Origin: Frankia sp. QA3
GTDB taxonomy: Bacteria > Actinomycetota > Actinomycetes > Frankiales > Frankiaceae
Assembly (NCBI RefSeq): GCF_000262465.1
Contig: NZ_CM001489.1
Coordinates: forward strand, 2,476,597 to 2,540,596
Direction of reading: 5' to 3'
DNA length: 64,000 bases
Each line of letters starts with the position of its first letter. Within the stretch, counting starts at the first letter, position 1. The position numbers and the translations under genes are program-made. The notes beneath the pieces were generated by a model that saw only the letters and a program-made list of their open reading frames with translations, made no database searches and was not told where the DNA came from. Shown here piece by piece: positions 1-64,000 of the stretch.

Positions 1-260
1 CGTTCGCGGAGACGCTCGGCTCCCTCGCGGCCTGGGTGAACGCCGGCACGGACCGGATCATCGTGGGCCAGGAACTGTCCTGCACCCACCATCGCGCCGT
101 CCGGCACGGCACGGTGACCGGCGTCTGCCGCCCCTTGCACGTGGGCGGCGGCACGGCGACCTACGAGATCGTCATCAGCGACGAGCGGGGGCGGCGCACC
201 TGCACGGCCCGCCTGACCTGCGCGACCCCCCAGCCACGACGCCCCGCCCGCGCCACGTAG
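1..260 (+). CDS. PaaI-like hotdog thioesterase, C-terminal part (partial at left edge)
   Basis: The open frame enters from the left edge and ends at a TAG at 258-260. About 85 residues are visible. They include the segment RIIVGQELSCTHHRAV and a following GTVTGVCRPLHVGGG, which match the C-terminal beta-sheet half of PaaI/YbgC-type acyl-CoA thioesterases. These cytosolic hotdog enzymes hydrolyse aryl- or acyl-CoA esters. The N-terminal half and catalytic residue lie outside the window. A MarR-type regulator follows in the same direction after a short gap and could regulate it. The family call rests on pattern recognition of a partial sequence. Confidence 0.65.
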   Translation, partial: FAETLGSLAAWVNAGTDRIIVGQELSCTHHRAVRHGTVTGVCRPLHVGGGTATYEIVISDERGRRTCTARLTCATPQPRRPARAT

Positions 261-293
261 ACCACCGTAGAGCGTGTGTGCAAGGCTGTTGAG

Positions 294-779
294 ATGTCGG
301 ACGCACCAACCAGCAGGGTTGTCCCTGCGATTTCCCCGGGCGCGGCCGTCGCCGCCGAGCGGTTGGGGCACGCGATCAAGCGGGCCGAGCAGGCCATGAT
401 CGCCCGCAAGACGCGGGTGCTGCGTCGGTTCGGGCTCACGGTGCCGCAGTATGCCGCCCTGCTGCTGCTCGCCTCGATGGAGGGGATGTCGGCGGCCCAA
501 CTGGCGCGGGAGTGCATGGTCACCCCGCAGACGATGGCGACGATCCTGCTCAACCTGGAGCGCGGTGGCCTGATCGAGCGGCACGGCTCGGCGTTGCACC
601 AGAAGGTCGTCGTCAACGCCCTGACCGCACGCGGTCGTAGCCTCGTCGAGGAGGCCGACGAGGTGATCCTGCGAGTCGAGGGGGCGCTGAGCGCGGCCTA
701 CTCCGACACCGAGCGGGCGGCATTCGACGAGTTCCTCGAACGCAGCGTCACGGTGATGAACAGTCTCGACGAGGCCTGA
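294..779 (+). CDS. MarR-family transcriptional regulator
   Basis: About 161 residues, the usual MarR length. The central part carries a winged helix-turn-helix: a helix with QYAALLLLASMEGMSAAQLA, a recognition helix around VTPQTMATILLNLERGGLIER, and a wing ending in VNALTARGRSLVEEA. MarR proteins are dimeric DNA-binding proteins that usually repress neighbouring genes until a small aromatic or lipophilic ligand binds. I start at the ATG at 294. An in-frame alternative at 276 adds six residues, and neither has a strong ribosome binding site. The gene follows a thioesterase and converges on a broken fabH. The target is unknown. Confidence 0.85.
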   Translation: MSDAPTSRVVPAISPGAAVAAERLGHAIKRAEQAMIARKTRVLRRFGLTVPQYAALLLLASMEGMSAAQLARECMVTPQTMATILLNLERGGLIERHGSALHQKVVVNALTARGRSLVEEADEVILRVEGALSAAYSDTERAAFDEFLERSVTVMNSLDEA

Positions 780-805
780 CGCCGGGTCCGGCGACCCGAC
801 CCGCG

Positions 806-833
806 CACCCCCGCCGGCGTGCCGGCGGGGGTG
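806..833. terminator. Perfect 13-bp inverted repeat between convergent genes
   Basis: Two perfect 13-base arms, CACCCCCGCCGGC and its complement, are separated by GT. They sit between the end of the MarR gene (779) and the end of the convergent fabH remnant (834). The arms are almost all G/C and no T-run follows. This fits a bidirectional factor-assisted or actinomycete-style hairpin terminator. Confidence 0.7.
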
Positions 834-1223
834 TCAGTACCAACGGATCAGCACCGCTCCCGCGGTCATGCCTCCACCGACGCAGGCCAGCAGCACGACC
901 TCGCCACGCTGAAGCCGGCGGCTCTGGTGGCTCAGGGCCAACGTCATCGGAACGGACGCGGCGGCGGTGTTGCCGTATCTGTCCGCGGAGATCTCGACGC
1001 GGTCCGGGTCGAAGCCCAGGTGCCGAGCCAGCCACTCGACCATCCGCACGTTTCCCTGGTGCAGGATGACCCGGTCGACCTCGTCCAGCGTGAGGCCCGC
1101 ATTGTTCACACCCGTGCGCTCTTCTATCCATTCCGGTTCGGCACCGGTCCATTCAGCGATCCGACTGTTGTCGATTTCCGTTTCCGGCGCACAGCAGTCG
1201 ACGCCCAGCACTCCGGTGCCCAT
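834..1223 (-). pseudogene. 3-oxoacyl-ACP synthase III (FabH), internally deleted
   Basis: The reading frame is open and about 129 residues long, against roughly 330 for FabH/KAS III enzymes. The first ~39 residues (GVLGVDCCAPETEID, EWIEERTGV) match the FabH N-terminus. The sequence then jumps to the C-terminal third, with LDEVDRVILHQGNVRM carrying the catalytic His and a later YGNTAAASVP carrying the catalytic Asn. The roughly 200 residues between, including the nucleophilic Cys, are gone. The join is in frame, so this is a clean internal deletion, and the product cannot condense acyl-CoA with malonyl-ACP. The ATG at 1223 has a GAGGGG just upstream. It is a remnant unless the short protein has acquired another role. 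Confidence 0.75.
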
Positions 1224-1858
1224 CTCGCCCCTCATCGTCACCGATCATCATTTCTACCGTTTCACTTTATCGACTTCCCAACCTCCAGGGCGACGCGAAA
1301 TTTGAGTGACGTACACCACCCGGACGGCCCGGACCGGCTTTTGGTGAGGTAGAAGAATTGCTCCATCCGGCCACTGGCCCAGCTCTGGCGCGTCGACGGG
1401 AATCCTCGCTTCACCCGTGCGTCCGAATGGACCCGGAGAAACAGTCGGCGGAACTTCCGGTGGTTTCCCAGAAAATATCGGGGTGACCCGTCGGTGCGGT
1501 GCCGCTCGGCCATGACCTTCGCCCGCGCGGTGAGAGGACGGGACCGGCGTCGATCCGCCGTCCGCACCGACACCGGCCCGGCCGGCCGGCGGAGCACCGG
1601 TCTGCGGACACCCGGTCTCCCCGCCCGAGAATCGTGATCATCAGACGATGAACGCAGCGCCGGGGTCACGACACCACACCCCGCCTCCGGCGGCGGCCGA
1701 TGATCAAAATGCCACTGCGGACCAGCGATGGCGAAGAGAGCGGCGGCAGTCCAGGGTCACAGACCCGGGCCTACTTCCGGCGTCCCGCGGGTCGGTGATG
1801 CCGGACAGGGTCACCGCACCGTCCGTCCTGGCCGGGGAAAAATGCTCCGAAGCCCGCA
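1224..1858. other. Gap without a recognisable gene
   Basis: About 635 bases lie between the fabH remnant and the 1.3 kb repeat. A 135-codon open frame on the minus strand (1262-1669) is possible, but its protein is Arg/Ser-rich and resembles no family I know. The stretch at 1240-1300 is visibly poorer in G/C than the surroundings, as expected of an intergenic or promoter region. Confidence 0.5.
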
Positions 1859-1868
1859 GTCAACGATG

Positions 1869-1897
1869 TTCACCGCACGGCTGGAGAGTGGTACGGT
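1869..1897 (+). promoter_or_regulatory. Candidate promoter ahead of SCO6745-family gene, copy A
   Basis: TTCACC and TACGGT are separated by 17 bases, a fair match to the sigma70-like consensus of actinomycetes. Copy B keeps the same arrangement (TTCACT, 17 bases, TACGGT). The gene start is about 365 bases downstream, which would give a long leader. Predicted by eye only. Confidence 0.35.
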
Positions 1898-2149
1898 GCC
1901 GCCGTGACCATCATTTCGCGACGCACTGCGCCCACCATGACTGACGGCGGACCACCTTTACGCGGGCCGCCGAGTAGCACGGACGGGCCGCCGAGTAGCA
2001 CGGACGGGCCGTCGCGCGGCCCGGGGATCGTTCTGACCGAGTAGCCCGCCGATACAATTCCCTTTTGCCTCGCCGGACGTCGTACGCGCGGTATGCGGCG
2101 CCCTTCGCGGGCGGTCGAACGCCGTCGTCGGGGCCGACAACGCCGCGGT

Positions 2150-2164
2150 ACATCCGGCGGATGT
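2150..2164. promoter_or_regulatory. 15-bp palindrome in the SCO6745 leader, copy A
   Basis: ACATCCG-G-CGGATGT is a perfect inverted repeat with a one-base centre, about 100 bases upstream of the GTG start. In copy B (40688-40702) the arms are unchanged and only the centre base differs. This fits a dimeric repressor operator. Confidence 0.45.
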
Positions 2165-2262
2165 CCGGCGCGCGTGCGCCTCTTTTCTCGGCCGGTTCTT
2201 CGCGCCCGACATGTCAGGTGGCCGTTGTGGCGGGACTCCCGTGCGACGAGAGGAGACGAACA

Positions 2263-3189
2263 GTGACCGTGGATCCGAAGATCCTGGGCGGCGGCGGCGG
2301 AGCGGGCGGGGTGGACGTGACCCGCACCCGTCCCGCGCTGCTGGCGATCGAGCCCACCTTCGGTGCCGGCGTGCTCTGTCCGGCCGTCCACGCGGCGCTG
2401 CACCGGCTCGACCTCGGGCTCGACGACGTCGCGGTCGTGAACCTGGTGACGCGCGCCGCGCCGCTGGGCCCGGTGCCGGCCGACGTGGTGGTGGCGACCT
2501 TCTACAACGTCAGTCCCCGGCTGGTCGAGAGCGTCATTCCCGCCGTGTGGCGCACGGCGTCACCCGAGGCGATCCTCGCGGCGCAGCAGGCGGCGTTCGC
2601 GCCGGTGCTCGCCGCGGCGCTCGCGCCACTCGACCCGACGGAACTCGGCGAGCTCGCCGAACTCGCACGCGCGGCCAGCGAGACCGCCGCGGCGAACCGG
2701 GAGGGCCGCCCCCTGCTCGCCGGGCTCGCATCGCTGCCCTGGCCGCGCGAGGACCCTCTGGTGATCTGGCACGCCGCCAAGATGCTGCGCGAACACCGGG
2801 GCGACGGACACATCGCCGGGCTCGTCACCGAAGGGCTACGCGGAATCGACGCACTCGTCATCCACGCCGCCTACGAGGGGTGGCCCGGCGAGGCGCTGCG
2901 TGACTCCCGGCACTGGGACCCGCCGGCCTGGGACGCCTCGGTCGCGAACCTGCGCCGTCGGGGATGGCTGACCGAGGCCGAGACACCGGAGTCGACGCCG
3001 AAGCTGACGGCGCAGGGTCGCCGCCGCCGGCGCTGGATCGAGGACCGCACCGACGAACTCGCAGCGCTGGCCTACGAACCGATCGGCGACGCGGGCATGG
3101 ACCGCATGATCGAACTCGGCGCCAAGGTCGTGGCCGCGCTGGGCGACGCCGGCCTCGCCACGAGACTGCGCCGCCCCGCCGCCAGGTAG
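2263..3189 (+). CDS. SCO6745-family protein (winged-helix-like), copy A, intact
   Basis: The gene encodes 308 residues from a GTG preceded by GAGGAGACGAACA, a good ribosome binding site. A longer open frame upstream is rejected because it lacks such a site. The sequence matches the actinobacterial SCO6745 family: a Pro/Ala-rich N-terminus (TRPALLAIEPTFGAGVL), long Ala-rich helices, a GWPGEALRDSRHWDPPAWDA region, and a C-terminal MarR-like part (VANLRRRGWLTEAE, LTAQGRRRRRWIEDRTDELA). Function is not established for the family; the C-terminal part suggests a regulator or ligand-binding protein with a helix-turn-helix-like fold. A second, 3'-truncated copy lies at 40803. The last ~20 residues of this copy have no counterpart there. 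Confidence 0.75.
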   Translation: MTVDPKILGGGGGAGGVDVTRTRPALLAIEPTFGAGVLCPAVHAALHRLDLGLDDVAVVNLVTRAAPLGPVPADVVVATFYNVSPRLVESVIPAVWRTASPEAILAAQQAAFAPVLAAALAPLDPTELGELAELARAASETAAANREGRPLLAGLASLPWPREDPLVIWHAAKMLREHRGDGHIAGLVTEGLRGIDALVIHAAYEGWPGEALRDSRHWDPPAWDASVANLRRRGWLTEAETPESTPKLTAQGRRRRRWIEDRTDELAALAYEPIGDAGMDRMIELGAKVVAALGDAGLATRLRRPAAR

Positions 3190-3311
3190 CCGACCGCCCC
3201 CGCGGCGGCGTGGATCAGGAACGTGTCGCGGGGGCCGACCTCCAACTCCTCGACGGCGGTGTGCGCGGTCCGCCCGGCCCCCGACAGCCCGCCCGCAATC
3301 TCCCAGTCCAG
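3184..3311 (-). pseudogene. Fragment of a medium-chain (quinone/zinc) oxidoreductase
   Basis: On the minus strand about 40 codons read LDWEIAGGLSGAGRTAHTAV and then GPRDTFLIHAAAGAVGYLA. This is the segment of MDR-superfamily oxidoreductases that precedes and forms the nucleotide-binding GxGxxG-like turn (family form: GDTLLVHGAAGGVG). No start, substrate-binding or C-terminal part is present, and the fragment runs into the 3' end of the SCO6745 gene on the opposite strand. It is a remnant, probably left by the rearrangement that placed the repeat here. Confidence 0.6.
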
Positions 3312-3375
3312 CGCCGCCGGCCGGCGACGATCTGTAGCACCTCCGGAGATCCCGGGGCGAAGAATGCCGCAGCCC

Positions 3376-5070
3376 TCATGAGGAGTTCCTGTTCTGTCGG
3401 ATTCCGTCGGACCGCACCGTCAGCACGTCCGAGTTCGGCTCGGGTGGGGCAGGGGCTGGCGCGGTGGTCCGCTGCTCCACCGTGGTCAGGGCGAGGACGG
3501 CCGCCACGGCCGCCAACGCCGCGATAATCCAGAAAACCGGGCCCAACGCGTCGGAGAAGCCCTCAAGAATGGGCCGGGCCAACCGCGGGTCCAGGCTGTC
3601 CAACGCAGAGGTGTCGTTCAGGTCGATGGCGGCGGTACCGGCGCGCAACGCCTCGACCACGGTACGGGTGTCCGGGTCGTTGACGACCGTCGGGTCGGCG
3701 AGGGCCGCGGCCACCGACGGCGTGGATTCGACGGCGCGGAAACTGTCGACGATCCGCCCCGTCGCGAGGGAGAAGAACAGTGCGACGAAAACCGAGGTGC
3801 CGACGACGCCGCCGATCTGCCGGGAGAACCCGTACAGACCACTGGCGACACCCAGGTGGTCCGGCGGGACGCTGTCCTGCAGGGCGCTGAGCACGGTCTG
3901 CAGGAACATCCCCTGGCCCAGGCCCATCATCGCGACCAACCCGACCATGGGCCAGGTCGGCGTCTCCGCTCCCACCATGGCGAGCGCGGCGTAGGACAGG
4001 CCCATGAGTCCGAGGCCCGGCACCAGGAGAATCCTGTGCCGGCCTGTGCGGGCGACGACCGGACCGCAGAGTTTCGCCCCCGCCGTCGTCGCGATCGACT
4101 GCGGCAGCAACAACAGACCGGCCGTGATCGGCGACATGCCCTTGACGATCTGGAGATACAGCGGGATCAGGGAGAGGGCGGTGAAAGCGCAGACACCACC
4201 GAGGAAGTTGACGACGTTGACCTTCGCGAAGGCGGGGGCGCGGAACAGGTCCAGGGGCAGCAGCGCCGTCTCCCCCGCCGCGCGCTCGACCATCAGGAAC
4301 AGAACCAGCCCCAGTCCACCCAGGGCGTAGGCGACCCACGCCAGGCGAGATGACCAGCCCCATTCCCGACCCTGCTCGGCGACCAGCAGCAACGGCACCA
4401 GAAACAGGACCAGGCAGAGCGCCCCCGCGAAGTCGATGCGATGGCTGATCCGTGCCGGGCGGACCGTGTACAGCCGCCCGACGAGCACCAGGGCCATCAG
4501 CCCGATCGGCAGGTTCACCAGGAAGATCCATCGCCATCCCGCCAGCCCGAGCAGGCTGTCCATCCCGGCGAACAGACCGCCCGCCACAGGGCCGACCACG
4601 CTGGCGACGCCGTAGAGGACCCCGACGTTGGCCTGGTACCGGACGCGCAGATCCGGGGGGAACAGGTCGGCGATCGCGGCGAGAGCCAGGGACGCCAGTC
4701 CGCCCGCGCCCAGCCCCTGAATGCCCCGAAAGATCGCGAGCTGGTAGACCGAACCGGCGACCGCGCACAGCAGCGACCCGACCATGAACACCGAGGTTCC
4801 GATCAGATAAAGCTGTTTGCGCCCAAACAAATCCGACAGCTTGCCGTACAGCGGAGCCGAGATGGTCATGGTGATGAGATAGGAGCTGGTCACCCAGGCG
4901 AGCGCGGTGAGTCCGTGCAGTGAATCCGCGACGGTCCGCAGCGAGGTGACCATGATCATTCCGTCGAGCGCCGACATGAAGACGCCGATCAGGAGGCCGG
5001 CGAGGACCGCACGGGCGGCTCTGGGCGTCAGGTCGGGCTCGCTCGCGACAAGCACATGATCGGGAGGCAT
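3376..5070 (-). CDS. MFS drug:H+ antiporter, DHA2 (EmrB/QacA) family
   Basis: 564 residues with about 14 hydrophobic segments, the DHA2 number. Family signatures are visible: LDGMIMVTSLRTVADSL in helix 1, motif A as YGKLSDLFGRK between helices 2 and 3, an antiporter motif C (GVASVVGPVAGG) in helix 5, and GWRWIFLVNLPIGL after it. Such inner-membrane proteins use the proton gradient to expel drugs, dyes or antibiotics. A large loop between the last two helices (about residues 440-515) contains the acidic segment DPDTRTVVEALRAG, also typical. The gene stands alone; a perfect MerR-type palindrome lies about 110 bases upstream and suggests drug-inducible control. The substrate is unknown. Confidence 0.9.
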   Translation of the reverse strand: MPPDHVLVASEPDLTPRAARAVLAGLLIGVFMSALDGMIMVTSLRTVADSLHGLTALAWVTSSYLITMTISAPLYGKLSDLFGRKQLYLIGTSVFMVGSLLCAVAGSVYQLAIFRGIQGLGAGGLASLALAAIADLFPPDLRVRYQANVGVLYGVASVVGPVAGGLFAGMDSLLGLAGWRWIFLVNLPIGLMALVLVGRLYTVRPARISHRIDFAGALCLVLFLVPLLLVAEQGREWGWSSRLAWVAYALGGLGLVLFLMVERAAGETALLPLDLFRAPAFAKVNVVNFLGGVCAFTALSLIPLYLQIVKGMSPITAGLLLLPQSIATTAGAKLCGPVVARTGRHRILLVPGLGLMGLSYAALAMVGAETPTWPMVGLVAMMGLGQGMFLQTVLSALQDSVPPDHLGVASGLYGFSRQIGGVVGTSVFVALFFSLATGRIVDSFRAVESTPSVAAALADPTVVNDPDTRTVVEALRAGTAAIDLNDTSALDSLDPRLARPILEGFSDALGPVFWIIAALAAVAAVLALTTVEQRTTAPAPAPPEPNSDVLTVRSDGIRQNRNSS

Positions 5071-5179
5071 CGGGGCGGTCCCTCCGCAGGACGGGTCAGA
5101 ACGGCCGCCGGCGAGCGGCCCCCTTGGGATGCGCTGCGCGACCGATACATGACCGAGCGGCGCGGGACCTCACAGTGCT

Positions 5180-5199
5180 ACCTCAACTCCGGTTGAGGT
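5180..5199. promoter_or_regulatory. MerR-type operator/promoter upstream of the DHA2 exporter
   Basis: ACCTCAACTCCGGTTGAGGT is a perfect 8+8 palindrome with a 4-base centre. Read on the minus strand, toward the exporter, it overlaps TTGACC, a good -35 element, as in promoters that MerR/SoxR-type activators bind between -35 and -10. The -10 is poor, as expected for a promoter needing DNA distortion. No merR gene is seen nearby, so the regulator would act from elsewhere. Confidence 0.5.
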
Positions 5200-5277
5200 C
5201 AAGCGCACGCCTTATCAACCGCTCACGTCACCTCGGCCCCACCCCGGCATGCCCAGGGGCCGGAATCCTCCGGATTG

Positions 5278-5694
5278 TTACAATTCGCGTCTGGTCTGCT
5301 CCAGGATGCCGTGGTGGTTGGTCGACCGTCCGGCGACCCCCGGAACCTCCCGCGGGGCATCGCCGCCGGGCGCAGGCGGAACGGGCCCGTCGCCGAGGAC
5401 CCAGGCCAGCACGGCGGTATGACCGGCCGCGGCCGCACGTAAGTCGGCCCAGCCCCAGGTCAGCAGTCCACGCCGCAACCCGTGCACCATGGTCCGGAAG
5501 ATCAACGGTCGGCCGTGGCTACCCGTGTCGTCGCTGGTCATCCCGGTCCAGAAGGTGTGGACCTGCACGCCGGTCCCCGCCACCACCACCGCATCCAACG
5601 CGACGTGGCCGTAACCGCACCGGCCGGACAACGTCTCCCACGCCGGCCTGCTCACCAGCTGGCCGGCCCTGTCGAAGTAGCGGGTGGTGGGCAC
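5278..5694 (-). CDS. Hypothetical protein
   Basis: About 138 residues from a GTG at 5694 that has GGAGG five bases upstream. The upstream ATG at 5754 has no such site. The sequence is balanced in composition and reads like a folded protein (TTRYFDRAGQLVSRPAW, CGYGHVALDAVVVAG, RPLIFRTMVHGLRRGLL), unlike the Arg/Pro-rich shadow frames around it. I recognise no family. The C-terminal ~35 residues are Pro/Gly-rich. It sits between an exporter and an SDR remnant, on the same strand as both. There are no clear membrane segments. Confidence 0.5.
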   Translation of the reverse strand: MPTTRYFDRAGQLVSRPAWETLSGRCGYGHVALDAVVVAGTGVQVHTFWTGMTSDDTGSHGRPLIFRTMVHGLRRGLLTWGWADLRAAAAGHTAVLAWVLGDGPVPPAPGGDAPREVPGVAGRSTNHHGILEQTRREL

Positions 5695-5791
5695 CGACAC
5701 CTCCAGACTGCCCGATATACCCGAATCGTCGCATGCTTTACGGCTCGTGCGCACTACTCCCTAACGGGTACCCCTGACGGCTCCTTCTCGG

Positions 5792-5852
5792 TCATCACGA
5801 CGCGGTCAACACGACGCGGCCATCACGACGCGGCCATCACGACGCGGCCATC
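5792..5852 (+). repeat. Short tandem repeat, ~15 bp unit
   Basis: About four copies of a CATCACGACGCGGC-like unit lie in tandem, one unit altered to CAACACGACGCGG. The tract covers the 3' end of the SDR remnant and probably arose by slippage. Confidence 0.7.
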
Positions 5853-6038
5853 AGTGGCCTGCCGGCGCCGCGGCGGGGTGTTGACCGCGGGCAGGTGCAC
5901 CATCGACATGCGCACTGCGCTGCCGTCGTGCAGCAGCTCGGCGCGGGCCGACTCGAAGAAGCCGCGGCAGGCGAACTTCGCCGCGCAGTACGGGGCCTGC
6001 AGCGGGATGCCGATGAAGGCGAGAGGTGTCGAAGCCGT
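5823..6038 (-). pseudogene. Short-chain dehydrogenase (SDR), C-terminal fragment
   Basis: Minus-strand codons give TASTPLAFIGIPLQAPYCAA, continuing KFACRGFFESARAELL and MSMVHLPAVNTP. This holds the catalytic Ser region, the YxxxK motif (YCAAK) and the post-catalytic strand of classical SDR oxidoreductases. The N-terminal Rossmann half with TGxxxGIG is missing, and the end is overrun by a tandem repeat. It cannot encode a working enzyme. Confidence 0.65.
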
Positions 6039-6296
6039 GATCGGCCAGGGCGAGCGCCGTGGCTCGTCCGGCTCCCGCCGACGAGCGAGGCCGACAGCGG
6101 CGCGAACACGGGCGGTCCGGGTTCCGGGTTGTAGCGGGTGATCCCGCCGGGACGCTGCTTCACGCCCCGCCAGTGCAGATAGCGCCGGACGAACCCGGTT
6201 GGTCCGGTCGGTCGGGATTGCGGTACCTGCCTCGGCCCCGCGGCGAACGTTCCTCGCCGGGCCGCCTGCGGTGTCGCGGGTGAAGAATGTGCGGCT

Positions 6297-7100
6297 ATGG
6301 ACGTGCGGAGCAGGAATCATGTGATGATCACCGGCCGGGAGGGCGCCCCGGTCGTGATGCTGGCGCACGGGTTCGGCTGCGACCAGAACATGTGGCGTCT
6401 GGTGGTCCCCGCGCTGGCCCGCGAGTTCACCGTCGTCCTGTTCGATCATGTCGGCGCCGGCCGGTCCGATCTGTCGGCCTGGAACCCGCGCCGCTACGCC
6501 ACCCTGGACGGCTATGCCGAGGATGTCGTGGAGATCTGCACGGAGCTCGCCGTCGGGCCGGTGACGTTCGTGGGTCACTCGGTGAGTTCCATGATCGGAG
6601 TCCTGGCCGCCGCCCGGCGGCCGGAGCTGTTCGCCCGGCTGGTCCTGCTCACCCCCTCCCCCTGCTACCTCGAGGACGGCGACTATCACGGCGGCTTCAG
6701 CGCCGCGGACATCGACGAGCTGCTGGCGTCGCTGGAGAGCAACTACCTGGGCTGGTCGGCCACGATGGCGCCGGTCATCATGGGCAATCCGGACCGACCC
6801 GAGCTGGGCGAGGAGCTGACGAACAGCTTCTGCCGCACCGACCCGGACATCGCCCGGTCCTTCGCCCGAGCGACCTTCCTGTCGGACAACCGGGCCGATC
6901 TCGGCCGGGTCCGGGTACCCACCCTGGTGGTGGAATGCTCGAACGACGCGATCGCGCCGACGGGCGTGGGGGCGTTTGTCCAGGCGAGTATCCCGGGCAG
7001 TGAGCTGGTGACGTTGACGGCGACCGGCCACTGCCCGCAGCTGAGCGCGCCGGAGGCCACGGCGGCGGCGATCGTCGCGTTCGCGGGCACCGGGCGGTGA
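6297..7100 (+). CDS. rsbQ: RsbQ-like alpha/beta hydrolase
   Basis: 267 residues, the same size as Bacillus subtilis RsbQ. The alpha/beta-hydrolase fold is clear: oxyanion region LAHGFGCDQNMW, nucleophile elbow GHSVSSMIG, acid CSNDAIAP, and the catalytic His in TGHCPQLS. Family members of this subgroup (RsbQ, and the plant D14/KAI2 receptors) have small ligand pockets and act in signalling as well as hydrolysis. Its TGA overlaps the ATG of the next gene, a PAS-SpoIIE phosphatase. That is the same pairing as rsbQ-rsbP, where RsbQ is needed for RsbP to switch on the general stress sigma factor under energy stress. The role is inferred from the pairing; the ligand is unknown. Confidence 0.85.
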   Translation: MDVRSRNHVMITGREGAPVVMLAHGFGCDQNMWRLVVPALAREFTVVLFDHVGAGRSDLSAWNPRRYATLDGYAEDVVEICTELAVGPVTFVGHSVSSMIGVLAAARRPELFARLVLLTPSPCYLEDGDYHGGFSAADIDELLASLESNYLGWSATMAPVIMGNPDRPELGEELTNSFCRTDPDIARSFARATFLSDNRADLGRVRVPTLVVECSNDAIAPTGVGAFVQASIPGSELVTLTATGHCPQLSAPEATAAAIVAFAGTGR

Positions 7101-8350
7101 TGGGCGAGAGCGGAGGCGACGTGGTGTGCGCGGACTCCGATGATCAGATTCCGTTCGCCGCGCTGCTGGAGGACAGCCTCGAAGATCTGTACGACAACGC
7201 GCCCTGTGGCTACCTCTCCACCCTCCTGGACGGGCAGATCGCAAAGATCAACGCCACTCTGCTCGGCTGGCTGGGCTACCGGCGCGAGGAGCTGGTCGGG
7301 CGGCGCCGCTTCGCCGACCTGCTCACCGTCGGGGGGCGGATCTACCACGAGACCCATTTCGCCCCGCTGCTGCGCATGCAGGGCGAGATCAGCGGCATCG
7401 CGCTGGAGCTCAAGGCCGCCGACGGCACCCGGTTGCCGGTCCTGGTGACCTCGACGGTGCGGACCGGCGGCGACGGGCAGCCGCTGCTGATCCGCACCAC
7501 GATCTTCGACGCGAGGGACCGTCGCGCGTACGAGACGGAGCTGCTGCGCGCCCGGCAGGAGTCCGAGCGCGAACGCGGACGCCTCCAGCGCCTGACCACC
7601 TCTCTGCAGCGAACCCTGCTACCCCCGGTCCTGCCGCCGGTGCCCGGCCTGGAGGTGGCCGCGCACTACCACATCGCCTCGCTCGACGAGGTCGGCGGAG
7701 ACTTCTACGATCTGTTCCCCCTCGCCGCCGGCACCTGGGGGCTGTTCCTCGGTGACGTGCGCGGCAAGGGTGCCGCCGCCGCGGCCGTGACCTCCCTCGT
7801 CCGCTACACGCTGCGGGCCGCCGCCGTGTACGACCCGGATCCGGCCGCGGTGCTGGCCAATCTCAACACCGTCCTGTGCACCGAGTACCGCGACTACGAG
7901 CCACGCTTCTGCACGGTGATCTTCGGGCTGCTCACCCCGGACGCGGACGCCGGCGGCTTCACCCTCGCGTTGGCCAGCGGCGGCCATCCCCCGGCGCTGC
8001 TGCTGCGGGCCGACGGCACGGTCGCCTCTCTGTCCACCCCCGGCGGGCAGCTCATCGGCGTCCTGCCCGACGCCCGGATCTCCACCACCCGCGGGCGCCT
8101 CGCAGCCGGCGACACCCTGCTGCTCTACACCGACGGGCTGACCGAGGCCCGCACCGCCGGCGCCGGCCAACGCCGCTACGGCGACGACGCGCTGTTCGAC
8201 CTCGCCGCGGGCCTCGCCCCCACCACCGCGGCGGCAACCGTCGACACCCTGGTCGGCCTGTTGAACGGCTTCGGCGACGGACTGGACGACGACACCGCGA
8301 TCCTGGCCCTCAGCGTGCCGGCCGAAGGACGACGAAGACCGTCTACCTAA
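7100..8350 (+). CDS. rsbP: RsbP-like PAS-SpoIIE (PP2C) serine phosphatase
   Basis: About 416 residues; ATG overlaps the stop of rsbQ, and a GTG three bases earlier is an alternative. Residues ~25-135 form a PAS domain (YDNAPCGYLSTLLDG, GWLGYRREELVG, YHETHFAPLLRMQGEI). A short coiled-coil linker (RARQESERERGRLQRL) leads into a SpoIIE-type PP2C domain. The metal-binding motifs EVGGDFYDLF, FLGDVRGKGAAAA, YTDGLTEAR and DDDTAILAL are intact, so it should be active. In Bacillus, RsbP dephosphorylates the anti-anti-sigma factor RsbV, and its PAS domain senses energy state with help from RsbQ. No anti-sigma or anti-anti-sigma gene lies in this window, so its target is encoded elsewhere. Confidence 0.9.
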   Translation: MGESGGDVVCADSDDQIPFAALLEDSLEDLYDNAPCGYLSTLLDGQIAKINATLLGWLGYRREELVGRRRFADLLTVGGRIYHETHFAPLLRMQGEISGIALELKAADGTRLPVLVTSTVRTGGDGQPLLIRTTIFDARDRRAYETELLRARQESERERGRLQRLTTSLQRTLLPPVLPPVPGLEVAAHYHIASLDEVGGDFYDLFPLAAGTWGLFLGDVRGKGAAAAAVTSLVRYTLRAAAVYDPDPAAVLANLNTVLCTEYRDYEPRFCTVIFGLLTPDADAGGFTLALASGGHPPALLLRADGTVASLSTPGGQLIGVLPDARISTTRGRLAAGDTLLLYTDGLTEARTAGAGQRRYGDDALFDLAAGLAPTTAAATVDTLVGLLNGFGDGLDDDTAILALSVPAEGRRRPST

Positions 8351-8536
8351 CCGGGGCGCGCAACGGCTCTTGCCCGCCCTGCGGTCGCGCGGCCGAAGGG
8401 CGGATCGGTCTGAGCGCCGCCCCTGCCCAGTGCGACACTTCGGGCAGCGGACAGACCCGCGGGCTGCGTGACCCGGATCCAGTTTCCGGCCCCCGTTTAT
8501 CCCGCCCCGAGGTCGGGGCCGCTGAGAGGACGGACG

Positions 8537-9841
8537 ATGCCACACGCGCAATCCCGCGGAGCGGCCGCCGAGATCGCCGTCATCGGGGCGGGGGTGCACG
8601 GCGCGAGCGCCGCGTTCCACCTCGCTCGCCGCGGGCTCGACGTGGTCGTGTTCGAACAGGGACGACCGGCGGGCGGACCGACCGGGCGATCCAGCGGCAT
8701 CTGCCGGGCCTACTACACCCAGCCGTTCCTGGCCCGGGTCGCCCACGACAGCATCGCGTTCCTCGCGGGGTTCGCCGAGCACACCGGCGGCGGCGATGCC
8801 GGCTTCGTCCGCACCGGCGGCCTGTACCTGCATGGCCCGGACGACGTCGCCGACGCGCGGCGCACCGCGGCTACGCTGGTCGACCTGGGTATCGACCTCG
8901 AGACCCTCGACGCGGACGAGGTGGCGGGTCGGTTCCCCGGGATCGACGTCGGCGACGGCGCGGGCAACGGCCCTGGTGCCGACGGCAGGGACGGGAACGT
9001 CGCGATCGCCGTGCGGGAGGAGCAGGCCGGATACGCCGATCCCTACCGAACGACCTGGGGTTTCGTCACCGCGGCCCGGGCGCACGGCGCGCTGGTCCAC
9101 ACCGACGCCCGCGTCGTCCGGATCGCCGAGACACCCGGGCAGGTCGAGCTCACCACCGCGGACGGCACGACGCACCGGGCCCGCCGCCTGCTGCTTGCCG
9201 CCGGGCCGTGGACGGCGCCCCTGGCCGCCCAGCTCGGCATCACGCTGCCGCTGCACGCCGAACGGCACGTCGTCGCCGTCCTCGGCCCCGCCTGCGCCGC
9301 CTCCGCCGCTGGCGGCGGCACGTCCGGCAGCGGCTCCGCCCGCCGCGGGGCGCCTGCACCAGGCATCCCCGGGCCCGACGCCGACGCCGGGGTGATCATC
9401 GATGTGGCGGGCGGGGACTACGCGGCGCCGCAGCCCGACGGCGGCTGGCTGCTCGGCGGCCTCGACTCCACCCCACCGGTCGACCCGGACACCACGCCCG
9501 CTCCAGTAGGCGACGCCGAGTTCGCCCAGCTCGCCGAGGCCGCCCTGCGCCGACGCCCGGGACGGCCCGGTGAGGCGCGGGCCCGGGCCGGCGGATGGTC
9601 CGCGTTCTACGACGTCAGCCCGGACTGGCAGCCGGTGATCGGGCAGATCACCGACCGGGTGTGGGTCGACGCCGGCACCAGCGGACACGGCTTCAAGCTC
9701 GCCCCGGTCCTCGGCGACCATGTCGCCGGTCTGCTCGCCGGGGAACAACCCGCCCCCGGCCTGGCCGCGTTCAGCCCCAGCCGGTTCACCACCGGCGATC
9801 CGCTGACCGCCGGCTTCGGCACCGCCCGCATCCTCGGGTGA
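8537..9841 (+). CDS. FAD-dependent oxidoreductase, DAO (sarcosine oxidase/glycine oxidase-like) family
   Basis: 434 residues from an ATG with GAGAGGA six bases upstream; an ORF extension to 8468 is not used. The N-terminal dinucleotide-binding motif VIGAGVHGASAAFHLARRG is followed by the acidic strand end VVVFEQG. The middle has RRLLLAAGPWTAPLA, and the end has VWVDAGTSGHGFKLAPVLG, the FAD-contacting C-terminal motif of D-amino-acid/sarcosine-oxidase-like enzymes. These oxidise amines or amino acids and pass electrons to oxygen. An Ala/Gly/Ser-rich insertion lies at about residues 255-285. The gene stands alone and gives no clue to substrate. Confidence 0.8.
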   Translation: MPHAQSRGAAAEIAVIGAGVHGASAAFHLARRGLDVVVFEQGRPAGGPTGRSSGICRAYYTQPFLARVAHDSIAFLAGFAEHTGGGDAGFVRTGGLYLHGPDDVADARRTAATLVDLGIDLETLDADEVAGRFPGIDVGDGAGNGPGADGRDGNVAIAVREEQAGYADPYRTTWGFVTAARAHGALVHTDARVVRIAETPGQVELTTADGTTHRARRLLLAAGPWTAPLAAQLGITLPLHAERHVVAVLGPACAASAAGGGTSGSGSARRGAPAPGIPGPDADAGVIIDVAGGDYAAPQPDGGWLLGGLDSTPPVDPDTTPAPVGDAEFAQLAEAALRRRPGRPGEARARAGGWSAFYDVSPDWQPVIGQITDRVWVDAGTSGHGFKLAPVLGDHVAGLLAGEQPAPGLAAFSPSRFTTGDPLTAGFGTARILG

Positions 9842-9992
9842 ACCCGCGCGGCGGGCGTCGAGACGTCGTCCACCAGGCGCTGCGCACCGCGCTCGGCAGA
9901 CCCTCGTCCGGCCGCCGTGTCGATCCGCGGCTTTCCCGTTCGACCTGGGAGTGGGAGGGTCGGGAGGCGACCCGTGATCAAGGAGATCAACG

Positions 9993-10412
9993 ATGGCGAA
10001 GTACATGCTGATCATGCGAGCCACGGACGAGTCTCTCGCGAAGATGATGGAGACGCCCTTCGAGGAGATGCTCGAGACGGTGGGTCGTTTCAACGAGGAG
10101 CTGATCCGGGCCGGCGTGCTCGTCGCCGCCGAGGGCCTGGACGACCCGGCCCAGGGCGTGGTGGTCGACTTCAGCGGCGAGACTCCGGTGGTCACCGACG
10201 GCCCGTACGGCGAGACGAAGGAGCTGTTCGGCGGCTTCTACATGATCGACGTCGCCTCGAAGGAAGAAGCTGTGGAGTGGGCCCGGCGCCTGCCGGCGAG
10301 TGCCGGCGCGAAATGCGAGATCCGCCGCGTGCCGACCATCGACGAGTTCCCGCAGGACAATGAGTGGATCATCAAGGAGCGGGCGTGGCGCGAGCGGACC
10401 GGCCAGCTCTGA
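9993..10412 (+). CDS. YCII-related (DGPF) domain protein
   Basis: 139 residues starting at an ATG after AAGGAG. It opens with KYMLIMRATDESLAKMM and contains DGPYGETKELFGGFYMID, the DGPF signature of the actinobacterial YCII-like family. The C-terminus ends in IKERAWRERTGQL. Members are small ferredoxin-fold proteins of unknown activity that are repeatedly encoded next to ECF42 sigma factors. Here the TGA overlaps the ATG of such a sigma factor, so the two are translationally coupled. It is probably made together with, or under control of, that sigma factor. Confidence 0.9.
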   Translation: MAKYMLIMRATDESLAKMMETPFEEMLETVGRFNEELIRAGVLVAAEGLDDPAQGVVVDFSGETPVVTDGPYGETKELFGGFYMIDVASKEEAVEWARRLPASAGAKCEIRRVPTIDEFPQDNEWIIKERAWRERTGQL

Positions 10413-11716
10413 TGCCCGCGGCTGTCGGTGGCCCGCCGAGCACCGAATCGGTGGGGCGGGCTGTCGAGGCCGTCTGGCGGATCGAGTCCGCTCGGATCGT
10501 CGGTGCGCTGGCCCGCTACACGGGAGACTTCGAACTCGCCGAGGATGTTGCGCAGGAGGCGGTGGCGCAGGCGCTTGTCACATGGTCGCGCGACGGCGTA
10601 CCGGCGAACCCGGTGGGCTGGCTGCTCACGACCGCTCGGCGGCGCGCCATCGACGGTTTTCGCCGCCGGTCGACACTCGACGAGCGGTACGCCCTGCTCG
10701 CCGGTCAACTGGCCGAGGGCGAGGCGAGCTCGGGCTCGGCGCCCCCGCGGGACCGGTCGGACGACCTCCTATGGGATCCCGACCGGGTCGACGACGACGC
10801 CCTCGCGCTGATGTTCGTAGCCTGCCACCCGGTGCTCTCGCCCGAGGCCCGCGTGGCGTTGACCCTGCGCGTGGTCGGGGGCCTGACCAGCGAGGAGATC
10901 GCCCGGGCGGTTCTGGTACCCGTGTCGACAGTCCAGGCGCGGATCACGCGGGCGAAGAAGACCATCGGCGCGGCCGGAGTACCGTTCGCCCTGCCGCCGG
11001 CCGAGGAACGACGCGGGCGGCTCGGCGGTGTCCTGAGCGTGCTCTACGTGATCTTCACGGAAGGTTCGACGGCGACGACCGGTGACAGCCTGCTACGCCC
11101 CGATCTCGCCTACGAGGCGATCCGGCTGGCCCGGATGCTGGCCGCACTGTTGCCCGCCGAACCGGAGGTACACGGGCTGCTCGCCTTGTTCGAGCTCACC
11201 GCCGCGCGATTTCCCGCCCGCACCGGCCCCGACGGCGAGGCCGTACTCCTGGCGGATCAGGACCGGCACCGTTGGGATCGTTCGGCGATCCGCCGCGGTC
11301 TGGCAGCCATCGGCCGGGCCGCGGCGCTCGGACGCGGCCTGGGACCGTATGGGCTGCAGGCGGCGATCGCCGCCTGCCACGCGTCGGCGCCGTCGGTCCC
11401 GCAGACCGACTGGGAGCGGATCGCGCTCCTCTACGAGGCGCTCGGCCGCGTGGCCCCGTCACCCGTCGTCGAGCTCAACCGGGCCGTCGCCGTCGCGATG
11501 GTGAATGGACCACAGCAGGCGCTGGCCATCGTGGATGAACTCGTCGCCACCGACCGCCTGACGGGCTCGTACCTGCTCCCGAGCGTGCGCGGCGAACTGC
11601 TCGGCCAGCTCGGCCGGACGACGCAGGCACGATCCGAGCTGGAACTCGCCGCCCGGCTGTGCCGCAACGTCCGCGAGCGGGCGGTGCTGCTGCGCAAGGC
11701 GGCTGCGCTGGCGTGA
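10412..11716 (+). CDS. ECF42-type RNA polymerase sigma factor with C-terminal extension
   Basis: 434 residues from the ATG that overlaps the DGPF gene stop; an upstream in-frame start at 10364 would run deep into that gene. Residues ~15-90 form sigma region 2 (DFELAEDVAQEAVAQAL, NPVGWLLTTARRRAID). Region 4 follows at ~125-185 (LTLRVVGGLTSEEIARA, VSTVQARITRAKKTI). The remaining ~230 residues are a helical TPR-like extension with ELNRAVAVAMVNGPQQAL. ECF42 factors lack a classical anti-sigma factor; the extension is reported to be needed for activity, and their targets are DGPF genes. The neighbouring DGPF gene fits this exactly. Confidence 0.9.
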   Translation: MPAAVGGPPSTESVGRAVEAVWRIESARIVGALARYTGDFELAEDVAQEAVAQALVTWSRDGVPANPVGWLLTTARRRAIDGFRRRSTLDERYALLAGQLAEGEASSGSAPPRDRSDDLLWDPDRVDDDALALMFVACHPVLSPEARVALTLRVVGGLTSEEIARAVLVPVSTVQARITRAKKTIGAAGVPFALPPAEERRGRLGGVLSVLYVIFTEGSTATTGDSLLRPDLAYEAIRLARMLAALLPAEPEVHGLLALFELTAARFPARTGPDGEAVLLADQDRHRWDRSAIRRGLAAIGRAAALGRGLGPYGLQAAIAACHASAPSVPQTDWERIALLYEALGRVAPSPVVELNRAVAVAMVNGPQQALAIVDELVATDRLTGSYLLPSVRGELLGQLGRTTQARSELELAARLCRNVRERAVLLRKAAALA

Positions 11717-11800
11717 CCGCCTTGCAGACCACCCGGGTACCAGCCACCGCGACAAGGCCGCTCGAGGCCGTCGGCTCCGGCGCCGGTGCCGGCCCGCCGG

Positions 11801-12742
11801 TCACGGCCTGGGGCGCTGCGCGGTCCCGTCGTGCTCGGGCCGGAAGGACGGGATCTGCTCGCCCGCCTCGATCGGGATCGTGAGGCGGTTCTGCGGCGGG
11901 GCGAGCGGGCAGGGGGCGTACGGGGTGTAGGCGCACTGCAGGTTCCCCGCGCGGTTGAAGTCGAGCACGATCTGCGTGCTGCCCGGCGCGGGCAGGGGGA
12001 CGATCAGCCGGCGGCTGGCCGCGTAGGTCGTGACTCCGCTCGTCGCATCGGTGAACAGGACGAGACCGACCCCCGCCAGGTGCTCGGCGTGGAAGAGGAC
12101 CAGCCGCTGCTCGGTGCCGTCGAGCGCGAAGACGGCTTCGCCGACGGCCTCGTGGGTGTGCACGATGCCGTCGATCGCCGCGGCGACCTCGACCGGGCGC
12201 GGGGCGGGATACGGCTCGAACTCGGCCCGGACCACCCAGGCGGGGTCGTAGTCGAACGTCGGCGTCCGCACGTACGTCTCGCGCAGCCGGTGCCGGGGAT
12301 CGAGCGAGCGGAGCAGGTCGTGCCCGCCCCGGCGGGACAGCTCGACGACGACGTCGCCGAACGACGCCGCCCTGCGGAACTCCCGCTCGCGGACGGCGCC
12401 GAAGACATGGCGCCCGGCCACGGTCTCGCCGTCGACGGCGAGCGACTCCCCCGCGTCGAGGTCGACGACCGGCCCCTGCTCGCCCGTGGCCCACCGTCCC
12501 GGGAATCCCTCGACGCGGCGGGGCTCGCCGTCGAGGAAGTGCAGCGCGCTGTAGGCGAGGAAGCCGTACGGCTCGCGCCGCTGGCGCTCCGAGGCCTCTC
12601 GCCAGGCGTCCCATTCGGCTCGCGCGGTCGCGCTGGCGGCTGCGCTCGCCGTCCCGGTCACTGTCGCCGTCTCGGTCACTGTCGCCGTCCCGGTCACTGT
12701 CACCGTCCCGGTCGCTGTCGCCGTCTCGGTCACAGAGGTCAT
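11801..12742 (-). CDS. DUF1684-family protein
   Basis: 313 residues. The DUF1684 signature is clear near the C-terminus (VLDFNRAGNLQCAYTPYAPC, then APPQNRLTIPIEAGE), preceded by RLVLFHAEHLAGVGLVLFTD. Function of the family is unknown; its conserved Cys/Asn/Arg residues suggest an enzyme or binding protein. The first ~35 residues are a Thr/Val/Ala stretch encoded by an 18-bp DNA tandem repeat and may lie outside the domain; a later start is possible. It is the last gene of an eight-gene minus-strand operon with an ABC importer and three oxygenases, which implies a part in the same catabolic function. GAGGAACC precedes the ATG. Confidence 0.8.
   Translation of the reverse strand: MTSVTETATATGTVTVTGTATVTETATVTGTASAAASATARAEWDAWREASERQRREPYGFLAYSALHFLDGEPRRVEGFPGRWATGEQGPVVDLDAGESLAVDGETVAGRHVFGAVREREFRRAASFGDVVVELSRRGGHDLLRSLDPRHRLRETYVRTPTFDYDPAWVVRAEFEPYPAPRPVEVAAAIDGIVHTHEAVGEAVFALDGTEQRLVLFHAEHLAGVGLVLFTDATSGVTTYAASRRLIVPLPAPGSTQIVLDFNRAGNLQCAYTPYAPCPLAPPQNRLTIPIEAGEQIPSFRPEHDGTAQRPRP
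12646..12733 (-). repeat. 18-bp tandem repeat at the start of the DUF1684 gene
   Basis: About five copies of GTCACTGTCGCCGTCCCG lie in tandem, with C/T or A/G changes. Because the unit is a multiple of three, it encodes a Thr/Val/Ala run and keeps the frame open. Confidence 0.8.
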
Positions 12743-12791
12743 GGTCGGTTCCTCACGTTCGATGGTCCAGGTGCGACGTCGTGCTCTGCGG

Positions 12792-13811
12792 TCATGCCGT
12801 CGGTGCCCGGTCGTGCGCCGGGAGGCGGGGGAAGATCTCCTGCGCGATCAGCCGAAGCCCGTCGCGGAACCGGGGGGAGGACTGCGGCAGCGGGAGGCTG
12901 AACAGGTAGTCGGTCGACCGCGTGAACGCGGCGTCCGCCAGCAGCTGCCCCACGATGTCGTCCGGGTCGCCGTACTTCACGTTCGACCTGGCCAGGAACT
13001 CCTCGGCCGTGCCCGGCGGGCCGCCCGGGGTGACGTACTGGGCGGGGTTGCGGCGCAGCTCGGCCTCGAGCAGGGAGACCGCCTCCTGCCGGGACTGCGC
13101 CGGGAGCAGGACGCGGGAGATGCCGATCCGTGGGCTGCGCTCGCCGGTGTGGGCGTCGAGGTAGTCGTCGATGAGACCCGACTGGATCTGGCCGGCGTCC
13201 CCGGACGCGACCAGCCGGTGCAGGAGCAGACTGTCGCCGGCGCGCCCGATCTCGGCCGCCGTCCGCGGGTTCCCGGTCGCCTGCCACAGCCGCGGCAGCA
13301 GCCCGGCCGGCGGCGGGTACAGGGTCACCTCCTTGTCGCCGGCGGCGATGGTGCCGCCGAGGGCCCGGCGCAGGTCGTCGAGCGCGTGGGCGTACAGCGA
13401 CTCGCGGTCGTCCTCGGACAGGTTGAAGGCCTCGAAGGCGACGGTGGAGAAACCCCCGCCGTTGCCCTTGCCGACGCCGAACTCCAGCCGCCCGTCGCTG
13501 AGCGCGTCGACCAGCGCCGCCGTCTCGGCCAACCGGATCGGGTTGTCGAAGGTGAGCGGGACCACCGCGGTTCCCAGCCTGATCGTCGTCGTGGTCTGCG
13601 ACGCCGCCGCGAGGAAGGTGAGCGCGGACGGCAGACCGATCAGGGTGAAGTGCGCCTCCGCGGCCCACACCGTCTCGTAGCCGAGCTCCTCCGCGAGGCG
13701 GACGACCTCGAGCGACTGGCTGTACGTACGGACGGGCTCACCGTCCGCGGGGATCGTCAGGAACAGCGACAGGCCGCGCTGCGCAGAGGACGTCGCATCC
13801 ACCGTCACCAT
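12792..13811 (-). CDS. LLM-class (bacterial luciferase-like) flavin-dependent oxidoreductase
   Basis: 339 residues from an ATG with GGAGGT five bases upstream; the longer frame to 13982 is rejected on that basis. The TIM-barrel luciferase fold shows in VRLAEELGYETVWAAEAHF, TIRLGTAVVPLTFDNPIRL, DALSDGRLEFGVGKGNGGG and a C-terminal RFRDGLRLIAQEIFPRL. Such enzymes use reduced FMN (or F420 in some actinomycetes) to monooxygenate a substrate. It is the seventh gene of the importer/oxygenase operon. Substrate unknown. Confidence 0.85.
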   Translation of the reverse strand: MVTVDATSSAQRGLSLFLTIPADGEPVRTYSQSLEVVRLAEELGYETVWAAEAHFTLIGLPSALTFLAAASQTTTTIRLGTAVVPLTFDNPIRLAETAALVDALSDGRLEFGVGKGNGGGFSTVAFEAFNLSEDDRESLYAHALDDLRRALGGTIAAGDKEVTLYPPPAGLLPRLWQATGNPRTAAEIGRAGDSLLLHRLVASGDAGQIQSGLIDDYLDAHTGERSPRIGISRVLLPAQSRQEAVSLLEAELRRNPAQYVTPGGPPGTAEEFLARSNVKYGDPDDIVGQLLADAAFTRSTDYLFSLPLPQSSPRFRDGLRLIAQEIFPRLPAHDRAPTA

Positions 13812-13890
13812 CGGGACCTCCGATTCACGATTGTGGGGAAGCCCGGGCCGCCGGCCGGCGCCCGGAGATTGGCCCGCGAGCCGCGGGCCG

Positions 13891-15642
13891 TCAACGTTCG
13901 GCCGCCTCGACGAGCTGCCGGAAGCGGGTGCCGGAGGCCTCGCCGCGGCCGTAGACCAGATCCAGTACCGCGCCCGCGTCAAGGTCGTCGAGGTCGTTGC
14001 CGTCGCCGCGCCAGGCGACGTGATGGTCCGGCCGGACGAGCGCGTACCGGGCGCCGTACAGCTCGCGCGCCGCGGGATCCGGCAGGTGGATGACCTCGAG
14101 CTCGAGGCCCCGGGCGTCGGCCGCCGCCTCGAAGGAGCCGACGGCGTCCGCGTCGTCGGCGAGGACGAGCAGCGCGACGTGGGAGCCGATCCGGTCGTAG
14201 AGGGTGAACCCGAAGGGGTCGAGGTTGCCGTTCGGCGCCCGGTGCCCCGGCCGCGCGTCGTCGGCGTAGGCGAAGGCGTTCCAGGGCGGCTCGGACTCGA
14301 CCTGCCCGTCCTCGTACCGGATGACCGACGAGGCGTCGTACCGCTCGTCGAAGACGACCCCGAGCGGCAGGCTGCGGCCCGCCCCGAGGATCGCGCCGAT
14401 CTCGGCGCGCCGGCGTGCCGCGTCCGGGCTGGTGTCGGCGTCGTCCGGGACCCCGAGGGCGCGGACGCGCTCGTAGGCGTCCGTGTGCCTGTCGTCCTCC
14501 GCCAGGGCGTAGTCGGCGATCCGCCAGTTGTGCGGGCGCCGTTCCTCGTCGTAGGAGTCGAGCAGGCGCGGGCCGGCCTGGCCGCGCAGCACGGCCGCGA
14601 GCTTCCAGCCGAGGTTCACCACGTCGCCGAAGCCCTCGCACAGGTTGCCGCCCGGCGTGCGGACATGCGCCGCGTCACCCACCAGCGCGATCCGGTCGCG
14701 GTAGAACGTGTCGGCGATGCGGGTGCTCTTGAAGAACGGGGTGAGCGACACGACCTCGAGGTCGACGTCGAAGCCGAACGCCGCCCGGGCCTGCGCGATC
14801 AACTCGTCCGTGGTCGGGTCACGGTCGAGCGGGTACGGCCCGGCGTACGCCCGCCAGTCGGTCTCGTTCAGGGCCGCGAGGAACCCGCAGTAGCGGTCGT
14901 TGTAGATGACCGCGGTGGCGGGCGGGAACGCCCCGAGCGCGGCCGAGGTGTCCGAGGTGGTCCGCACGACGAACCGGAAGTGCCGCTCCTCGGCGTAGCT
15001 GCCCGAGCGCGGAATCCTCGCCAGCGTGCGGACCGTGCTCTTCCCGCCGTCGGCGCCGACGACGTACCGGGAGCGGATCGTGCGCCGCCGGCCGGTCTCG
15101 ACCTCGACCACCGTCGTCGTCACGCCGTCGGGGTCGCTCGCCAGCCCCTCGACCCGCCAGCCGCCCGAGACCGCGGTCCCGATCTCCGCGAGCCGGTCGA
15201 GGAAGACGCGCTGCAGCACCGTCTGCGGCCGGCGCAGCATGGTCTCGGTCGAGTATCGGCTGGTCGCGCCGAGCGCGAACGACCGCAGGGTGGTCCCCGC
15301 GAGCTGGTGCCCGGCGAGCGAGGTGAGCAGGAGGTTGCCGTTGTTCCACTCCGGCGGGAAGGTCCACTCGTGCTGGATCCGCTGCAGCAGCCCCCACCCG
15401 CGGATGACCTCGAGCGCGCGGGGCGTGTACCCCGCGGCGCCGGCCCGGACGAGCGTCGCGCCGGCCGCGGCGTCCACCACCGCGGCCGCCACCCCGTGGC
15501 GGTGGAGCTCGAGCGCGGTGCCGAGGCCGTTGGGCCCGGCACCGACCACGAGGACGTCGACCCGCTCGGCGGGCTCGGTCCGCGGGAACGCGAAGGCGTC
15601 GACCTGCCGCTTCCCCCGATTGATCTCGTTGCGTGCGGGCAT
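13891..15642 (-). CDS. FAD-dependent aromatic hydroxylase (PheA/TfdB type)
   Basis: 583 residues. The ATG lies two bases after the stop of the preceding monooxygenase gene. The N-terminal FAD motif VLVVGAGPNGLGTALELHRHG, the middle DG-type motif (YVVGADGGKSTVRTL) and the GDAAHVRTPGGNLCEGFGD motif define class A flavoprotein hydroxylases. The ~150-residue C-terminal part is a thioredoxin-like domain as in phenol 2-monooxygenase (FTLYDRIGSHVALLVLAD). These enzymes use NAD(P)H and oxygen to hydroxylate phenolic or polycyclic rings in the cytosol. Within this operon it suggests that the imported compound carries, or yields, an aromatic ring. Confidence 0.88.
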   Translation of the reverse strand: MPARNEINRGKRQVDAFAFPRTEPAERVDVLVVGAGPNGLGTALELHRHGVAAAVVDAAAGATLVRAGAAGYTPRALEVIRGWGLLQRIQHEWTFPPEWNNGNLLLTSLAGHQLAGTTLRSFALGATSRYSTETMLRRPQTVLQRVFLDRLAEIGTAVSGGWRVEGLASDPDGVTTTVVEVETGRRRTIRSRYVVGADGGKSTVRTLARIPRSGSYAEERHFRFVVRTTSDTSAALGAFPPATAVIYNDRYCGFLAALNETDWRAYAGPYPLDRDPTTDELIAQARAAFGFDVDLEVVSLTPFFKSTRIADTFYRDRIALVGDAAHVRTPGGNLCEGFGDVVNLGWKLAAVLRGQAGPRLLDSYDEERRPHNWRIADYALAEDDRHTDAYERVRALGVPDDADTSPDAARRRAEIGAILGAGRSLPLGVVFDERYDASSVIRYEDGQVESEPPWNAFAYADDARPGHRAPNGNLDPFGFTLYDRIGSHVALLVLADDADAVGSFEAAADARGLELEVIHLPDPAARELYGARYALVRPDHHVAWRGDGNDLDDLDAGAVLDLVYGRGEASGTRFRQLVEAAER

Positions 15643-15644
15643 GG

Positions 15645-17015
15645 CTACCGCCGCCCCCCGCCGCGGACCGGTCCGCTGGACTCCCCCGTCGCGGTTGCGC
15701 CGCCGGGCGGGGCGCCGGAGACGCCCAGGTTGTCCCGCAGGGTGTCGTGGGCGTACTCGCGGCGGAACCGGCCGCGGTCCTGCAGTTGCGTCACCACGCC
15801 GTCGATGAACTCGACGAACCCCGCGGGCTGGACGTCGATGTTGATGACGAAGCCGTCCGACGCGCGGGTGTCGACCCATTCCACGATGTCGTCGGCGACC
15901 TGCTCCGGGGTTCCCACGATCATCCGCTGGCCGCCGGTGAGGTTGTGGAACAGCAGCTGGCGGACGGTGAGCCCGCGGCGGCGCGCCTCGGCGACGAGCT
16001 GGTCCCGACGCGCGGTCACCGCCGGTGCGGCCGCGCGCGCCGCCAGCTCGGCGTAGGGCAGCTGCGCGTCCAGGTCCAGCCCGGAGACGTCGAACTCAAG
16101 CTGCGCGGTGAGGAGCTCGACCAGCGGCCCCACGGCGAGCAGCTCGTCGAGCTCCCGCTTGCGCTCGCGGGCCGCGGCCTCCGTCGCCCCGAGGACGGTG
16201 AACAGGCCCGGCAGGACGAGGAGATCGTCGGGATTGCGCCCGTTTGCCGCCGCGAGCCCCTTGACCTCGGCCGAGAACTCCCGCGACAGCTCCGGCAGCC
16301 GTTGCGAGGTGAACAGCGCGTCCGCCCAGCGGGCGCCCAGCTCCTTGCTCTGCCTCGACGCCCCGGCCTGGAAGAGCACCGGGCGGCGGCCCCGGTAACC
16401 ACCGGGCAGCGGGAGCACCCCGGACGTCCGGTAGTACTCGCCGGCGAAATCCGCCGGCCGGGTGCGCCGCGCGTCGATGTAGAGGTCGGCCTGCGCGTCG
16501 GCGACCACCGCCTCCTCGGGCAGCGAGGCCCACAGCGCGTCGACGGCGGAGATGAACTCCTCGGCCTTGCGGTAGCGCGCCGCCGGCTCGAGGACCTCCT
16601 CGACGCCGAGCGCGGCGCGGGTGACGTCCTCCTGGCTGGTGATGATGTTCCAGCCGGCGCGTCCCTTGCTGACGTGGTCGAGGGTCGCGATCGACCGGGC
16701 GAGCAGGAACGGGTTGCCGTGGATCGCCGGGTTGGTCGACACGAGCCCGATGTGCTCGGTCTCGCGCGCCAGCGCGGCGAGCAGGACGGTCGGATCCGTC
16801 CCGCGCCAGGGCCGGCGGTAGGAGGCGGCGTCGAGCGAGCCGAGGCGGTCCGCGATGAAGATCGCGTCGAAGCGGGCCCGTTCGGCGAGCCGCGCGATCT
16901 CCGTGTAGTAGTCGATGCCGGCGATCCAGTCCGATGTCGGCGGCAGGGTCTTCCAGGCCGCGTCGTGGCGGCCGGTCGCCTGCAGGTTCAGGCAGAGTCG
17001 CACCTGTCTGGTCAC
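15645..17015 (-). CDS. NtaA/SnaA/DszA-family FMNH2-dependent monooxygenase
   Basis: 456 residues from a GTG preceded by AAGGGA; the ATG at 17048 is a weaker start. The family features are clear: YYTEIARLAERARFDAIFIA, a GTDPTVLLAALARETEHIGL segment, SKGRAGWNIITS, and GRRPVLFQAGASRQSKELGA. The C-terminal GTPEQVADDIVEWVDTRASD is also typical. Relatives are nitrilotriacetate, pristinamycin IIA and dibenzothiophene sulfone monooxygenases, which take reduced FMN from a partner reductase. No flavin reductase gene is present in this operon, so reduced flavin must come from elsewhere. The neighbours are the importer ATPase and the aromatic hydroxylase, both close and in the same orientation. Confidence 0.9.
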   Translation of the reverse strand: MTRQVRLCLNLQATGRHDAAWKTLPPTSDWIAGIDYYTEIARLAERARFDAIFIADRLGSLDAASYRRPWRGTDPTVLLAALARETEHIGLVSTNPAIHGNPFLLARSIATLDHVSKGRAGWNIITSQEDVTRAALGVEEVLEPAARYRKAEEFISAVDALWASLPEEAVVADAQADLYIDARRTRPADFAGEYYRTSGVLPLPGGYRGRRPVLFQAGASRQSKELGARWADALFTSQRLPELSREFSAEVKGLAAANGRNPDDLLVLPGLFTVLGATEAAARERKRELDELLAVGPLVELLTAQLEFDVSGLDLDAQLPYAELAARAAAPAVTARRDQLVAEARRRGLTVRQLLFHNLTGGQRMIVGTPEQVADDIVEWVDTRASDGFVINIDVQPAGFVEFIDGVVTQLQDRGRFRREYAHDTLRDNLGVSGAPPGGATATGESSGPVRGGGRR

Positions 17016-17055
17016 GGTTTTCCCTTGCGATCGTCGGAATGGGGGCACGGCGAAA

Positions 17056-18828
17056 TCAGGAGACGAAGAGCCCGGCCCGCAACCGCTCGCGCTGCACGCG
17101 GTCGGTCGGTCCGGAGCTGAGGGTCGGCGCCGACCCCACGAGCAGCCGGGTGTAGGGGTGCGCGGGCGCGGTGACGATGCGCGAGGTGTCGCCGGCCTCG
17201 ACGATCCGGCTGCGGTAGAGCACGATCGTCCGGTCTGAGATCCCCGCGACCGACCCGAGATCGTGGGAGATGAACAGCATCGCGACGTCGATGGTGGAGC
17301 GCAGCTCGCGCAGCAGCTCGAGGATCGCGACGCGGTTGGCCGAGTCCAGCGCGCTCACCGGCTCGTCCAGGATCAGCAGGCGCGGTGAGCTGATGAGCGC
17401 GCGGGCGATCGCCACCCGCTGGCGCTGCCCACCGGAGAGCTCGCCGGGGAACCGGTCCAGCAGCGACTCGTCGAGCCGGACGGCGCGGAACTGGCGGCGG
17501 ACGGCGTCGTCGATCGCCGCCCGGTCGAGCCCGCCCCGGATGCGCAGCGGTTCCGCGACGGACGTGGCGACGGTGTGCTCCGGGTCGAGGCTGCGCAGCG
17601 GATCCTGGAACACGTACTGGACGACGCCGTCGCGGCCGAACGCCCGCCGGTCACGCCCCGACAGGTGGGTGATGTCCCGCCCGGCGACGTGCACGGAACC
17701 GGCCGAGACCCGCACCAGGCCGAGCACCGCGCGCGCGAGGGTGGACTTGCCCGCCCCGGACTCGCCGATGACGCCGACGGTCTCCCCCGGGCGGATCACC
17801 AGGGAGGCGTCCTCGAGCGCCTGCTTGCGCCCGCGGCCGCGGCCGAAGTGGACACCCAGCCCGTCGACCCGCAGGACCGGCTCCGCCGACTCGGGCACGG
17901 TCGAACTCCTGGGCTCCGGTACCGACACCGACACCGGCACCGACGCTGGCACCGGCACCGACGCTGGCACCGACACCGGCACTGGCGGGTGCGGGCCGGT
18001 GGCGGAACCGCTCAGGCCGTACTGCTCGTGCTCGGCGACCAGCAGCCGCGTGTACTCGTGCTGCGGGGCGTGCAGGATCTCGGACGTGGCACCCTGCTCG
18101 ACGACGTGCCCGTCGCGCATGACGAGCACCTCGTCGCAGAGCTGGGCCACGACGGCGAGATCGTGCGAGACGACGACGAGCGACAGCCCGATCCGGTCCT
18201 TCAGCTCGACGAGCAGGTCGAGGATGCCGGCCTGCACCGTGGTGTCGAGCGCGGTCGTCGCCTCGTCCGCGATGAGCACCTCGGGTTCGAGGGAGATCGC
18301 GATGGCGATGAGGACGCGCTGCAGCATGCCGCCGGACAGTTCGTGCACGTACTGCTCGTAGACGTAGTCGGGATCGCGCAGGTGGACGGCGTCGAGCAGT
18401 TCGATGGCCCGCTGCTTCGCCGCGGCGCGGCTGAGCCCCTGCTTGATCCGCAGCACCTCCTGGACCTGCTTGCCGACGCGGATGGACGGATTGAGGTACG
18501 ACGCCGGGTCCTGGAAGACGGCGCTGATCGAGTTGCCGCGCAGGGCCGTCCACTCCTGCCGGGACAGGCCGGCGACGTCGCGGCCGAGCAGCTCGATCGA
18601 GCCACCCGAAACCTCGACGTGCTGCGGCAGGACGCCGAGCACGGCCTTGCAGGTCAGCGACTTGCCGCTGCCGGACTCCCCGACGATGCCGACGACCCCG
18701 CCGCGGACGAGCCGCAGGCTCACCCCGTGCACCAGCTCGGTGTCGGCGGCGTCGTTGTGGATCCGCACGTCGGTCAGCGTGAGCACCGCCGCGTCGCGGT
18801 CGGCGGGGCCGTGCGCACTCGGCGCCAT
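17056..18828 (-). CDS. Oligopeptide-type ABC importer ATPase, DppD-DppF fusion
   Basis: 590 residues from an ATG with AAGGAG six bases upstream. Two complete ATPase domains lie in tandem. The first has Walker A GESGSGKS, signature LSGGMLQRV and Walker B VLIADEATTALD. The second has GESGAGKS, LSGGQRQRV and LLILDEPVSALD. Most such systems use two separate proteins (DppD and DppF); fusions are common in actinomycetes. The ~50-residue linker contains a Val/Pro/Ser/Ala run encoded by a DNA tandem repeat (17917-17987). The protein energises the permeases encoded just upstream and is the first cytosolic step of the operon. Confidence 0.93.
   Translation of the reverse strand: MAPSAHGPADRDAAVLTLTDVRIHNDAADTELVHGVSLRLVRGGVVGIVGESGSGKSLTCKAVLGVLPQHVEVSGGSIELLGRDVAGLSRQEWTALRGNSISAVFQDPASYLNPSIRVGKQVQEVLRIKQGLSRAAAKQRAIELLDAVHLRDPDYVYEQYVHELSGGMLQRVLIAIAISLEPEVLIADEATTALDTTVQAGILDLLVELKDRIGLSLVVVSHDLAVVAQLCDEVLVMRDGHVVEQGATSEILHAPQHEYTRLLVAEHEQYGLSGSATGPHPPVPVSVPASVPVPASVPVSVSVPEPRSSTVPESAEPVLRVDGLGVHFGRGRGRKQALEDASLVIRPGETVGVIGESGAGKSTLARAVLGLVRVSAGSVHVAGRDITHLSGRDRRAFGRDGVVQYVFQDPLRSLDPEHTVATSVAEPLRIRGGLDRAAIDDAVRRQFRAVRLDESLLDRFPGELSGGQRQRVAIARALISSPRLLILDEPVSALDSANRVAILELLRELRSTIDVAMLFISHDLGSVAGISDRTIVLYRSRIVEAGDTSRIVTAPAHPYTRLLVGSAPTLSSGPTDRVQRERLRAGLFVS
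17917..17987 (-). repeat. Tandem repeat encoding the Val/Pro/Ser linker of the ABC ATPase
   Basis: Imperfect units of GGCACCGACGCTGGCACC and GGCACCGACACC type lie in tandem between the two ATPase domains. On the coding strand they give alternating Val-Pro/Ser-Val/Ala-Ser. Length variation here should be tolerated because the unit is a multiple of three. Confidence 0.75.
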
Positions 18829-18842
18829 CCGTTGCTCCTTGA

Positions 18843-19733
18843 TCATGGCTGGGCCGGGTCCGCCGGGGCGGCGAGCCGCCGTGCTCTGTTGGTCCTGGCG
18901 GTCTTCGCCCCGGTCAGGGCGCGACCGGTCTCGCCCGCGGCGTCCCGGATGGCGTCGGCGAGCAGGTTGCAGGCCAGGACGGCGGCAAGGATGAGCAGGG
19001 TCGGGAAGACCGGTGCGTACGGCTTCTGGGCGAGGTAGCCCAGATCGGACGCGAGGATCCCGCCCCAGGTCGGGGTGGGCGGCTGGATCCCGATCCCGAG
19101 GAAGGTCAGGCTCGAGATCACCACCAGCCCGATGCCCAGGGTCTGGGCCAGGGTGACGGCGACCGACGGCAGCACCTTGGACCACACGTGACTGCGGACG
19201 ATCCAGGCCGTCGACGCCCCGGCGATCGAGGCCGCCTCCACGTACTGCGACCGGGCGACGGACATCGTCGCCGCCCGGCTCACCCGGTAGAACACGGGCG
19301 CGATGAGCATGCCGACAACGATCATGGCCTGGGTGATCCCGTTGCCGAGCAACGCCGTCATCGCGACCGCGAAGACGAGGAACGGCAGGGCGATGAACGT
19401 GTCGACGACCCGCAGGCTCAGCCACTCGAACGCCGAACCGAGATAGACCGACAGGATGCCGGGGATCGTGCCGAGCACCAGGGCGATCCCGGCGACCTCC
19501 AGCGTGCTCACGATGCTCAGCGGCGCGCCGGCGAGGATGCGGCTGAGCACGTCGCGGCCGATGTAGTCGGTGCCCAGCCAGTGCTTGCCCGAGGGCCCGG
19601 CGAGCGTCCGGCCGCTCCCCTTGAGCGGGTCGTAGGGCGCCAGGACGGGGCCCAGCACGGTCACGAGGGCGATGATCGCGAGCAGCGCGAGGGCGACCCG
19701 CGCGCTCGTGAGCCGCAACAGCGTTCTGATCAT
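18843..19733 (-). CDS. Oligopeptide-type ABC importer permease, DppC type
   Basis: 296 residues with an N-terminal hydrophobic segment, then HWLGTDYIGRDVLSRILAGA, the DppC/OppC signature just after the first periplasmic-side loop. Five more membrane segments follow, and the cytoplasmic EAA loop is EAASIAGASTAWIVRSHVW. The C-terminal TPTWGGILASDLGYL and IRDAAGE are typical. It forms the membrane channel with the DppB-type protein encoded three bases upstream. The C-terminal ~25 residues are an Arg/Ala-rich tail. Confidence 0.92.
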   Translation of the reverse strand: MIRTLLRLTSARVALALLAIIALVTVLGPVLAPYDPLKGSGRTLAGPSGKHWLGTDYIGRDVLSRILAGAPLSIVSTLEVAGIALVLGTIPGILSVYLGSAFEWLSLRVVDTFIALPFLVFAVAMTALLGNGITQAMIVVGMLIAPVFYRVSRAATMSVARSQYVEAASIAGASTAWIVRSHVWSKVLPSVAVTLAQTLGIGLVVISSLTFLGIGIQPPTPTWGGILASDLGYLAQKPYAPVFPTLLILAAVLACNLLADAIRDAAGETGRALTGAKTARTNRARRLAAPADPAQP

Positions 19734-19736
19734 GCC

Positions 19737-20759
19737 TCAGACTCCCCGGTCAGCGTCGGGGGTGACGCGGTTGAGCACGATGTTGACGAGCAGGTTGAAC
19801 ACCACGACGAGGATGACCGAGACGACGAGCACACCCTGGACGGCCGGCACGTCGCCGCGGACCGCGGCCTGGCTGGCGTACACGCCGTACCCGGAGAGCC
19901 CGAAGATCGCCTCAATGATCACCGCGCCGCCCAGCAGGTTGGGGAACTTCAGGCCGAGGACCGCCAACGCCGGCGCGATGCCGTTGCGCAGCACGTGCAC
20001 GAAGAAGATCCGGCGCGGGCCGAGGCCGCGCACGATCGCGCCGGTGACGTAGTTCCCGCGGTAGGCCGACACCAGGCCGTTGCGCAGCTGCCGGGCGACG
20101 TCGGCGGCCGTGTCGAAGCTCAGCGCGATCGCGGGCAGGATCAGGTGGCTCAGCCACGGGCCCAGCCCGGCCTGGATCGGTACATAGCCGGCAGCCGGCA
20201 GGATCTGCAGGCCGACCGCGAACACCGCCGCCAGCCCGATCCCCACGATGAACGGCGGCAGCACCGAGATGGCCGTGGTGAAGGTCGTGATCGCCCGATC
20301 GGGCCAGCGGGTGTGGAAGTGCGCGGCGAGCGCGCCGAACAGAAACCCGAACACGATGCCGAGGACGAGCGCGACCCCGGCGGCCGAGAGCGTGATGGCG
20401 GCCCGCTGGCCGAGCGCGTGCGCCACGCTGAGCCCGTTGTACCAGCTCGTTCCCAGGTCGCCGTGCAGGACCGAACCGAGCCAGTCCCCGTACTGGACGA
20501 GGAAGGGGCGGTCGAGGCCCCACTTGTGTTCGATGGCCGCCACGGCCTGCGGGGAAGCCGCGTCGCCGAGCTGCAGGTAGGCGGGGCTGCGCCCGCTGAG
20601 ATGCCCGAGCAGGTAGGTGAGGAAGGTGCCGAGCAGGAACACCGGAACGAAGATCGCCAGCAGCCGGGCGGTCGAGGCGACCGCCCGGCCGATCCGGTGG
20701 GCGACCACGCCACGACGGGCGGAAGGCGGCGCGGTGAGCGCAGGCGGCGGTGCGGACAC
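19737..20759 (-). CDS. Oligopeptide-type ABC importer permease, DppB type
   Basis: About 340 residues from a GTG preceded by GGGAG; the frame is open further upstream to 20861 but that part is Arg/Pro-rich and overlaps a strong hairpin. Six membrane segments are seen, with LAIFVPVFLLGTFLTYLLGH first. The DppB landmarks are KWGLDRPFLVQYGDWLGSVL and the EAA-type loop LRNGLVSAYRGNYVTGAIVR. The next gene starts four bases after its stop. It pairs with the DppC-type permease. Expression is probably lowered relative to the binding protein by the hairpin at 20841. Confidence 0.92.
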   Translation of the reverse strand: MSAPPPALTAPPSARRGVVAHRIGRAVASTARLLAIFVPVFLLGTFLTYLLGHLSGRSPAYLQLGDAASPQAVAAIEHKWGLDRPFLVQYGDWLGSVLHGDLGTSWYNGLSVAHALGQRAAITLSAAGVALVLGIVFGFLFGALAAHFHTRWPDRAITTFTTAISVLPPFIVGIGLAAVFAVGLQILPAAGYVPIQAGLGPWLSHLILPAIALSFDTAADVARQLRNGLVSAYRGNYVTGAIVRGLGPRRIFFVHVLRNGIAPALAVLGLKFPNLLGGAVIIEAIFGLSGYGVYASQAAVRGDVPAVQGVLVVSVILVVVFNLLVNIVLNRVTPDADRGV

Positions 20760-20840
20760 TGGTTCTACTCCCGTTGATCTTCCGTCGTGCGGGCTACCCG
20801 CTGGTCGTCGGGGTCGGGCGGGCAGGCGGGGTCGGGCGGG

Positions 20841-20873
20841 CCGGCGGGGCCCCGTCCTCACGGGCCCCGCCGG
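20841..20873. terminator. Hairpin between binding-protein gene and permease gene
   Basis: CCGGCGGGGCCC and its complement GGGCCCCGCCGG are separated by 9 bases. The stem is all G/C and sits just after the stop of the substrate-binding protein gene and before the permease start. Hairpins here are common in importer operons and stabilise the upstream message or terminate part of the transcripts, so that more binding protein is made than permease. Confidence 0.6.
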
Positions 20874-20880
20874 CGCCGCT

Positions 20881-22434
20881 TCAGTCGCCGTGGGTGAACG
20901 TGACGCCCTTCCAGCTCAGGAAGCCGTCGATTGCGGGCAGGTCGGACAGCGACTTCTTCTTCGCGATGGCGGAGGCGTAGGTGTAGAGCGACACCGTGGA
21001 GCCGTTCTCGTAGCCGGCCTTGGCGGCGGCCTGCAGTCGGGGCCCGTAGTCCGGCGAGTCGAGGGGCGTGGCCCGGACCGCCTTGAGCGCCTGCTGGAAG
21101 GGCGCGGACGTGTACGGCGAGCTCAGGTTGAGCACACCCCCGGTGTCGTAGTGCTCGGTGAGCGCCTGGACGTGGGAGTCGCGGCCGACGTAGCCGAAGA
21201 CCGACGCGGCGAGGGTCTTGCCGTAGTAGCCCTTGCCCCAGTTGGCGAAGTCGGTCAGCTTGATCGTCGTCTTGATGCCGACCGCCTTGAGCTGCTCCTG
21301 GAGGACCTCCGCGACCTGGTCGAAGTTGTTGGCGACGCCGCCGATCTCGAAGGAGATCTCACCGTCGGAGTAGCCGGCCTTCGCGAGGATCTCCCGGGCG
21401 CGGGCAGGGTTGTAGGGGTGCTCGGCTTCCAGCGCGTCGACGTAGGCCGGGTGGCCCTTGGGGAAGGGCTGGTGGGTCGGCTCGCCCTTGCCGAACCCGA
21501 GCTTGTCGGCGAACTCGGCTGGGTTGACGGCGTAGCGGATCGCCTCGACGACCTTCGGGTCGGTGAACGGCGCCTTGTTGAGGTTGAGGCTCAGGAAGGT
21601 CGACCCCCACTGGCGGTCGACGCCCGCCAGGATGTCGAACCCCGCGCTGCGAGCCTGCTGGATCTGCGCGCCGTCGATCTGGGCGAAGTTGTACACGCCG
21701 GACTGCAGGCCCGGCACGAGCGTGCTCGCGTCGATGCCGAAGTTGATCTCGATCCGCTTGACGTGGATGTTCGCCGCGTCCCAGTAGCCGTCCCACTTCT
21801 CCAGGACGATCTTCGACTCCGGGACGATCTCCACGACCTTGAACGGGCCGGCGCCGACCGGGGCCGTCTGGCTGAGCTTGACCGGGTCCGCCTGTGCCGC
21901 CGCCTTGCTGGGCAGCATGCCGCCGCGCACGGCGAGCAGGCGGGGGATCTGGTAGTCCTGCTGGCCTAGATCGAGCCGCACCGTGCGGTCGTCGATCACG
22001 GTCGCCGCCTTGACGTTGTTGTACGACCCCTTCAGCGCCGAGTTCTGCTGCGACTTGATCCGGTCGATGTTGAACTTGACGGCCTCGGCGTTGACCGGGG
22101 TCCCGTCCTGGAAGGTCAGCCCGGGGCGGAGCCGGATGGTGATCTTGTCGCCAGCCGGGTTGTACTCGTAGCCCTCGGCGAGGGCTGGTTTCACCTCACG
22201 CTTCTCGTCCAGCGTGAACAGCGACTCGTAGATGGGCGTGAGGTAGTTCGTCGCCGCGGTCGATCCGGTGACGACCGGGTCCCAGGCGACCGGGATCTGC
22301 TTGGTCCCCCAGTGGACCGTGTCCGAGCCACTCCCCCCGCCGGCGGCTGAGCCGCCCGAGCATCCGGCCAAGAGTGCGCCGGCCGTCACCAGCGCGGTGA
22401 ACACGCCGAGGCGCCTCTTCGTCGTTCTGATCAT
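20881..22434 (-). CDS. Solute-binding lipoprotein, family 5 (oligopeptide/nickel type)
   Basis: 517 residues with a lipoprotein signal: basic start RTTKRRLG, hydrophobic stretch, and lipobox LLAGCSGG. A Ser/Gly linker follows. The family-5 signatures are present (YNPAGDKITIRLRPGLTFQD, VNAEAVKFNIDRI near residue 115, and PAEFADKLGFGKGE). The protein is anchored outside the membrane and delivers the ligand to the DppBC channel. Family 5 members bind peptides but also sugars, opines, nickel chelates and xenobiotics, and the accompanying oxygenases argue against a plain peptide. It is the first gene of the operon; GGAGAG lies a few bases before the ATG. Confidence 0.93.
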   Translation of the reverse strand: MIRTTKRRLGVFTALVTAGALLAGCSGGSAAGGGSGSDTVHWGTKQIPVAWDPVVTGSTAATNYLTPIYESLFTLDEKREVKPALAEGYEYNPAGDKITIRLRPGLTFQDGTPVNAEAVKFNIDRIKSQQNSALKGSYNNVKAATVIDDRTVRLDLGQQDYQIPRLLAVRGGMLPSKAAAQADPVKLSQTAPVGAGPFKVVEIVPESKIVLEKWDGYWDAANIHVKRIEINFGIDASTLVPGLQSGVYNFAQIDGAQIQQARSAGFDILAGVDRQWGSTFLSLNLNKAPFTDPKVVEAIRYAVNPAEFADKLGFGKGEPTHQPFPKGHPAYVDALEAEHPYNPARAREILAKAGYSDGEISFEIGGVANNFDQVAEVLQEQLKAVGIKTTIKLTDFANWGKGYYGKTLAASVFGYVGRDSHVQALTEHYDTGGVLNLSSPYTSAPFQQALKAVRATPLDSPDYGPRLQAAAKAGYENGSTVSLYTYASAIAKKKSLSDLPAIDGFLSWKGVTFTHGD

Positions 22435-23135
22435 CTCTCTCCGATCGGATGGGATCGTTCGCGTGCCGCAACGGCCGCACCGGCGGCCGTCGCGCGGCGG
22501 GCGCGATGGTCTGGACGACGGGAGGCCTGTCCCGTCGGCGTTGTCGACGTCGGTGTCGGGGTGGTCGACGTCGATGTCGGGGCGGTCGATGTCGGGGCGG
22601 TCGGTGTCGGGGTGGTCGGTGTCGAGGTGGTCGGTGTCGGGGCGGTCGTCCTCGTCCCGACCGACCGGCCGGGTCAGGGTGCCCGGCGACGGTGCCTCGG
22701 GGGGACGTGTCCGGACCCGGCCACGCCTCTGGGGCCGCGGCGGACTGTGGGGTTACTGCCGAAGATCGTCAGGGACCGTGTTCTCGGGCGACCGCGAATC
22801 GGCCCCGCGAGGATGTCGTATGGGTCGCGGTTCGAGCACTCACGCTCGGGGGCGCCGTCCGGGCCCCCCGCCACTCATCGACAGATGGCGCTACCGGTGC
22901 GCATGAGGTCGACCTCACGACAGGTGACGAGCGGCATGAGCGCACGAAGGCCCGGCGCACCTGCCCACGCTTCCTCGATCGTCACGCGCTCGATCAAAGC
23001 CGGCCGGGACGGTAATGTCAACCCATGTACCAATGATTCTGTTCGGGTAGCACCAGCATGTTCCTGCTACATCGACCCTCATCTCATGCCATCATCCCTT
23101 GATGACCTTCAGGGTCCAGCAAGCCGAGGAGTCAC
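22435..23135. other. Divergent intergenic region of the importer/oxygenase operon
   Basis: About 700 bases between the binding-protein gene (minus strand) and the CGNR regulator (plus strand). It must hold both promoters. It contains a tandem-repeat tract (22542-22650) and a stretch at 23010-23110 that is clearly less G/C-rich. In that stretch GTAGCA and TGCTAC (23047-23070) form a weak inverted repeat that could be a regulator site. Open frames here are repeat-driven and I call none of them a gene. Confidence 0.5.
22542..22650 (+). repeat. Tandem repeat, ~15 bp unit, upstream of the importer operon
   Basis: About seven units of GTGGTCGGTGTCGGG type lie in tandem with scattered changes (GTCGAT, GTCGAG, GCGGTC). 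There are no spacers, so it is not a CRISPR array. Base composition resembles the two coding repeats in the same operon. Confidence 0.75.
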
Positions 23136-23816
23136 GTGACCACATCCGTTGCGGCCGAACCCGCCCCGATGCGCACGACCGCCCGTGCCAGGCCGGTCGA
23201 CACCGGAAGCCTCTGTCTCGACCTCGTCGCCACCCGCACGCCGGGCGGCCCGGACCTGCTCGCCACGGCAGACGGCGCGGCGGCGTGGCTCGACACCGTC
23301 GACCTGCCGACCCCGGCGGGTGGGCTCACGTCGCGTGACGTGGACCGGGTCCAGGTACTGCGCGCCGCCGTGGACCGCCTCGTCCGGGCCCGGCTCGCCG
23401 GGGCCGGCGCCGGCCCCGATCCCGAGGACGTCGGGCACCTCAACACCTGCGCCGCGGCGCCGACGCCGACGTTCTTCCTGCGCGGGGATGCCTGGGGGCG
23501 GGTCGAGGTCCCGCAGCCCGACCTGGCCGGCGTGCTGTCCGTCCTCGCGCGGGACGCGGTCCACCTGTTGACCACCCGCGGGCCGAGCCGCCTGCGCGCC
23601 TGCGAGGGCTGCGGGCTCGCCTTCTACGACCGCTCGCCCTCCGGGGGCAGGCGCTGGTGCTCGATGAAGCGCTGCGGCGAGCGCAACGCCTCCGCCAACT
23701 ACCGCAGCCGCCACGCCGATACCGACAACAGCGGCGTCCCGGCCGGCCCGCCGACCCCCACACCGAGGGCCCACACACCGACGGCCCACGCCTCGCGGAA
23801 CGCAAGGAACAGCTGA
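23136..23816 (+). CDS. CGNR zinc-finger (ABATE domain) transcriptional regulator
   Basis: 226 residues from a GTG with GAGGAG five bases upstream. The N-terminal part is the ABATE-type domain (TGSLCLDLVATRT) with a helical middle. The C-terminal CGNR zinc finger reads LRACEGCGLAFYDRSP, then RRWCSMKRCGERN and NYRSRH, giving the two Cys pairs expected for zinc. Such proteins are actinobacterial DNA-binding regulators, often next to catabolic or exporter genes. The gene is divergent from the importer/oxygenase operon, so it is the obvious candidate to regulate it. A Pro/Thr-rich tail of ~35 residues follows the finger. Confidence 0.85.
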   Translation: MTTSVAAEPAPMRTTARARPVDTGSLCLDLVATRTPGGPDLLATADGAAAWLDTVDLPTPAGGLTSRDVDRVQVLRAAVDRLVRARLAGAGAGPDPEDVGHLNTCAAAPTPTFFLRGDAWGRVEVPQPDLAGVLSVLARDAVHLLTTRGPSRLRACEGCGLAFYDRSPSGGRRWCSMKRCGERNASANYRSRHADTDNSGVPAGPPTPTPRAHTPTAHASRNARNS

Positions 23817-23864
23817 GAACCGGCAGTGTCCCCGGTCGGGCGCGGGCAGACGCCTACGCTTGCT

Positions 23865-24132
23865 GGCTCTGTTGCATGCGGCCAGGGCGGGACCTTCGTG
23901 CTGGCGGCCAGGCCTGATCAGGTGATGGGTCGAGGTGTCGTCCGTCCGCCGGTCCCGGTCTCGGAGTTCGCGGGCTTCCGGTTCCCGCCCGAGGTGATCG
24001 TGCTGGCGGTGCGGTGGTACTTGCGGTTCGCGCTGTCATACCGCGATGTCGAGGAGCTGCTCGCTGAACGCGGGCCGAAACGGCGATCATGCGACGGTCT
24101 ACCGGTGATTGCAGCGGTTCACCCTGCTGCTT
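23865..24132 (+). mobile_element. IS6-family element, 5' fragment with degraded transposase start
   Basis: GGCTCTGTTGCATGCG at 23865 matches the left terminal inverted repeat of IS6-family elements. The transposase starts at GTG 23922 or ATG 23924 and reads PPVPVSEFAGFRFPPEVIVL, then AVRWYLRFALSYRDVEELLA, the conserved N-terminus of the family. After LLAERG a frameshift is needed; DHATVYR, a TGA in place of the usual Trp codon, and LQRFTLLL follow before the element ends abruptly at the 3' end of the Hsp70 gene. It cannot transpose. A related 5' fragment lies at 41667-41802 on the other strand. Confidence 0.8.
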
Positions 24133-27100
24133 GTTCGATCGGGTCGGTGCCGGCGGCGGCGAGAAGGGGGACAAGGGCATCGGCTGAGAGCGCGAACACC
24201 CCGGACTGGGCTGGTGGCGGCCCGGCACCGGTGCCAGGGCGCTCCGGGATGGTGAGGACTGCGACGACCTCACCGGAATCGTTGAACAACGGGCCACCGC
24301 TGGCCGCCGCCGGCAGGGTGATCCCGGTCTGGACGAGATACAGGTCCTCGTCGGGGAAGTGTTCGAACTTCTCCACGGTGCCGTCCCGGAGCAGACCGGG
24401 CCCATCCGCGTCGGACGGGGACTCCGGCACGGGCGCGCCGGGCCGCGGGAGCGACCATGGGGACGTGCCGGTTGTCCAGACCCGGTCGCCGAGCCGCAGC
24501 AGACGGAGATGACCCAGTCCCAGCCCACGCGCGGGGGCCGGTTCCCGCAGCGCCAGCAGGACGAGGTCGGTGCCGCTTGCCGCCGGCGCGTGAACCTGGC
24601 CTACCGCCCGGGTGCCCCAGAGCTCGTGCCCGACCTCGACCCGGTCGGCCGGTGCGGCGAGCCGCCGGTCGTCGGTGGGATCCATCAGCCAGTGCCGGTT
24701 GGTCGCCACCAGCCGGTCGGCGACCAGGAACCCCCGCCCGATCCGCCGGCGTCCGTCGGGCCAGGTCGTGGTCACTGACACGAGCGCGGGCGCAATCCGG
24801 GCCGCGAACGCCCCCGGGTCGGACGGGTCGAGCAGGGGCACGGCGAGCAGGTCGCCGGCGACCAGCAGGGTCCGCCGGTAGCGGTCCGCATCACCGACCT
24901 CGGCCAGACAGCGCAGCAGGCGGCGCAGATCGCGCGGGTCCTCAGGGAGCTCGGCACCGAGCGCGCGCAGCGCTCCCAGGTGGTCCCCGGCGCCGAAACG
25001 AATCCGGAACAGGCCAAGTGGGTCGGGGTCACGGGCGGCCAGGCTCTCCAGCAGCGCGATCCGCCGGCGCACCCACCTGAGCAGGTCACGCCGGCGGGCG
25101 AGCGTCCGTTCGAGCTCGGCGGCGAGATGACGTCCCTCCTCGTCGCCGGCGCCGCGACCGTCGTCGCCGGGGCCGTCCGTACCCTCTCCCGGGTGTGTGA
25201 TCGTGCTTGTGTCGCGGGCGAGATACTCGGTTGCCGACCTCGCCACGTCCCGCAGCACCTGGCCAGCCAGCCGCAGGTCGGCCGCCGCGTCCGCCCGCAC
25301 CGCCGGATTGAACATCTCGGCGAGCATGTCCTGGGTGGCCGCCTCGATCGGGGCCGCAGGGGGCCGGAAACCCGCAAGCAGGTCCTCGAAGGAGCGGAAC
25401 AGCTCGTCGCCGTCGTCGGAGCGGGCCTCCACGGTCAGTGCCTGCAGTCGTTCCCGCAGCTCATCGCGCTCGGCCGCCGCCCGCTCCCGCTCGCGCTGAC
25501 GGGCGAAGCGCCGGGCCATGGCCTCGCGTTCGGCCGGTGGCAGCAGAGTGGTGTCGTCCACCCGCACCGTCTCCGACCGGCCAGTCGCCACATCCCGGGC
25601 CGTGACCTCCAGTACGCAGCTCGCGTCGAGGGCGAACGTCACCTCGATCCGGGTCTGCCCGCGCGGCGCCGGCCGAAGGCCGTCCAGCAGGAACTGGCCG
25701 ATCTTCGCGGTGGCCTCCAGGCTTCCGTTGAAGATCTCCACCCTGATCACGGTCTGGTCGTCGGCGTGCGTACTGTAGACGCCCTTGCGTTCGACCGGGA
25801 TGTGGGTACCGGCCTCCACCAGGACCGAGAAGGTCTCGCGGTCGTCCTCCTCGAACGCGCGGATACCCAGCGGCAGCGGTGTCACGTCGAGCAGGACCCG
25901 CTCCCGCAGCCGGCCGTCGAGAACGGCGGCGAGGATCGCGGCGCCCCCGGAGACCGCCGTTCGCGGGTCGGCGACCATCGTCTGGTGCGCGTCGAACACC
26001 TCCTCGACCACTGCGCGCACGACGGGAGACAGCATCGGCCCGCCGACCAGGACCAGGTGCCGCGGACGTTCGGCCAGCTCCGAGCGAACCCGGGCGCAGA
26101 CCTCGCGCAGCACGCGCAGCGACCCGGCGAGGATCTCTGCCAGCTCGTTCCGGTCCAGTTCCAGGAACACGTCCGCGCCGCGATCGAAGCCGACAAGGGC
26201 GTAGTCGGCCTGCCGCCGGGAGGACAGGCTGATCTTCAGGTGCTCGGCCGCGACCGTCAGCCGCTGCCCTGCCCGGCCTGCCGCCGGCGCCCGCATGCCC
26301 CGCTGTTCGAGACGGCTGACAAGCGCCCCCCGGATCGCGTCGTCGAAGTCGCGACCGCCGTACGCGGTGTCGCCGGTCACCCCCTGCACCTCGTACATGT
26401 CGTCGTCGACGTCGAGCACGCTCACGTCGAGGGTGCCGGCGCCCAGGTCGACCACGACGACCTGACCCGCGAGGCGGCGCTGCCGGGCCTCGCTCATGCA
26501 TGCCGCGGTCGGCTCGTGCAGCAGCCGGACCAGCTCGACACCCGCGATCGCGCAGGCATCCCGGGTGGCATGCTTCTGGTTGTTCTGGAAGTACGCCGGG
26601 ATGGTCAGCACCGCCCGGCCCCGCTCCAGACGCAGGTCGTGGTTGGCCTCCAGCCAGATCAGCCAGTCGTCCGGGACGACCCCCAGCTCCGCTCGCGAGA
26701 GCTCGCCGACCCGCTCCCGGACCTGGGCGGCGAGGTGGTCCTCGACCAGTCCGCGAGCATGACGGATCAGCCGGGCGGCGATCTCCTCCGGCCGGTACGT
26801 CCGGTCCCGGACGCGATAGACGGTCGATGTGCCCATCCGCCGCTTCGCGCCGCTCATGTGGCCGAGTAGGCGGTCGGTGAGGGTCTCCTCACCGGAGAGC
26901 CCGACCACCTCGTTCCCGTCGGCGTCGAGGCTGAGGGTCGCGGCGAACTGTGCCTCACCGCCCCCCGAGCATGACACCGCCGCTCCCCGCACGGTGTCGT
27001 AGATGGCGGCCGAGCACGTTGACGTGCCCAGGTCCAATCCCCAGATGCCGGCGAAACGCCGATCGACCTCGGCGCGGGCGGCGGCGACCCACTCGGCGGC

Positions 27101-28921
27101 TCGCTCCTCGAACGGGCGCCGTCGATCGACGTCCACCTCCACCAGCGCCGCCTCGACCTCGCCGGCCAGGGCCGTCGGCACGAGACCGTCGGCGCGCAGG
27201 CGCCGCAGTTCCTCGACGGCGACCGTCACGACCCCCGCGCCCGGCGAACTCGACGCGGACGGCTCGAGGACGCGCAGGCAGAGCCGGACGAGCTGGTCAG
27301 CGTCACCGGCGCGGCGCAGGAAGTCCCCCAGCCGGGGGTCCGCCAGGGCGGAGTCACCGTGTGCGCGCAGCAGCGCTGACGCCGCGGTGGCGAGTTCGCC
27401 GGCGGCCGCGAACAGCTCGGCGGCCTGTTCGCCCTGGCCGGCCTGCTCGTACAGGCGAGCCGCAGCCAGCGTGTCCCCACCTGCTTGCGCGGAAGCGGCG
27501 CGGGCGGCGAGCCCGCCGGGGGACGTGTCATCACGCAACACCCGGTCGGCCTGCCCGAACTGCTCCGCTCGCCGGTACAGCAGGTGCGCTCGGTAGGGAT
27601 CGCCGGCCTTCTCGGCGGCCAGTGCGGCACTCGGCCAGTCACCGTTGGCTTCCTCGAACTGACTCAGGGCCGCGTTCACGGTGGCCCGCTCTCCCGCCGT
27701 GGCAGCCGTCTCCAGCCGGTCGGCGAAGTAGCGGCGACCGGTGACCTGCACGGCTGTCAACCTCGCGGCCACATCCTCCCGTTGCGCGTCCAGCTTGCCC
27801 TGGCTGATCGCCGGGTCCGCCGCGTTCACCCCGGCCCCATCTCCGGGGCTGGCCGCACGGTCGAGGTGGCCAAGCAGCTCCCGGATCCTGCCTGCGGCCT
27901 CGGCGTAGGCCGCTCGACGCACGGCGGCGTCAACAGCCGGCAACGCCAGGTCGACCAGCCGCGCGATGCGCTCCGGGTCGTTCGACGGGCAGCAGTCCAG
28001 CGCCTGCGCGACCCGGCCGAGCGCCTCCAGACAGACGCTGAGCCGGTGCGGGCGGTCGGCATCCCGGAACAGCGGCAGCGCCTCGGCGTACCGGCCCGCG
28101 CCGAAATGCAGTTCGGCGGCGTGCTCGCGCAGCGCGCGCAGGATCGGCGCCTGCGCGCCGGAACGCTCCGCCAGTGCCAGACCCGCCACCGCGTCATCCA
28201 CGCGGGGAGAACGCAGGCAGCAGTCGAGCGCGGTCTGGACCCGGGCAGCGCTGTCTGCCAGCCGGACGGCGTCAGCGCCTCGGCCGAGGAAACGATGCAC
28301 CTCGAACAACGGCGGCAGGAGATCGACCGGCAGGTAGGCGAAGAAGGCGCTCCACACCTGAGCCGCCCGATCCAACGCCCCCGGAGCACAGTGGTCGCGT
28401 AGCACCTGCGCGAGCAGGTCCCGGTCGAGCATCCTCAGGTCGGCGCAGCGCAGCAGGACGGCGGTCAGCACGGCCGGGTCCGACTCGCGGCGGAGCACGA
28501 CCGGGAGGCGTCCACGAGCGGTCGCGAGCGCCGCCGGCCATCCCAGGCGAACCGACAGCTCCGTGACGACGCTGAACGCCTCCCGCCCACCGCGCTCCAG
28601 AACTGCGGTCATCCGAGCCTCGTCACTACCGAGAGCCGTGGCATGCAGGTCGGCCGGCACGCGGGAATCGAAGCAGGTGAACAGGCACACCGCGAGCGGC
28701 TGGCCATCGGTGAGCAGGCGCATCAGCGCATCGCGGTACAGGCGAGCGGCATGAGCGGCCCTGCCGGTGACACCCGAAGAGCCCATCTCAAGGGCCGCAG
28801 ACAGCTTCGACAGCGTTCTGCGTAGACGCCGATCGGCATGTTCATCGAGGGTCCGGGCGCAGTCAGAACAGGGCGGATGGGGGATCCGAGCGCCCGGCTG
28901 TGCTGATGTGTGCTGGGCCAA
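24119..28921 (-). CDS. Three-part protein: helical repeats + Hsp70 (DnaK-like) + trypsin-like protease
   Basis: About 1600 residues. I start at TTG 28921, which has GGAGG five bases upstream; an in-frame GTG at 28951 has no site. Residues ~1-610 are Ala/Leu-rich helical repeats of TPR type (RLYEQAGQGEQAAELFAAAG), with an N-terminal CSDC pair. An Hsp70 follows from ~625: IWGLDLGTSTCSAAIYD, VVVVDLGAGTLDVSVLD at ~820, HLVLVGGPMLSPVV at ~957, then the substrate-binding part from LLDVTPLPLGIRAFEED. The last ~230 residues are a trypsin-like protease with His (VATNRHWL), Asp (SGTDLVLLAL) and Ser (PAAASGGPLF). All three catalytic residues are present. It lies 275 bases downstream of the Wadjet operon on the same strand. 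A chaperone-coupled protease in stress or defence is my inference. Confidence 0.85.
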   Translation of the reverse strand: MAQHTSAQPGARIPHPPCSDCARTLDEHADRRLRRTLSKLSAALEMGSSGVTGRAAHAARLYRDALMRLLTDGQPLAVCLFTCFDSRVPADLHATALGSDEARMTAVLERGGREAFSVVTELSVRLGWPAALATARGRLPVVLRRESDPAVLTAVLLRCADLRMLDRDLLAQVLRDHCAPGALDRAAQVWSAFFAYLPVDLLPPLFEVHRFLGRGADAVRLADSAARVQTALDCCLRSPRVDDAVAGLALAERSGAQAPILRALREHAAELHFGAGRYAEALPLFRDADRPHRLSVCLEALGRVAQALDCCPSNDPERIARLVDLALPAVDAAVRRAAYAEAAGRIRELLGHLDRAASPGDGAGVNAADPAISQGKLDAQREDVAARLTAVQVTGRRYFADRLETAATAGERATVNAALSQFEEANGDWPSAALAAEKAGDPYRAHLLYRRAEQFGQADRVLRDDTSPGGLAARAASAQAGGDTLAAARLYEQAGQGEQAAELFAAAGELATAASALLRAHGDSALADPRLGDFLRRAGDADQLVRLCLRVLEPSASSSPGAGVVTVAVEELRRLRADGLVPTALAGEVEAALVEVDVDRRRPFEERAAEWVAAARAEVDRRFAGIWGLDLGTSTCSAAIYDTVRGAAVSCSGGGEAQFAATLSLDADGNEVVGLSGEETLTDRLLGHMSGAKRRMGTSTVYRVRDRTYRPEEIAARLIRHARGLVEDHLAAQVRERVGELSRAELGVVPDDWLIWLEANHDLRLERGRAVLTIPAYFQNNQKHATRDACAIAGVELVRLLHEPTAACMSEARQRRLAGQVVVVDLGAGTLDVSVLDVDDDMYEVQGVTGDTAYGGRDFDDAIRGALVSRLEQRGMRAPAAGRAGQRLTVAAEHLKISLSSRRQADYALVGFDRGADVFLELDRNELAEILAGSLRVLREVCARVRSELAERPRHLVLVGGPMLSPVVRAVVEEVFDAHQTMVADPRTAVSGGAAILAAVLDGRLRERVLLDVTPLPLGIRAFEEDDRETFSVLVEAGTHIPVERKGVYSTHADDQTVIRVEIFNGSLEATAKIGQFLLDGLRPAPRGQTRIEVTFALDASCVLEVTARDVATGRSETVRVDDTTLLPPAEREAMARRFARQRERERAAAERDELRERLQALTVEARSDDGDELFRSFEDLLAGFRPPAAPIEAATQDMLAEMFNPAVRADAAADLRLAGQVLRDVARSATEYLARDTSTITHPGEGTDGPGDDGRGAGDEEGRHLAAELERTLARRRDLLRWVRRRIALLESLAARDPDPLGLFRIRFGAGDHLGALRALGAELPEDPRDLRRLLRCLAEVGDADRYRRTLLVAGDLLAVPLLDPSDPGAFAARIAPALVSVTTTWPDGRRRIGRGFLVADRLVATNRHWLMDPTDDRRLAAPADRVEVGHELWGTRAVGQVHAPAASGTDLVLLALREPAPARGLGLGHLRLLRLGDRVWTTGTSPWSLPRPGAPVPESPSDADGPGLLRDGTVEKFEHFPDEDLYLVQTGITLPAAASGGPLFNDSGEVVAVLTIPERPGTGAGPPPAQSGVFALSADALVPLLAAAGTDPIEQAAG

Positions 28922-29195
28922 GGGAACCTCCAGCCGCCAGTGGCCGACCACCTTTCAGTATCTTTACGCGTTTCGTCAGTCGCTGACCGTTCGAACCCTG
29001 GACTGTCGCGTTTCCGACACGTCGGACACGAACTGACGATCTCGGCCGCGTTCACCGGTCTCACCCTCGCGGTCTGATCACCGACTCGACAGAGCCATCC
29101 ATGTCTTGCCTTCCCGCAATGCAACAGGCCCCTGTCGCGAATGCGACGGCGATCGACGATAGGCGGTCCGATGACCGCGCGCTTCGAAGCGGAGG

Positions 29196-30416
29196 TTAGG
29201 AGCTCTGATCGAGAACTCTGCGCAGTAGCTCGTCGTGTTCCTGGAAGACCGCACGGCCATGTGCGTTCAGTCCGTCGGCGAGCGCCAAGTCGTCGGCAAA
29301 GATCGGTGCGTCGAGAGGAACAGCGGATGGCGGCACGGCGGCTTCCGCCAACGTCGCGTTGTCCATCGCAACCAGCTCGGCGCCGTATGTGTGGGCGACG
29401 GTGGTGGCGATCCGAAGACCCGGGCCATCAAGGTCACCGGCATAGCGCAGGGTGACTCCGCAACGCTGAGCGAGGGCGAGCAGCGTGTGGTCCACGGCAC
29501 GGAGATGACCGCTGGTACAGGCCAGCGGCTTGCGGACGCCTCGGATCAGTGCGATCTCGAGCACCGACGGGTTCTCGACGATCGTCAGCTGCTGAGGGCA
29601 CAGCACGGGCGGTGTTTCGAGGAGGTCCAGCAGAGTCAAGGCGACGGGCGCAACCGCCTCCCGCAGCCTTCGGTCGACGGGCCCGTCGCCACTGGCTGCC
29701 ACATTGAGTAACAACACAGTTGCCGAGAGGCGATCAGCGATGACACCTGCCCCGGCGAGCAGGGCACGAACCCTGTCGGGTCGGGTCGGCTGCTCGTGGC
29801 CGGATATCTCGGCGACCGCCGCGACCAGCCGGCCGCCGGCCGTAGTGTCGAGGTCGAAGAAGTGCGGGTCGCCGGCCGTGTCGTGAGCGAGCTTCGCCAG
29901 CGGGACCGGCGGCCGCGCCGGGATCCGGGCCAGTGCCGCGGCGAGTGCGTCGATAAGCCGACGAATGTCGGTGTCGTCAGCGCCGACACCGGCGGCCCGC
30001 ATACGGGCAAGCAGGCGGGGTACCTGGGGCAGTCGCTCGGCCGCCTCCTCCCACAGACGCTCGCGGCGGCCGGCTCCGAGGCGCTGCGCAGCACTACGAT
30101 CGACCACGGGAACGCCCACGGCGCGTTCGACAAGTGCCTGCAGCTGCTCCGCAGCCAGCCCGAGCACGCCGAGGAGCTCGCGCAATGGCACCAACGTGCC
30201 GTCCGTGTCGGTCCGGACCGCCGACGGCCCGCGACGGCGTCGGGTGGTGGTGTCCAACCAGGAACGCAGCGCGGCGACCCCACTGCGGGACATGCCGGCG
30301 ACCCGCACTGTCGCGAGGGCATTCGCGGCCTCACCGGCGCACAGCCGTGCATGCACGGCCTGCCACAGCGGCGCCAGCTCGGGATCGTCCGCGAGCATCG
30401 CAAGATCGGCCGCCAC
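29196..30416 (-). CDS. jetD: Wadjet JetD-like protein (DUF2399/TIGR02679), Toprim-like nuclease subunit
   Basis: About 406 residues from a GTG two bases after the stop of the SMC-like gene. In-frame starts further upstream would overlap that gene. The C-terminal half has the Toprim-like acidic motifs of DUF2399: a Glu in QLTIVENPSVLE (~280) and the DxD in RYAGDLDGPGLRIA (~323). In Wadjet systems JetD is the endonuclease that cuts circular plasmid DNA once the SMC motor has extruded it. Acidic residues are kept, so it should be active. It is the last of four genes with overlapping or nearly touching ends. Confidence 0.85.
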   Translation of the reverse strand: MAADLAMLADDPELAPLWQAVHARLCAGEAANALATVRVAGMSRSGVAALRSWLDTTTRRRRGPSAVRTDTDGTLVPLRELLGVLGLAAEQLQALVERAVGVPVVDRSAAQRLGAGRRERLWEEAAERLPQVPRLLARMRAAGVGADDTDIRRLIDALAAALARIPARPPVPLAKLAHDTAGDPHFFDLDTTAGGRLVAAVAEISGHEQPTRPDRVRALLAGAGVIADRLSATVLLLNVAASGDGPVDRRLREAVAPVALTLLDLLETPPVLCPQQLTIVENPSVLEIALIRGVRKPLACTSGHLRAVDHTLLALAQRCGVTLRYAGDLDGPGLRIATTVAHTYGAELVAMDNATLAEAAVPPSAVPLDAPIFADDLALADGLNAHGRAVFQEHDELLRRVLDQSS

Positions 30417-30418
30417 GT

Positions 30419-33400
30419 CTACGGCCCGTCCGTGCCGGCGGACCACAGGTCCAGCGTGAGCGGCCGCGGTTCCCCGGAGCCCTGCCACAGCCATGGCACG
30501 GTCACCCGAGTGCGGCCGGTGGTGACCACCTGGTGCACGACCACCTGCCCCGCTTCCCGCTTGATGAGCGGAGTGATCGTCGGAGTCGTCGCGAGTACAT
30601 CGAAATCCCAGGAGCGCAGCAGCGCCAGTACCTGCCGCAGGTTCTCCTCATCGAACGCCGCGTCGATCTCGTCGATCGACAGCAGTCTGGGGCCACGGTA
30701 GCCGTCGCCGGAGTACATCGACCAGGCGGCGGCGAGCAGCGGCAGCATCGTCGCGAGCCGTGACTCCCCCGTCGACAGCGCCTTGAGCGGATTGGATCGA
30801 GCGCTGACCGGCCTGAACCGTTCTGTTCCCTCCTCCCCAAAGCTCGCATGGGTGACGGAGATCTTCCACTCGTGCCAGGAGCGGTAGTCGAAGGTGTGGG
30901 CAACCCGGTCTGCCCACGCCTCGCCGCGAGAGTCCTCCATCCGCAGGCGTAGCACCTCGTACATCTGCTCGAACGTCTCGTCGGACGGAGGCGCAGAGAT
31001 CAGCTCGACCATGCGGCGGGCGTCTGCGTCCTCGCGCACTACCCAGTCGACCTCGACCCCGACCCTCGCGACCCCGGTACGCACACCGGCCAGCGTGGTG
31101 CGGATCTGGCGGACAAGGTCCCGGGCCAGCTCCCGGCGATCCTGGATGTCCCTCCGGAGCTGGGTGAACATCGAGGTCTTCAGCGTCGCCTTCACGTCGT
31201 CACGCAGGTCGGACTCGAGTCTGGTACGGGTGGCGCGCAGGGCTTCGACAGCCACGCGGAGGTCCTCGCCCATGGCCGCGTTCGGAGCGGCCAGGGTGGC
31301 CCGCCGCCACTGGGTGCCGGTGATGGTGGCGATGTCGACCTGCTGATCGAAGCGGGCGATGGCTCCGTTGACCGTGCGCGCGCTGTTCTCCAGGGCACTC
31401 AGTGCCCGGTCCCGGCTGTTCGTCAGCGCCGCGACGCGATCCGCGTCCCCGGAACGCCCGGCGAGTATCCGTCGAGACCAGGTGAGCGCGGCGGTGATGT
31501 TCGCGGGGCGGCCGACGTCGTCGACCGGGATCCCGTCGGGAACATCCGCCAGGCCGTGGGTGACGAGCAGCGCCATGGCGTGGAAGCGGGCGTTCCTGTC
31601 CTGTTCCGCCTGCGTGCGGGCCGGCTCGAGCTCACGGAGGGTCGCCTCTGCTCCGAACGCGGCGCGCGACGCGTCCTCCCATTCCGCGATCTGCTGGTCG
31701 TCGGCGGCCTTCGCGTCGGCGATCCGCTCCACGAGCGCATGGCGGGCTGCCCGCAGCTCCTCGTACTCGGCTCCGTGCAGCTGAAGGACCAGCGTGATCT
31801 GAGCCTGGAGCCGTTCGACGGCCAGGCCGATCCGTTGCAGGTCACCTTCTGACTCCCGCGCCGCCCGTTCGGCTCGCGCGGCGTCGGAGGCGGCCCGCGC
31901 GGCGTCGCGCAGGAGGTCGCCGGTGCGGGAGGCCGCGTGTATCCAGGCTTCGACGCGCCGGCTCAGGTGGTTCAGCGCCGAGACAAACCCGTCCAGTGCC
32001 TCGGTGGCGGTGGGAAGCATCGCCCCGTCCGGGAGCGTCGCCGCGTCGTGCACCGCGCGCAGCGCCGTCGCGACCTTCCCGCTCGCGCTCCGGTGCCGGT
32101 CACGCGCGGCCACGGTCGCCGCCTGGGCACCGGACAGCGCACGGTCCGCGAAGTCCTCGGTCCGTAGGGCCTCACGCAGCGGACCGAGCGAGGGAAAGCG
32201 GGCGCGTTCGGCGTCCGCCCGTCGCTGCGCGGACTCAGCCTGGTCGCGCAGGGCCGCGGCGTCTGCCGCTGCAGTGCGGGCTGCGCGCAGATCGGACTGT
32301 GCCGAATCCTCAGCGACGACCGCGTCGGCGGCGGCGGTGGCGGCCTGGGCCGCCCGCTCGCCGGCGTCTGCGACGCGGACATCGAGGGCCGCCTCGTCGG
32401 CCCCGATGTCGGCCAGGGCTTCCCGAAGCGCCGTGTCCGCGGCGGTGATGAGCTCGGCAGTGCGCCGCTGGGCGGCTTCGACCGCAACCCGCAGTTCCAC
32501 GATGGCGCCGCGGCGGTGACGCAGCTCATCGGCGGCGGGGAAATCCTCCCGCTCCGCGGCGGCGGCGAGGACCTCGGTGTCAAGCCCCGCCCGCCACTCC
32601 TGGGCCCGATCAAGGTCGGCCCGCGCGGCGCGGTGCCGGTTCTCCAGCACGACGACGTGTTCGAGCCGCGCGCGTTCCCGGGTGGTGCGGCCGATGAACG
32701 TCGCCCGGTAGCCCTCGGGGCTGGCGGCCGTGAGGATGCCGTTGCGCAACAGGCCCTCGCTGGGCTCGCCAGCCGGGCCGCCTACGCCGACGCCGCTCAG
32801 CACGGTTTGGACGCGGCCACCGTCGACCTCGGGTTCCTCCTCGATGACGAGCAGGTCGGCCAGAGTGCGCCCACCCGCCACCGGAGCATCCGGGGTAAGA
32901 GTGAGGTCCCCGGCGACCACCTGCCCATCGGGGGTGACCAGAGCGTCCAGGAGACCGGCGACAAGCAGTGCTCCTTCCAGCCGGTCGGCCTCCGGCTCGC
33001 TGAGTCCCGGGTGGAAGTCAACCAGCGACCACAGCGGCCACCCTTCGGCGTGCCGGCGGCCCTCCCGCCACGGGGGCGCGGGCGGGACCGGCGCCGCGCG
33101 GCGGGCGACTGCCAGCTCGGTCTCGACGGCGTGAACGGCGTCCCGGACATCCTCGACCGCCCGGTCGGCGGCGACGACACGGCCGCGCAGCGTCGCCATG
33201 GCCTCGCCATAGACGCGTTCAAGGTCGCGGTACGCCGCGTCCGGGTCGAGCTCGTCCGGATCGTCGGGGAGCGGCACCGCGTCGGCCGGCAGGTGGACCA
33301 GCCCGGTCCGCCAGGCCGCGACCTGCTCCGCCCAGGTCCGGCCGGCGGCGGCAGCCGCCTCCCGGCCCACGCTCAGTCCCGTCCGTGCACGTGTGGTGAC

Positions 33401-35395
33401 TTCGTGCGCGGCCAGCTCGGCGGTGGCGTGGCTCTCGTGCGCGAGCCGTCGGCGGGCCTGGGCCTGGGCGCGCCGCTGTACCGCGTCCTGTTCAATCGCC
33501 ACCCGCCACGACTCCGTCTCGCGCGCCTCCGCTTCCGCCCGCCGGCGTGCCTCGGTGGCGGCCGCGGCCGCCGCGGCGGTCTGCCTCGCCGCGATGTCGG
33601 CGGCGGCCGCAGCACGCTGGTGGTCGACCACCGCGATCCGGTCGCGGGCGTCCTCCCACGCACCGCGCAGCCAGTCCGCGATGCGGTCGGGGTCCAGCCG
33701 GTCGTCCGGCTCGGTCAGCATGTCGGGAACAGCGTGGATCTCGGCACGGTCCGCATCCCAGGTGGTGATGGCGTCGAGTACCCCCTGTTCGGAGGCGGTT
33801 CGCGCCTCAGCGGCGGCGAACGCCTCCTGTCGGAGCCGGTCCTCGTCGTCCTCGATCCGTCTCAGCTCCACTGCGGCCGCCTGCTCGTCACGCTGCGCAA
33901 GTGCATGCGTGTGGAGCGCGTCCCGCACGTGTCGTGTCTGCGTCTGCCGCATGTCGGCCCACGCGAGCGGAACGGCGCCGACCTCGTCGACGGCGATGCT
34001 TGAGGTCTGCCCGATGCCCACGTCGGCGAGGGCGCGCCCGGCACCGAGCAGCCGCTCGAGAGCGGCATCGGCGCCCCACCGTGTTCCGGTGGCCTCCAGC
34101 TCACCGCCCAGCTCCGTGAGGTGGACCTGTGCGTCCCGCGCGGTGTGGGCCGCCTCGGCGGCCCGGTCGACCACTTCACCGGCAGTCACCCGTTCCCTGC
34201 GCGCTCGATCGGCGTCACGATCCCGCTGCTCACGTAGTCCTTCCAGCCTCTTCTCCAACTGCGGCAGCTCGGCGCCCGCATGGTCGCGCAGACGGGTGTC
34301 GACCCCGTCGAGCTGACCCTCAAGATCGGCTGTCTCGGTGCGGAGATCGGCGCGACGCTCCCTGGTCGCCGCCAGGCGGGCGTTGGCCCGCTCCAGCGCA
34401 TGCGCCGCCTCGCGCGCCAGCCTGGTCTGATCGTCGAAGACGGTGACGGCTTTGGCGAGGTGTGCGGCCTCGGCCGCGGTGACGGCGTTGACATAGCGGC
34501 GGTAGAACTCGTCCGTCCGCGCCAGCAGACGGGTCTCCTCCAACGTCCGCTGAAGCTGCTCCTCCAGGTCGGAGATGCGTTCCATGGCCTCCGCGACGAC
34601 GACGAGCCGGTCGCCGTCAAGCGCGGGCAGCGCGTCCGTGAGCACCCGGCTCATGTCGTTCGGGGAGATCGCCTCTGCGGTGCGGACGCTGCGCAGGCTG
34701 CGCAGCACGCCGACGAGCGCTTCGAACTGAACGTCGTCGAGAGGGGCGAACAGCCGAGCGAGCAGATGCGGGCGGTACTGGTCCTCGTCGGCGACAGAAA
34801 GGTGCGCGGCGGCTTTCGGCCGAAGGCGCGACGAGGAGGTGAACAGCTGCCCATGGGTCGTGGCAAGCTGCTCGGCCAGTTTCTCGACGGGGACAGGCAC
34901 CCGCTCGTGGTGGAGGTCGAGGCCGGCGCCCACCCGGGCAGGCGTGACGAAGAATGCGCGGTGCAGTGCCCCTCCCACCGACCGAAGCCACAGACCGGTG
35001 GTGAGGTAGTCGACGAGGCCGTTCGCGTCCCGCCGGCCGTACTCGATCCACCAGGTCCCCGTGCGGTCCTCGCGGTCGTTGCGGTCGGTATGGCGACTCA
35101 GAAGCGTTCCGGTGGCCTCGCCGGAGACCGACAGTGCCCGTTGCGAGCTGTCCGCATCGAGCAGGAGAGTCACGAGCATCGACGCGGTCAGCGACTTGCC
35201 GGAGCCATTCGGCCCGGCGAGCGCAAGCCAGCCGTCGGCGAACAGCAGCTGCTCGTCGGCCCAAGCCCACGAGTTCACGACGCCCGCGCGGGTCGGCTGC
35301 CACCGCCCGTCCCGGACCGGCCGGCCCACCTCGGCCTCCGCGGAGTTCGGTGGCACTGCCAGAGTCGGATGAGAGGGCTGGCGCGGTACGGTCAT
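30419..35395 (-). CDS. jetC: Wadjet JetC-like SMC/MukB-type ATPase (TIGR02680)
   Basis: 1658 residues, a size typical of the TIGR02680 SbcC/MukB-like proteins. The Walker A GPNGSGKS is at residues 61-68. More than 1300 residues of Arg/Ala/Glu-rich coiled coil follow, interrupted near the middle by a hinge-like segment (about 770-880, VDFHPGLSEPEADRLEGAL). At the C-terminus are an ABC-signature-like STGESRLATM (~1540) and Walker B LLSIDEIDAAFDEENLRQVL (~1575). Its ATG overlaps the previous stop (ATGA). In Wadjet this protein dimerises and extrudes DNA loops with the JetA/JetB kleisin-kite pair. All ATPase motifs look intact. Confidence 0.92.
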   Translation of the reverse strand: MTVPRQPSHPTLAVPPNSAEAEVGRPVRDGRWQPTRAGVVNSWAWADEQLLFADGWLALAGPNGSGKSLTASMLVTLLLDADSSQRALSVSGEATGTLLSRHTDRNDREDRTGTWWIEYGRRDANGLVDYLTTGLWLRSVGGALHRAFFVTPARVGAGLDLHHERVPVPVEKLAEQLATTHGQLFTSSSRLRPKAAAHLSVADEDQYRPHLLARLFAPLDDVQFEALVGVLRSLRSVRTAEAISPNDMSRVLTDALPALDGDRLVVVAEAMERISDLEEQLQRTLEETRLLARTDEFYRRYVNAVTAAEAAHLAKAVTVFDDQTRLAREAAHALERANARLAATRERRADLRTETADLEGQLDGVDTRLRDHAGAELPQLEKRLEGLREQRDRDADRARRERVTAGEVVDRAAEAAHTARDAQVHLTELGGELEATGTRWGADAALERLLGAGRALADVGIGQTSSIAVDEVGAVPLAWADMRQTQTRHVRDALHTHALAQRDEQAAAVELRRIEDDEDRLRQEAFAAAEARTASEQGVLDAITTWDADRAEIHAVPDMLTEPDDRLDPDRIADWLRGAWEDARDRIAVVDHQRAAAAADIAARQTAAAAAAATEARRRAEAEARETESWRVAIEQDAVQRRAQAQARRRLAHESHATAELAAHEVTTRARTGLSVGREAAAAAGRTWAEQVAAWRTGLVHLPADAVPLPDDPDELDPDAAYRDLERVYGEAMATLRGRVVAADRAVEDVRDAVHAVETELAVARRAAPVPPAPPWREGRRHAEGWPLWSLVDFHPGLSEPEADRLEGALLVAGLLDALVTPDGQVVAGDLTLTPDAPVAGGRTLADLLVIEEEPEVDGGRVQTVLSGVGVGGPAGEPSEGLLRNGILTAASPEGYRATFIGRTTRERARLEHVVVLENRHRAARADLDRAQEWRAGLDTEVLAAAAEREDFPAADELRHRRGAIVELRVAVEAAQRRTAELITAADTALREALADIGADEAALDVRVADAGERAAQAATAAADAVVAEDSAQSDLRAARTAAADAAALRDQAESAQRRADAERARFPSLGPLREALRTEDFADRALSGAQAATVAARDRHRSASGKVATALRAVHDAATLPDGAMLPTATEALDGFVSALNHLSRRVEAWIHAASRTGDLLRDAARAASDAARAERAARESEGDLQRIGLAVERLQAQITLVLQLHGAEYEELRAARHALVERIADAKAADDQQIAEWEDASRAAFGAEATLRELEPARTQAEQDRNARFHAMALLVTHGLADVPDGIPVDDVGRPANITAALTWSRRILAGRSGDADRVAALTNSRDRALSALENSARTVNGAIARFDQQVDIATITGTQWRRATLAAPNAAMGEDLRVAVEALRATRTRLESDLRDDVKATLKTSMFTQLRRDIQDRRELARDLVRQIRTTLAGVRTGVARVGVEVDWVVREDADARRMVELISAPPSDETFEQMYEVLRLRMEDSRGEAWADRVAHTFDYRSWHEWKISVTHASFGEEGTERFRPVSARSNPLKALSTGESRLATMLPLLAAAWSMYSGDGYRGPRLLSIDEIDAAFDEENLRQVLALLRSWDFDVLATTPTITPLIKREAGQVVVHQVVTTGRTRVTVPWLWQGSGEPRPLTLDLWSAGTDGP

Positions 35396-36696
35396 GGCTG
35401 CTCCCCGTGGCCGAGGATGGGCTGCTCAAGCCGCTGCCCGGACTTCGAGGGCACCGGGGGAGCAGTCCCGGTGGGCTGTCCGTGCCGGACACGGACGCGC
35501 CACAGATGGACCCCGGGCGTCGGTCGCCACCGGTCGACCTCGTCCACGACGGTCAGCAGGCCCGCGACGACAAGCTCGGCGGCGGCGGCACGGGCGAGCG
35601 CGGGCAGCCGACCGACGTAGGACGCGGCCCATCGCGGCAGCGCCGCGCGCCAGCGCTCCAGCATGGCCACGATCTCTGCGAGGAGCAGGTCGGTGGCAGG
35701 CTCCGGTCGTTTTGGCAACTCGGCGAGCAGCGCGAGGGCCGCCTGCCGTTCGGTGCGACGGCCCTGAGGGAAGTCCGTTGCGGCGCCGGACGGATCAATG
35801 ATCTCCCACCAGTCCCGTCGGACGGTGGCGACGAGCCCGAGGGCCGCGACGACGGCGAGCGCGCGTTCCCGGCCGGCCGATGTCATCAGGTAGCCGACTG
35901 GACCGGGATCATCACCTGGGTCAGTCGACGGGTCGTCCACCACCCGGCGCAGCGCGGTCAACCTTCGTCCTTCGACGCTGCTCAGCCGGTCGGCGACCGT
36001 GGCCAAATCGGCGTCCGGTAGTGAGGGGGCACTGAGCGCGGCGATGTGTCCGTCGACCGGACGACCGCTAAGACCCAGCAACGATGGTGACAGCGACGCG
36101 AACTTCGTCGACAGCCGCTCCCGGTCGGCGGCGATGAATACGTCGACATTCTCATCGGCGACGGCCAGGTCGAGATCGGAGTCGACCGAGATCTCGCCTT
36201 CCGCCACCAGCAGCTTGAGCGCGTCGACGATGTCCTGGCGGTCCTGCTGGGCCTCGCGCTTACTCACGCCGTCGCTGGCGACGACGCGAAAGCGCGGCAG
36301 CCGTCCAGTCGGCGCCTCCGCGGCGCAGACCTGCGCCACCGCCTGCAACAATTCCCGCAGGGTGATCCGGGGCCGACGCCATAGCTGCTCACACACCAAC
36401 GCGACGAGTACAAGAACCTTCGCGGAGGCGAGTCCGCCTTGCCGGTCGGCGCGGACCAGTCGCGGTCCGCGGTCCCCCGGCGCGTCGTCACGTCGCTTGT
36501 GCAGCCGCGCGAGCCCGGCCACCTCCCGCACGTCCAACTCCCAGCCCAGCTCGCGGCGGAAGAACTCGACCAGCTCACGGCGCCCCCGCAGCACGGCGCG
36601 GTACCGGCCCGGGTCGTCCACAGCCGTGACGCGGCAGGTCCTGGTCAGGTACAGGGCGGCTTCGGCAACGTCCGGGTCCAGCGGCCGCGCGCTCAC
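35392..36696 (-). CDS. jetB: Wadjet JetB-like protein (DUF2398/TIGR02678)
   Basis: 434 residues from a GTG that overlaps the stop of the preceding gene (GTGA). It reads as the DUF2398 family: ALYLTRTCRVTAVDDPGRY, ELVEFFRRELGWELDVREV, ASAKVLVLVALVCEQLWRRP, and a C-terminal HLWRVRVRHGQP. Two winged-helix regions are likely, one being VDALKLLVAEGEISVDSD. In Wadjet complexes this subunit is the kite-like partner bridging kleisin and SMC. The order DUF2397-DUF2398-SMC-DUF2399 is the conserved one for this family set, usually placed in Wadjet type II. Confidence 0.85.
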   Translation of the reverse strand: MSARPLDPDVAEAALYLTRTCRVTAVDDPGRYRAVLRGRRELVEFFRRELGWELDVREVAGLARLHKRRDDAPGDRGPRLVRADRQGGLASAKVLVLVALVCEQLWRRPRITLRELLQAVAQVCAAEAPTGRLPRFRVVASDGVSKREAQQDRQDIVDALKLLVAEGEISVDSDLDLAVADENVDVFIAADRERLSTKFASLSPSLLGLSGRPVDGHIAALSAPSLPDADLATVADRLSSVEGRRLTALRRVVDDPSTDPGDDPGPVGYLMTSAGRERALAVVAALGLVATVRRDWWEIIDPSGAATDFPQGRRTERQAALALLAELPKRPEPATDLLLAEIVAMLERWRAALPRWAASYVGRLPALARAAAAELVVAGLLTVVDEVDRWRPTPGVHLWRVRVRHGQPTGTAPPVPSKSGQRLEQPILGHGEQP

Positions 36697-38249
36697 GCGG
36701 CACCACCGGCGGCGCGGGCCGTGGCCGTGGCCTCGGCGCTGGAGCTTTCGGTAGCCGTGACGGTGACACGCAGGTCCGGGCCGGTCAGGTCGCCCTCCGC
36801 GAGATGAACCGTAACCCTTCGTTCGGGAGATACGCGTCGCACTCGCACCAGAACGCTGGCCCCTTCGGCATGGCACTCGCCGTACCCGGTCTTCGAGTCG
36901 ACGCGCTGCACGGCGACCTCGACCGCGGCCAGGAGGATCGCTGCCGCCGCCGACTCCAGGCCCACGAAAAAGGTGAGCGACACCTCGCCTTCGGTGACCA
37001 GAAGCGCGGTCAGCCGCCTCCTGCGTTCGGCGATCGCCGCAGCCTCCTTGAGGGCGGCACTCCGGTCCCGCGTGGAGTCGGGCACCTTTCGCGGACGGCC
37101 ACCGGCCGGCCCGACGCGCTCGTGCTCACGTAGAGTCACCTCGATCTGGTGGCGGGAGGCGCCGGCCGCGGCGACGGTGGCAAAGGCGACATCCTCCTCG
37201 ACGGTCGGGACGGCGGCATGCCAGGACGGCCAGGCCCCGAAGGCCGCCGCGTAGACCCGACGAGTGTCGTCGTCGCTGAGCTGGGCGTGCAGGCTGTAGG
37301 CCAGCTCGCGGAAGTCGGCACCGAGATCGGACCCGCGTCTCAGCGCCGTGTACCGACGGTCGATCGCCACGAGAAGGGTGTGGACTGCGCCGGTGGCGGA
37401 GGTGATCAATCGCTGTACCGAGCCTGCGGGTGCGAACCAGGCCGCCAGATCGGCCAGTCTACGGACCCGCTCGTCGACCCAGTGCTGCTGGTCTCGCGGG
37501 TCGATCAGACCGGCATGAGCCACCGCCGCCTCGGTGACCTGCCGATGGCCCACCTCGGCCAGGTCGACGAGCGCCTGTTCAACACGACGCAACGCACGGC
37601 CGTACTCGCGCGGGAACTGGCGAAGGGCCTCGACAATGCGGTCGCGGTTGTCGCCGAAAAGCTGGTCGTCGGTGACGTCCGACTGCACCATACGTCCGAG
37701 CGACGCATAGAAGTCGGCAGTGACGCGCTGCAGCTCCTCGATACGAGTGCGAACGTCATTGAGGTCCCCGGGTAGCAGTCCGTGGTCGCCGTTGACGTGC
37801 TCCAACAAGGCCCGCACCGTACGTTCGACGCCGTCCAGCAGCCGGTTCGGCAGCTGGAGGGCACGTCGCGAATCCACGACCGCGCTACGCACGGCCGCGA
37901 CCACGGCGCGCCCGGTTCGGGTCAGCGCCCAGGCCTCCTGCCGACGGACCACCGCGTCCAGACCCGAGTTCAGCGCAGCATAGTCGCGGAAAGGCTCCAC
38001 GAGGTGGACTGTCGTCAGATGGTCGAGGGCGTCCCGCAGCTCGAGATCGGTCAAAGGGTCGTGGTAACCAACCTGGCGAATCCGGGCAATGATATCGCTC
38101 AGGGTGGACATCGGCGCCCGCGTCGACAGCTCCTCCAACGAGGCGAGCAACGCGGTGTTCCGCTCACGGGCAAGATCCTCAGGCTGCCCGAAGCAACGCC
38201 AGACGACCGGATCGATATCCTGCCACCACAACCGTGGCTCGCCGCTCAT
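36693..38249 (-). CDS. jetA: Wadjet JetA-like protein (DUF2397/TIGR02677)
   Basis: 518 residues. I start at the ATG at 38249, after a G-rich site, although the frame stays open to 38396. Typical of DUF2397: an N-terminal winged-helix region (LSDIIARIRQVGYHDPLTDL), a long helical middle (QRVTADFYASLGRMVQSD), and a C-terminal part with RSAALKEAAAIAERRRRLTA. In Wadjet complexes JetA is the kleisin that links the SMC heads. It is the first gene of the operon, so the promoter should lie at 38250-38450. The end is Ala/Thr-rich and overlaps the start of the next gene. Confidence 0.85.
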   Translation of the reverse strand: MSGEPRLWWQDIDPVVWRCFGQPEDLARERNTALLASLEELSTRAPMSTLSDIIARIRQVGYHDPLTDLELRDALDHLTTVHLVEPFRDYAALNSGLDAVVRRQEAWALTRTGRAVVAAVRSAVVDSRRALQLPNRLLDGVERTVRALLEHVNGDHGLLPGDLNDVRTRIEELQRVTADFYASLGRMVQSDVTDDQLFGDNRDRIVEALRQFPREYGRALRRVEQALVDLAEVGHRQVTEAAVAHAGLIDPRDQQHWVDERVRRLADLAAWFAPAGSVQRLITSATGAVHTLLVAIDRRYTALRRGSDLGADFRELAYSLHAQLSDDDTRRVYAAAFGAWPSWHAAVPTVEEDVAFATVAAAGASRHQIEVTLREHERVGPAGGRPRKVPDSTRDRSAALKEAAAIAERRRRLTALLVTEGEVSLTFFVGLESAAAAILLAAVEVAVQRVDSKTGYGECHAEGASVLVRVRRVSPERRVTVHLAEGDLTGPDLRVTVTATESSSAEATATARAAGGAA

Positions 38250-38429
38250 TCGCCACCCCCAGCAAACGGTCCTTGGACAAGTCTCTCCGACCGCACCGAC
38301 AGAACAGCGCTGGGTACCTGAGCCGGCGGGCTGGCGGTCGCCGGCGCGGGCGACACCCGAGAACTGGACGTCCTGATCTTCTGACCGGGCTGGCACTCGG
38401 GCCGTTCAGGTGGCGAGCAGCACCCGCTT

Positions 38430-38660
38430 GCGGAACAAGTCGAACTCCTATCCGCAATCCTCGTCTTCCGTCTGCTGCCGCACGGTTTCACCGACCGTGA
38501 TCTACGCGAGCATCTCGCCCCACTGCTCGGCCGCGACCCGAGCACCATCACCAGCGGACAGATGAGCTGCGACCTCCGCCGACTCCGCCTCCATGGCCTG
38601 ATCGAACACGTTCCCGGAACCCACCGCCACCAGATCATCCCGACCGGCCAGCGCCACACC
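38430..38660 (+). pseudogene. Winged-helix-like fragment, probably from a mobile element
   Basis: Without a start codon, codons here read VELLSAILVFRLLPHGFTD, then LREHLAPLLGRDPSTITSGQ and DLRRLRLHGLIEHVPGTHRH. The last part is a recurrent actinomycete motif of short, mostly transposon-borne proteins with a winged-helix-like end; I cannot name the family with certainty. The frame runs on into the glycosyltransferase, whose own start is clear. It lies in the upstream region of the divergent Wadjet operon and may have displaced its original promoter. Confidence 0.4.
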
Positions 38661-38735
38661 CTCCAGCCGGCCGGAGACCACCCGCACGATGACCGCGCTG
38701 GTGCGCGGCGTGCTCGACAGGAAGTAGGACAACCG

Positions 38736-40037
38736 ATGAGCAGGACCTACCTGTTCGCCCTCACCGACGGCGGCGGCACCGTCGCGCCGGAGCTCGGCGT
38801 CGCGCGCCGGCTCGTCGCCCGTGGCCACCGGGTCACGGTCCTCGCGGAGGACTCGATGGCGCCCGCCGTCGCCGCGACCGGAGCGGCCTTCCAGCGATGG
38901 CGCCACGGGCTCAACCGGCCGGACCATCTGCCGGAGCACGCGCCGTATCCAGAATGGGAGCTGCGCAGCCCGACCGCGCTCGTGCGGCAGATGATCGCCC
39001 ACCTCGTCGTCGGCCCGGCGGCCGGCTACGCGCGTGACGTCACCGACGCGATCCGCGCGGACCGTCCGGACCTCGTGCTCACGTCGTTCTTCGCGTTCGG
39101 CGCGATGGTGGCCGCAGAGGCCGCCCAGACGCCCTTCGACGTGCTCATGCCGAACATCTATCCGCTGCCGGCCCCCGGCCTGCCGCCGTTCGGACCGGGT
39201 CTGCGGCTCGCCCGTGGCCCGCTCGGCCGCCTGCGGGACCGGGTATTCGGCGTCATGTCCCAACGGCTGTGGGACGGTGCGGCCCTGCCCGGGCTGAACG
39301 ACGTCCGCAGTGCCCATGGCCTGCGCCCGGTGGGGCACCACCAGGACCAGGTGCACCGGGCCCGCCGCCAGCTGGTGCTCACCAGCGCCGAGTTCGACTT
39401 TCCGGCGGTACTGCCGCCGTCCGTGCGATACGTCGGGCCGGCCCTCGACGGCCCGGTGTGGGCATCGGGTCGTGGCAGGAGCCGTCCAGTGACGCGCCTT
39501 GTCCTCGTGTCGATGTCGACGACGTTCCAGGACCAGGCGGCCTGCCTGCGACGCGTCGTGGACGCCCTGGCGACCCTGCCGGTCCGCGCACTGGTGACGA
39601 CCGGGCCCGTCATCGACCCGGCCTCGATCGCCGCACCCCCCACCGTGACGGTCGTCCCAGCCGCGCCGCACGCGGCGGTCCTGCGTGACGCGGCGCTCGT
39701 GATCACCCACGGCGGCCACGGAACCCTCGTCAAGGCGTTCGCGGCGGGCGTGCCGGTCGTCATCCTGCCGCACGGGCGAGACCAAGCCGACAACGCCGCG
39801 CGGGTGGTGCACCACGGCGCCGGGACGTCGATCGCCCGCACGGCCGCCCCGGCGAAGGTCGCCGATGCCGTCCGCCGCGTCCTCGCCGACCCCGTCTACC
39901 GCCTGGCCGCCGGGCGGCTCGGTGCGGCGCTGCGCCATGACGCCGACAGCGGCCTACTGCTGGCCGCAATCGACGGCCCCGACACCGCCGGCACCGGCTC
40001 CCGAGCTGGCGACACCCGCCGTACAGCGCGACCGTAA
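38736..40037 (+). CDS. UGT/MGT-type glycosyltransferase (GT1 family)
   Basis: 433 residues from an ATG after AGGAAGTAGG. The GT-B fold is visible: an N-terminal domain beginning TYLFALTDGGGTVAPELGVA and ARGHRVTVLAED, and a C-terminal nucleotide-sugar domain with RAALVTTGP-like strands. The donor-binding motif is LVITHGGHGTLVKAFAAGVP, followed by PHGRDQADNAARVVHHGAGT. GT1 enzymes transfer sugars from nucleotide donors to natural products, drugs or lipids. No sugar-biosynthesis genes are nearby. It is isolated among mobile-element remnants, so I do not assign it to the NRPS cluster 2.3 kb downstream, although tailoring of that product cannot be excluded. Confidence 0.85.
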   Translation: MSRTYLFALTDGGGTVAPELGVARRLVARGHRVTVLAEDSMAPAVAATGAAFQRWRHGLNRPDHLPEHAPYPEWELRSPTALVRQMIAHLVVGPAAGYARDVTDAIRADRPDLVLTSFFAFGAMVAAEAAQTPFDVLMPNIYPLPAPGLPPFGPGLRLARGPLGRLRDRVFGVMSQRLWDGAALPGLNDVRSAHGLRPVGHHQDQVHRARRQLVLTSAEFDFPAVLPPSVRYVGPALDGPVWASGRGRSRPVTRLVLVSMSTTFQDQAACLRRVVDALATLPVRALVTTGPVIDPASIAAPPTVTVVPAAPHAAVLRDAALVITHGGHGTLVKAFAAGVPVVILPHGRDQADNAARVVHHGAGTSIARTAAPAKVADAVRRVLADPVYRLAAGRLGAALRHDADSGLLLAAIDGPDTAGTGSRAGDTRRTARP

Positions 40038-40049
40038 CCCTCGCCGCCG

Positions 40050-40241
40050 CCGATCCTCGCGTCCGGGCCGCCGGCCTCGCATGCCTCGTCGGTGCCGCCG
40101 TCAGCGAGGGTGCCCTCGGCTACGAGACCCGGCTGCGCACCCGCCGCCCCTACCAGCTCCGCGGCCCCATGCACTGCGGGATCTACCGGCGGCGGATGCC
40201 AGGCAGCTGGAACAACGGCAAACCCCGCTATCGCTGCTTCA
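40050..40241 (+). pseudogene. Serine recombinase fragment (zinc-ribbon region)
   Basis: Codons read RTRRPYQLRGPMHCGIYRRR and MPGSWNNGKPRYRCF. This is the recombinase zinc-ribbon segment of large serine integrases (family form: YLLRGLLxCGxCGRRM, then WNNGRxHYRCR). The second Cys of the first pair is replaced by Tyr, and neither the catalytic resolvase domain nor the C-terminus is present. Upstream codons in the same frame are degraded. It is a remnant of an integrated element or phage. Confidence 0.6.
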
Positions 40242-40307
40242 TGATCCGGATGATGTCGAGGAACCAGGTCAACACGATTGACTATCTTGACCCATGCCGG
40301 ACGCCTG

Positions 40308-40380
40308 GGGATAGGTGGTTCGTCGACGAGACCACGTCAAAGTCGCCGGCCGGTGGAGCTACCTCTACCGGGCGATCGAA
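40308..40380 (+). mobile_element. IS6-family transposase, internal fragment
   Basis: GDRWFVDET is followed, after a one-base loss, by VKVAGRWSYLYRAIE. Together they match the catalytic-core segment of IS6-family transposases (family form: GDRWxVDETYVKVAGRWxYLYRAID), including the first catalytic Asp. Only about 24 codons remain. It ends about 40 bases before copy B of the 1.3 kb repeat. Confidence 0.7.
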
Positions 40381-40418
40381 CGGGGATCACCTCGGAGGAA
40401 AGGCGCACCAAAACAGCC

Positions 40419-41666
40419 GTCAACGCTGTTCACTACACGGCTGGAGAGTGGTACGGTGCCGCCGTGACCAGCATTTCGCGACGCACTGCGCCCACCATGA
40501 CTGACGGCGGACCACCTTTACGCGGGCCGCCGAATAGCACGGACGGGCTGCCGCGCGGCCCGCGGCTCGTTCTGACCGGGTAGTCCGCCAGCGCAATTCC
40601 CCTTTACACCGCCGGACGTCGTACGCACGGTATGCGGAGTCCTTCGCGGCCGTCGAACGCCGATATCGGGGCCGACAATGGCGCGGTACATCCGACGGAT
40701 GTCCGGCACGCGCGTGCGCCTCTTTTCTCGGCCGGTTCTTCGCGCCCGACATGTCAGGTGGCCGTTGTGGCGGGACTCCCGCGCGACGAGAGGAGACGAA
40801 CAGTGACCGTGGACCCGAAGATCCTGGGCGGCGGCGGAGCGGGCGGGGTGGACGTGACCCGCACCCGTCCCGCGCTGCTGGCGATCGAGCCCACCTTCGG
40901 TGCCGGCGTGCTCTGTCCGGCCGTCCACGCGGCGCTGCACCGGCTCGACCTCGGGCTCGACGACGTCGCGGTCGTGAACCTGGTGACACGCGCCGCGCCG
41001 CTGGGCCCGGCCCCGGCCGACGTGGTGGTGGCGACCTTCTACAACGTCAGTCCCCGGCTGGTCGAGAGCGTCATTCCCGCCGTGTGGCGCACGGCGTCAC
41101 CCGAGGCGATCCTCGCGGCGCAGCAGGCGGCGTTCGCGCCGGTGCTCGCCGCGGCGCTCGCGCCACTCGACCCGACGGAACTCGGCGAGCTCGCCGAACT
41201 CGCACGCGCGGCCAGCGAGACCGCCGCGGCGAACCGGGAGGGCCGCCCCCTGCTCGCCGGGCTCGCATCGCTGCCCTGGCCGCGCGAGGACCCTCTGGTG
41301 ATCTGGCACGCCGCCAAGATGCTGCGCGAACACCGGGGCGACGGACACATCGCCGGGCTCGTCACCGAAGGGCTACGCGGAATCGACGCACTCGTCATCC
41401 ACGCCGCCTACGAGGGGTGGCCCGGCGAGGCGCTGCGCGACTCCCGGCACTGGGACCCGCCGGCCTGGGACGCCTCGGTCGCGAACCTGCGCCGTCGGGG
41501 ATGGCTGACCGAGGCCGAGACACCGGAGTCGACGCCGAAGCTGACGGCGCAGGGTCGCCGCCGCCGGCGCTGGATCGAGGACCGCACCGACGAACTCGCA
41601 GCGCTGGCCTACGAACCGATCGGCGACGCGGGCATGGACCGCATGATCGAGCTCGGCGCCAAGGTC
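40419..41666 (+). repeat. 1.3 kb direct repeat, copy B
   Basis: Nearly identical to 1859-3129 in the same orientation. It keeps the promoter-like TTCACT-17-TACGGT, the leader palindrome and the start of the SCO6745 gene, and is cut at 41666 by an IS6 fragment. It is bounded on the left by another IS6 fragment at 40308-40380. Confidence 0.9.
40688..40702. promoter_or_regulatory. 15-bp palindrome in the SCO6745 leader, copy B
   Basis: ACATCCG-A-CGGATGT, identical to the copy A palindrome except for the central base. Confidence 0.45.
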
Positions 41667-41840
41667 ATGCCAGGCGAACTCCGACACCGGCACCGGCGAA
41701 CGAGGACGGCAGCGAGCCATCACCCGATCATGCCTCGGACCAGCCCGGACCGCGGCATCCGCCAGCGCGACCGACCCTGTCACGGCCGGATGCAACAGCC
41801 CCCTCAGCTCCACCCGGCGGAAGGCTTTGCGTTCCGCTGA
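40803..41840 (+). pseudogene. SCO6745-family protein, copy B, 3' end replaced by IS6 sequence
   Basis: Starts at a GTG with the same GAGGAGACGAACA site as copy A and follows it almost residue for residue for about 288 residues, to IELGAKV. From 41667 the frame reads antisense through an IS6 remnant, adding 57 unrelated residues (MPGELRHRHRRTRTAASHHP and on) before a stop. The family's last ~20 residues are lost, so the product may still fold but is altered. The very high similarity to copy A shows that the duplication is recent. Confidence 0.75.
41667..41802 (-). mobile_element. IS6-family element, 5' fragment
   Basis: Read on the minus strand it begins GGGGCTGTTGCATCCGGCC, an IS6-type terminal repeat, and continues to an ATG-led VMARCRPRSPVPVSEFAWHD, the transposase N-terminus. 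It is cut there and joined to the SCO6745 gene. It is close in sequence to the fragment at 23865, which runs in the opposite direction. Its terminal repeat faces the biosynthetic cluster. Confidence 0.75.
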
Positions 41841-42318
41841 CAAGCAGCTTTTCCGGAACCCTGCCGCGCGCCCGCCATGACAAAGCTGTCAAATGTGGGC
41901 GGATTGCCAATCGGTGCCGGAACTGGGACGGCGACGGCAAACTCTGGCCGCCCGTCCCGACGGCTGCCTCGCAGCAACATCACGGACGCAGCCATAAATG
42001 GATGACATAGTTGACAGTGGTCGAAGACCCCGATTAGTATTCGTATCGTCGCTTCAGAGAAATGTTGAACCTGCAGCGTCAAGGTGCACCGAGAAGGCGC
42101 CGAAAATCGGCGATAGAAGTATTACGTTGCCACCAGCACAGCGGAGCCGTCTTGTTCGTCAATCCAGCGGAACGTCCCCGATCGGCCGCACGGTCGAGAC
42201 GCGCCGACGCCTGCCGCCCCGACGCGGGAAGCGTCCTCGTGTCGGCCTGAAAAACCTACCGCACCCTTCGGGGCGCCGGGTGTGAAGAAAAACACCGGTT
42301 CAAGTGAAAAGGAAGTCG
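41841..42318. other. Upstream region of the biosynthetic cluster
   Basis: About 480 bases between the broken SCO6745 gene and the radical SAM gene. No convincing gene is seen. G/C content drops around 42000-42130, where a strong promoter-like pair lies (42011-42040). The message would have a leader of about 270 bases, long enough for control elements, but I recognise no riboswitch. Confidence 0.5.
42011..42040 (+). promoter_or_regulatory. Strong sigma70-like promoter of the biosynthetic cluster
   Basis: TTGACA (42011-42016) is followed after 18 bases by TAGTAT (42035-42040). The -35 is perfect and the -10 differs from TATAAT at two positions, an unusually good match in such G/C-rich DNA. It points at the radical SAM gene and is the only clear promoter before five closely packed genes. 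Confidence 0.6.
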
Positions 42319-43368
42319 ATGTCCCTACCGCTCGACGAATTCCTCGGTGGACTTTACCGCACCTTCGGCCCTCCGAAGACCATGGGCGAATCGGCGCCCG
42401 CCTCCGACCGCCCCCACTTCTTCCTGCATCGCAATTTCCTCGGCGAACAGGACCTCGCGATCCTGTTCAACACCAAACGCTGCCGCTACCAGTGCAAGTT
42501 CTGCGCCCTGCCGTTCAAGTCGTCGCGTGAGTGGATTCCGGAGGTTGGGGTTCTCGCCCAGTTCCGGCACGTGCTGGAGGAGAACAGGCATGCTATAGGC
42601 GTCCTGGAGCGCATCAGCATCGCCAACGAGGGTTCCGTCTTCGACGAGACCACCTTCCCCGCGGAAGCACTGACCCAGATCACCGCCGCCATCCGCAGGC
42701 TCCCCCGCGTACGCAAGATCGTGCTGGAGACCCGCCTGGAGTTCCTGCGCGTCGAACGACTCCGGGAGATAGCGGCAGGAAGCGGCAAGCAGCTCGACAT
42801 CCTTACGGGCTTTGAAACCCTCGACGAGGACCTGCGCGAGCGAGTCCTCGGCAAACGCGAGCCACTGGCGGGGTTCCTCCGCGGCCTCGACGTGGTGGCC
42901 GCGGCCGGCTGTGAGCTGACCGCGTACGTCCTGTTCAAGCCGGACCCGGTGATGACCGACGAGGAGGCTTGGGCTGAGGCCGAGGCCTCCATCGACTACC
43001 TGCACGAGCACTGCGCTGCGCGTGGTGTTCCACTGACGATCCGCCTCAACCCGATGTACGTCGCCCGCGGCACGCAGTGGGCCAGCCGCGCGGAGAAGGT
43101 CGAGAACTACCAGCCGCCGCGGCTGTCCGACATCATCGCCCTCGCCGAGCAAAAGCGCGGTCAGGGCATCGCCGTCTATCTCGGCCTGACCTCGGAAGGC
43201 CTGTCGGACGAGGACAGGACGTACCGGGCCAGGGAGGACTTCACCCGTCGGCTCCTCAAGCAGGGCATCGTGATGAACGGCGACGGCTTCGTCAGCTCCC
43301 GCCACCACCTGCTGCCCCTCGTCAAGGCCGACGCTGCGACGTCCGGGCTCGCGCTGGAGAACAGGTGA
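42319..43368 (+). CDS. Radical SAM enzyme (Elp3/TIGR01210-like)
   Basis: 349 residues from an ATG with AAAAGGA five bases upstream; a GTG at 42304 is an alternative. The cluster-binding motif CRYQCKFC (Cys 55, 59, 62) is preceded by ILFNTKR and followed by ALPFKSSREW. The SAM-binding barrel shows ISIANEGSVFDETTFP, a conserved ETRLEFLRVERLREI and ILTGFETLDEDLRERVLGK, which resemble the Elp3-like/TIGR01210 group rather than SPASM peptide-modifying enzymes. No C-terminal SPASM or extra Cys-rich region is seen. Radical SAM enzymes start difficult C-H chemistry with a 5'-deoxyadenosyl radical. As first gene of the NRPS cluster it most likely makes or alters an unusual building block; the reaction is unknown. 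Confidence 0.85.
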   Translation: MSLPLDEFLGGLYRTFGPPKTMGESAPASDRPHFFLHRNFLGEQDLAILFNTKRCRYQCKFCALPFKSSREWIPEVGVLAQFRHVLEENRHAIGVLERISIANEGSVFDETTFPAEALTQITAAIRRLPRVRKIVLETRLEFLRVERLREIAAGSGKQLDILTGFETLDEDLRERVLGKREPLAGFLRGLDVVAAAGCELTAYVLFKPDPVMTDEEAWAEAEASIDYLHEHCAARGVPLTIRLNPMYVARGTQWASRAEKVENYQPPRLSDIIALAEQKRGQGIAVYLGLTSEGLSDEDRTYRAREDFTRRLLKQGIVMNGDGFVSSRHHLLPLVKADAATSGLALENR

Positions 43369-43478
43369 CTGCCCCGGGACCGGTCGTGGACTGCACGGTC
43401 CTGCACACCGGTCCCAGCGGCCCTGCGCTCGTGGAGGCGGTCACGGACGTCAGCGCCGACACCGGCTTCACCCGATGA
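43365..43478 (+). CDS. Possible 37-residue protein coupled to the radical SAM gene
   Basis: A GTG overlaps the radical SAM stop codon (GTGA) and opens 37 codons, with TAPGPVVDCTVLHTGPSGPA in the first half and SADTGFTR at the end. Its own stop overlaps a further ATG (ATGA) that opens only nine codons, ending at 43504. The chained overlaps are typical of actinomycete operons, but the protein has no recognised family. It may be a real small protein, or a remnant of a longer gene lost before the deaminase. Confidence 0.35.
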   Translation: MTAPGPVVDCTVLHTGPSGPALVEAVTDVSADTGFTR

Positions 43479-43584
43479 ACGACGACGGCGCCCAGGGCGA
43501 ATAGGGCAACGGTGCGGCGGCTCCATCGTGAACGCCTCGCGCGCTCCCCGCGCGCTCGCCCGGACGAACGGTTAGGGGAATCCG

Positions 43585-44190
43585 TTGGAAGAAACCTGGA
43601 AGCGCGGCCGTGTGCTCCTGGACGAACTGCGGCCAACGGGCAGCCAGGTGGGCGCCCTGGCCGAGCGGCTCACCGACACCGAGGGCCTGTCCGGTCCCGA
43701 AGACCCGTACGCCTGGCTGTCGTGTGTCCTGGGGCTGTTGTCGGTGAACGAGGGCAACTACGGCGTCGGTGCCGTCGTCGTCCGTGGAGGCGGCATCGTC
43801 GCCGAGGGCCGTAACCGGCTGCTGTGGCCACGCAGGAACACCTCGGCACACGCAGAGGCGGAGGCCCTCGACGTGTTCGAGGCTCGGTTTCCCGAGCTGG
43901 ACTCGGGGCGCGGCACCATCATGTACACCTCGCTGGAGTGCTGCCCGATGTGCACAGTCAGACTCCTCAACTCCGGTGTCCGCACCGTGCGTTACCTTGC
44001 GCCTGACCCGGACGGTGGCATGTGCTCCCGCCTGGACGGGCTGCCACCGTACTGGCGGCGGCTCGCAGCAGGCCGCACCCCCGCGCAGACCTTCGAGCCA
44101 TCCGCCTGTGCACCCGCTCTCTCCCGCATCGCGGCGGACGTCTTCGCCGCGACCGAGACGCAGCTGAACGAGCGGATCGTCCGCTCCTGA
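43585..44190 (+). CDS. CDA-fold deaminase (zinc-dependent)
   Basis: 201 residues from a TTG preceded by AGGGG. The cytidine/guanine-deaminase fold has the zinc and catalytic motif HAEAEAL and the second zinc motif ECCPMCTVRLLNSGV. The usual Pro before the first Cys of PCxxC is replaced by Cys; the zinc ligands His, Cys, Cys and the catalytic Glu are all present. GVGAVVVRGGGIVAEGRNR is the typical substrate-side strand. Relatives deaminate cytosine, guanine or pterin-like rings or free nucleotides; some work in antibiotic pathways. Between a radical SAM enzyme and a carbamoyltransferase, a role in building an unusual amino acid or heterocycle is likely. Substrate not predictable. Confidence 0.8.
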   Translation: MEETWKRGRVLLDELRPTGSQVGALAERLTDTEGLSGPEDPYAWLSCVLGLLSVNEGNYGVGAVVVRGGGIVAEGRNRLLWPRRNTSAHAEAEALDVFEARFPELDSGRGTIMYTSLECCPMCTVRLLNSGVRTVRYLAPDPDGGMCSRLDGLPPYWRRLAAGRTPAQTFEPSACAPALSRIAADVFAATETQLNERIVRS

Positions 44191-44324
44191 CGACCCGTGC
44201 CGGGGTGCACCGTCTGACGGCGGGCGTGCACCTGTCGGCCGGCGGCACGCCCGTACGGCTCGACCCCGTCGAACCGCGCGACCGCGGCCCCGTTCCCACG
44301 ACACCCGAAGGAGCTGAACGCAAC

Positions 44325-45893
44325 GTGCTGATCCTGTCGTTCAAGGAAGGCCATGACGGCGCGATCGCCGCGATCGAGGACGGGAAGCTGCTGTTCTCGC
44401 TGGAGGCCGAGAAGGACTCCTTCCCGCGCTATGACCGGCTCACCGCCGACCTGCTCGTCCGTGCGGGCGACCGCCTCGGCCGCCACCCCGACGTCGTGGC
44501 CGTCGGCGGCTGGGTCAAGGGCTGGCACTCGGTCGAACCCCCCACCCGCACCGGCTACTTCGGCGTCGGCCCCGGCTCGGTGTCCGACGAGGCCGGCACC
44601 TTCTTCGGGCGCCAGACGCGAATCTTCTCCTCCACCCACGAGCGCTCCCACATCATGACCGCCTACGGACTCGGCCCCGTACCCGAGGGCCAGCCCTGCT
44701 ACTGCCTGGTGTGGGAGGGCAACATCGGCTCGTTCTACCGTATCGACGAGTCCGGTCAGGTCACTCACCTCGAGCACGTCCTGACGGACCCGGGCAACAA
44801 GTACGCGTACCTTTTCGCGCTGGCCGACCCCAGATTCCCCGATCTGCCCGGTCACTTCCGCTTCCAGGACGCCGGCAAGCAGATGGCGCTGACGGGTTTC
44901 GCCGAGCGCGGCGCCCTGCTGGCGGAGGAGAAGGAACTCATCGAGTACCTCCTCGACCAGGAAGGCATCCTGCTCGACCTCCCCAAGAACAAGGTGTCCT
45001 GGTCGCCTTACCACAACATCGGCGTCCAGACGCAGGAGTACAAGAACCTGGCGGCGAAGTTTTCCGACGCCATCTTCGCCCGCTTCTACGACTACGCAGC
45101 CGAGCACCTCACCGAGGGGCTGCCGCTGCTCATCTCCGGCGGCTGTGGCCTGAACTGCGAGTGGAACCGGCGCTGGGCGGACTGCGAGCTCTTCCCCTAC
45201 GTCTTCGTGCCGCCGTGCCCCAACGACAGCGGCTCCGCCCTCGGTACGGCCATCGACGCCCAGCTCCACTACACCGGGTCGGCCCGCGTCACGTGGGACG
45301 TGTACGCGGGGGAGGAATTCGTCGAAGACGCCGCCTTCGACCCGTCCCGCTACGACGTCCGCCCCCTCAACCACGCCGAGGTCGCCCGGTACCTGGAACA
45401 GGGCAACCTCATCGGCTGGGTTCAGGGCCGCTACGAGATGGGGCCGCGCGCCCTGGGCAACAGGTCCATCCTCGCCGCGCCCTTCAGCAGGCAGACCCAC
45501 ACCCGGCTCAACGCCGTCAAACAGCGCGAGAGCTACCGCCCCATCGCCCCGATCTGCCTGGAGAGCGACGCCCACCGCTGGTTCTCCGGGGCGCTTCCCG
45601 ACCCGCACATGCTCTACTTCAGCGACGTGCGCACCGATGCGCTCCAAGCCGTCACCCACGTCGACGGAAGTGCCCGCGTCCAGACCGTCACACCCGAGCA
45701 GAATCCCGAGATCGCACGTCTGCTCACCGCGTTCCGCGACCTCACCGGCTACAGCGTGCTGGGTAACACCTCCCTCAACTTCGCCGGCCGCGGCTTCATC
45801 AACCGCACCAGCGACCTCGTCGCCTACGGCGAGCAGCACGGCCTCGACGGCTACGTCGTGAAGGACGAGTTCGTCACGCGGAAGAGCGCATGA
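44325..45893 (+). CDS. Carbamoyltransferase (NodU/CmcH/TobZ family)
   Basis: 522 residues from a GTG; GAAGGAG lies 11 bases upstream. The long frame open back to 44022 is rejected because its extra part is Arg-rich and overlaps the deaminase. The N-terminal Kae1-like domain begins ILSFKEGHDGAIAAIEDG and has the metal motif HERSHIMTAYGLG. Then come LLISGGCGLNCEWN, the signature GRYEMGPRALGNRSILAAPF and the C-terminal YrdC-like GYSVLGNTSLNFAGRGFINR. These enzymes make carbamoyl-adenylate from carbamoyl phosphate and ATP and carbamoylate a hydroxyl group of an antibiotic or Nod factor. The stop overlaps the first NRPS start (ATGA). The product should carry an O-carbamoyl group. Confidence 0.92.
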   Translation: MLILSFKEGHDGAIAAIEDGKLLFSLEAEKDSFPRYDRLTADLLVRAGDRLGRHPDVVAVGGWVKGWHSVEPPTRTGYFGVGPGSVSDEAGTFFGRQTRIFSSTHERSHIMTAYGLGPVPEGQPCYCLVWEGNIGSFYRIDESGQVTHLEHVLTDPGNKYAYLFALADPRFPDLPGHFRFQDAGKQMALTGFAERGALLAEEKELIEYLLDQEGILLDLPKNKVSWSPYHNIGVQTQEYKNLAAKFSDAIFARFYDYAAEHLTEGLPLLISGGCGLNCEWNRRWADCELFPYVFVPPCPNDSGSALGTAIDAQLHYTGSARVTWDVYAGEEFVEDAAFDPSRYDVRPLNHAEVARYLEQGNLIGWVQGRYEMGPRALGNRSILAAPFSRQTHTRLNAVKQRESYRPIAPICLESDAHRWFSGALPDPHMLYFSDVRTDALQAVTHVDGSARVQTVTPEQNPEIARLLTAFRDLTGYSVLGNTSLNFAGRGFINRTSDLVAYGEQHGLDGYVVKDEFVTRKSA

Positions 45894-48800
45894 ACGCACC
45901 GACCCGTCATGCACCCACCGCCGATCGCACCCCCGACCCCACGCACCGTACCTGCCTCGCGCTCGCCCGCGGGCAGGCCGAGCGGACGCCCGACGCCGTG
46001 GCCGTGATCTGCGTGCGCCAGGGCCGCACCCACCGCGTCACGCACGCCGACCTGCACGCGCGCGCCGACCGGCTCGCCCGCGCGCTGCTGCGCGCCGGCA
46101 TCCGCCGCGGGGAGCCTGTCGCGGTGCTCACCGCGCGCTCCGAGTGGACGGTCTCCAGCCTGCTCGGTGTGCTGTCGGCCGGGGCCGCCTACTTCCCACT
46201 CACTACCGAATACCCCGCAGAACGCCTTCGGCTCCTGCTCGCCGCCAGCGGCTGTCGCCTCGTCGTCGCCGATGAGGCGGGGCGCCGCGCCGTCCCCGAG
46301 TTCGGCGACGGCGACCTGACCGTCCTCGCGCCCGATCAACCCGGCACCCCAGGACCCGCTCCTGAGGCGGTCCCAGGGCCGGGCGACCTCGCCGCGCTGC
46401 TCTACACCTCCGGTTCCACCGGCCTCCCCAAGGGCGTGCTCATCGAGCACGGCAGCCTCACCAATCTCGTCACCGGCCTGCAGAACATGCTGTACGCGCC
46501 CCTCGGCGGGCGCACCGTCGAGGCCCTGTCGGCGCCCTTCGTCTTCGACGCCGCACTCCAGCAGAGCCTGTCCTGCCTCGTCAACGGCGGCACCCTGCTC
46601 GTCCTCGACGAGCACGACCGGCGCGATCCGCACCGCTTCCTCGAGCTCGTGGCCCGCCACCGCGTCGGTCTCATCAACGTCGTCGCCCCCTTCCTCGCCG
46701 CCCTCGTCGACGTCGGCCTCGGCGACACCCCCACGGCCCTGCGGCACATCGTCACCGGCGGCCAGGCTGTGCCCACCGCCGTGGTGCGCCGGCTCCTCGA
46801 CCGGCCCGCCGGTGGCTCCCTCACCGTGTGGAGCATGTACGGGCCCACCGAGACCACGGTCGACGCCACCTGCCTGCGCGTCGACCGCAGCACCCCCCTC
46901 GACGGCACCACCCTCGGCCTCGGCGCCGCCCTGCAAGGCGTCACCGTCGACGTCAGGGACGAACAGCTGCGCATCCTGCGGCCCGGTGAACCCGGCGAGA
47001 TCTGCATCGGCGGAGCGGGCCTTGCCCGCGGCTACCTCCACCCCGAGCAGGCGGGCAGCACCGGTTTCGTCACCGAGGGCGCGGGCGGCCCGCGCCTGTA
47101 CCGCACCGGCGACCTGGGCCGCCTCACCGACACCGGGGAGCTGGAGTTCCTGGGCCGCGCCGACGACCAGGTGAAGGTGCGCGGTTACCGCGTCGAACCC
47201 GACGAGATCGGCAACGTGCTCGTCTCCTACACAGGCGTCACCGAGGCGGCCGTCGTCGCCGTGCCCGACGGCGCCGGCGACCGCGACCTCGTCGCCTTCT
47301 ACGCGGCCGACGCCCGCGTGGACGACGACGCCCTGCGCCACTACGCCCGCGCCCACCTGCCCCCCTGGATGGTGCCGTCCCGCTTCCTGCGCCGCGCCGA
47401 GCTGCCGCACACCCAGAACGGCAAGGTCGACCGCGCCGCCCTCACCGACGAGGCCACGGCGGCGGCCGGCGGCGCCGAGGCCGTGGCGGCGGCCGGCGGC
47501 GCCGAGGCCGCGCTCGCCGCCCTCGGCGAGCCCGCCGTCACGGGCACCGTCGACGACAAGGAGCTCGCCGCCCTCTTCGGCGTCGTCCTCGGCCGCCCCG
47601 GCCTCGCACCCGACGAGGACTTCCTCACCGCGGGCGGTCACAGCCTCAAGGCCATGCGGCTGGCCAACCGCATCTACGCCCGCTGGGGCATCGCCGTCCC
47701 GCTGCGCACCGTCTACGACCACCCCACCCCCCGCACCCTCGCCCGCGCCCTCGCCCGCGACCTTGGTGCCCTCGGCCCCGACAGCGGCACCGCTCCCGCT
47801 GCACACCTGCCCCGGGCCGAGGACGCCGACGACTACCCCCTGTCGTACGCGCAGCAGCGCATGTGGACCCTCCACCAGCTCGGCGGCTCGCTCGCCTACA
47901 ACGTGCCCGTCGTCATGGACCAGGGCGATCTGGACCGCACGGCACTCGAGGAAGCGCTCGCCGTCGTCGTCGATCGGCACGACAGTCTGCGCACATCCTT
48001 CACCGTGCGCGACGGCGAGCCCCGCCAGATCGTCCACGACCGGATCAGCCTTGCGCGCAGGACCGTCGACGTCTCCGCCGCACCCGCACCTGCCGAGGCC
48101 GCCGAGCAGGTCGTCAGAACGGAGGCGGCCACGCCGTTCGACCTCACCGAGGCGCCGCTCGCCCGCGTCGTCATCGTCCGGCTGTCGGCGGACAGGTGCT
48201 GGCTCGTCCTCACCCTGCACCACATCATCTGCGACGGCTGGTCCATCGTCGTTCTCTCCCGCGATCTCAACGAGGCCTACCGGGCGGCCCGCCGCCGACA
48301 GCCCGCCGTGCTGCCCGAGCTGCCTGCCCGCTACCGCGACTTCGCGGTGTGGGACCGCACCCGCGACGTCGCCGCCCGCGCCCCCGCCTGGCGCGAGCGG
48401 CTCGGCGGCGTCGCCGGCCATCTGCCGCTGCCCGCCGACTCCCGACCCGACGCCGAGGAGGCGTTCCGCGGCGGCACCTGCGCCCGCACCCTCGACCAGG
48501 AGTTGTCCGCCCGGCTGCGTGCGCTCGCCGCCCGCTCCGAGCGCACCCCCGCCGCTGTCTTCCTCGCCCTGCTCGGCTGGCTGCTGCACCGGCTCACGTC
48601 CCTGGAGGACATCTGTGTCGGCATGGGCAGCGCCGCCCGCATCCACCCCGACGTCGAGCACCTCGTCGGCTTCTTCATCAACGTGTTGCCCATCCGGCTC
48701 TTTCCCCGCCCGGACATGGAATTCGACGAGCTGGCCGACCAGGCGTTCACGGCCCTCTCCGCCGCACTCGAACAGCAGGACTGCCCCATCGACGTGGTCG

Positions 48801-49147
48801 TCAGGGACCTCAACCCCCAGCGCACGGCGGGTACCCAGCCCCTGACCAACGTCATGTTCGCCTACCAGAACTTCGCCGACGTCGTCGGACCCGCCCCGGC
48901 TGACCCACCGCCCGGCAGCGGCGCCGGTGGCAAGGCCGACGGGCTCTTCCTCAGCCAGTCGAGGCTGATCGACGTCACCCTCGACACCGCCAAGTTCGAC
49001 CTGACGCTTTACGTCCACGACACCGCCGACGAGTTCCGGGTCGCATTCGAGTACGACGGCCGCCTGTTTCGCCGCAGCACGGTCGAGCGTTACCTGGCCG
49101 CGCTGGAGCGGCTGGCCCGAGCCGTCACAAGGGAGGTCCAGGCGTGA
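45890..49147 (+). CDS. Nonribosomal peptide synthetase, A-T-C
   Basis: 1085 residues. The adenylation domain (about 20-520) has A3 LLYTSGSTGLPKG (~170), A5 MYGPTETTVDATC and A8 ADDQVKVRGYRVEPDEI, with the A10 Lys in HTQNGKVDR. The carrier domain has GGHSLKAM near 580. The condensation domain (~640-1080) has an intact HHIICDGW (~776). Lined up by eye on GrsA, the specificity residues are D-A-Q-N-V-G-M-V-D; this resembles no code I can assign with certainty. It loads the first residue and condenses it with the second NRPS. There is no starter condensation domain, so the first residue keeps a free amine unless modified. An Ala/Gly-rich duplicated linker precedes the carrier. No MbtH-like gene is present. 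Confidence 0.93.
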   Translation: MNAPTRHAPTADRTPDPTHRTCLALARGQAERTPDAVAVICVRQGRTHRVTHADLHARADRLARALLRAGIRRGEPVAVLTARSEWTVSSLLGVLSAGAAYFPLTTEYPAERLRLLLAASGCRLVVADEAGRRAVPEFGDGDLTVLAPDQPGTPGPAPEAVPGPGDLAALLYTSGSTGLPKGVLIEHGSLTNLVTGLQNMLYAPLGGRTVEALSAPFVFDAALQQSLSCLVNGGTLLVLDEHDRRDPHRFLELVARHRVGLINVVAPFLAALVDVGLGDTPTALRHIVTGGQAVPTAVVRRLLDRPAGGSLTVWSMYGPTETTVDATCLRVDRSTPLDGTTLGLGAALQGVTVDVRDEQLRILRPGEPGEICIGGAGLARGYLHPEQAGSTGFVTEGAGGPRLYRTGDLGRLTDTGELEFLGRADDQVKVRGYRVEPDEIGNVLVSYTGVTEAAVVAVPDGAGDRDLVAFYAADARVDDDALRHYARAHLPPWMVPSRFLRRAELPHTQNGKVDRAALTDEATAAAGGAEAVAAAGGAEAALAALGEPAVTGTVDDKELAALFGVVLGRPGLAPDEDFLTAGGHSLKAMRLANRIYARWGIAVPLRTVYDHPTPRTLARALARDLGALGPDSGTAPAAHLPRAEDADDYPLSYAQQRMWTLHQLGGSLAYNVPVVMDQGDLDRTALEEALAVVVDRHDSLRTSFTVRDGEPRQIVHDRISLARRTVDVSAAPAPAEAAEQVVRTEAATPFDLTEAPLARVVIVRLSADRCWLVLTLHHIICDGWSIVVLSRDLNEAYRAARRRQPAVLPELPARYRDFAVWDRTRDVAARAPAWRERLGGVAGHLPLPADSRPDAEEAFRGGTCARTLDQELSARLRALAARSERTPAAVFLALLGWLLHRLTSLEDICVGMGSAARIHPDVEHLVGFFINVLPIRLFPRPDMEFDELADQAFTALSAALEQQDCPIDVVVRDLNPQRTAGTQPLTNVMFAYQNFADVVGPAPADPPPGSGAGGKADGLFLSQSRLIDVTLDTAKFDLTLYVHDTADEFRVAFEYDGRLFRRSTVERYLAALERLARAVTREVQA

Positions 49148-52100
49148 AACTGTCCGACGTGGCTCTGTGGGAGAGCGACGACGAGGCCGCCGGCGCCGAG
49201 CACGACACGAACGACACCGTCCGTCCCTTCCCGCACGACCGTACGGTCGGCGACCTGTTCACCGAGCAGGCCACCGCCACCCCCGACGCCGTGGCCGTCG
49301 TCGACGGCTCCGCCCGCCGCACCTACGCCGAACTCGCCGCCGACGCCGACCGGCTCGCCGGCTTCCTCGTCGATCAGGGCGTCGGCCCCGGTGTCCACGT
49401 CGGGGTCCTGCTGCGACGCTCCTACCCGCTCGTCGTCGCGCTCCTCGCCGTGCTCAAGGCGGGCGGCGCCTACGTGCCGCTCAATCCCGAACTGCCCGAC
49501 GCCCGGCTGTACGCCCTCGTCGGCGACACGGCACCCCGCGTCCTGATCTCCGAACGCTCCCTCATCACGACCTTCAACGACCTCTTCTGGAACAGCCCCG
49601 CGACCAGCGGCGCCATCTGCGTCGACTCCTTCGGCGTCCTCGGCGAACTGGAGCCTGCCGGTGCCAGGATGAGCCTGGAGCTGTGGAACTATGTCGCCGA
49701 CCACGCCGACGACCCCGTCGCTGCCAACGGCTGGCGCAGCCCCTACACCGGCGCCCGCCTCAGCGACGCCACCCTCGACCGGTACGTGCGCGCCACCGCG
49801 AACAAGATCGCCGCCTACCTCTCCCCGGACGCCACCATGCTGGAGATCGGCTGCGGCACCGGCATCACCCTCACCGGCCTCGCCCCCCTCGTGGGCAGGT
49901 ATGTCGGCATCGACCCATCGGCCGGCGTGCTCCGCTGGGCCCGACGCGCCCGCGAGGCCAACGCCCTCGACAACGTCTCCCTGTACGAACTCGCCGCCCT
50001 CGACCTCGACGAACTGCCCGTCGAATCCGCCGGCCCCTTCGACATCGTCGTCTTCAACAGCGTCGTGCAGAGCTTCGGCGGCCTGAACTACCTGCGCACC
50101 GTGCTGGGCGAGGCCATCGCCAGAGTCGGTGACCGCGGCGCCGTCTACCTGGGACACGTGTGGGACGCCGCGCGCCGCGAGGAATTCCTCGCCACCGTGG
50201 CCGCCCGGCACAGGCCCGAACACGGCGGACGCCCCCTGTCCGCCGCCGACGCTCTGTTCATCCCGGCCGCCTTCTTCGAGGACCTTCCCCACCACTTCCC
50301 CGAACTCGTCCGGGTCGAGATCACCCCGATGGCCTTCCACAACGCCGAACTCACCACCTTCGCCTACGACGTTCTCCTCCACGTCGACAGGACGGCATCC
50401 CGCACCGCCACCGCTTCCGCCGCCTCCGCTACCACCGCCACCGCCACCGCCACCGCCGACAAACGCCAGTACGACCGGCGCGCCCTCGACGTCCGTCCGG
50501 CCACCCCGGTGGACGACCGGCACAGCCCCGACGCCGCCGCGTACGTCATCCAGACCTCCGGCTCCACCGGCGTCCCCAAGAGCGTCGAGGTCGGCATGCG
50601 GTCCCTCGTCAACCTGCTGTGGTGGTACACGGACGCCTGCGCCATCGGCCCGGGCACGCGGGTGCTGCAGGTCATCACCTGCGGCTTCGACGCCTCCATC
50701 AAGAACTATCTGGCACCCCTGATCTCCGGCGCCGCCGTCGTCCTCGCCCCCGACACCGCCTACGACCCCCGCGCCCTGCTGGACCTCGTCGCCCGCGAGC
50801 AGGTCACCGTCCTCAACCCCGGTGTCCCCGCCGCGGTCTACCCGCTGGTCGACCTGGCCGCCGCCGACGGCTTCCGCCCCCTGCGCTCGCTGCGCCACCT
50901 CGCACTCGGCGGCGAGACCCCCGACCTCACCCGGTTGCGCCCCTGGCTCGAAGCGGGGGAATGCCGGGCCATCCTGCTCAACATCTACGGGCCCACGGAG
51001 GCCACCGACATCAGCTGCGCCGCCCGGATCGACCCGGCACGGGCCGTGGCCGACTCCTCGCCGGTCCCCATCGGCCGGCCCATCCCCAACGTGCGCGCCT
51101 ACGTCCTCGACAGCCGTCTGATCGAACAGCCGCCCGGCGTCGTCGGCGAACTATGCCTGGCCGGCGTCGGACTGGCCAAGGGCTACGTCGGCGACCCCGC
51201 CCTGACCGCCGAGAAGTTCACCACCGCATCACCGTCCCTTCCCGGTGAGCGCCTCTACCGCACCGGCGACCTCGCCCGCCGCCTCCCCACGGGCGACCTC
51301 GTCGTCGTCGGCCGGGCGGATGCCCAGGTCAAGCTCCTCGGCCACCGGATCGAACTCGGCGAGGTCGAGCAGTGCCTGCGCGCGCTGCCCGGCGTGCGTG
51401 AGGCCGCCGCCGTCCTGCGCCCCGCGCCCGGCACCGATGAACTCCGCCTGTGCGGCTACGTCATCCCCGAACCCGGCGAGGAGCCCGACGCCCTCAGCCT
51501 GCGCGCCGCCCTCGGCCGGGGTCTGCCCGCCGCGGCCGTGCCCTCCGACGTCGTCGTCGTGGACAGCTGGCCCCGCACCCCCAACGGCAAGATCGACCGT
51601 AACGCCCTGCCCGCTCCCGAGCAGGCCCGCCGGGCGGCCGCACGTCCACCCCGGACCGCCACGGAGCGGGTGCTGCTCCCGTTGTGGCGCGAGGTGCTCG
51701 CCGACGACGCCGTCTCCCTCGACGAGAACTTCTTCGTCGCCGGCGGCCACAGCCTCGGTGCCGCGCTGCTGGCCATCCGCATCCGCGAAGTCCTTCGCCG
51801 CGACGTGTCCATCATCGACGTCTACCACGCCCAGACCGCCGCAGCCCTGGCTCGACTCATCGACCAGCGGCCCGCGGCCGACAGCCCGCTCAAGCTGCTG
51901 GCCGACGGCGACGGCGCCACCGTCTACTGCTTCCCGCCCATCGCCGGCTACGCGTGGACGATGGCCGGCTTCGCCCAGCACCTCGGCCTGCGCGTCTACG
52001 GCTTCGACTTCCCCGACGCCGCCGACGCCGCCGACGCCGACACCGCCGACCCCGCAGCCACCGCCGCCGGCCTCATCGCCGCGACCCGAACGAGCGGCCC

Positions 52101-52599
52101 CCGTTTCCTCATCGGCTACTCGGCCGGGGGCGTCCTCGCCGCCGCCACCGCCCTTGCCCTGCAGGCCCGAGGCGAATCCGTCGACGGCCTGGTCCTGCTC
52201 GATTCGGCACCTCCCTCCGGGCGCACCCCGGCCACCGACGACGACGTGGCACAGACGGTCCAGGAGGTCCTCGACGACCCGCGTCTCACGGCGCACGTCC
52301 ACCAGACGGGTGCCGACCGCGTCGCCGACACTGTCGCCCGCTACGCCCGCTGGTACGCCGAGGCGCCCCTGGACGGAACGATCCGCTGTGACCTGCTGCT
52401 GCTCACCGCCTCCGACGGCCACCCCGGCGATGTCACCGGATGGCAGGCCCTCACCACCGGAGACGTCCGTGTCCAGCCCGCCGACGGCAGCCACGCGGAC
52501 CTCCTCTCCGGCACCCACGCGGTCACCAACGCCGGCCCGGTCCGGGCCTGGTTCGCCCAGCGGGCCTGGCTGAACGCACCGCGAGCTGCGGGGTGTTGA
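49144..52599 (+). CDS. Nonribosomal peptide synthetase, A(methyltransferase)-T-TE
   Basis: 1151 residues; its GTG overlaps the stop of the first NRPS. The adenylation domain is interrupted between motifs A2 (LLAVLKAGGAYVPL) and A3 (YVIQTSGSTGVPKS, ~468) by a ~290-residue SAM methyltransferase (MLEIGCGTGITLTG, ~236). After it come A5 IYGPTEATDI, A8 and A10 TPNGKIDRNA. The carrier has VAGGHSLGAA (~864), and the thioesterase (from ~905) has FLIGYSAGGVLAAA. In characterised cases an A2/A3 insertion methylates side chains (TioN-like) and A8/A9 insertions methylate the backbone amine. Specificity residues read by eye are D-A-K-N-L-G-I-D-I, unassigned. It should add a methylated residue and release a dipeptide or cyclised product. 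Confidence 0.93.
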   Translation: MKLSDVALWESDDEAAGAEHDTNDTVRPFPHDRTVGDLFTEQATATPDAVAVVDGSARRTYAELAADADRLAGFLVDQGVGPGVHVGVLLRRSYPLVVALLAVLKAGGAYVPLNPELPDARLYALVGDTAPRVLISERSLITTFNDLFWNSPATSGAICVDSFGVLGELEPAGARMSLELWNYVADHADDPVAANGWRSPYTGARLSDATLDRYVRATANKIAAYLSPDATMLEIGCGTGITLTGLAPLVGRYVGIDPSAGVLRWARRAREANALDNVSLYELAALDLDELPVESAGPFDIVVFNSVVQSFGGLNYLRTVLGEAIARVGDRGAVYLGHVWDAARREEFLATVAARHRPEHGGRPLSAADALFIPAAFFEDLPHHFPELVRVEITPMAFHNAELTTFAYDVLLHVDRTASRTATASAASATTATATATADKRQYDRRALDVRPATPVDDRHSPDAAAYVIQTSGSTGVPKSVEVGMRSLVNLLWWYTDACAIGPGTRVLQVITCGFDASIKNYLAPLISGAAVVLAPDTAYDPRALLDLVAREQVTVLNPGVPAAVYPLVDLAAADGFRPLRSLRHLALGGETPDLTRLRPWLEAGECRAILLNIYGPTEATDISCAARIDPARAVADSSPVPIGRPIPNVRAYVLDSRLIEQPPGVVGELCLAGVGLAKGYVGDPALTAEKFTTASPSLPGERLYRTGDLARRLPTGDLVVVGRADAQVKLLGHRIELGEVEQCLRALPGVREAAAVLRPAPGTDELRLCGYVIPEPGEEPDALSLRAALGRGLPAAAVPSDVVVVDSWPRTPNGKIDRNALPAPEQARRAAARPPRTATERVLLPLWREVLADDAVSLDENFFVAGGHSLGAALLAIRIREVLRRDVSIIDVYHAQTAAALARLIDQRPAADSPLKLLADGDGATVYCFPPIAGYAWTMAGFAQHLGLRVYGFDFPDAADAADADTADPAATAAGLIAATRTSGPRFLIGYSAGGVLAAATALALQARGESVDGLVLLDSAPPSGRTPATDDDVAQTVQEVLDDPRLTAHVHQTGADRVADTVARYARWYAEAPLDGTIRCDLLLLTASDGHPGDVTGWQALTTGDVRVQPADGSHADLLSGTHAVTNAGPVRAWFAQRAWLNAPRAAGC

Positions 52600-52634
52600 C
52601 CGGCTGTGCAGAGGGCTTCGCATAATGGCTGCCT

Positions 52635-54881
52635 GTGACCATTGCCCGTTCTTCCGCTGATGCCGCGCGACAGACGGTGGTGGAGGGGGTGTTGGAACGG
52701 ATCACCTTCGTCAGCGAGGAGACCGGCTACACCATCGCCCGTCTGGCCACCGAGCGGTCCGGCCCGGACCTGCTGACGGTAGTCGGTCCGCTGCTGGGCG
52801 CGCAGATCGGGGAGAGTCTGCGGCTGACCGGGCAGTGGGGTAGCCATCCCAAGTACGGCAGGCAGTTCCAGGTGCACTCCTACACCACGGTGCTGCCGGC
52901 CACGATCCAGGGCATTCGCCGTTACCTCGGCTCGGGGCTGATCAAGGGGATCGGGCCGATGATGGCCGACCGGATGGTCTCGCACTTCGACACCGACATC
53001 CTGCGGATCATCGAGGAGGAGCCGGCGCGGCTGATCGAGGTGCATGGGTTGGGACCCAAACGCACCAAGAGGATCGCCGCCGCGTGGGAGGAACAGAAGG
53101 CGATCAAGGAGGTGATGGTGTTCCTGCAGGGGGTGGGGGTGTCCACCTCCCTGGCGGTGAAGATCTACAAGAAGTACGGGGACGCCTCCATCGGCGTGGT
53201 CCGCACCGAGCCCTACCGACTCGCCTCCGATGTGTGGGGAATCGGGTTCAAGACCGCCGACACCATCGCCCAGGCGGTCGGCATCCCCCACGACAGCCCC
53301 GAACGGATCAAGGCCGGGTTGCAGTACACCCTGTCGCAGGCCGCCGATGACGGGCACTGCTTCCTACCCGCACCGAACCTGATCACCGAGGCCGCGAAGA
53401 TCCTGGAGGTCGAGCGGGAGCTGATCGGCCCATGCCTGGACCAGCTCGCCGCCGACGAGGGCGTGATCCGCGAAGGGGTCCCGGCCGCAGACGCCACTGT
53501 CCCAGCGGTCTATCTGGTGGCGTTCCACCGGGCGGAGACCTCCCTCGCCGGCGGGCTGTTGCACCTGCTCCACGCCGGCCAGGAACGGTTGGCGTCGTTC
53601 GTGGACGTGGACTGGGACAAGGCGCTGAGCTGGCTACGGGGCCGGACCGGTCAGGACCTGGCCGACGAACAGGCAGAGGCGGTCAAGCTCGCGCTCACCC
53701 GCAAGGTTGCGGTGCTCACCGGTGGGCCTGGTTGCGGCAAGAGCTTCACCGTCCGTTCGGTGGTGGAGCTTGCCCGGGCCAAGAAGGCCACCGTGGTGCT
53801 GGTCGCGCCGACCGGGCGGGCCGCGAAACGGCTGGCTGAACTCACCGGCCATGAGGCCTCCACCGTCCACCGGCTGCTGGAACTGCAACCCGGCGGCGAC
53901 CCCAGATATGACCGCGACAATCCGCTGGACGCCGATCTGGTGGTGGTGGACGAGTCCTCGATGATGGACGTCGTCCTGGCCAACAAGCTGGTGAGAGCGG
54001 TCGCGCCGGGAGCACATCTGCTGCTGGTCGGCGACGTCGACCAGCTTCCCTCCGTCGGCGCCGGAGAAGTCCTGCGCGACCTGCTCGCCGCCGACACCAT
54101 CCCCAGGGTCCGGCTGACCAGGATCTTCCGGCAGGCGCAGCAGTCCGGCATCGTGGTCAACGCCCACCGCATCAACGCCGGAACACCACCGCAACTGAAC
54201 GGTTTCGGTGATTTCTTCTGGTTTACCTGCGAGCCGGCCGAGGACTCCGGTCTGCATCCGGCGGAGGAGACCGCCAAACTGGTGGTGGACATCGTCGCCC
54301 ACCGCATCCCGAAACGCTTCGGACTTGATCCCCGCCGCGACGTTCAGGTACTGGCGCCGATGCACCGCGGACCGGCCGGGGCCGGTAACCTCAACATCCT
54401 GCTGCAGGAAACCCTCACCCCCGCACGGGAAGACGTTCCCGAGCGCCGCTACGGGGGGCGGGTGTTCCGGGTCGGCGACAAGGTCACCCAGCTTCGTAAC
54501 AACTACGAGAAGGGTAAGGCCGGGGTTTTCAACGGCACCCTCGGCGTCGTCACCGGCATCAACTCCGAGGAACAGGCGCTGACCGTGCTCTCCGACGAAG
54601 ACGAAAGTCTCGTCTACGATTTCTCCGAACTCGATGAACTCGCCCATGCCTACGCCGTCACCATCCATCGTTCCCAAGGCAGCGAATACCCTGCCGTCGT
54701 GCTTCCACTCACCACCTCGTCGTGGATGATGCTGCAACGCAACCTCCTCTACACCGGGGTTACCCGCGCCAAGAAACTTGTTGTTCTGGTCGGCTCCCGC
54801 AAGGCGCTGGCGGTTGCGGTCCGGACCCCGGGAGCCGGGCGTCGTCACACTGCCCTCACCCACCGCGTCGCCCTGTCGTGA
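52635..54881 (+). CDS. recD2: RecD2-type helicase (RecD/TraA family, SF1B)
   Basis: 748 residues from a GTG. The N-terminal ~330 residues hold the RecD2 OB-like and helix-hairpin-helix region (LERITFVSEETGYTIARL, GSGLIKGIGPMMADRMV, IEVHGLGPKRTKRI). The helicase core has Walker A TGGPGCGKSFTV, VVVDESSMMDVVLANKLV, LLVGDVDQLPSVGAGEVL, and the C-terminal AYAVTIHRSQGSEYPAVVLP and LLYTGVTRAKKLVVL. These are 5'-3' DNA helicases of repair, working without RecBC. It starts 36 bases after the NRPS stop; no biosynthetic role is apparent. A fragmentary IS6 end begins about 30 bases after its stop, so it may have travelled with the cluster. Confidence 0.92.
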   Translation: MTIARSSADAARQTVVEGVLERITFVSEETGYTIARLATERSGPDLLTVVGPLLGAQIGESLRLTGQWGSHPKYGRQFQVHSYTTVLPATIQGIRRYLGSGLIKGIGPMMADRMVSHFDTDILRIIEEEPARLIEVHGLGPKRTKRIAAAWEEQKAIKEVMVFLQGVGVSTSLAVKIYKKYGDASIGVVRTEPYRLASDVWGIGFKTADTIAQAVGIPHDSPERIKAGLQYTLSQAADDGHCFLPAPNLITEAAKILEVERELIGPCLDQLAADEGVIREGVPAADATVPAVYLVAFHRAETSLAGGLLHLLHAGQERLASFVDVDWDKALSWLRGRTGQDLADEQAEAVKLALTRKVAVLTGGPGCGKSFTVRSVVELARAKKATVVLVAPTGRAAKRLAELTGHEASTVHRLLELQPGGDPRYDRDNPLDADLVVVDESSMMDVVLANKLVRAVAPGAHLLLVGDVDQLPSVGAGEVLRDLLAADTIPRVRLTRIFRQAQQSGIVVNAHRINAGTPPQLNGFGDFFWFTCEPAEDSGLHPAEETAKLVVDIVAHRIPKRFGLDPRRDVQVLAPMHRGPAGAGNLNILLQETLTPAREDVPERRYGGRVFRVGDKVTQLRNNYEKGKAGVFNGTLGVVTGINSEEQALTVLSDEDESLVYDFSELDELAHAYAVTIHRSQGSEYPAVVLPLTTSSWMMLQRNLLYTGVTRAKKLVVLVGSRKALAVAVRTPGAGRRHTALTHRVALS

Positions 54882-54912
54882 GAGCCCCAGTGGAGCCACG
54901 AGGCCCTGCGGA

Positions 54913-55038
54913 CAGCCGCACGCGCGGGTCAGCGTCGACGCCGAGTTCGTCGTGCCCGCGGCGGATGTTCTGGACCAGCGCATGCCCCGAGCTGATCGTC
55001 CGGGCGGAACGCAGCCGTTTCAGCCCGCGCATCGGGCG
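54913..55038 (-). mobile_element. IS6-family transposase, C-terminal fragment
   Basis: Minus-strand codons read MRGLKRLRSARTISSGHALV and QNIRRGHDELGVDADPRVRL, matching the C-terminus of actinobacterial IS6-type transposases (family form: RGLKxxRSARxxxAGHAFVQNxRRGHYEL). The final ~10 residues and terminal repeat are lost, and the N-terminal part is absent. It is in the same orientation as the IS6 5' fragment at 41667-41802 on the other side of the NRPS cluster. Confidence 0.65.
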
Positions 55039-55049
55039 GAGGCGGGCCC

Positions 55050-55397
55050 TCAGCCGGCAGCGGACGCGACGACGTCGACCAGACCGCTCACGCCGTCCGC
55101 CTCGTACCGGCCGATCCACAGATCGACCGTCGGCCGGGACACTCCCGCCAACGCCGCGATCCGCCTCTTCGGAAGGCCGTCGGCATGCCACAACACGATC
55201 CGCGCCCGCGTCGCCACGTTCGCCGGGGTATCGCGACCGTTCACCAGCCCGGACAACTCTGCCCGCCGTTCCGTCACCAACTCCAGAAAATCATTCCACC
55301 CGACTCGATCGAGTAAAGAAAACAGGCTCACGAGACACTGGTCCCGGCGAGTTCCTCCCGGGACCGACACCTTTGTTCCCGCGAAGGCTACGATCAC
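55050..55397 (-). pseudogene. IS630-like transposase, N-terminal helix-turn-helix fragment
   Basis: The last half of this 115-codon frame reads RARIVLWHADGLPKRRIAAL and AGVSRPTVDLWIGRYEADGV, continuing SGLVD. This is the N-terminal helix-turn-helix of IS630/Tc1-type transposases. No DDE domain follows: the frame stops within 12 codons, just before the IS6 fragment. The first ~45 codons may be original sequence or upstream DNA. Confidence 0.6.
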
Positions 55398-55438
55398 AGC
55401 TGTCAGTGCCCAACACTGGATGGTCTACGGGGGCGCAC

Positions 55439-55780
55439 ATGTCACGTCGACGAGTTGGGGCGGTGGGCGGCGGCGTCACCTTCGTGATGGCAGGCGCGGC
55501 GGGGGCGGCAGGTGGTCAGCTGGGTGACAAGGCACTGTGGGCGTGGGTATGCCTGCTGGTTGCGCTGCTTGTCGGCGGGGTGGCCACGTCCTGGGTGGCA
55601 TGGCGGACCACGGATGCCGATCCTGTGCGACCGTCGGGCGACACAGGTCCGGATGGTCCGCCCTCACCGGATGGTCCGCGGATGGGCGATGTGCGGGTGG
55701 GTGACATCGTGGCGCCCGGCGGTCAGGCTGCGGGGATTAACTACGGGCAGTTAATCCAAGGCCAGGGCGGCCATTCATGA
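55439..55780 (+). CDS. Small membrane protein coupled to STAND NTPase
   Basis: 113 residues from an ATG with GGGGG five bases upstream; the frame open back to 54722 is rejected because it runs through transposon debris. A Gly/Ala-rich hydrophobic stretch lies at ~7-27 and a clear membrane helix at ~30-52 (ALWAWVCLLVALLVGGVATS). A Pro/Asp-rich cytoplasmic or outer tail follows, ending in VGDIVAPGGQAAGINYG. The STAND protein encoded next has VGDVSAPGGGQGIGVNYG near its own N-terminus. The stop overlaps that gene's ATG (ATGA), so the two are co-translated. I know no family for it. The shared motif suggests the two proteins associate, possibly with this one as the membrane effector. Confidence 0.65.
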   Translation: MSRRRVGAVGGGVTFVMAGAAGAAGGQLGDKALWAWVCLLVALLVGGVATSWVAWRTTDADPVRPSGDTGPDGPPSPDGPRMGDVRVGDIVAPGGQAAGINYGQLIQGQGGHS

Positions 55781-58700
55781 ACCACAAGCCCGAGGTGACT
55801 CCCGCGGTTCCCGGTGCTGCGTCGTTATCCGACGACAAGGTTCGCGTCATGGTAGGTGATGTGTCCGCGCCTGGCGGCGGGCAAGGGATCGGCGTCAACT
55901 ACGGTACCGCCCTGCACCAGTATTTCCAGGGCTCGTTACGGTTACTGCGGCAGGCGACGATCGCCCTCGATCCATTACCGGGCGATCTACGCTTGGTTAG
56001 TCCGGAGGATCCGGATAATCCTGTGGGCCTCTTCCAGGGCAGGACTCAGCTGATCGAGAAGATCGACGCTTTCCTCGCCCTGTGCGTACAGCGTCGGCGC
56101 GGTGGTTTCCTCCTGGTCGAGGCCGAGGCGGGAATGGGAAAGTCGGCGCTGGCGGCCTACCTGGCGTTCACAAGGGCGTGGCCGGCGCACTTCACCCGGC
56201 TTGCTGACGGCCGCGTGCCGGAAGCGGCCCGGCGGAACCTGGCCGCCCAGCTCATCGCCCGGTGGAAGCTGCAGGACGCGGCACCGGGTGGGATGCTCCC
56301 GGAGAACTCGGAAAGTACCGGGTGGTTGCATGGTCGGTTGTGTGATGCAGCTAGAGCACGAGACCGAGGCGAGCCGGGGGCGGCGGTGGTGCTGCTCGTC
56401 GATGGGCTGGATGAAGCGCCTCTCGCCGCAGGTGGCGATCTGCCGTTGGGCCTACCACCGAACCTGCCGGCGGGCACGGTGATCGTCGCGACGACACGGC
56501 CGAAGTCGGTACCGATCCCAGTGGGGTCGAGGGTGGTGGAACGGATCGACGTGGAGAGCGAGGCGAACCGGTCCGATCTGCTGGCCTATCTGACCTCGGT
56601 CACCGCACGCGATCCGTATCTGGCTGGCCCCCTGGCCAGAGCCGGGACGGATCCAAGCCGGTTCTGCCGGACCTTGTTGCATCGGTCGGGAGGCGTGTGG
56701 ATCTACGCTCTGTCCGTCCTCGACCAGATTCGTGATCAAGGCTGGTCGCCCGACGAGGTTGATCGGCTGCCCATCGGGTTGGCGGCGTACTACGCGGACA
56801 ATATGCGCCGCTGGCGGGATGAACTCGGTGAGGACGGCTGGGAAACCGTCGGGTTACCGGTTCTGGCAACGCTCGCCGCGATCCGGGAACCCACCTCCGC
56901 AGCGAAGATCGCCGCCTGGTCCGATGTTCCTCCGGGTAAGGCGCGCGGCGTTTTGCGGGAGATGATGAAACCGTTCCTTGCAGTGCGCCGGGGCGGTGAT
57001 CCCGATCTGTACTTCCCACGACATCAAAGCCTGCGCGAATTCTGCGAAGGCACGACTCTGCTCGACCACGATGTGGACCGGCTGCGGGAGCTGGCCTACG
57101 ATCTGGCCGCCGCGACCCGCGCAGCGCATCGCCGTATTTCCATGGCTCTGGAGCCCTCGAGCCCTGTCGGCCAGCGACGTTGGAACTCTGCAGACCATTA
57201 CGCGCAGACCTATCTTGCCGAGCATGCCGCTCTCAGTTACCGACTCGATGACCTGATTATGGATCCGGAGTTCGGAATCTTTGTCGGCATTTCCTCCCTG
57301 CTTCGTCAACGGCGGCATCTGACCGCAGAGCAGGCGACGAAGGCGCTCGCCGCGCTGGAACTCGCGGCTGGTCATGGCGAGGATCAGGCGTCGCGTCTTC
57401 GGTGGATCGAGGTGTCCGCCCGAAAGATGCGCGCCCACGCTCTTGCCGACAATGCCGCATCCCTCCTCGACAGATCATCATGGCGTGTCACACGAGCCAT
57501 GTGGAAAGGCAGCAGCCACCGCAACCTCACCGGCCATACCGGCGGGGTGCGCGCGTTGGCCGTGGTGCCGCTCACTGATGGCCGGGTGCTACTTGCCTCC
57601 GCCGGCGACGACGATTCCGTGCGGCTGTGGGATCCGACGAGCGGTACACAGATCAGTGAACTCACCGGCCATGCCGCCGCGGTGAATGCGCTGGCCGTGG
57701 TGCCCCTCGCCGATGGCCGGATACTACTTGCCTCCGCCGGCGACGACGATTCCGTGCGGCTGTGGGATCCGACGAGCGGTACACAGATCAGTGAACTCAC
57801 CGGGCCATGCCGCCGCGGTGAATGCGCTGGCCGTGGTGCCCCTCGCCGATGGCCGGATACTACTTGCCTCCGCCGGCAACGACGATTCCGTGCGGCTGTG
57901 GGATCCGACGAGCGGTACACAGATCAGTGAACTCACCGGCCACACTGGCATCGTGTTTGCGCTGGCTGTGGTGCCGCTTGCTGATGGCCGGGTGCTGCTT
58001 GCCTCCGCCGGCGACGACGATTCCGTGCGGTTATGGGATCCGGCTACTGGTGCGCGGACCGGTGAGATCACCGGCCATGCCGCCGCGGTGAATGCGCTGG
58101 CCGTGGTGCCTCTCGCCGATGGCCGGGTGCTGCTTGCCTCCGCCGGCGACGACGATTCCGTGCGGTTATGGGATCCAATGACCGGAACACGAACTCTCAT
58201 TCTCACTGGCCACGCTGGAGCAGTTCGCGCGTTGGCGGTGCTGCCGCTCGCTGACGGCGGCGTGGTGCTTGCCTCGGCGGATGACGACGATTCGGTGCGG
58301 CTATGGGACCCAACGGCCGGAACACTGATCGGCGAACTTTCCGGCCACACCGACTGGGTGCACGCGTTGGCGGTGGTGCCGCTCGCGGACAGCCGGGTGG
58401 TGCTTGCCTCGGCCGGCGACGACGATTCGGTGCGGCTGTGGGATCCAACCGCCGGAACATCGGAACTCGCCGGCCACACCGACGGAGTGAACGCGATGGC
58501 AGTTGCACCGCTTGCCGACGGCCGGGTGTTGCTTGCCTCCGCCGGTGCCGATCGGTCGGTGCGGCTGTGGGAGCCGACAACGGGCGCACAGATCAACGAA
58601 CTCACCGGCCACACCGGCGTGGTGTTCGCGTTGGCGGTGGTGCCACTTGCCGACGGCCGGGTGTTGCTTGCCTCCGCCGGTGCCGATCGGTCGGTGCGGC

Positions 58701-59275
58701 TGTGGGACCCGGCAACGGGCGCACAGATCAACGAACTCACCGGCCACACCGATGCCGTGAATGCACTGACCGTGGCACCGCTCGCCGACGGCCGGGTCCT
58801 GCTCGCCTCTGCCAGCGACGATCGGTCGGTGCGGCTGTGGGACCCGACAACGGGCGCACAGATCAACGAACTCACCGGCCACACCGGCGCGGTGTTCGCG
58901 TTGGCGGTGGTGCCACTCGCCGACGGCCGGGTCCTGCTCGCCTCCGGTGGTGCTGAGAATCCGGTGCGGTTGTGGGATCCGACTACCGGCGCGCAGACCG
59001 GCAAACTCCCTGGCCACACCGACTGGGTGTACGCATTGACGGTGGTGCCGCTCGCCGACGGAGGGCGACGGTTGACCTCCGCCGGTGCCGATCGGTCGGT
59101 GCGGCTGTGGGACCCGGCAACGGGCGCACAGATCAACGAACTCACCGGCCACACCGATGCCGTGAATGCACTGACCGTGGTACCGCTCGCCCACGACGGA
59201 GTGCTGCTCGCCTCCGCCGGTGACGACCGATCTGTCATTCTGTGGCAAGCGCCGGGGCTTGGCGCGGTCGCGTGA
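55777..59275 (+). CDS. STAND NTPase with WD40 repeats, interrupted by a one-base frameshift
   Basis: The first frame (55777-57930) encodes a short N-terminal region with VGDVSAPGGGQGIGVNYG, then a STAND NTPase: Walker A EAEAGMGKSAL (~117-126), Walker B VVLLVDGLDEA (~205), and a helical arm region to ~580. WD40 blades begin at 57527. At 57801-57804 a run has one extra G relative to the neighbouring repeats (CACCGGGCC against CACCGGCC). The frame then garbles and stops, while the second frame (57686-59275) continues the blades to the end. Corrected, the protein would be about 1165 residues with 13 blades. There is no recognisable effector domain. STAND/WD40 proteins resemble NLR immune receptors that oligomerise on sensing a ligand. 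Whether the frameshift is real, programmed or an assembly error is open. Confidence 0.85.
57527..59260 (+). repeat. 13 near-identical WD40-encoding DNA repeats (~135 bp)
   Basis: Each unit encodes GHTxxVxALAVVPLADGRVL and LASAGxDxSVRLWDPxTG plus a short tail. Units 2 and 3 are almost identical at DNA level, and several others share long identical stretches. This is far more alike than blades in ordinary WD40 proteins and implies recent duplication or gene conversion. Confidence 0.9.
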
Positions 59276-59359
59276 CGCCGACCCCTGGCGGTCCCCGCTG
59301 CGGTCGAGACGGTGCCGGTGGTACCGGCGCTGGCGGGATGGCCGCCGCCATGATGGCTT

Positions 59360-60220
59360 CTACGGCTTGCGTCCGACGGCCCCGTAGAAGCTGACCTGGG
59401 CGTCGGTGAGGTCGTTGGGGGTGTCGTCGTCGGGACGCCAGCGGTGCACGATCTGCAGGCCGGGATCGAGCAGGTCCAGGCCGTCGAAGAAACGGGCGAC
59501 GTCGGTGCGACCGCGTTGCTGGGCGGGAATGCCGCCGGCCCGGTAGGTGGCGGCAACCCTTTCCATGCCCTCGTCGTAGTCGGCGGTGGCATGGGTGAGG
59601 GTCAGATGGCTGCCCGCTGGCAGCGCCTGCAGGAGACGGCGCAGGATGGCGTGAGGGTCGTCGGAGTCGGGGAAGAAGTGGATCGTCGCGATCAGGGAGA
59701 GGGCCACCGGCCGGGTGAGGTCGAGGGTGGCGCGCAGCTCGGGAGCGTCGAGGATGCTCTCGGGGTCGTGCAGGTCGGCGTCGAGGTAGGCGGTACGCCC
59801 TTCGGGGGTGCTGGTGAGCAGGGCCCGGGCGTGGGTGAGCACGATCGGATCGTTGTCGGCGTAGACGACCCGGGCGTCCGGCGCGATGCCCTGGGCGGCC
59901 TCGTGCAGGTTCGGGCTGGTGGGGATGCCGGTGCCGATGTCGAGGAACTGGCGGATCCCGACCTGCGCGGCCAGATAACGGGTGGTTCGGATCATGAACG
60001 CCCGGTTCGCCTGAGCGGCGATGCGGGCGTTCGGGAACACGGCCAGGGTCCGCTCGGCCGCCTCCCGGTCGACCGGGAAGTGGTCCTTGCCCCCGAGGTA
60101 GTAGTCGTACATCCGGGCCGAATGCGGCTGGTCGGTCTGCAGGTCGACCGGGTTGCGCACGTCGGCCAAGGTCTTCCACCACGTCCCGACCTGCGTGCCG
60201 TGTGGATCCGCACTCGTCAC
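59360..60220 (-). CDS. SAM-dependent methyltransferase, DUF574 (PF04672) family
   Basis: 286 residues from a GTG at 60220. It has the actinomycete DUF574 signature: ARMYDYYLGGKDHFPVDREA, FLDIGTGIPTSPNLHE as the SAM-binding motif, RVVYADNDPIVLTHARALL, and LIATIHFFPDSDDPHAIL. The end reads QVSFYGAVGRKP. These are abundant paralogues in Streptomyces and Frankia; their substrates are unknown. It converges on the STAND gene and has no obvious partner. Confidence 0.9.
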   Translation of the reverse strand: MTSADPHGTQVGTWWKTLADVRNPVDLQTDQPHSARMYDYYLGGKDHFPVDREAAERTLAVFPNARIAAQANRAFMIRTTRYLAAQVGIRQFLDIGTGIPTSPNLHEAAQGIAPDARVVYADNDPIVLTHARALLTSTPEGRTAYLDADLHDPESILDAPELRATLDLTRPVALSLIATIHFFPDSDDPHAILRRLLQALPAGSHLTLTHATADYDEGMERVAATYRAGGIPAQQRGRTDVARFFDGLDLLDPGLQIVHRWRPDDDTPNDLTDAQVSFYGAVGRKP

Positions 60221-60588
60221 CCGCGACCAACCCCCTCACGTATCGGATGATCCTCGCGAATCATCCTAATGTAGCGACCCTATGAGATCGCGGCAGCGGT
60301 ACTCGGCCGGCTGGTCACCGCGGCGCGAGTAAGGCGCTGCGGACGGACCGCCCACAGCCGGCGGATTGATCAACACCGGTTGCTTCCGGGTGGCCCTCGC
60401 CCACCGCGCCGTGCCGGTAGGGCACGCCAACCGCGAGGCGGCTACCCCGGAAGCCATTTTCTGGTCAACGCCATCACCTCCGCGCGGCTGCGACGGCCGT
60501 GATCGGCGACGATGAAGCGGAAATAGCAGGTTCGACCCCGTCCAACTCGGTCAGCAACGCGGGTGCCGTCGGATGAACCGCCGCGAAT
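60221..60588. other. Gap without a recognisable gene
   Basis: About 370 bases between the DUF574 gene and the patatin gene. A 63-codon minus-strand frame (60266-60457) has no family likeness. The ~50 bases just upstream of the methyltransferase start (60240-60285) are G/C-poor and likely hold its promoter. Confidence 0.5.
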
Positions 60589-61833
60589 TTAGTACTGCCA
60601 GGATGCGGCGCCAGCTTGAGCTTCACCTAGTTGAATCTGATCTCCGATGTATTGGGGGTCGAAGAGCAGGAAGCTGAGCAACTCTCGGTCGTCGCCACCG
60701 ATACGCAGGAAGGGAAGCACGGTCTGCAACAGACCGAGCGCGTGATAGTCGGTATCACGTAGGTAGCCGAGGGGTGAGATCGCCCGGAGCCCCCGATAGC
60801 GGTTGCGGAATATAGTCGCCGCCATGCCGGCGAGCTGGCCACTGCCCGGCGAAACGAGAAGAAAACGGATACGCTTGTACAGGTTGCCGCTCGGCGAAAT
60901 TGCTTTATTGCCCGCGAGTTTGACGAGGTGGTTGACGCGCCGCAGGTTTCCGATATCCTCGATCATGGCGTCGCCGAGCACCGCATTCAGCGACTGCGCG
61001 CCTGTGCTCAGGACATCGGGTGCACGACCGGTGGGACCCGCGGGCGGCGGAGGATAGTCCGTCGCGTGACTGGATATTATCATCACGCGTGTCGCTCCGA
61101 GGTCGAGGACAGGCTTGATAGGCGTGTTCAGCCGAACCCCGCCGTCGATGTAGAAACCCGCCGCGCCCTGGGTATCGATTTTCTCGGGAGGAAAGAACAC
61201 GGGTATCGCCGAGGACGCGATGACATGTTTGTAGTTGAGCGGTGTCCGTACATAGTCCAAAGCACCGCCCGCGGCCACCTGCGGCGCGGGGCTGTTACTG
61301 TGGAGGAACACCCGGCTGCGCCCCCCGGTCCCGTCCTGCTGGCACAGCGTCGCGACGACACCGACGGCCTCGGGGTATCCCTTGCTGACGTTCTGAGCGA
61401 CCTGGCCCGGGCGGTAGAGATCCTGCGCAGTTCTACGCAGCGGGGCCGTGTCAGCTATGCTGGTAATTCTGGGAGAAAAAAAGAACCCGGGCGCTCTCCT
61501 GGCCAGGGTGAGGGCGGAGAGTATGGGATTGAACACCTTCCGGGAATCGATCTTTCTCCAGGCGTCTGTCAGGTCGGCGGCGATCTTTTGCGGGACGTCG
61601 TGTGCACTCTGGGCCAGCAGTGCGGCGTTGACGGCCCCCGAGCTCGTGCCAACGATCACTACTCGCTCGTAACTCTTGATCGTTGGCGCGAGGTGCGCGA
61701 GCGCACCCGCCGCGTACGCTCCACGTGCTGCGGCTCCCGCGATTACGATGCCGAGTACTTCGCCTGCTCGGACCGTATTCTTCACATTCGGCATATTCTC
61801 GCTGCTCCGTGGCCTGCTCGCCTGGCGGTTCAT
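60589..61833 (-). CDS. Patatin-like phospholipase
   Basis: About 414 residues from an ATG at 61833 with GGAG six bases upstream; the frame is open to 61977. The lipase motifs are complete: oxyanion stretch IAGAAARGAYAAGAL, nucleophile elbow VGTSSGAVNAAL, a later conserved SSAIPVFFPPEKID, and the catalytic Asp in FYIDGGVRLNTP. Patatins are cytosolic or secreted Ser-Asp acyl hydrolases acting on membrane lipids. No signal peptide is seen. The C-terminal ~130 residues (RVNHLVKLAGNKAISPSGNL and on) form an extension found in other actinomycete patatins. Patatins also serve as effectors in some anti-phage systems, but no sensor partner is adjacent. Confidence 0.88.
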   Translation of the reverse strand: MNRQASRPRSSENMPNVKNTVRAGEVLGIVIAGAAARGAYAAGALAHLAPTIKSYERVVIVGTSSGAVNAALLAQSAHDVPQKIAADLTDAWRKIDSRKVFNPILSALTLARRAPGFFFSPRITSIADTAPLRRTAQDLYRPGQVAQNVSKGYPEAVGVVATLCQQDGTGGRSRVFLHSNSPAPQVAAGGALDYVRTPLNYKHVIASSAIPVFFPPEKIDTQGAAGFYIDGGVRLNTPIKPVLDLGATRVMIISSHATDYPPPPAGPTGRAPDVLSTGAQSLNAVLGDAMIEDIGNLRRVNHLVKLAGNKAISPSGNLYKRIRFLLVSPGSGQLAGMAATIFRNRYRGLRAISPLGYLRDTDYHALGLLQTVLPFLRIGGDDRELLSFLLFDPQYIGDQIQLGEAQAGAASWQY

Positions 61834-62204
61834 GAGGTGCTCCGCGACCCTAGAACACTGCACCGAGGCGCGCCATGGCACATGGGCCAGCCACGGGTTT
61901 CCGTAGACGTTACGGCCAGGATCGGTGAACACGGAGGTTTCGGGTCGAGCCACCGATCCAGCCGATATCGCGGCCATCTTCCAGCTCGCCGCGTAGCGCT
62001 TTGAGAGACACTTCGAGCCGGGTGACCGCTGCGCCGCGGCGGTCGAACATCCTGATGGCGGTGCGGGCCCTTTCCAGACCGGACAGGGACGGTGACGACT
62101 GCCGAGGGTTCGTCGCGCTCCGGGGCCCTCTGGGGCCTCGGACCGTTTCTACCCCTCGGCTATCGCTGGGCGGCCACGGCCGGTCGCGGGTGGGCGCCCG
62201 CCCC
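61834..62204. other. Gap without a confident gene
   Basis: About 370 bases between the patatin and phosphotransferase genes. On the minus strand codons for RARTAIRMFDRRGAAVTRLE and VSLKALRGELED (about 61960-62090) look protein-like and could be a short gene or remnant, but I see no clear start or family. Confidence 0.4.
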
Positions 62205-63551
62205 TCACAGGCTGGGCTGCGGGACGTCACGGTGCCGCGTGATCCACGAGCCCGCCGGGCCGTTGAGCATGCGGGCCCGGTGGAGGCGGCGATGGAACAG
62301 CCGGACGAGCTCGGCGTCGTGGCGGCCCTCGTCGGCGAGGACGAAGTTCTCCAGCTCCCGCTCGCCGTCCGCCCACGACCGCGGGCGCCGGCCCACCAGG
62401 TCGGCCGTGTCGTCGAGGTCCGCGGCGACGACCGCGGCCCCGATCTCGTCGATCCGCTGAAGGTGTCGGGCGAGCCGCACGGACATGCGGTTGTGGTACC
62501 GCTGCGCGCCGGCGCCGAGGTCCTGCCGCTCGAGAGAACGGGTCAGGTGCAGGTGCGCCGGCCCGTAGGCCGACACGACCGGCTCGGGTTCTTCCACCTC
62601 CGCCAGCTCGGCCCCGACGACAGTGGCGATTCCTTCGAGCGCCATCAGGTTGGTCTCGATGCACCAGTGCAGGTTGAGCATGTAGTCCGTGCCGGGCACC
62701 GGATCGGCGAGCACGGAGTGGAACTCGAGCTGGTTCGACAGGGCCCACAGAATGTAGTGGTAGTGGACGGCCTGGAGATCCACCGGAGTGCCGCTGCGTT
62801 CCTCATAGCGGCGCATGAGCGGGGCGAGGTCGCCCAGGGCGACGAACGGGCTGCGTACCCACATTCCCCCGAGATCCTGCATGGGGTCGCCAATGTGCCC
62901 GAACTCCAGATCGAGCAGCGCGGTGATGCGTCCGTCGGAGTGCAGGAGTTGGCCGGCATCCCAGACGATGGCCGACTCGCGGCCGCGCGAGTCGGGGCGA
63001 TGACGTGACAGCCAACCCAGCACGAACTCCTGGAAGGGGTCGGGACGCTTCTTCAACTTCCGGTAGGCGGTCTCCTCGAAGTGCCGTAGGCCCACCGAGC
63101 CGGGATCCTCGCCGGCACCGGCGCGCACGATGTCCGCGTCCACGAACGGCGCCACGTCGAGCGCGTGCAGTCGGACGAGAATGTCGATGTAGTCGTCCAT
63201 CGCCCGGCGACGTTCATCGTCCGGCACACCCTCGAAGGAGTCCCGTCCCTCCACGCGCGCCATGACGTACGCCCGCGGCTCCTCCGACCAGCCGTAGACG
63301 GCCGGCACCGGAATGCCGTGCTCCTGCAGGACCGACTGGAAACGCATCTCGTGCCGCAGCGGGAACGCCGACGGCGAGTCGACCCGCTCGCCACGCACGT
63401 ACAAGGGCAGGAGCACGCCGTCGCGTTCGACGTCGACCCACCAGGCCGGGCGCCATCGAGCCTGCCGCTCGATGCGTACGACCTTCCCGCCCACATCACG
63501 TTCCAACCAGTCGATGATCCACCTGGCGTGCCCGTCACTGCGGTCAGGCAA
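62205..63551 (-). CDS. APH-fold phosphotransferase family protein
   Basis: 448 residues. The kinase-like fold is recognised by HEMRFQSVLQEHGIPVPAVY, YVMARVEGRDSFEGVP and the metal motif ALLDLEFGHIGDPMQDLGG. The catalytic loop, usually HGDxxxxN in aminoglycoside kinases, here reads IVWDAGQLLHSDG. It keeps the Asp but replaces the His and the metal-binding Asn (Gln instead), as in a divergent subgroup often found with acyl-CoA metabolism genes. A ~100-residue C-terminal helical extension follows. Substrate unknown; antibiotic resistance is not implied. The ATG at 63551 has no strong ribosome binding site. Confidence 0.8.
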   Translation of the reverse strand: MPDRSDGHARWIIDWLERDVGGKVVRIERQARWRPAWWVDVERDGVLLPLYVRGERVDSPSAFPLRHEMRFQSVLQEHGIPVPAVYGWSEEPRAYVMARVEGRDSFEGVPDDERRRAMDDYIDILVRLHALDVAPFVDADIVRAGAGEDPGSVGLRHFEETAYRKLKKRPDPFQEFVLGWLSRHRPDSRGRESAIVWDAGQLLHSDGRITALLDLEFGHIGDPMQDLGGMWVRSPFVALGDLAPLMRRYEERSGTPVDLQAVHYHYILWALSNQLEFHSVLADPVPGTDYMLNLHWCIETNLMALEGIATVVGAELAEVEEPEPVVSAYGPAHLHLTRSLERQDLGAGAQRYHNRMSVRLARHLQRIDEIGAAVVAADLDDTADLVGRRPRSWADGERELENFVLADEGRHDAELVRLFHRRLHRARMLNGPAGSWITRHRDVPQPSL

Positions 63552-63837
63552 CCTGGCCTCCCAGCTTCATCGCGGCCGAGGCCCGCGCACACACGCCGCG
63601 CTCGTCACCGACCTGCCACGGTCTCTCGGTCTTCGGACCTCGCTCGGCTCGCTTGGCGGGGGTACGAAGGTCATCATGAGCGTTGCGGCACCAGGTGTCA
63701 CGGGTATCACCGAAACTGGCACGGCCCAGTGCCAGCACAGCAGCGCCAGCGCCCACGCCCAGAGCGCGGCGAGCGGTCCGCACCAGCCCAGCCACGTCGG
63801 CAGCCACGCGGGTGCCGGCAGGCCGAGCAGCCGGTTT

Positions 63838-63960
63838 CGCCTCGTAGCCCCAGGCCAGCCTCCGGTGCAACATCAGAGTGTCGAACGTCCGCTCGACCCT
63901 CCACCGTTTCGGCAGCGGGGTGAACCCCCGCGCTCCCGGCTGCCGGCCACTGATAGCTGC
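63838..63960 (-). pseudogene. IS5-type transposase, C-terminal fragment
   Basis: Minus-strand codons read GFTPLPKRWRVERTF and DTLMLHRRLAWGYEA. This matches the end of IS5/IS4-type DDE transposases (family form: GFxVLPRRWVVERTFAWLxxHRRLAxDYE), including the last catalytic Glu. Downstream codons do not match the family, and a stop lies close to the right window edge in this frame, so it appears degraded. Confidence 0.55.
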
Positions 63961-64000
63961 ACGTGAAGTAGCCAGACCGCCCCGCGGCGGCCGTGTTCAC

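What the first reader, a model, noticed from the sequence alone, without database searches (positions are those of the whole stretch)
42011..52599. Compact orphan NRPS cluster: radical SAM + CDA deaminase + O-carbamoyltransferase + two-module NRPS with an embedded methyltransferase
Five genes in one direction with tight spacing predict a small dipeptide-type product that is methylated and O-carbamoylated, with at least one unusual residue made by the radical SAM and deaminase enzymes. I cannot match this gene set to a known pathway. The NRPS is minimal (A-T-C / A-MT-T-TE), with no starter C domain, no epimerase and no MbtH. The two specificity codes read by eye (D-A-Q-N-V-G-M-V-D and D-A-K-N-L-G-I-D-I) are not ones I can assign.
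Basis: partly seen in the sequence, partly recalled or inferred. Interest (0 to 1): 0.82.

Follow-up and report, generated by a model that had tools for sequence, protein, structure and literature searches.

The report
Five-gene peptide assembly cluster in Frankia
A nitrogen-fixing plant symbiont carries a compact set of five genes that should build a small, chemically decorated two-amino-acid compound; the same set turns up in very different bacteria, and I found no described product for it.

Summary
Window 42304-52599 (+) carries five genes in one direction: radical SAM enzyme, CDA-fold zinc deaminase, NodU/TobZ-type carbamoyltransferase, NRPS1 (A-T-C) and NRPS2 (A-MT-T-TE, methyltransferase between A2 and A3). 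The last three overlap by 4 nt. Catalytic motifs are intact.

New here: the five genes are the conserved core of a rare cluster family, found complete in 10 genomes of four phyla. Both specificity codes are nearly unchanged across the eight clusters read, although distant proteins share only 35-41% identity with the window's. Seven of 10 clusters add a YqcI/YcgG protein (family known for guanidine N-hydroxylation) and a pentraxin-like protein. Frankia, Parafrankia and one Pseudonocardiaceae lack both at the cluster and have no YqcI/YcgG gene in the genome. The Frankia copy is a minimal form, probably recently transferred.

Best reading: biosynthesis of a methylated, carbamoylated dipeptide (or peptide-masked amino acid) with a guanidine/amide-type residue. 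Residue identities, carbamoylation site and the radical SAM and deaminase reactions are inferred, not shown. I found no published match, but antiSMASH/MIBiG could not be run and only an open-access library was searched.

The parts
42011..42303 (+). stretch upstream of the first gene (promoter region, inferred)
   Evidence: lies between the preceding ORF end (42010) and the radical SAM start
42304..43368 (+). radical SAM protein, 354 aa, CxxxCxxC; distant relative of the RaSEA family
   Evidence: PF04055 31.3 bits; TIGR01210 94.3 bits against a cut-off of 212.15; orthologues aligned in A1
43585..44190 (+). CDA-fold zinc deaminase, 201 aa (TTG start), HAE and CPMC zinc motifs
   Evidence: PF00383 45.8 bits; motifs in 10 of 10 orthologues; model matches TadA and guanine deaminases
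44325..45893 (+). carbamoyltransferase, 522 aa, HERSH motif, NodU/TobZ type
   Evidence: PF16861 185 bits and PF02543 67.5 bits; nearest solved: novobiocin carbamoyltransferase, 7xb6, TobZ, GdmN; orthologue with HERSH in 10 of 10 clusters
45890..49147 (+). NRPS1: A-T-C, 1085 aa
   Evidence: motifs intact; 4-nt overlap with the preceding gene
45974..47425 (+). NRPS1 adenylation domain, code DAQNVGMVDK
47561..47752 (+). NRPS1 thiolation domain, GGHSL
47825..49132 (+). NRPS1 condensation domain, HHIICDG
49144..52599 (+). NRPS2: A-MT-T-TE, 1151 aa
   Evidence: 4-nt overlap with NRPS1
49231..49551 (+). NRPS2 adenylation domain, first part (motifs A1-A2)
   Evidence: alignment of residues 30-136 to a solved A domain
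49774..50169 (+). embedded SAM methyltransferase core, LEIGCGTG, between A2 and A3
   Evidence: PF08242/PF13489; alignment
50455..51591 (+). NRPS2 adenylation domain, second part (A3-A10), code DAKNAGIDIK
51670..51861 (+). NRPS2 thiolation domain, GGHSL
51919..52524 (+). NRPS2 thioesterase, GYSAG and GSHADLL
52579..52634 (.). right-hand junction: DNA shared with other Frankia genomes resumes here, just before the RecD2 gene (left-hand junction not found)
   Evidence: blastn of four relatives: homology starts at 52587, 52613, 52579 and 52675

Best explanation
It is a complete minimal NRPS operon, the conserved core of a cluster family for which I found no description. Read from the domains: NRPS1 should load one amino acid and its C domain should join it to a second one on NRPS2; the methyltransferase within the NRPS2 adenylation domain should methylate that second residue; the thioesterase should release a dipeptide. 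Inferred: the substrates are fixed and of amide/guanidine type (glutamine-, citrulline- or arginine-like), because both codes are almost invariant across phyla and 7 of 10 clusters add a YqcI/YcgG protein, a family that hydroxylates guanidine N-H. Inferred: the radical SAM enzyme does radical chemistry next to a C-N bond of that side chain, the zinc deaminase hydrolyses an amidine- or amino-heterocycle-type C-NH2, and the carbamoyltransferase caps an OH (less likely an N) as a carbamate. Because Frankia lacks the N-hydroxylase, the acceptor of the carbamoyl group need not be an N-OH. The likely role is a small antimetabolite or chemical defence; this last point rests on analogy only.
For: Architecture and motifs. 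Ten five-gene clusters, the window's included, in Actinomycetota, Acidobacteriota, a cyanobacterium and Pseudomonadota. Codes DA/VQNVGM(V/T/I)DK and DAKNAG(I/V)DIK in the 8 clusters of 10 that were read, at 35-41% identity between the window's NRPS proteins and those outside Actinomycetota. PF08892 in 7 of 10 cluster genomes plus none in the window's, counted as 7 of 10 clusters: one copy each, inside the cluster; family function from PMC12866846 and PMC10849742 (abstract starts and passages). A distant homologue of the radical SAM protein lies next to a pyruvoyl-dependent arginine decarboxylase gene. Purifying selection: dN/dS 0.14-0.30 against S. spinosa and 0.36-0.47 against Parafrankia over the five genes. 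No MbtH in 3 of 10 cluster genomes, so it seems not to be needed.
Against: No product, assay or expression data. The codes match no specificity that I can assign with confidence. The window's own genome has no YqcI/YcgG gene, so the guanidine argument is carried over from relatives. A second distant homologue of the radical SAM protein (L043) has no arginine-related gene among the neighbours scanned. In S. milbemycinicus an 86% identical radical SAM gene stands alone. A single-sequence search of solved structures with the radical SAM protein found nothing, and its fold search gave only generic radical SAM hits at modest model confidence. dN/dS between Frankia and Parafrankia is higher than to S. 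spinosa, which could mean relaxed selection.
Confidence: 0.5

Rival explanations
1. AMB-like logic: the dipeptide is only a scaffold. The NRPS2-bound residue is remodelled on the carrier into a small toxic amino acid, and the NRPS1 residue is a cleavable mask.
For: AmbB has A, T and C domains, and AmbE has A, MT, T and TE among its domains; AMB is proposed to form from Glu held between two Ala residues while it is remodelled (PMC4357302, passages). Here also A-T-C plus A-MT-T-TE. Five of the nine related clusters carry a 2-oxoglutarate oxygenase gene; the amb cluster has two such oxygenases.
Against: AmbE has a further C domain and a second T domain, absent here; the amb genes named in the passages include no radical SAM, deaminase or carbamoyltransferase; none of the five genes is a peptidase. 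Amb sequences were not compared.
Confidence: 0.25
2. Nucleobase-type chemistry: the radical SAM enzyme and deaminase act on a purine- or deazapurine-like heterocycle, which is then attached to or loaded by the NRPS.
For: The radical SAM protein is distantly related to RaSEA, and the profile of its orthologues is weakly related to queuine lyase (E 0.0028); RaSEA acts on a 7-deazaguanine derivative and queuine lyase does by recall. The deaminase model resembles TadA and guanine deaminases.
Against: None of the five core genes nor of the 18 neighbouring proteins scanned makes a base; YqcI/YcgG members of known function act on arginine-type guanidines; the CDA fold is used for many substrates (recalled).
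Confidence: 0.12
3. The Frankia copy is a decaying, laterally acquired remnant that makes nothing.
For: It lacks two genes present in 7 of 10 clusters; dN/dS against Parafrankia is 0.36-0.47; the cluster is patchy, with a high-scoring radical SAM gene in only 2 of 35 genomes of the order, this one included.
Against: Catalytic motifs intact and no stop codon inside the five ORFs; 4-nt overlaps kept; a Pseudonocardiaceae genome on another branch of the cluster tree also keeps the five without the two.
Confidence: 0.13

Closest known systems
[quoted passage not shown]
   Same: A-T-C protein plus a protein with A, methyltransferase, T and TE domains; five genes
   Different: AmbE has a further C and a second T; two oxygenases and a transporter instead of radical SAM, deaminase and carbamoyltransferase (passages)
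Interrupted adenylation domains with the methyltransferase between A2 and A3 (TioN, MarQ: S-methylation; TtcC, TtmB: N-methylation)
   Same: position of the insertion
   Different: the site is used for both side-chain and backbone methylation, so the methyl position is open (PMC11355689, passages and table); sequences not compared
YqcI/YcgG guanidine N-hydroxylase pathways (argolaphos, chalkophomycin, guanitoxin, miharamycins)
   Same: 7 of the 10 clusters of this family carry a member
   Different: absent from the window's genome; the full gene sets of those pathways were not compared (passages only)
NodU/TobZ/GdmN carbamoyltransferases
   Same: both Pfam domains and an HxxxH motif
   Different: acceptor unknown; below the NodU equivalog cut-off (251 against 1000 bits)
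RaSEA radical SAM enzyme of archaeosine synthesis
   Same: distant homology over the radical SAM core (94.3 bits)
   Different: far under the family cut-off of 212.15 bits; NRPS context

Membership tests
NRPS biosynthetic cluster | A, T, C and release domains with intact motifs | tested here: met
NRPS biosynthetic cluster | activity of A/T/TE domains | not testable with these tools
   needs biochemistry
Interrupted adenylation domain (A2-A3 type) | methyltransferase inserted between A2 and A3 of one A domain | tested here: met
RaSEA (TIGR01210) | score above the curated cut-off | tested here: not met
   94.3 against 212.15 bits
NodU/TobZ-type carbamoyltransferase (PF02543 + PF16861) | both domains above gathering score | tested here: met
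NodU/TobZ-type carbamoyltransferase (PF02543 + PF16861) | carbamoyl transfer to an OH | not testable with these tools
   needs assay
CDA-fold zinc deaminase | H(A)E and CxxC zinc motifs | tested here: met
   10 of 10 orthologues
amb-type cluster | AmbB-like A-T-C protein | tested here: met
   domain order only
amb-type cluster | second protein with A, MT, two T, C and TE domains, and two Fe/2OG oxygenases | tested here: not met
   NRPS2 has one T and no C; no oxygenase among the five genes
YqcI/YcgG guanidine N-hydroxylation pathway | PF08892 gene | tested here: not met
   none in own genome; present in 7 of the other 9 cluster genomes
Saxitoxin-type deaminase + carbamoyltransferase set (recalled analogy) | orthology of deaminase and carbamoyltransferase | not tested
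   recalled only; left out on purpose

The most novel reading that the evidence does not exclude
A new class of arginine-derived peptide antimetabolite in which a RaSEA-like radical SAM enzyme cleaves or rearranges the C-N bond of a guanidino side chain (as RaSEA turns a lysine adduct into an amidine) and a CDA-type deaminase then converts the resulting amidine or guanidine to a carbonyl. Neither step is known to me for NRPS pathways. The N-hydroxylation module (YqcI/YcgG plus pentraxin-like protein) is optional.
Probability: 0.2. Interest if true: 0.82.

Novelty: new variant of a known kind. Interest (0 to 1): 0.6.

Why it matters
It defines a rare five-gene biosynthetic core, apparently uncharacterised, whose substrates seem fixed over four phyla and which occurs in plant symbionts (Frankia; Ca. 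Paraburkholderia calva, a leaf-nodule symbiont by recall). A product kept through such spread is probably useful to its makers. The five-gene Frankia form (about 10 kb) is small enough to express whole. The pairing of a RaSEA-like radical SAM enzyme, a CDA-type deaminase and, in most relatives, a guanidine N-hydroxylase-type gene points to enzyme chemistry that could be tested directly.

Tried and rejected
Tried without yield. Paper searches for the gene set found no description; the library is open-access only, and the 20-row listing is part of 93 papers. TAN-1057, considered as a product because of its methyl, carbamoyl and guanidine groups (recalled), gave seven papers whose listing named no gene cluster for it. 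The leaf-nodule listing (nine titles and abstract starts) named no such cluster. tblastn against plasmids: no match for the radical SAM protein; for NRPS2, 117 records, none covering 80% or more of the query, 30 of them listed. The fold search of the radical SAM model was uninformative.

Considered and dropped: that the S. milbemycinicus radical SAM gene marks a further cluster. A transposase gene lies near it, none of the other four genes was found in L019, and the best carbamoyltransferase match in that genome is 41% over half the protein. A third, weak hit (G013, E 9.5e-5) was not counted. The carbamoyltransferase dN/dS value against G760 (58 codons) and the long G760 branch in the carbamoyltransferase tree are extraction errors of my script; both were dropped, and that protein was left out of the joint tree. 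The Parafrankia radical SAM motif was missed by the pattern because of an ambiguous residue (X). The G830 thioesterase histidine pattern was not matched and not followed up. Comparison of the condensation domain with solved structures was not done (one search failed on frame). Most flanking genes of the related clusters were not identified; 18 were scanned.
Full report
WHAT IS THERE. The five genes exist as described: radical SAM 42304-43368, deaminase 43585-44190, carbamoyltransferase 44325-45893, NRPS1 45890-49147 and NRPS2 49144-52599. The start at 44325 comes from comparison with the Parafrankia orthologue. Pfam assigns each one. NRPS1 is A-T-C. NRPS2 is A-MT-T-TE with the methyltransferase between A2 and A3: a solved A domain aligns to residues 30-136 and again from about 460, and the methyltransferase models fall at 211-342. 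The NRPS genes and the carbamoyltransferase overlap by 4 nt; the first two gaps are 216 and 134 nt. The window is 64 kb of a 7,590,853-base one-contig genome. Two genus members have contigs of 7,497,934 and 5,433,628 bases, which I recall as the sizes of Frankia alni ACN14a and Frankia sp. CcI3, so the host is a Frankia, perhaps strain QA3 (recalled).

A CONSERVED CORE, NOT A SINGLE ORPHAN. A pattern-based scan of a collection of 84,980 species' genomes with the radical SAM protein gave 8 loci, a lower bound. Seven hold all five genes: Parafrankia colletiae, Saccharopolyspora spinosa, Actinokineospora auranticolor, an Acidobacteriaceae MAG, the cyanobacterium Waterburya agarophytonicola, Azospirillum doebereinerae and Candidatus Paraburkholderia calva. 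The eighth, Streptomyces milbemycinicus, has the radical SAM gene without the other four, with a transposase gene nearby. With the window that makes ten clusters in four phyla. The radical SAM gene is rare; counts include the genome that started each search: high-scoring hits in 2 of 35 genomes of the order (this one and the Parafrankia; a third hit is weak), the same 2 of 393 of the class, 2 of 82 in the family of the Azospirillum (one a distant homologue), 4 of 297 in the family of S. spinosa (one distant), 2 of 299 in the family of Ca. P. calva and 1 of 291 in the class of Waterburya. No plasmid record matched it.

WHAT VARIES. Seven of ten clusters add a YqcI/YcgG protein (PF08892) and a protein with a pentraxin or laminin-G-like domain. 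PF08892 occurs once in each of those seven genomes, within the cluster, and was not found in the genomes of Frankia, Parafrankia or G760; the pentraxin-like gene was looked for only in the fetched regions. In S. spinosa and Actinokineospora the two genes sit between deaminase and carbamoyltransferase, where the other three actinobacterial clusters have a gap of 134 to about 260 nt. In a tree of four proteins (2596 columns) G760 is sister to S. spinosa (1.000) and Frankia to Parafrankia (1.000), so two separate losses are the simplest account; the place of Actinokineospora differs between single-gene trees, and one loss with one regain is not excluded. Less regular extras are a B12-radical SAM protein (S. 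spinosa, Actinokineospora, G760, and a distant one in Azospirillum), 2-oxoglutarate oxygenases of two kinds (3 and 2 clusters) and an ATP-grasp protein in one. The Parafrankia and Ca. P. calva contigs end near the cluster, so the extras could be missed there; only PF08892 was tested genome-wide.

SUBSTRATES. The NRPS1 code is DAQNVGMVDK in five of the eight clusters read, with T at the eighth position in Waterburya, V at the second in Azospirillum, and V and I at those two in Ca. P. calva. The NRPS2 code is DAKNAGIDIK in seven of eight and DAKNAGVDIK in Ca. P. calva (G760 and G830 not included). Outside Actinomycetota the NRPS proteins are 35-41% identical to the window's. Such fixed pockets argue for the same two amino acids throughout. 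By recall, the first code shares most positions with glutamine codes and several with arginine codes; the second I cannot assign. YqcI/YcgG enzymes of known function hydroxylate guanidine N-H (PMC12866846, abstract start and passages; PMC10849742, passages). A distant homologue of the radical SAM protein lies beside a pyruvoyl-dependent arginine decarboxylase gene (PF01862); another distant homologue does not, its scanned neighbours being a hydroxylase, a YcaO and a sulfotransferase. On balance a guanidine/amide side chain is the best guess.

CHEMISTRY. The radical SAM protein is related to RaSEA but far below its cut-off (94.3 against 212.15 bits). RaSEA turns preQ0-lysine in tRNA into archaeosine (PMC11298593, passages); that this cleaves a C-N bond and frees an amidine is my recall. 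A single-sequence search of solved structures found nothing; a profile of nine orthologues gave queuine lyase, weakly (E 0.0028), and one worse hit. The AlphaFold model (mean pLDDT 71) gives generic radical SAM matches. The deaminase model (pLDDT 86) matches TadA and guanine deaminases, and its zinc motifs are present in 10 of 10. The carbamoyltransferase is nearest to novobiocin-type, TobZ and GdmN enzymes. Motif patterns of the NRPS domains were found in 10 of 10 clusters except the thioesterase histidine pattern (9 of 10, G830 missed); the radical SAM motif in 9 of 10 (Parafrankia has an ambiguous residue). Methyltransferases at the A2-A3 site are known for both S- and N-methylation (PMC11355689), so the methyl position is open. 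Since Frankia lacks the N-hydroxylase yet keeps the carbamoyltransferase, the carbamoyl acceptor need not be an N-OH.

ORIGIN. Synonymous divergence between the Frankia and Parafrankia copies is 0.05-0.09, and the radical SAM gene was not found in the 12 other genomes of the genus searched, several of them fragmented. DNA shared with relatives resumes at 52579, 52587 and 52613 in three of the four stretches compared and at 52675 in the fourth, at the 3' end of NRPS2; no left-hand junction was found. The cluster was most likely gained by recent lateral transfer. dN/dS is 0.36-0.47 in that pair but 0.14-0.30 against S. spinosa: purifying overall, with possible recent relaxation.

COMPARISON. The amb cluster is the nearest architecture that I could read about (PMC4357302, passages): AmbB has A, T and C; AmbE has A, MT and TE but also a C and two T domains, and the tailoring genes differ. 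A parallel with the deaminase and carbamoyltransferase of saxitoxin synthesis is recalled and was not tested. No described cluster with these five genes was found in my searches, which cover open-access text only.

VERDICT. It is a new variant of a known kind (NRPS cluster) with an unusual and conserved set of partners. The product remains unknown.

Noticed in passing
29196-38396 (-): Four adjacent genes match JetD2, JetC2, JetB2 and JetA2 models of PADLOC: a Wadjet-type (by label type II) defence system about 4 kb upstream of the NRPS operon.
   Followed up: partly
55777-59275 (+): A WD40-repeat protein with a weak AAA match appears split over two overlapping frames near 57.7-57.9 kb, a possible frameshift.
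   Followed up: no
G000:C1:592925-618549 (outside the window): The genome's other main NRPS locus, with an open frame of over 7000 aa and, at 590831-590983, the only MbtH match.
   Followed up: no
L042:1337-5003: A distant homologue (about 40% identical) of the radical SAM protein lies next to a pyruvoyl-dependent arginine decarboxylase gene and near another radical SAM gene.
   Followed up: partly
L043:7927-12772: Another distant radical SAM homologue beside an Asp/Asn hydroxylase, a YcaO and a sulfotransferase gene, a possible separate peptide-modification cluster.
   Followed up: no
L018:4009-5150: In Ca. Paraburkholderia calva the gene without Pfam match that is shared with Azospirillum, G830 and Waterburya appears broken into pieces, fitting genome erosion.
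   Followed up: no
L040/L041 (G830): A complete cluster, with the N-hydroxylase-type gene, sits on a 2.25 Mb contig of a genome of about 2.3 Mb from the family of Ca. P. calva; keeping it in so small a genome hints at importance.
   Followed up: partly
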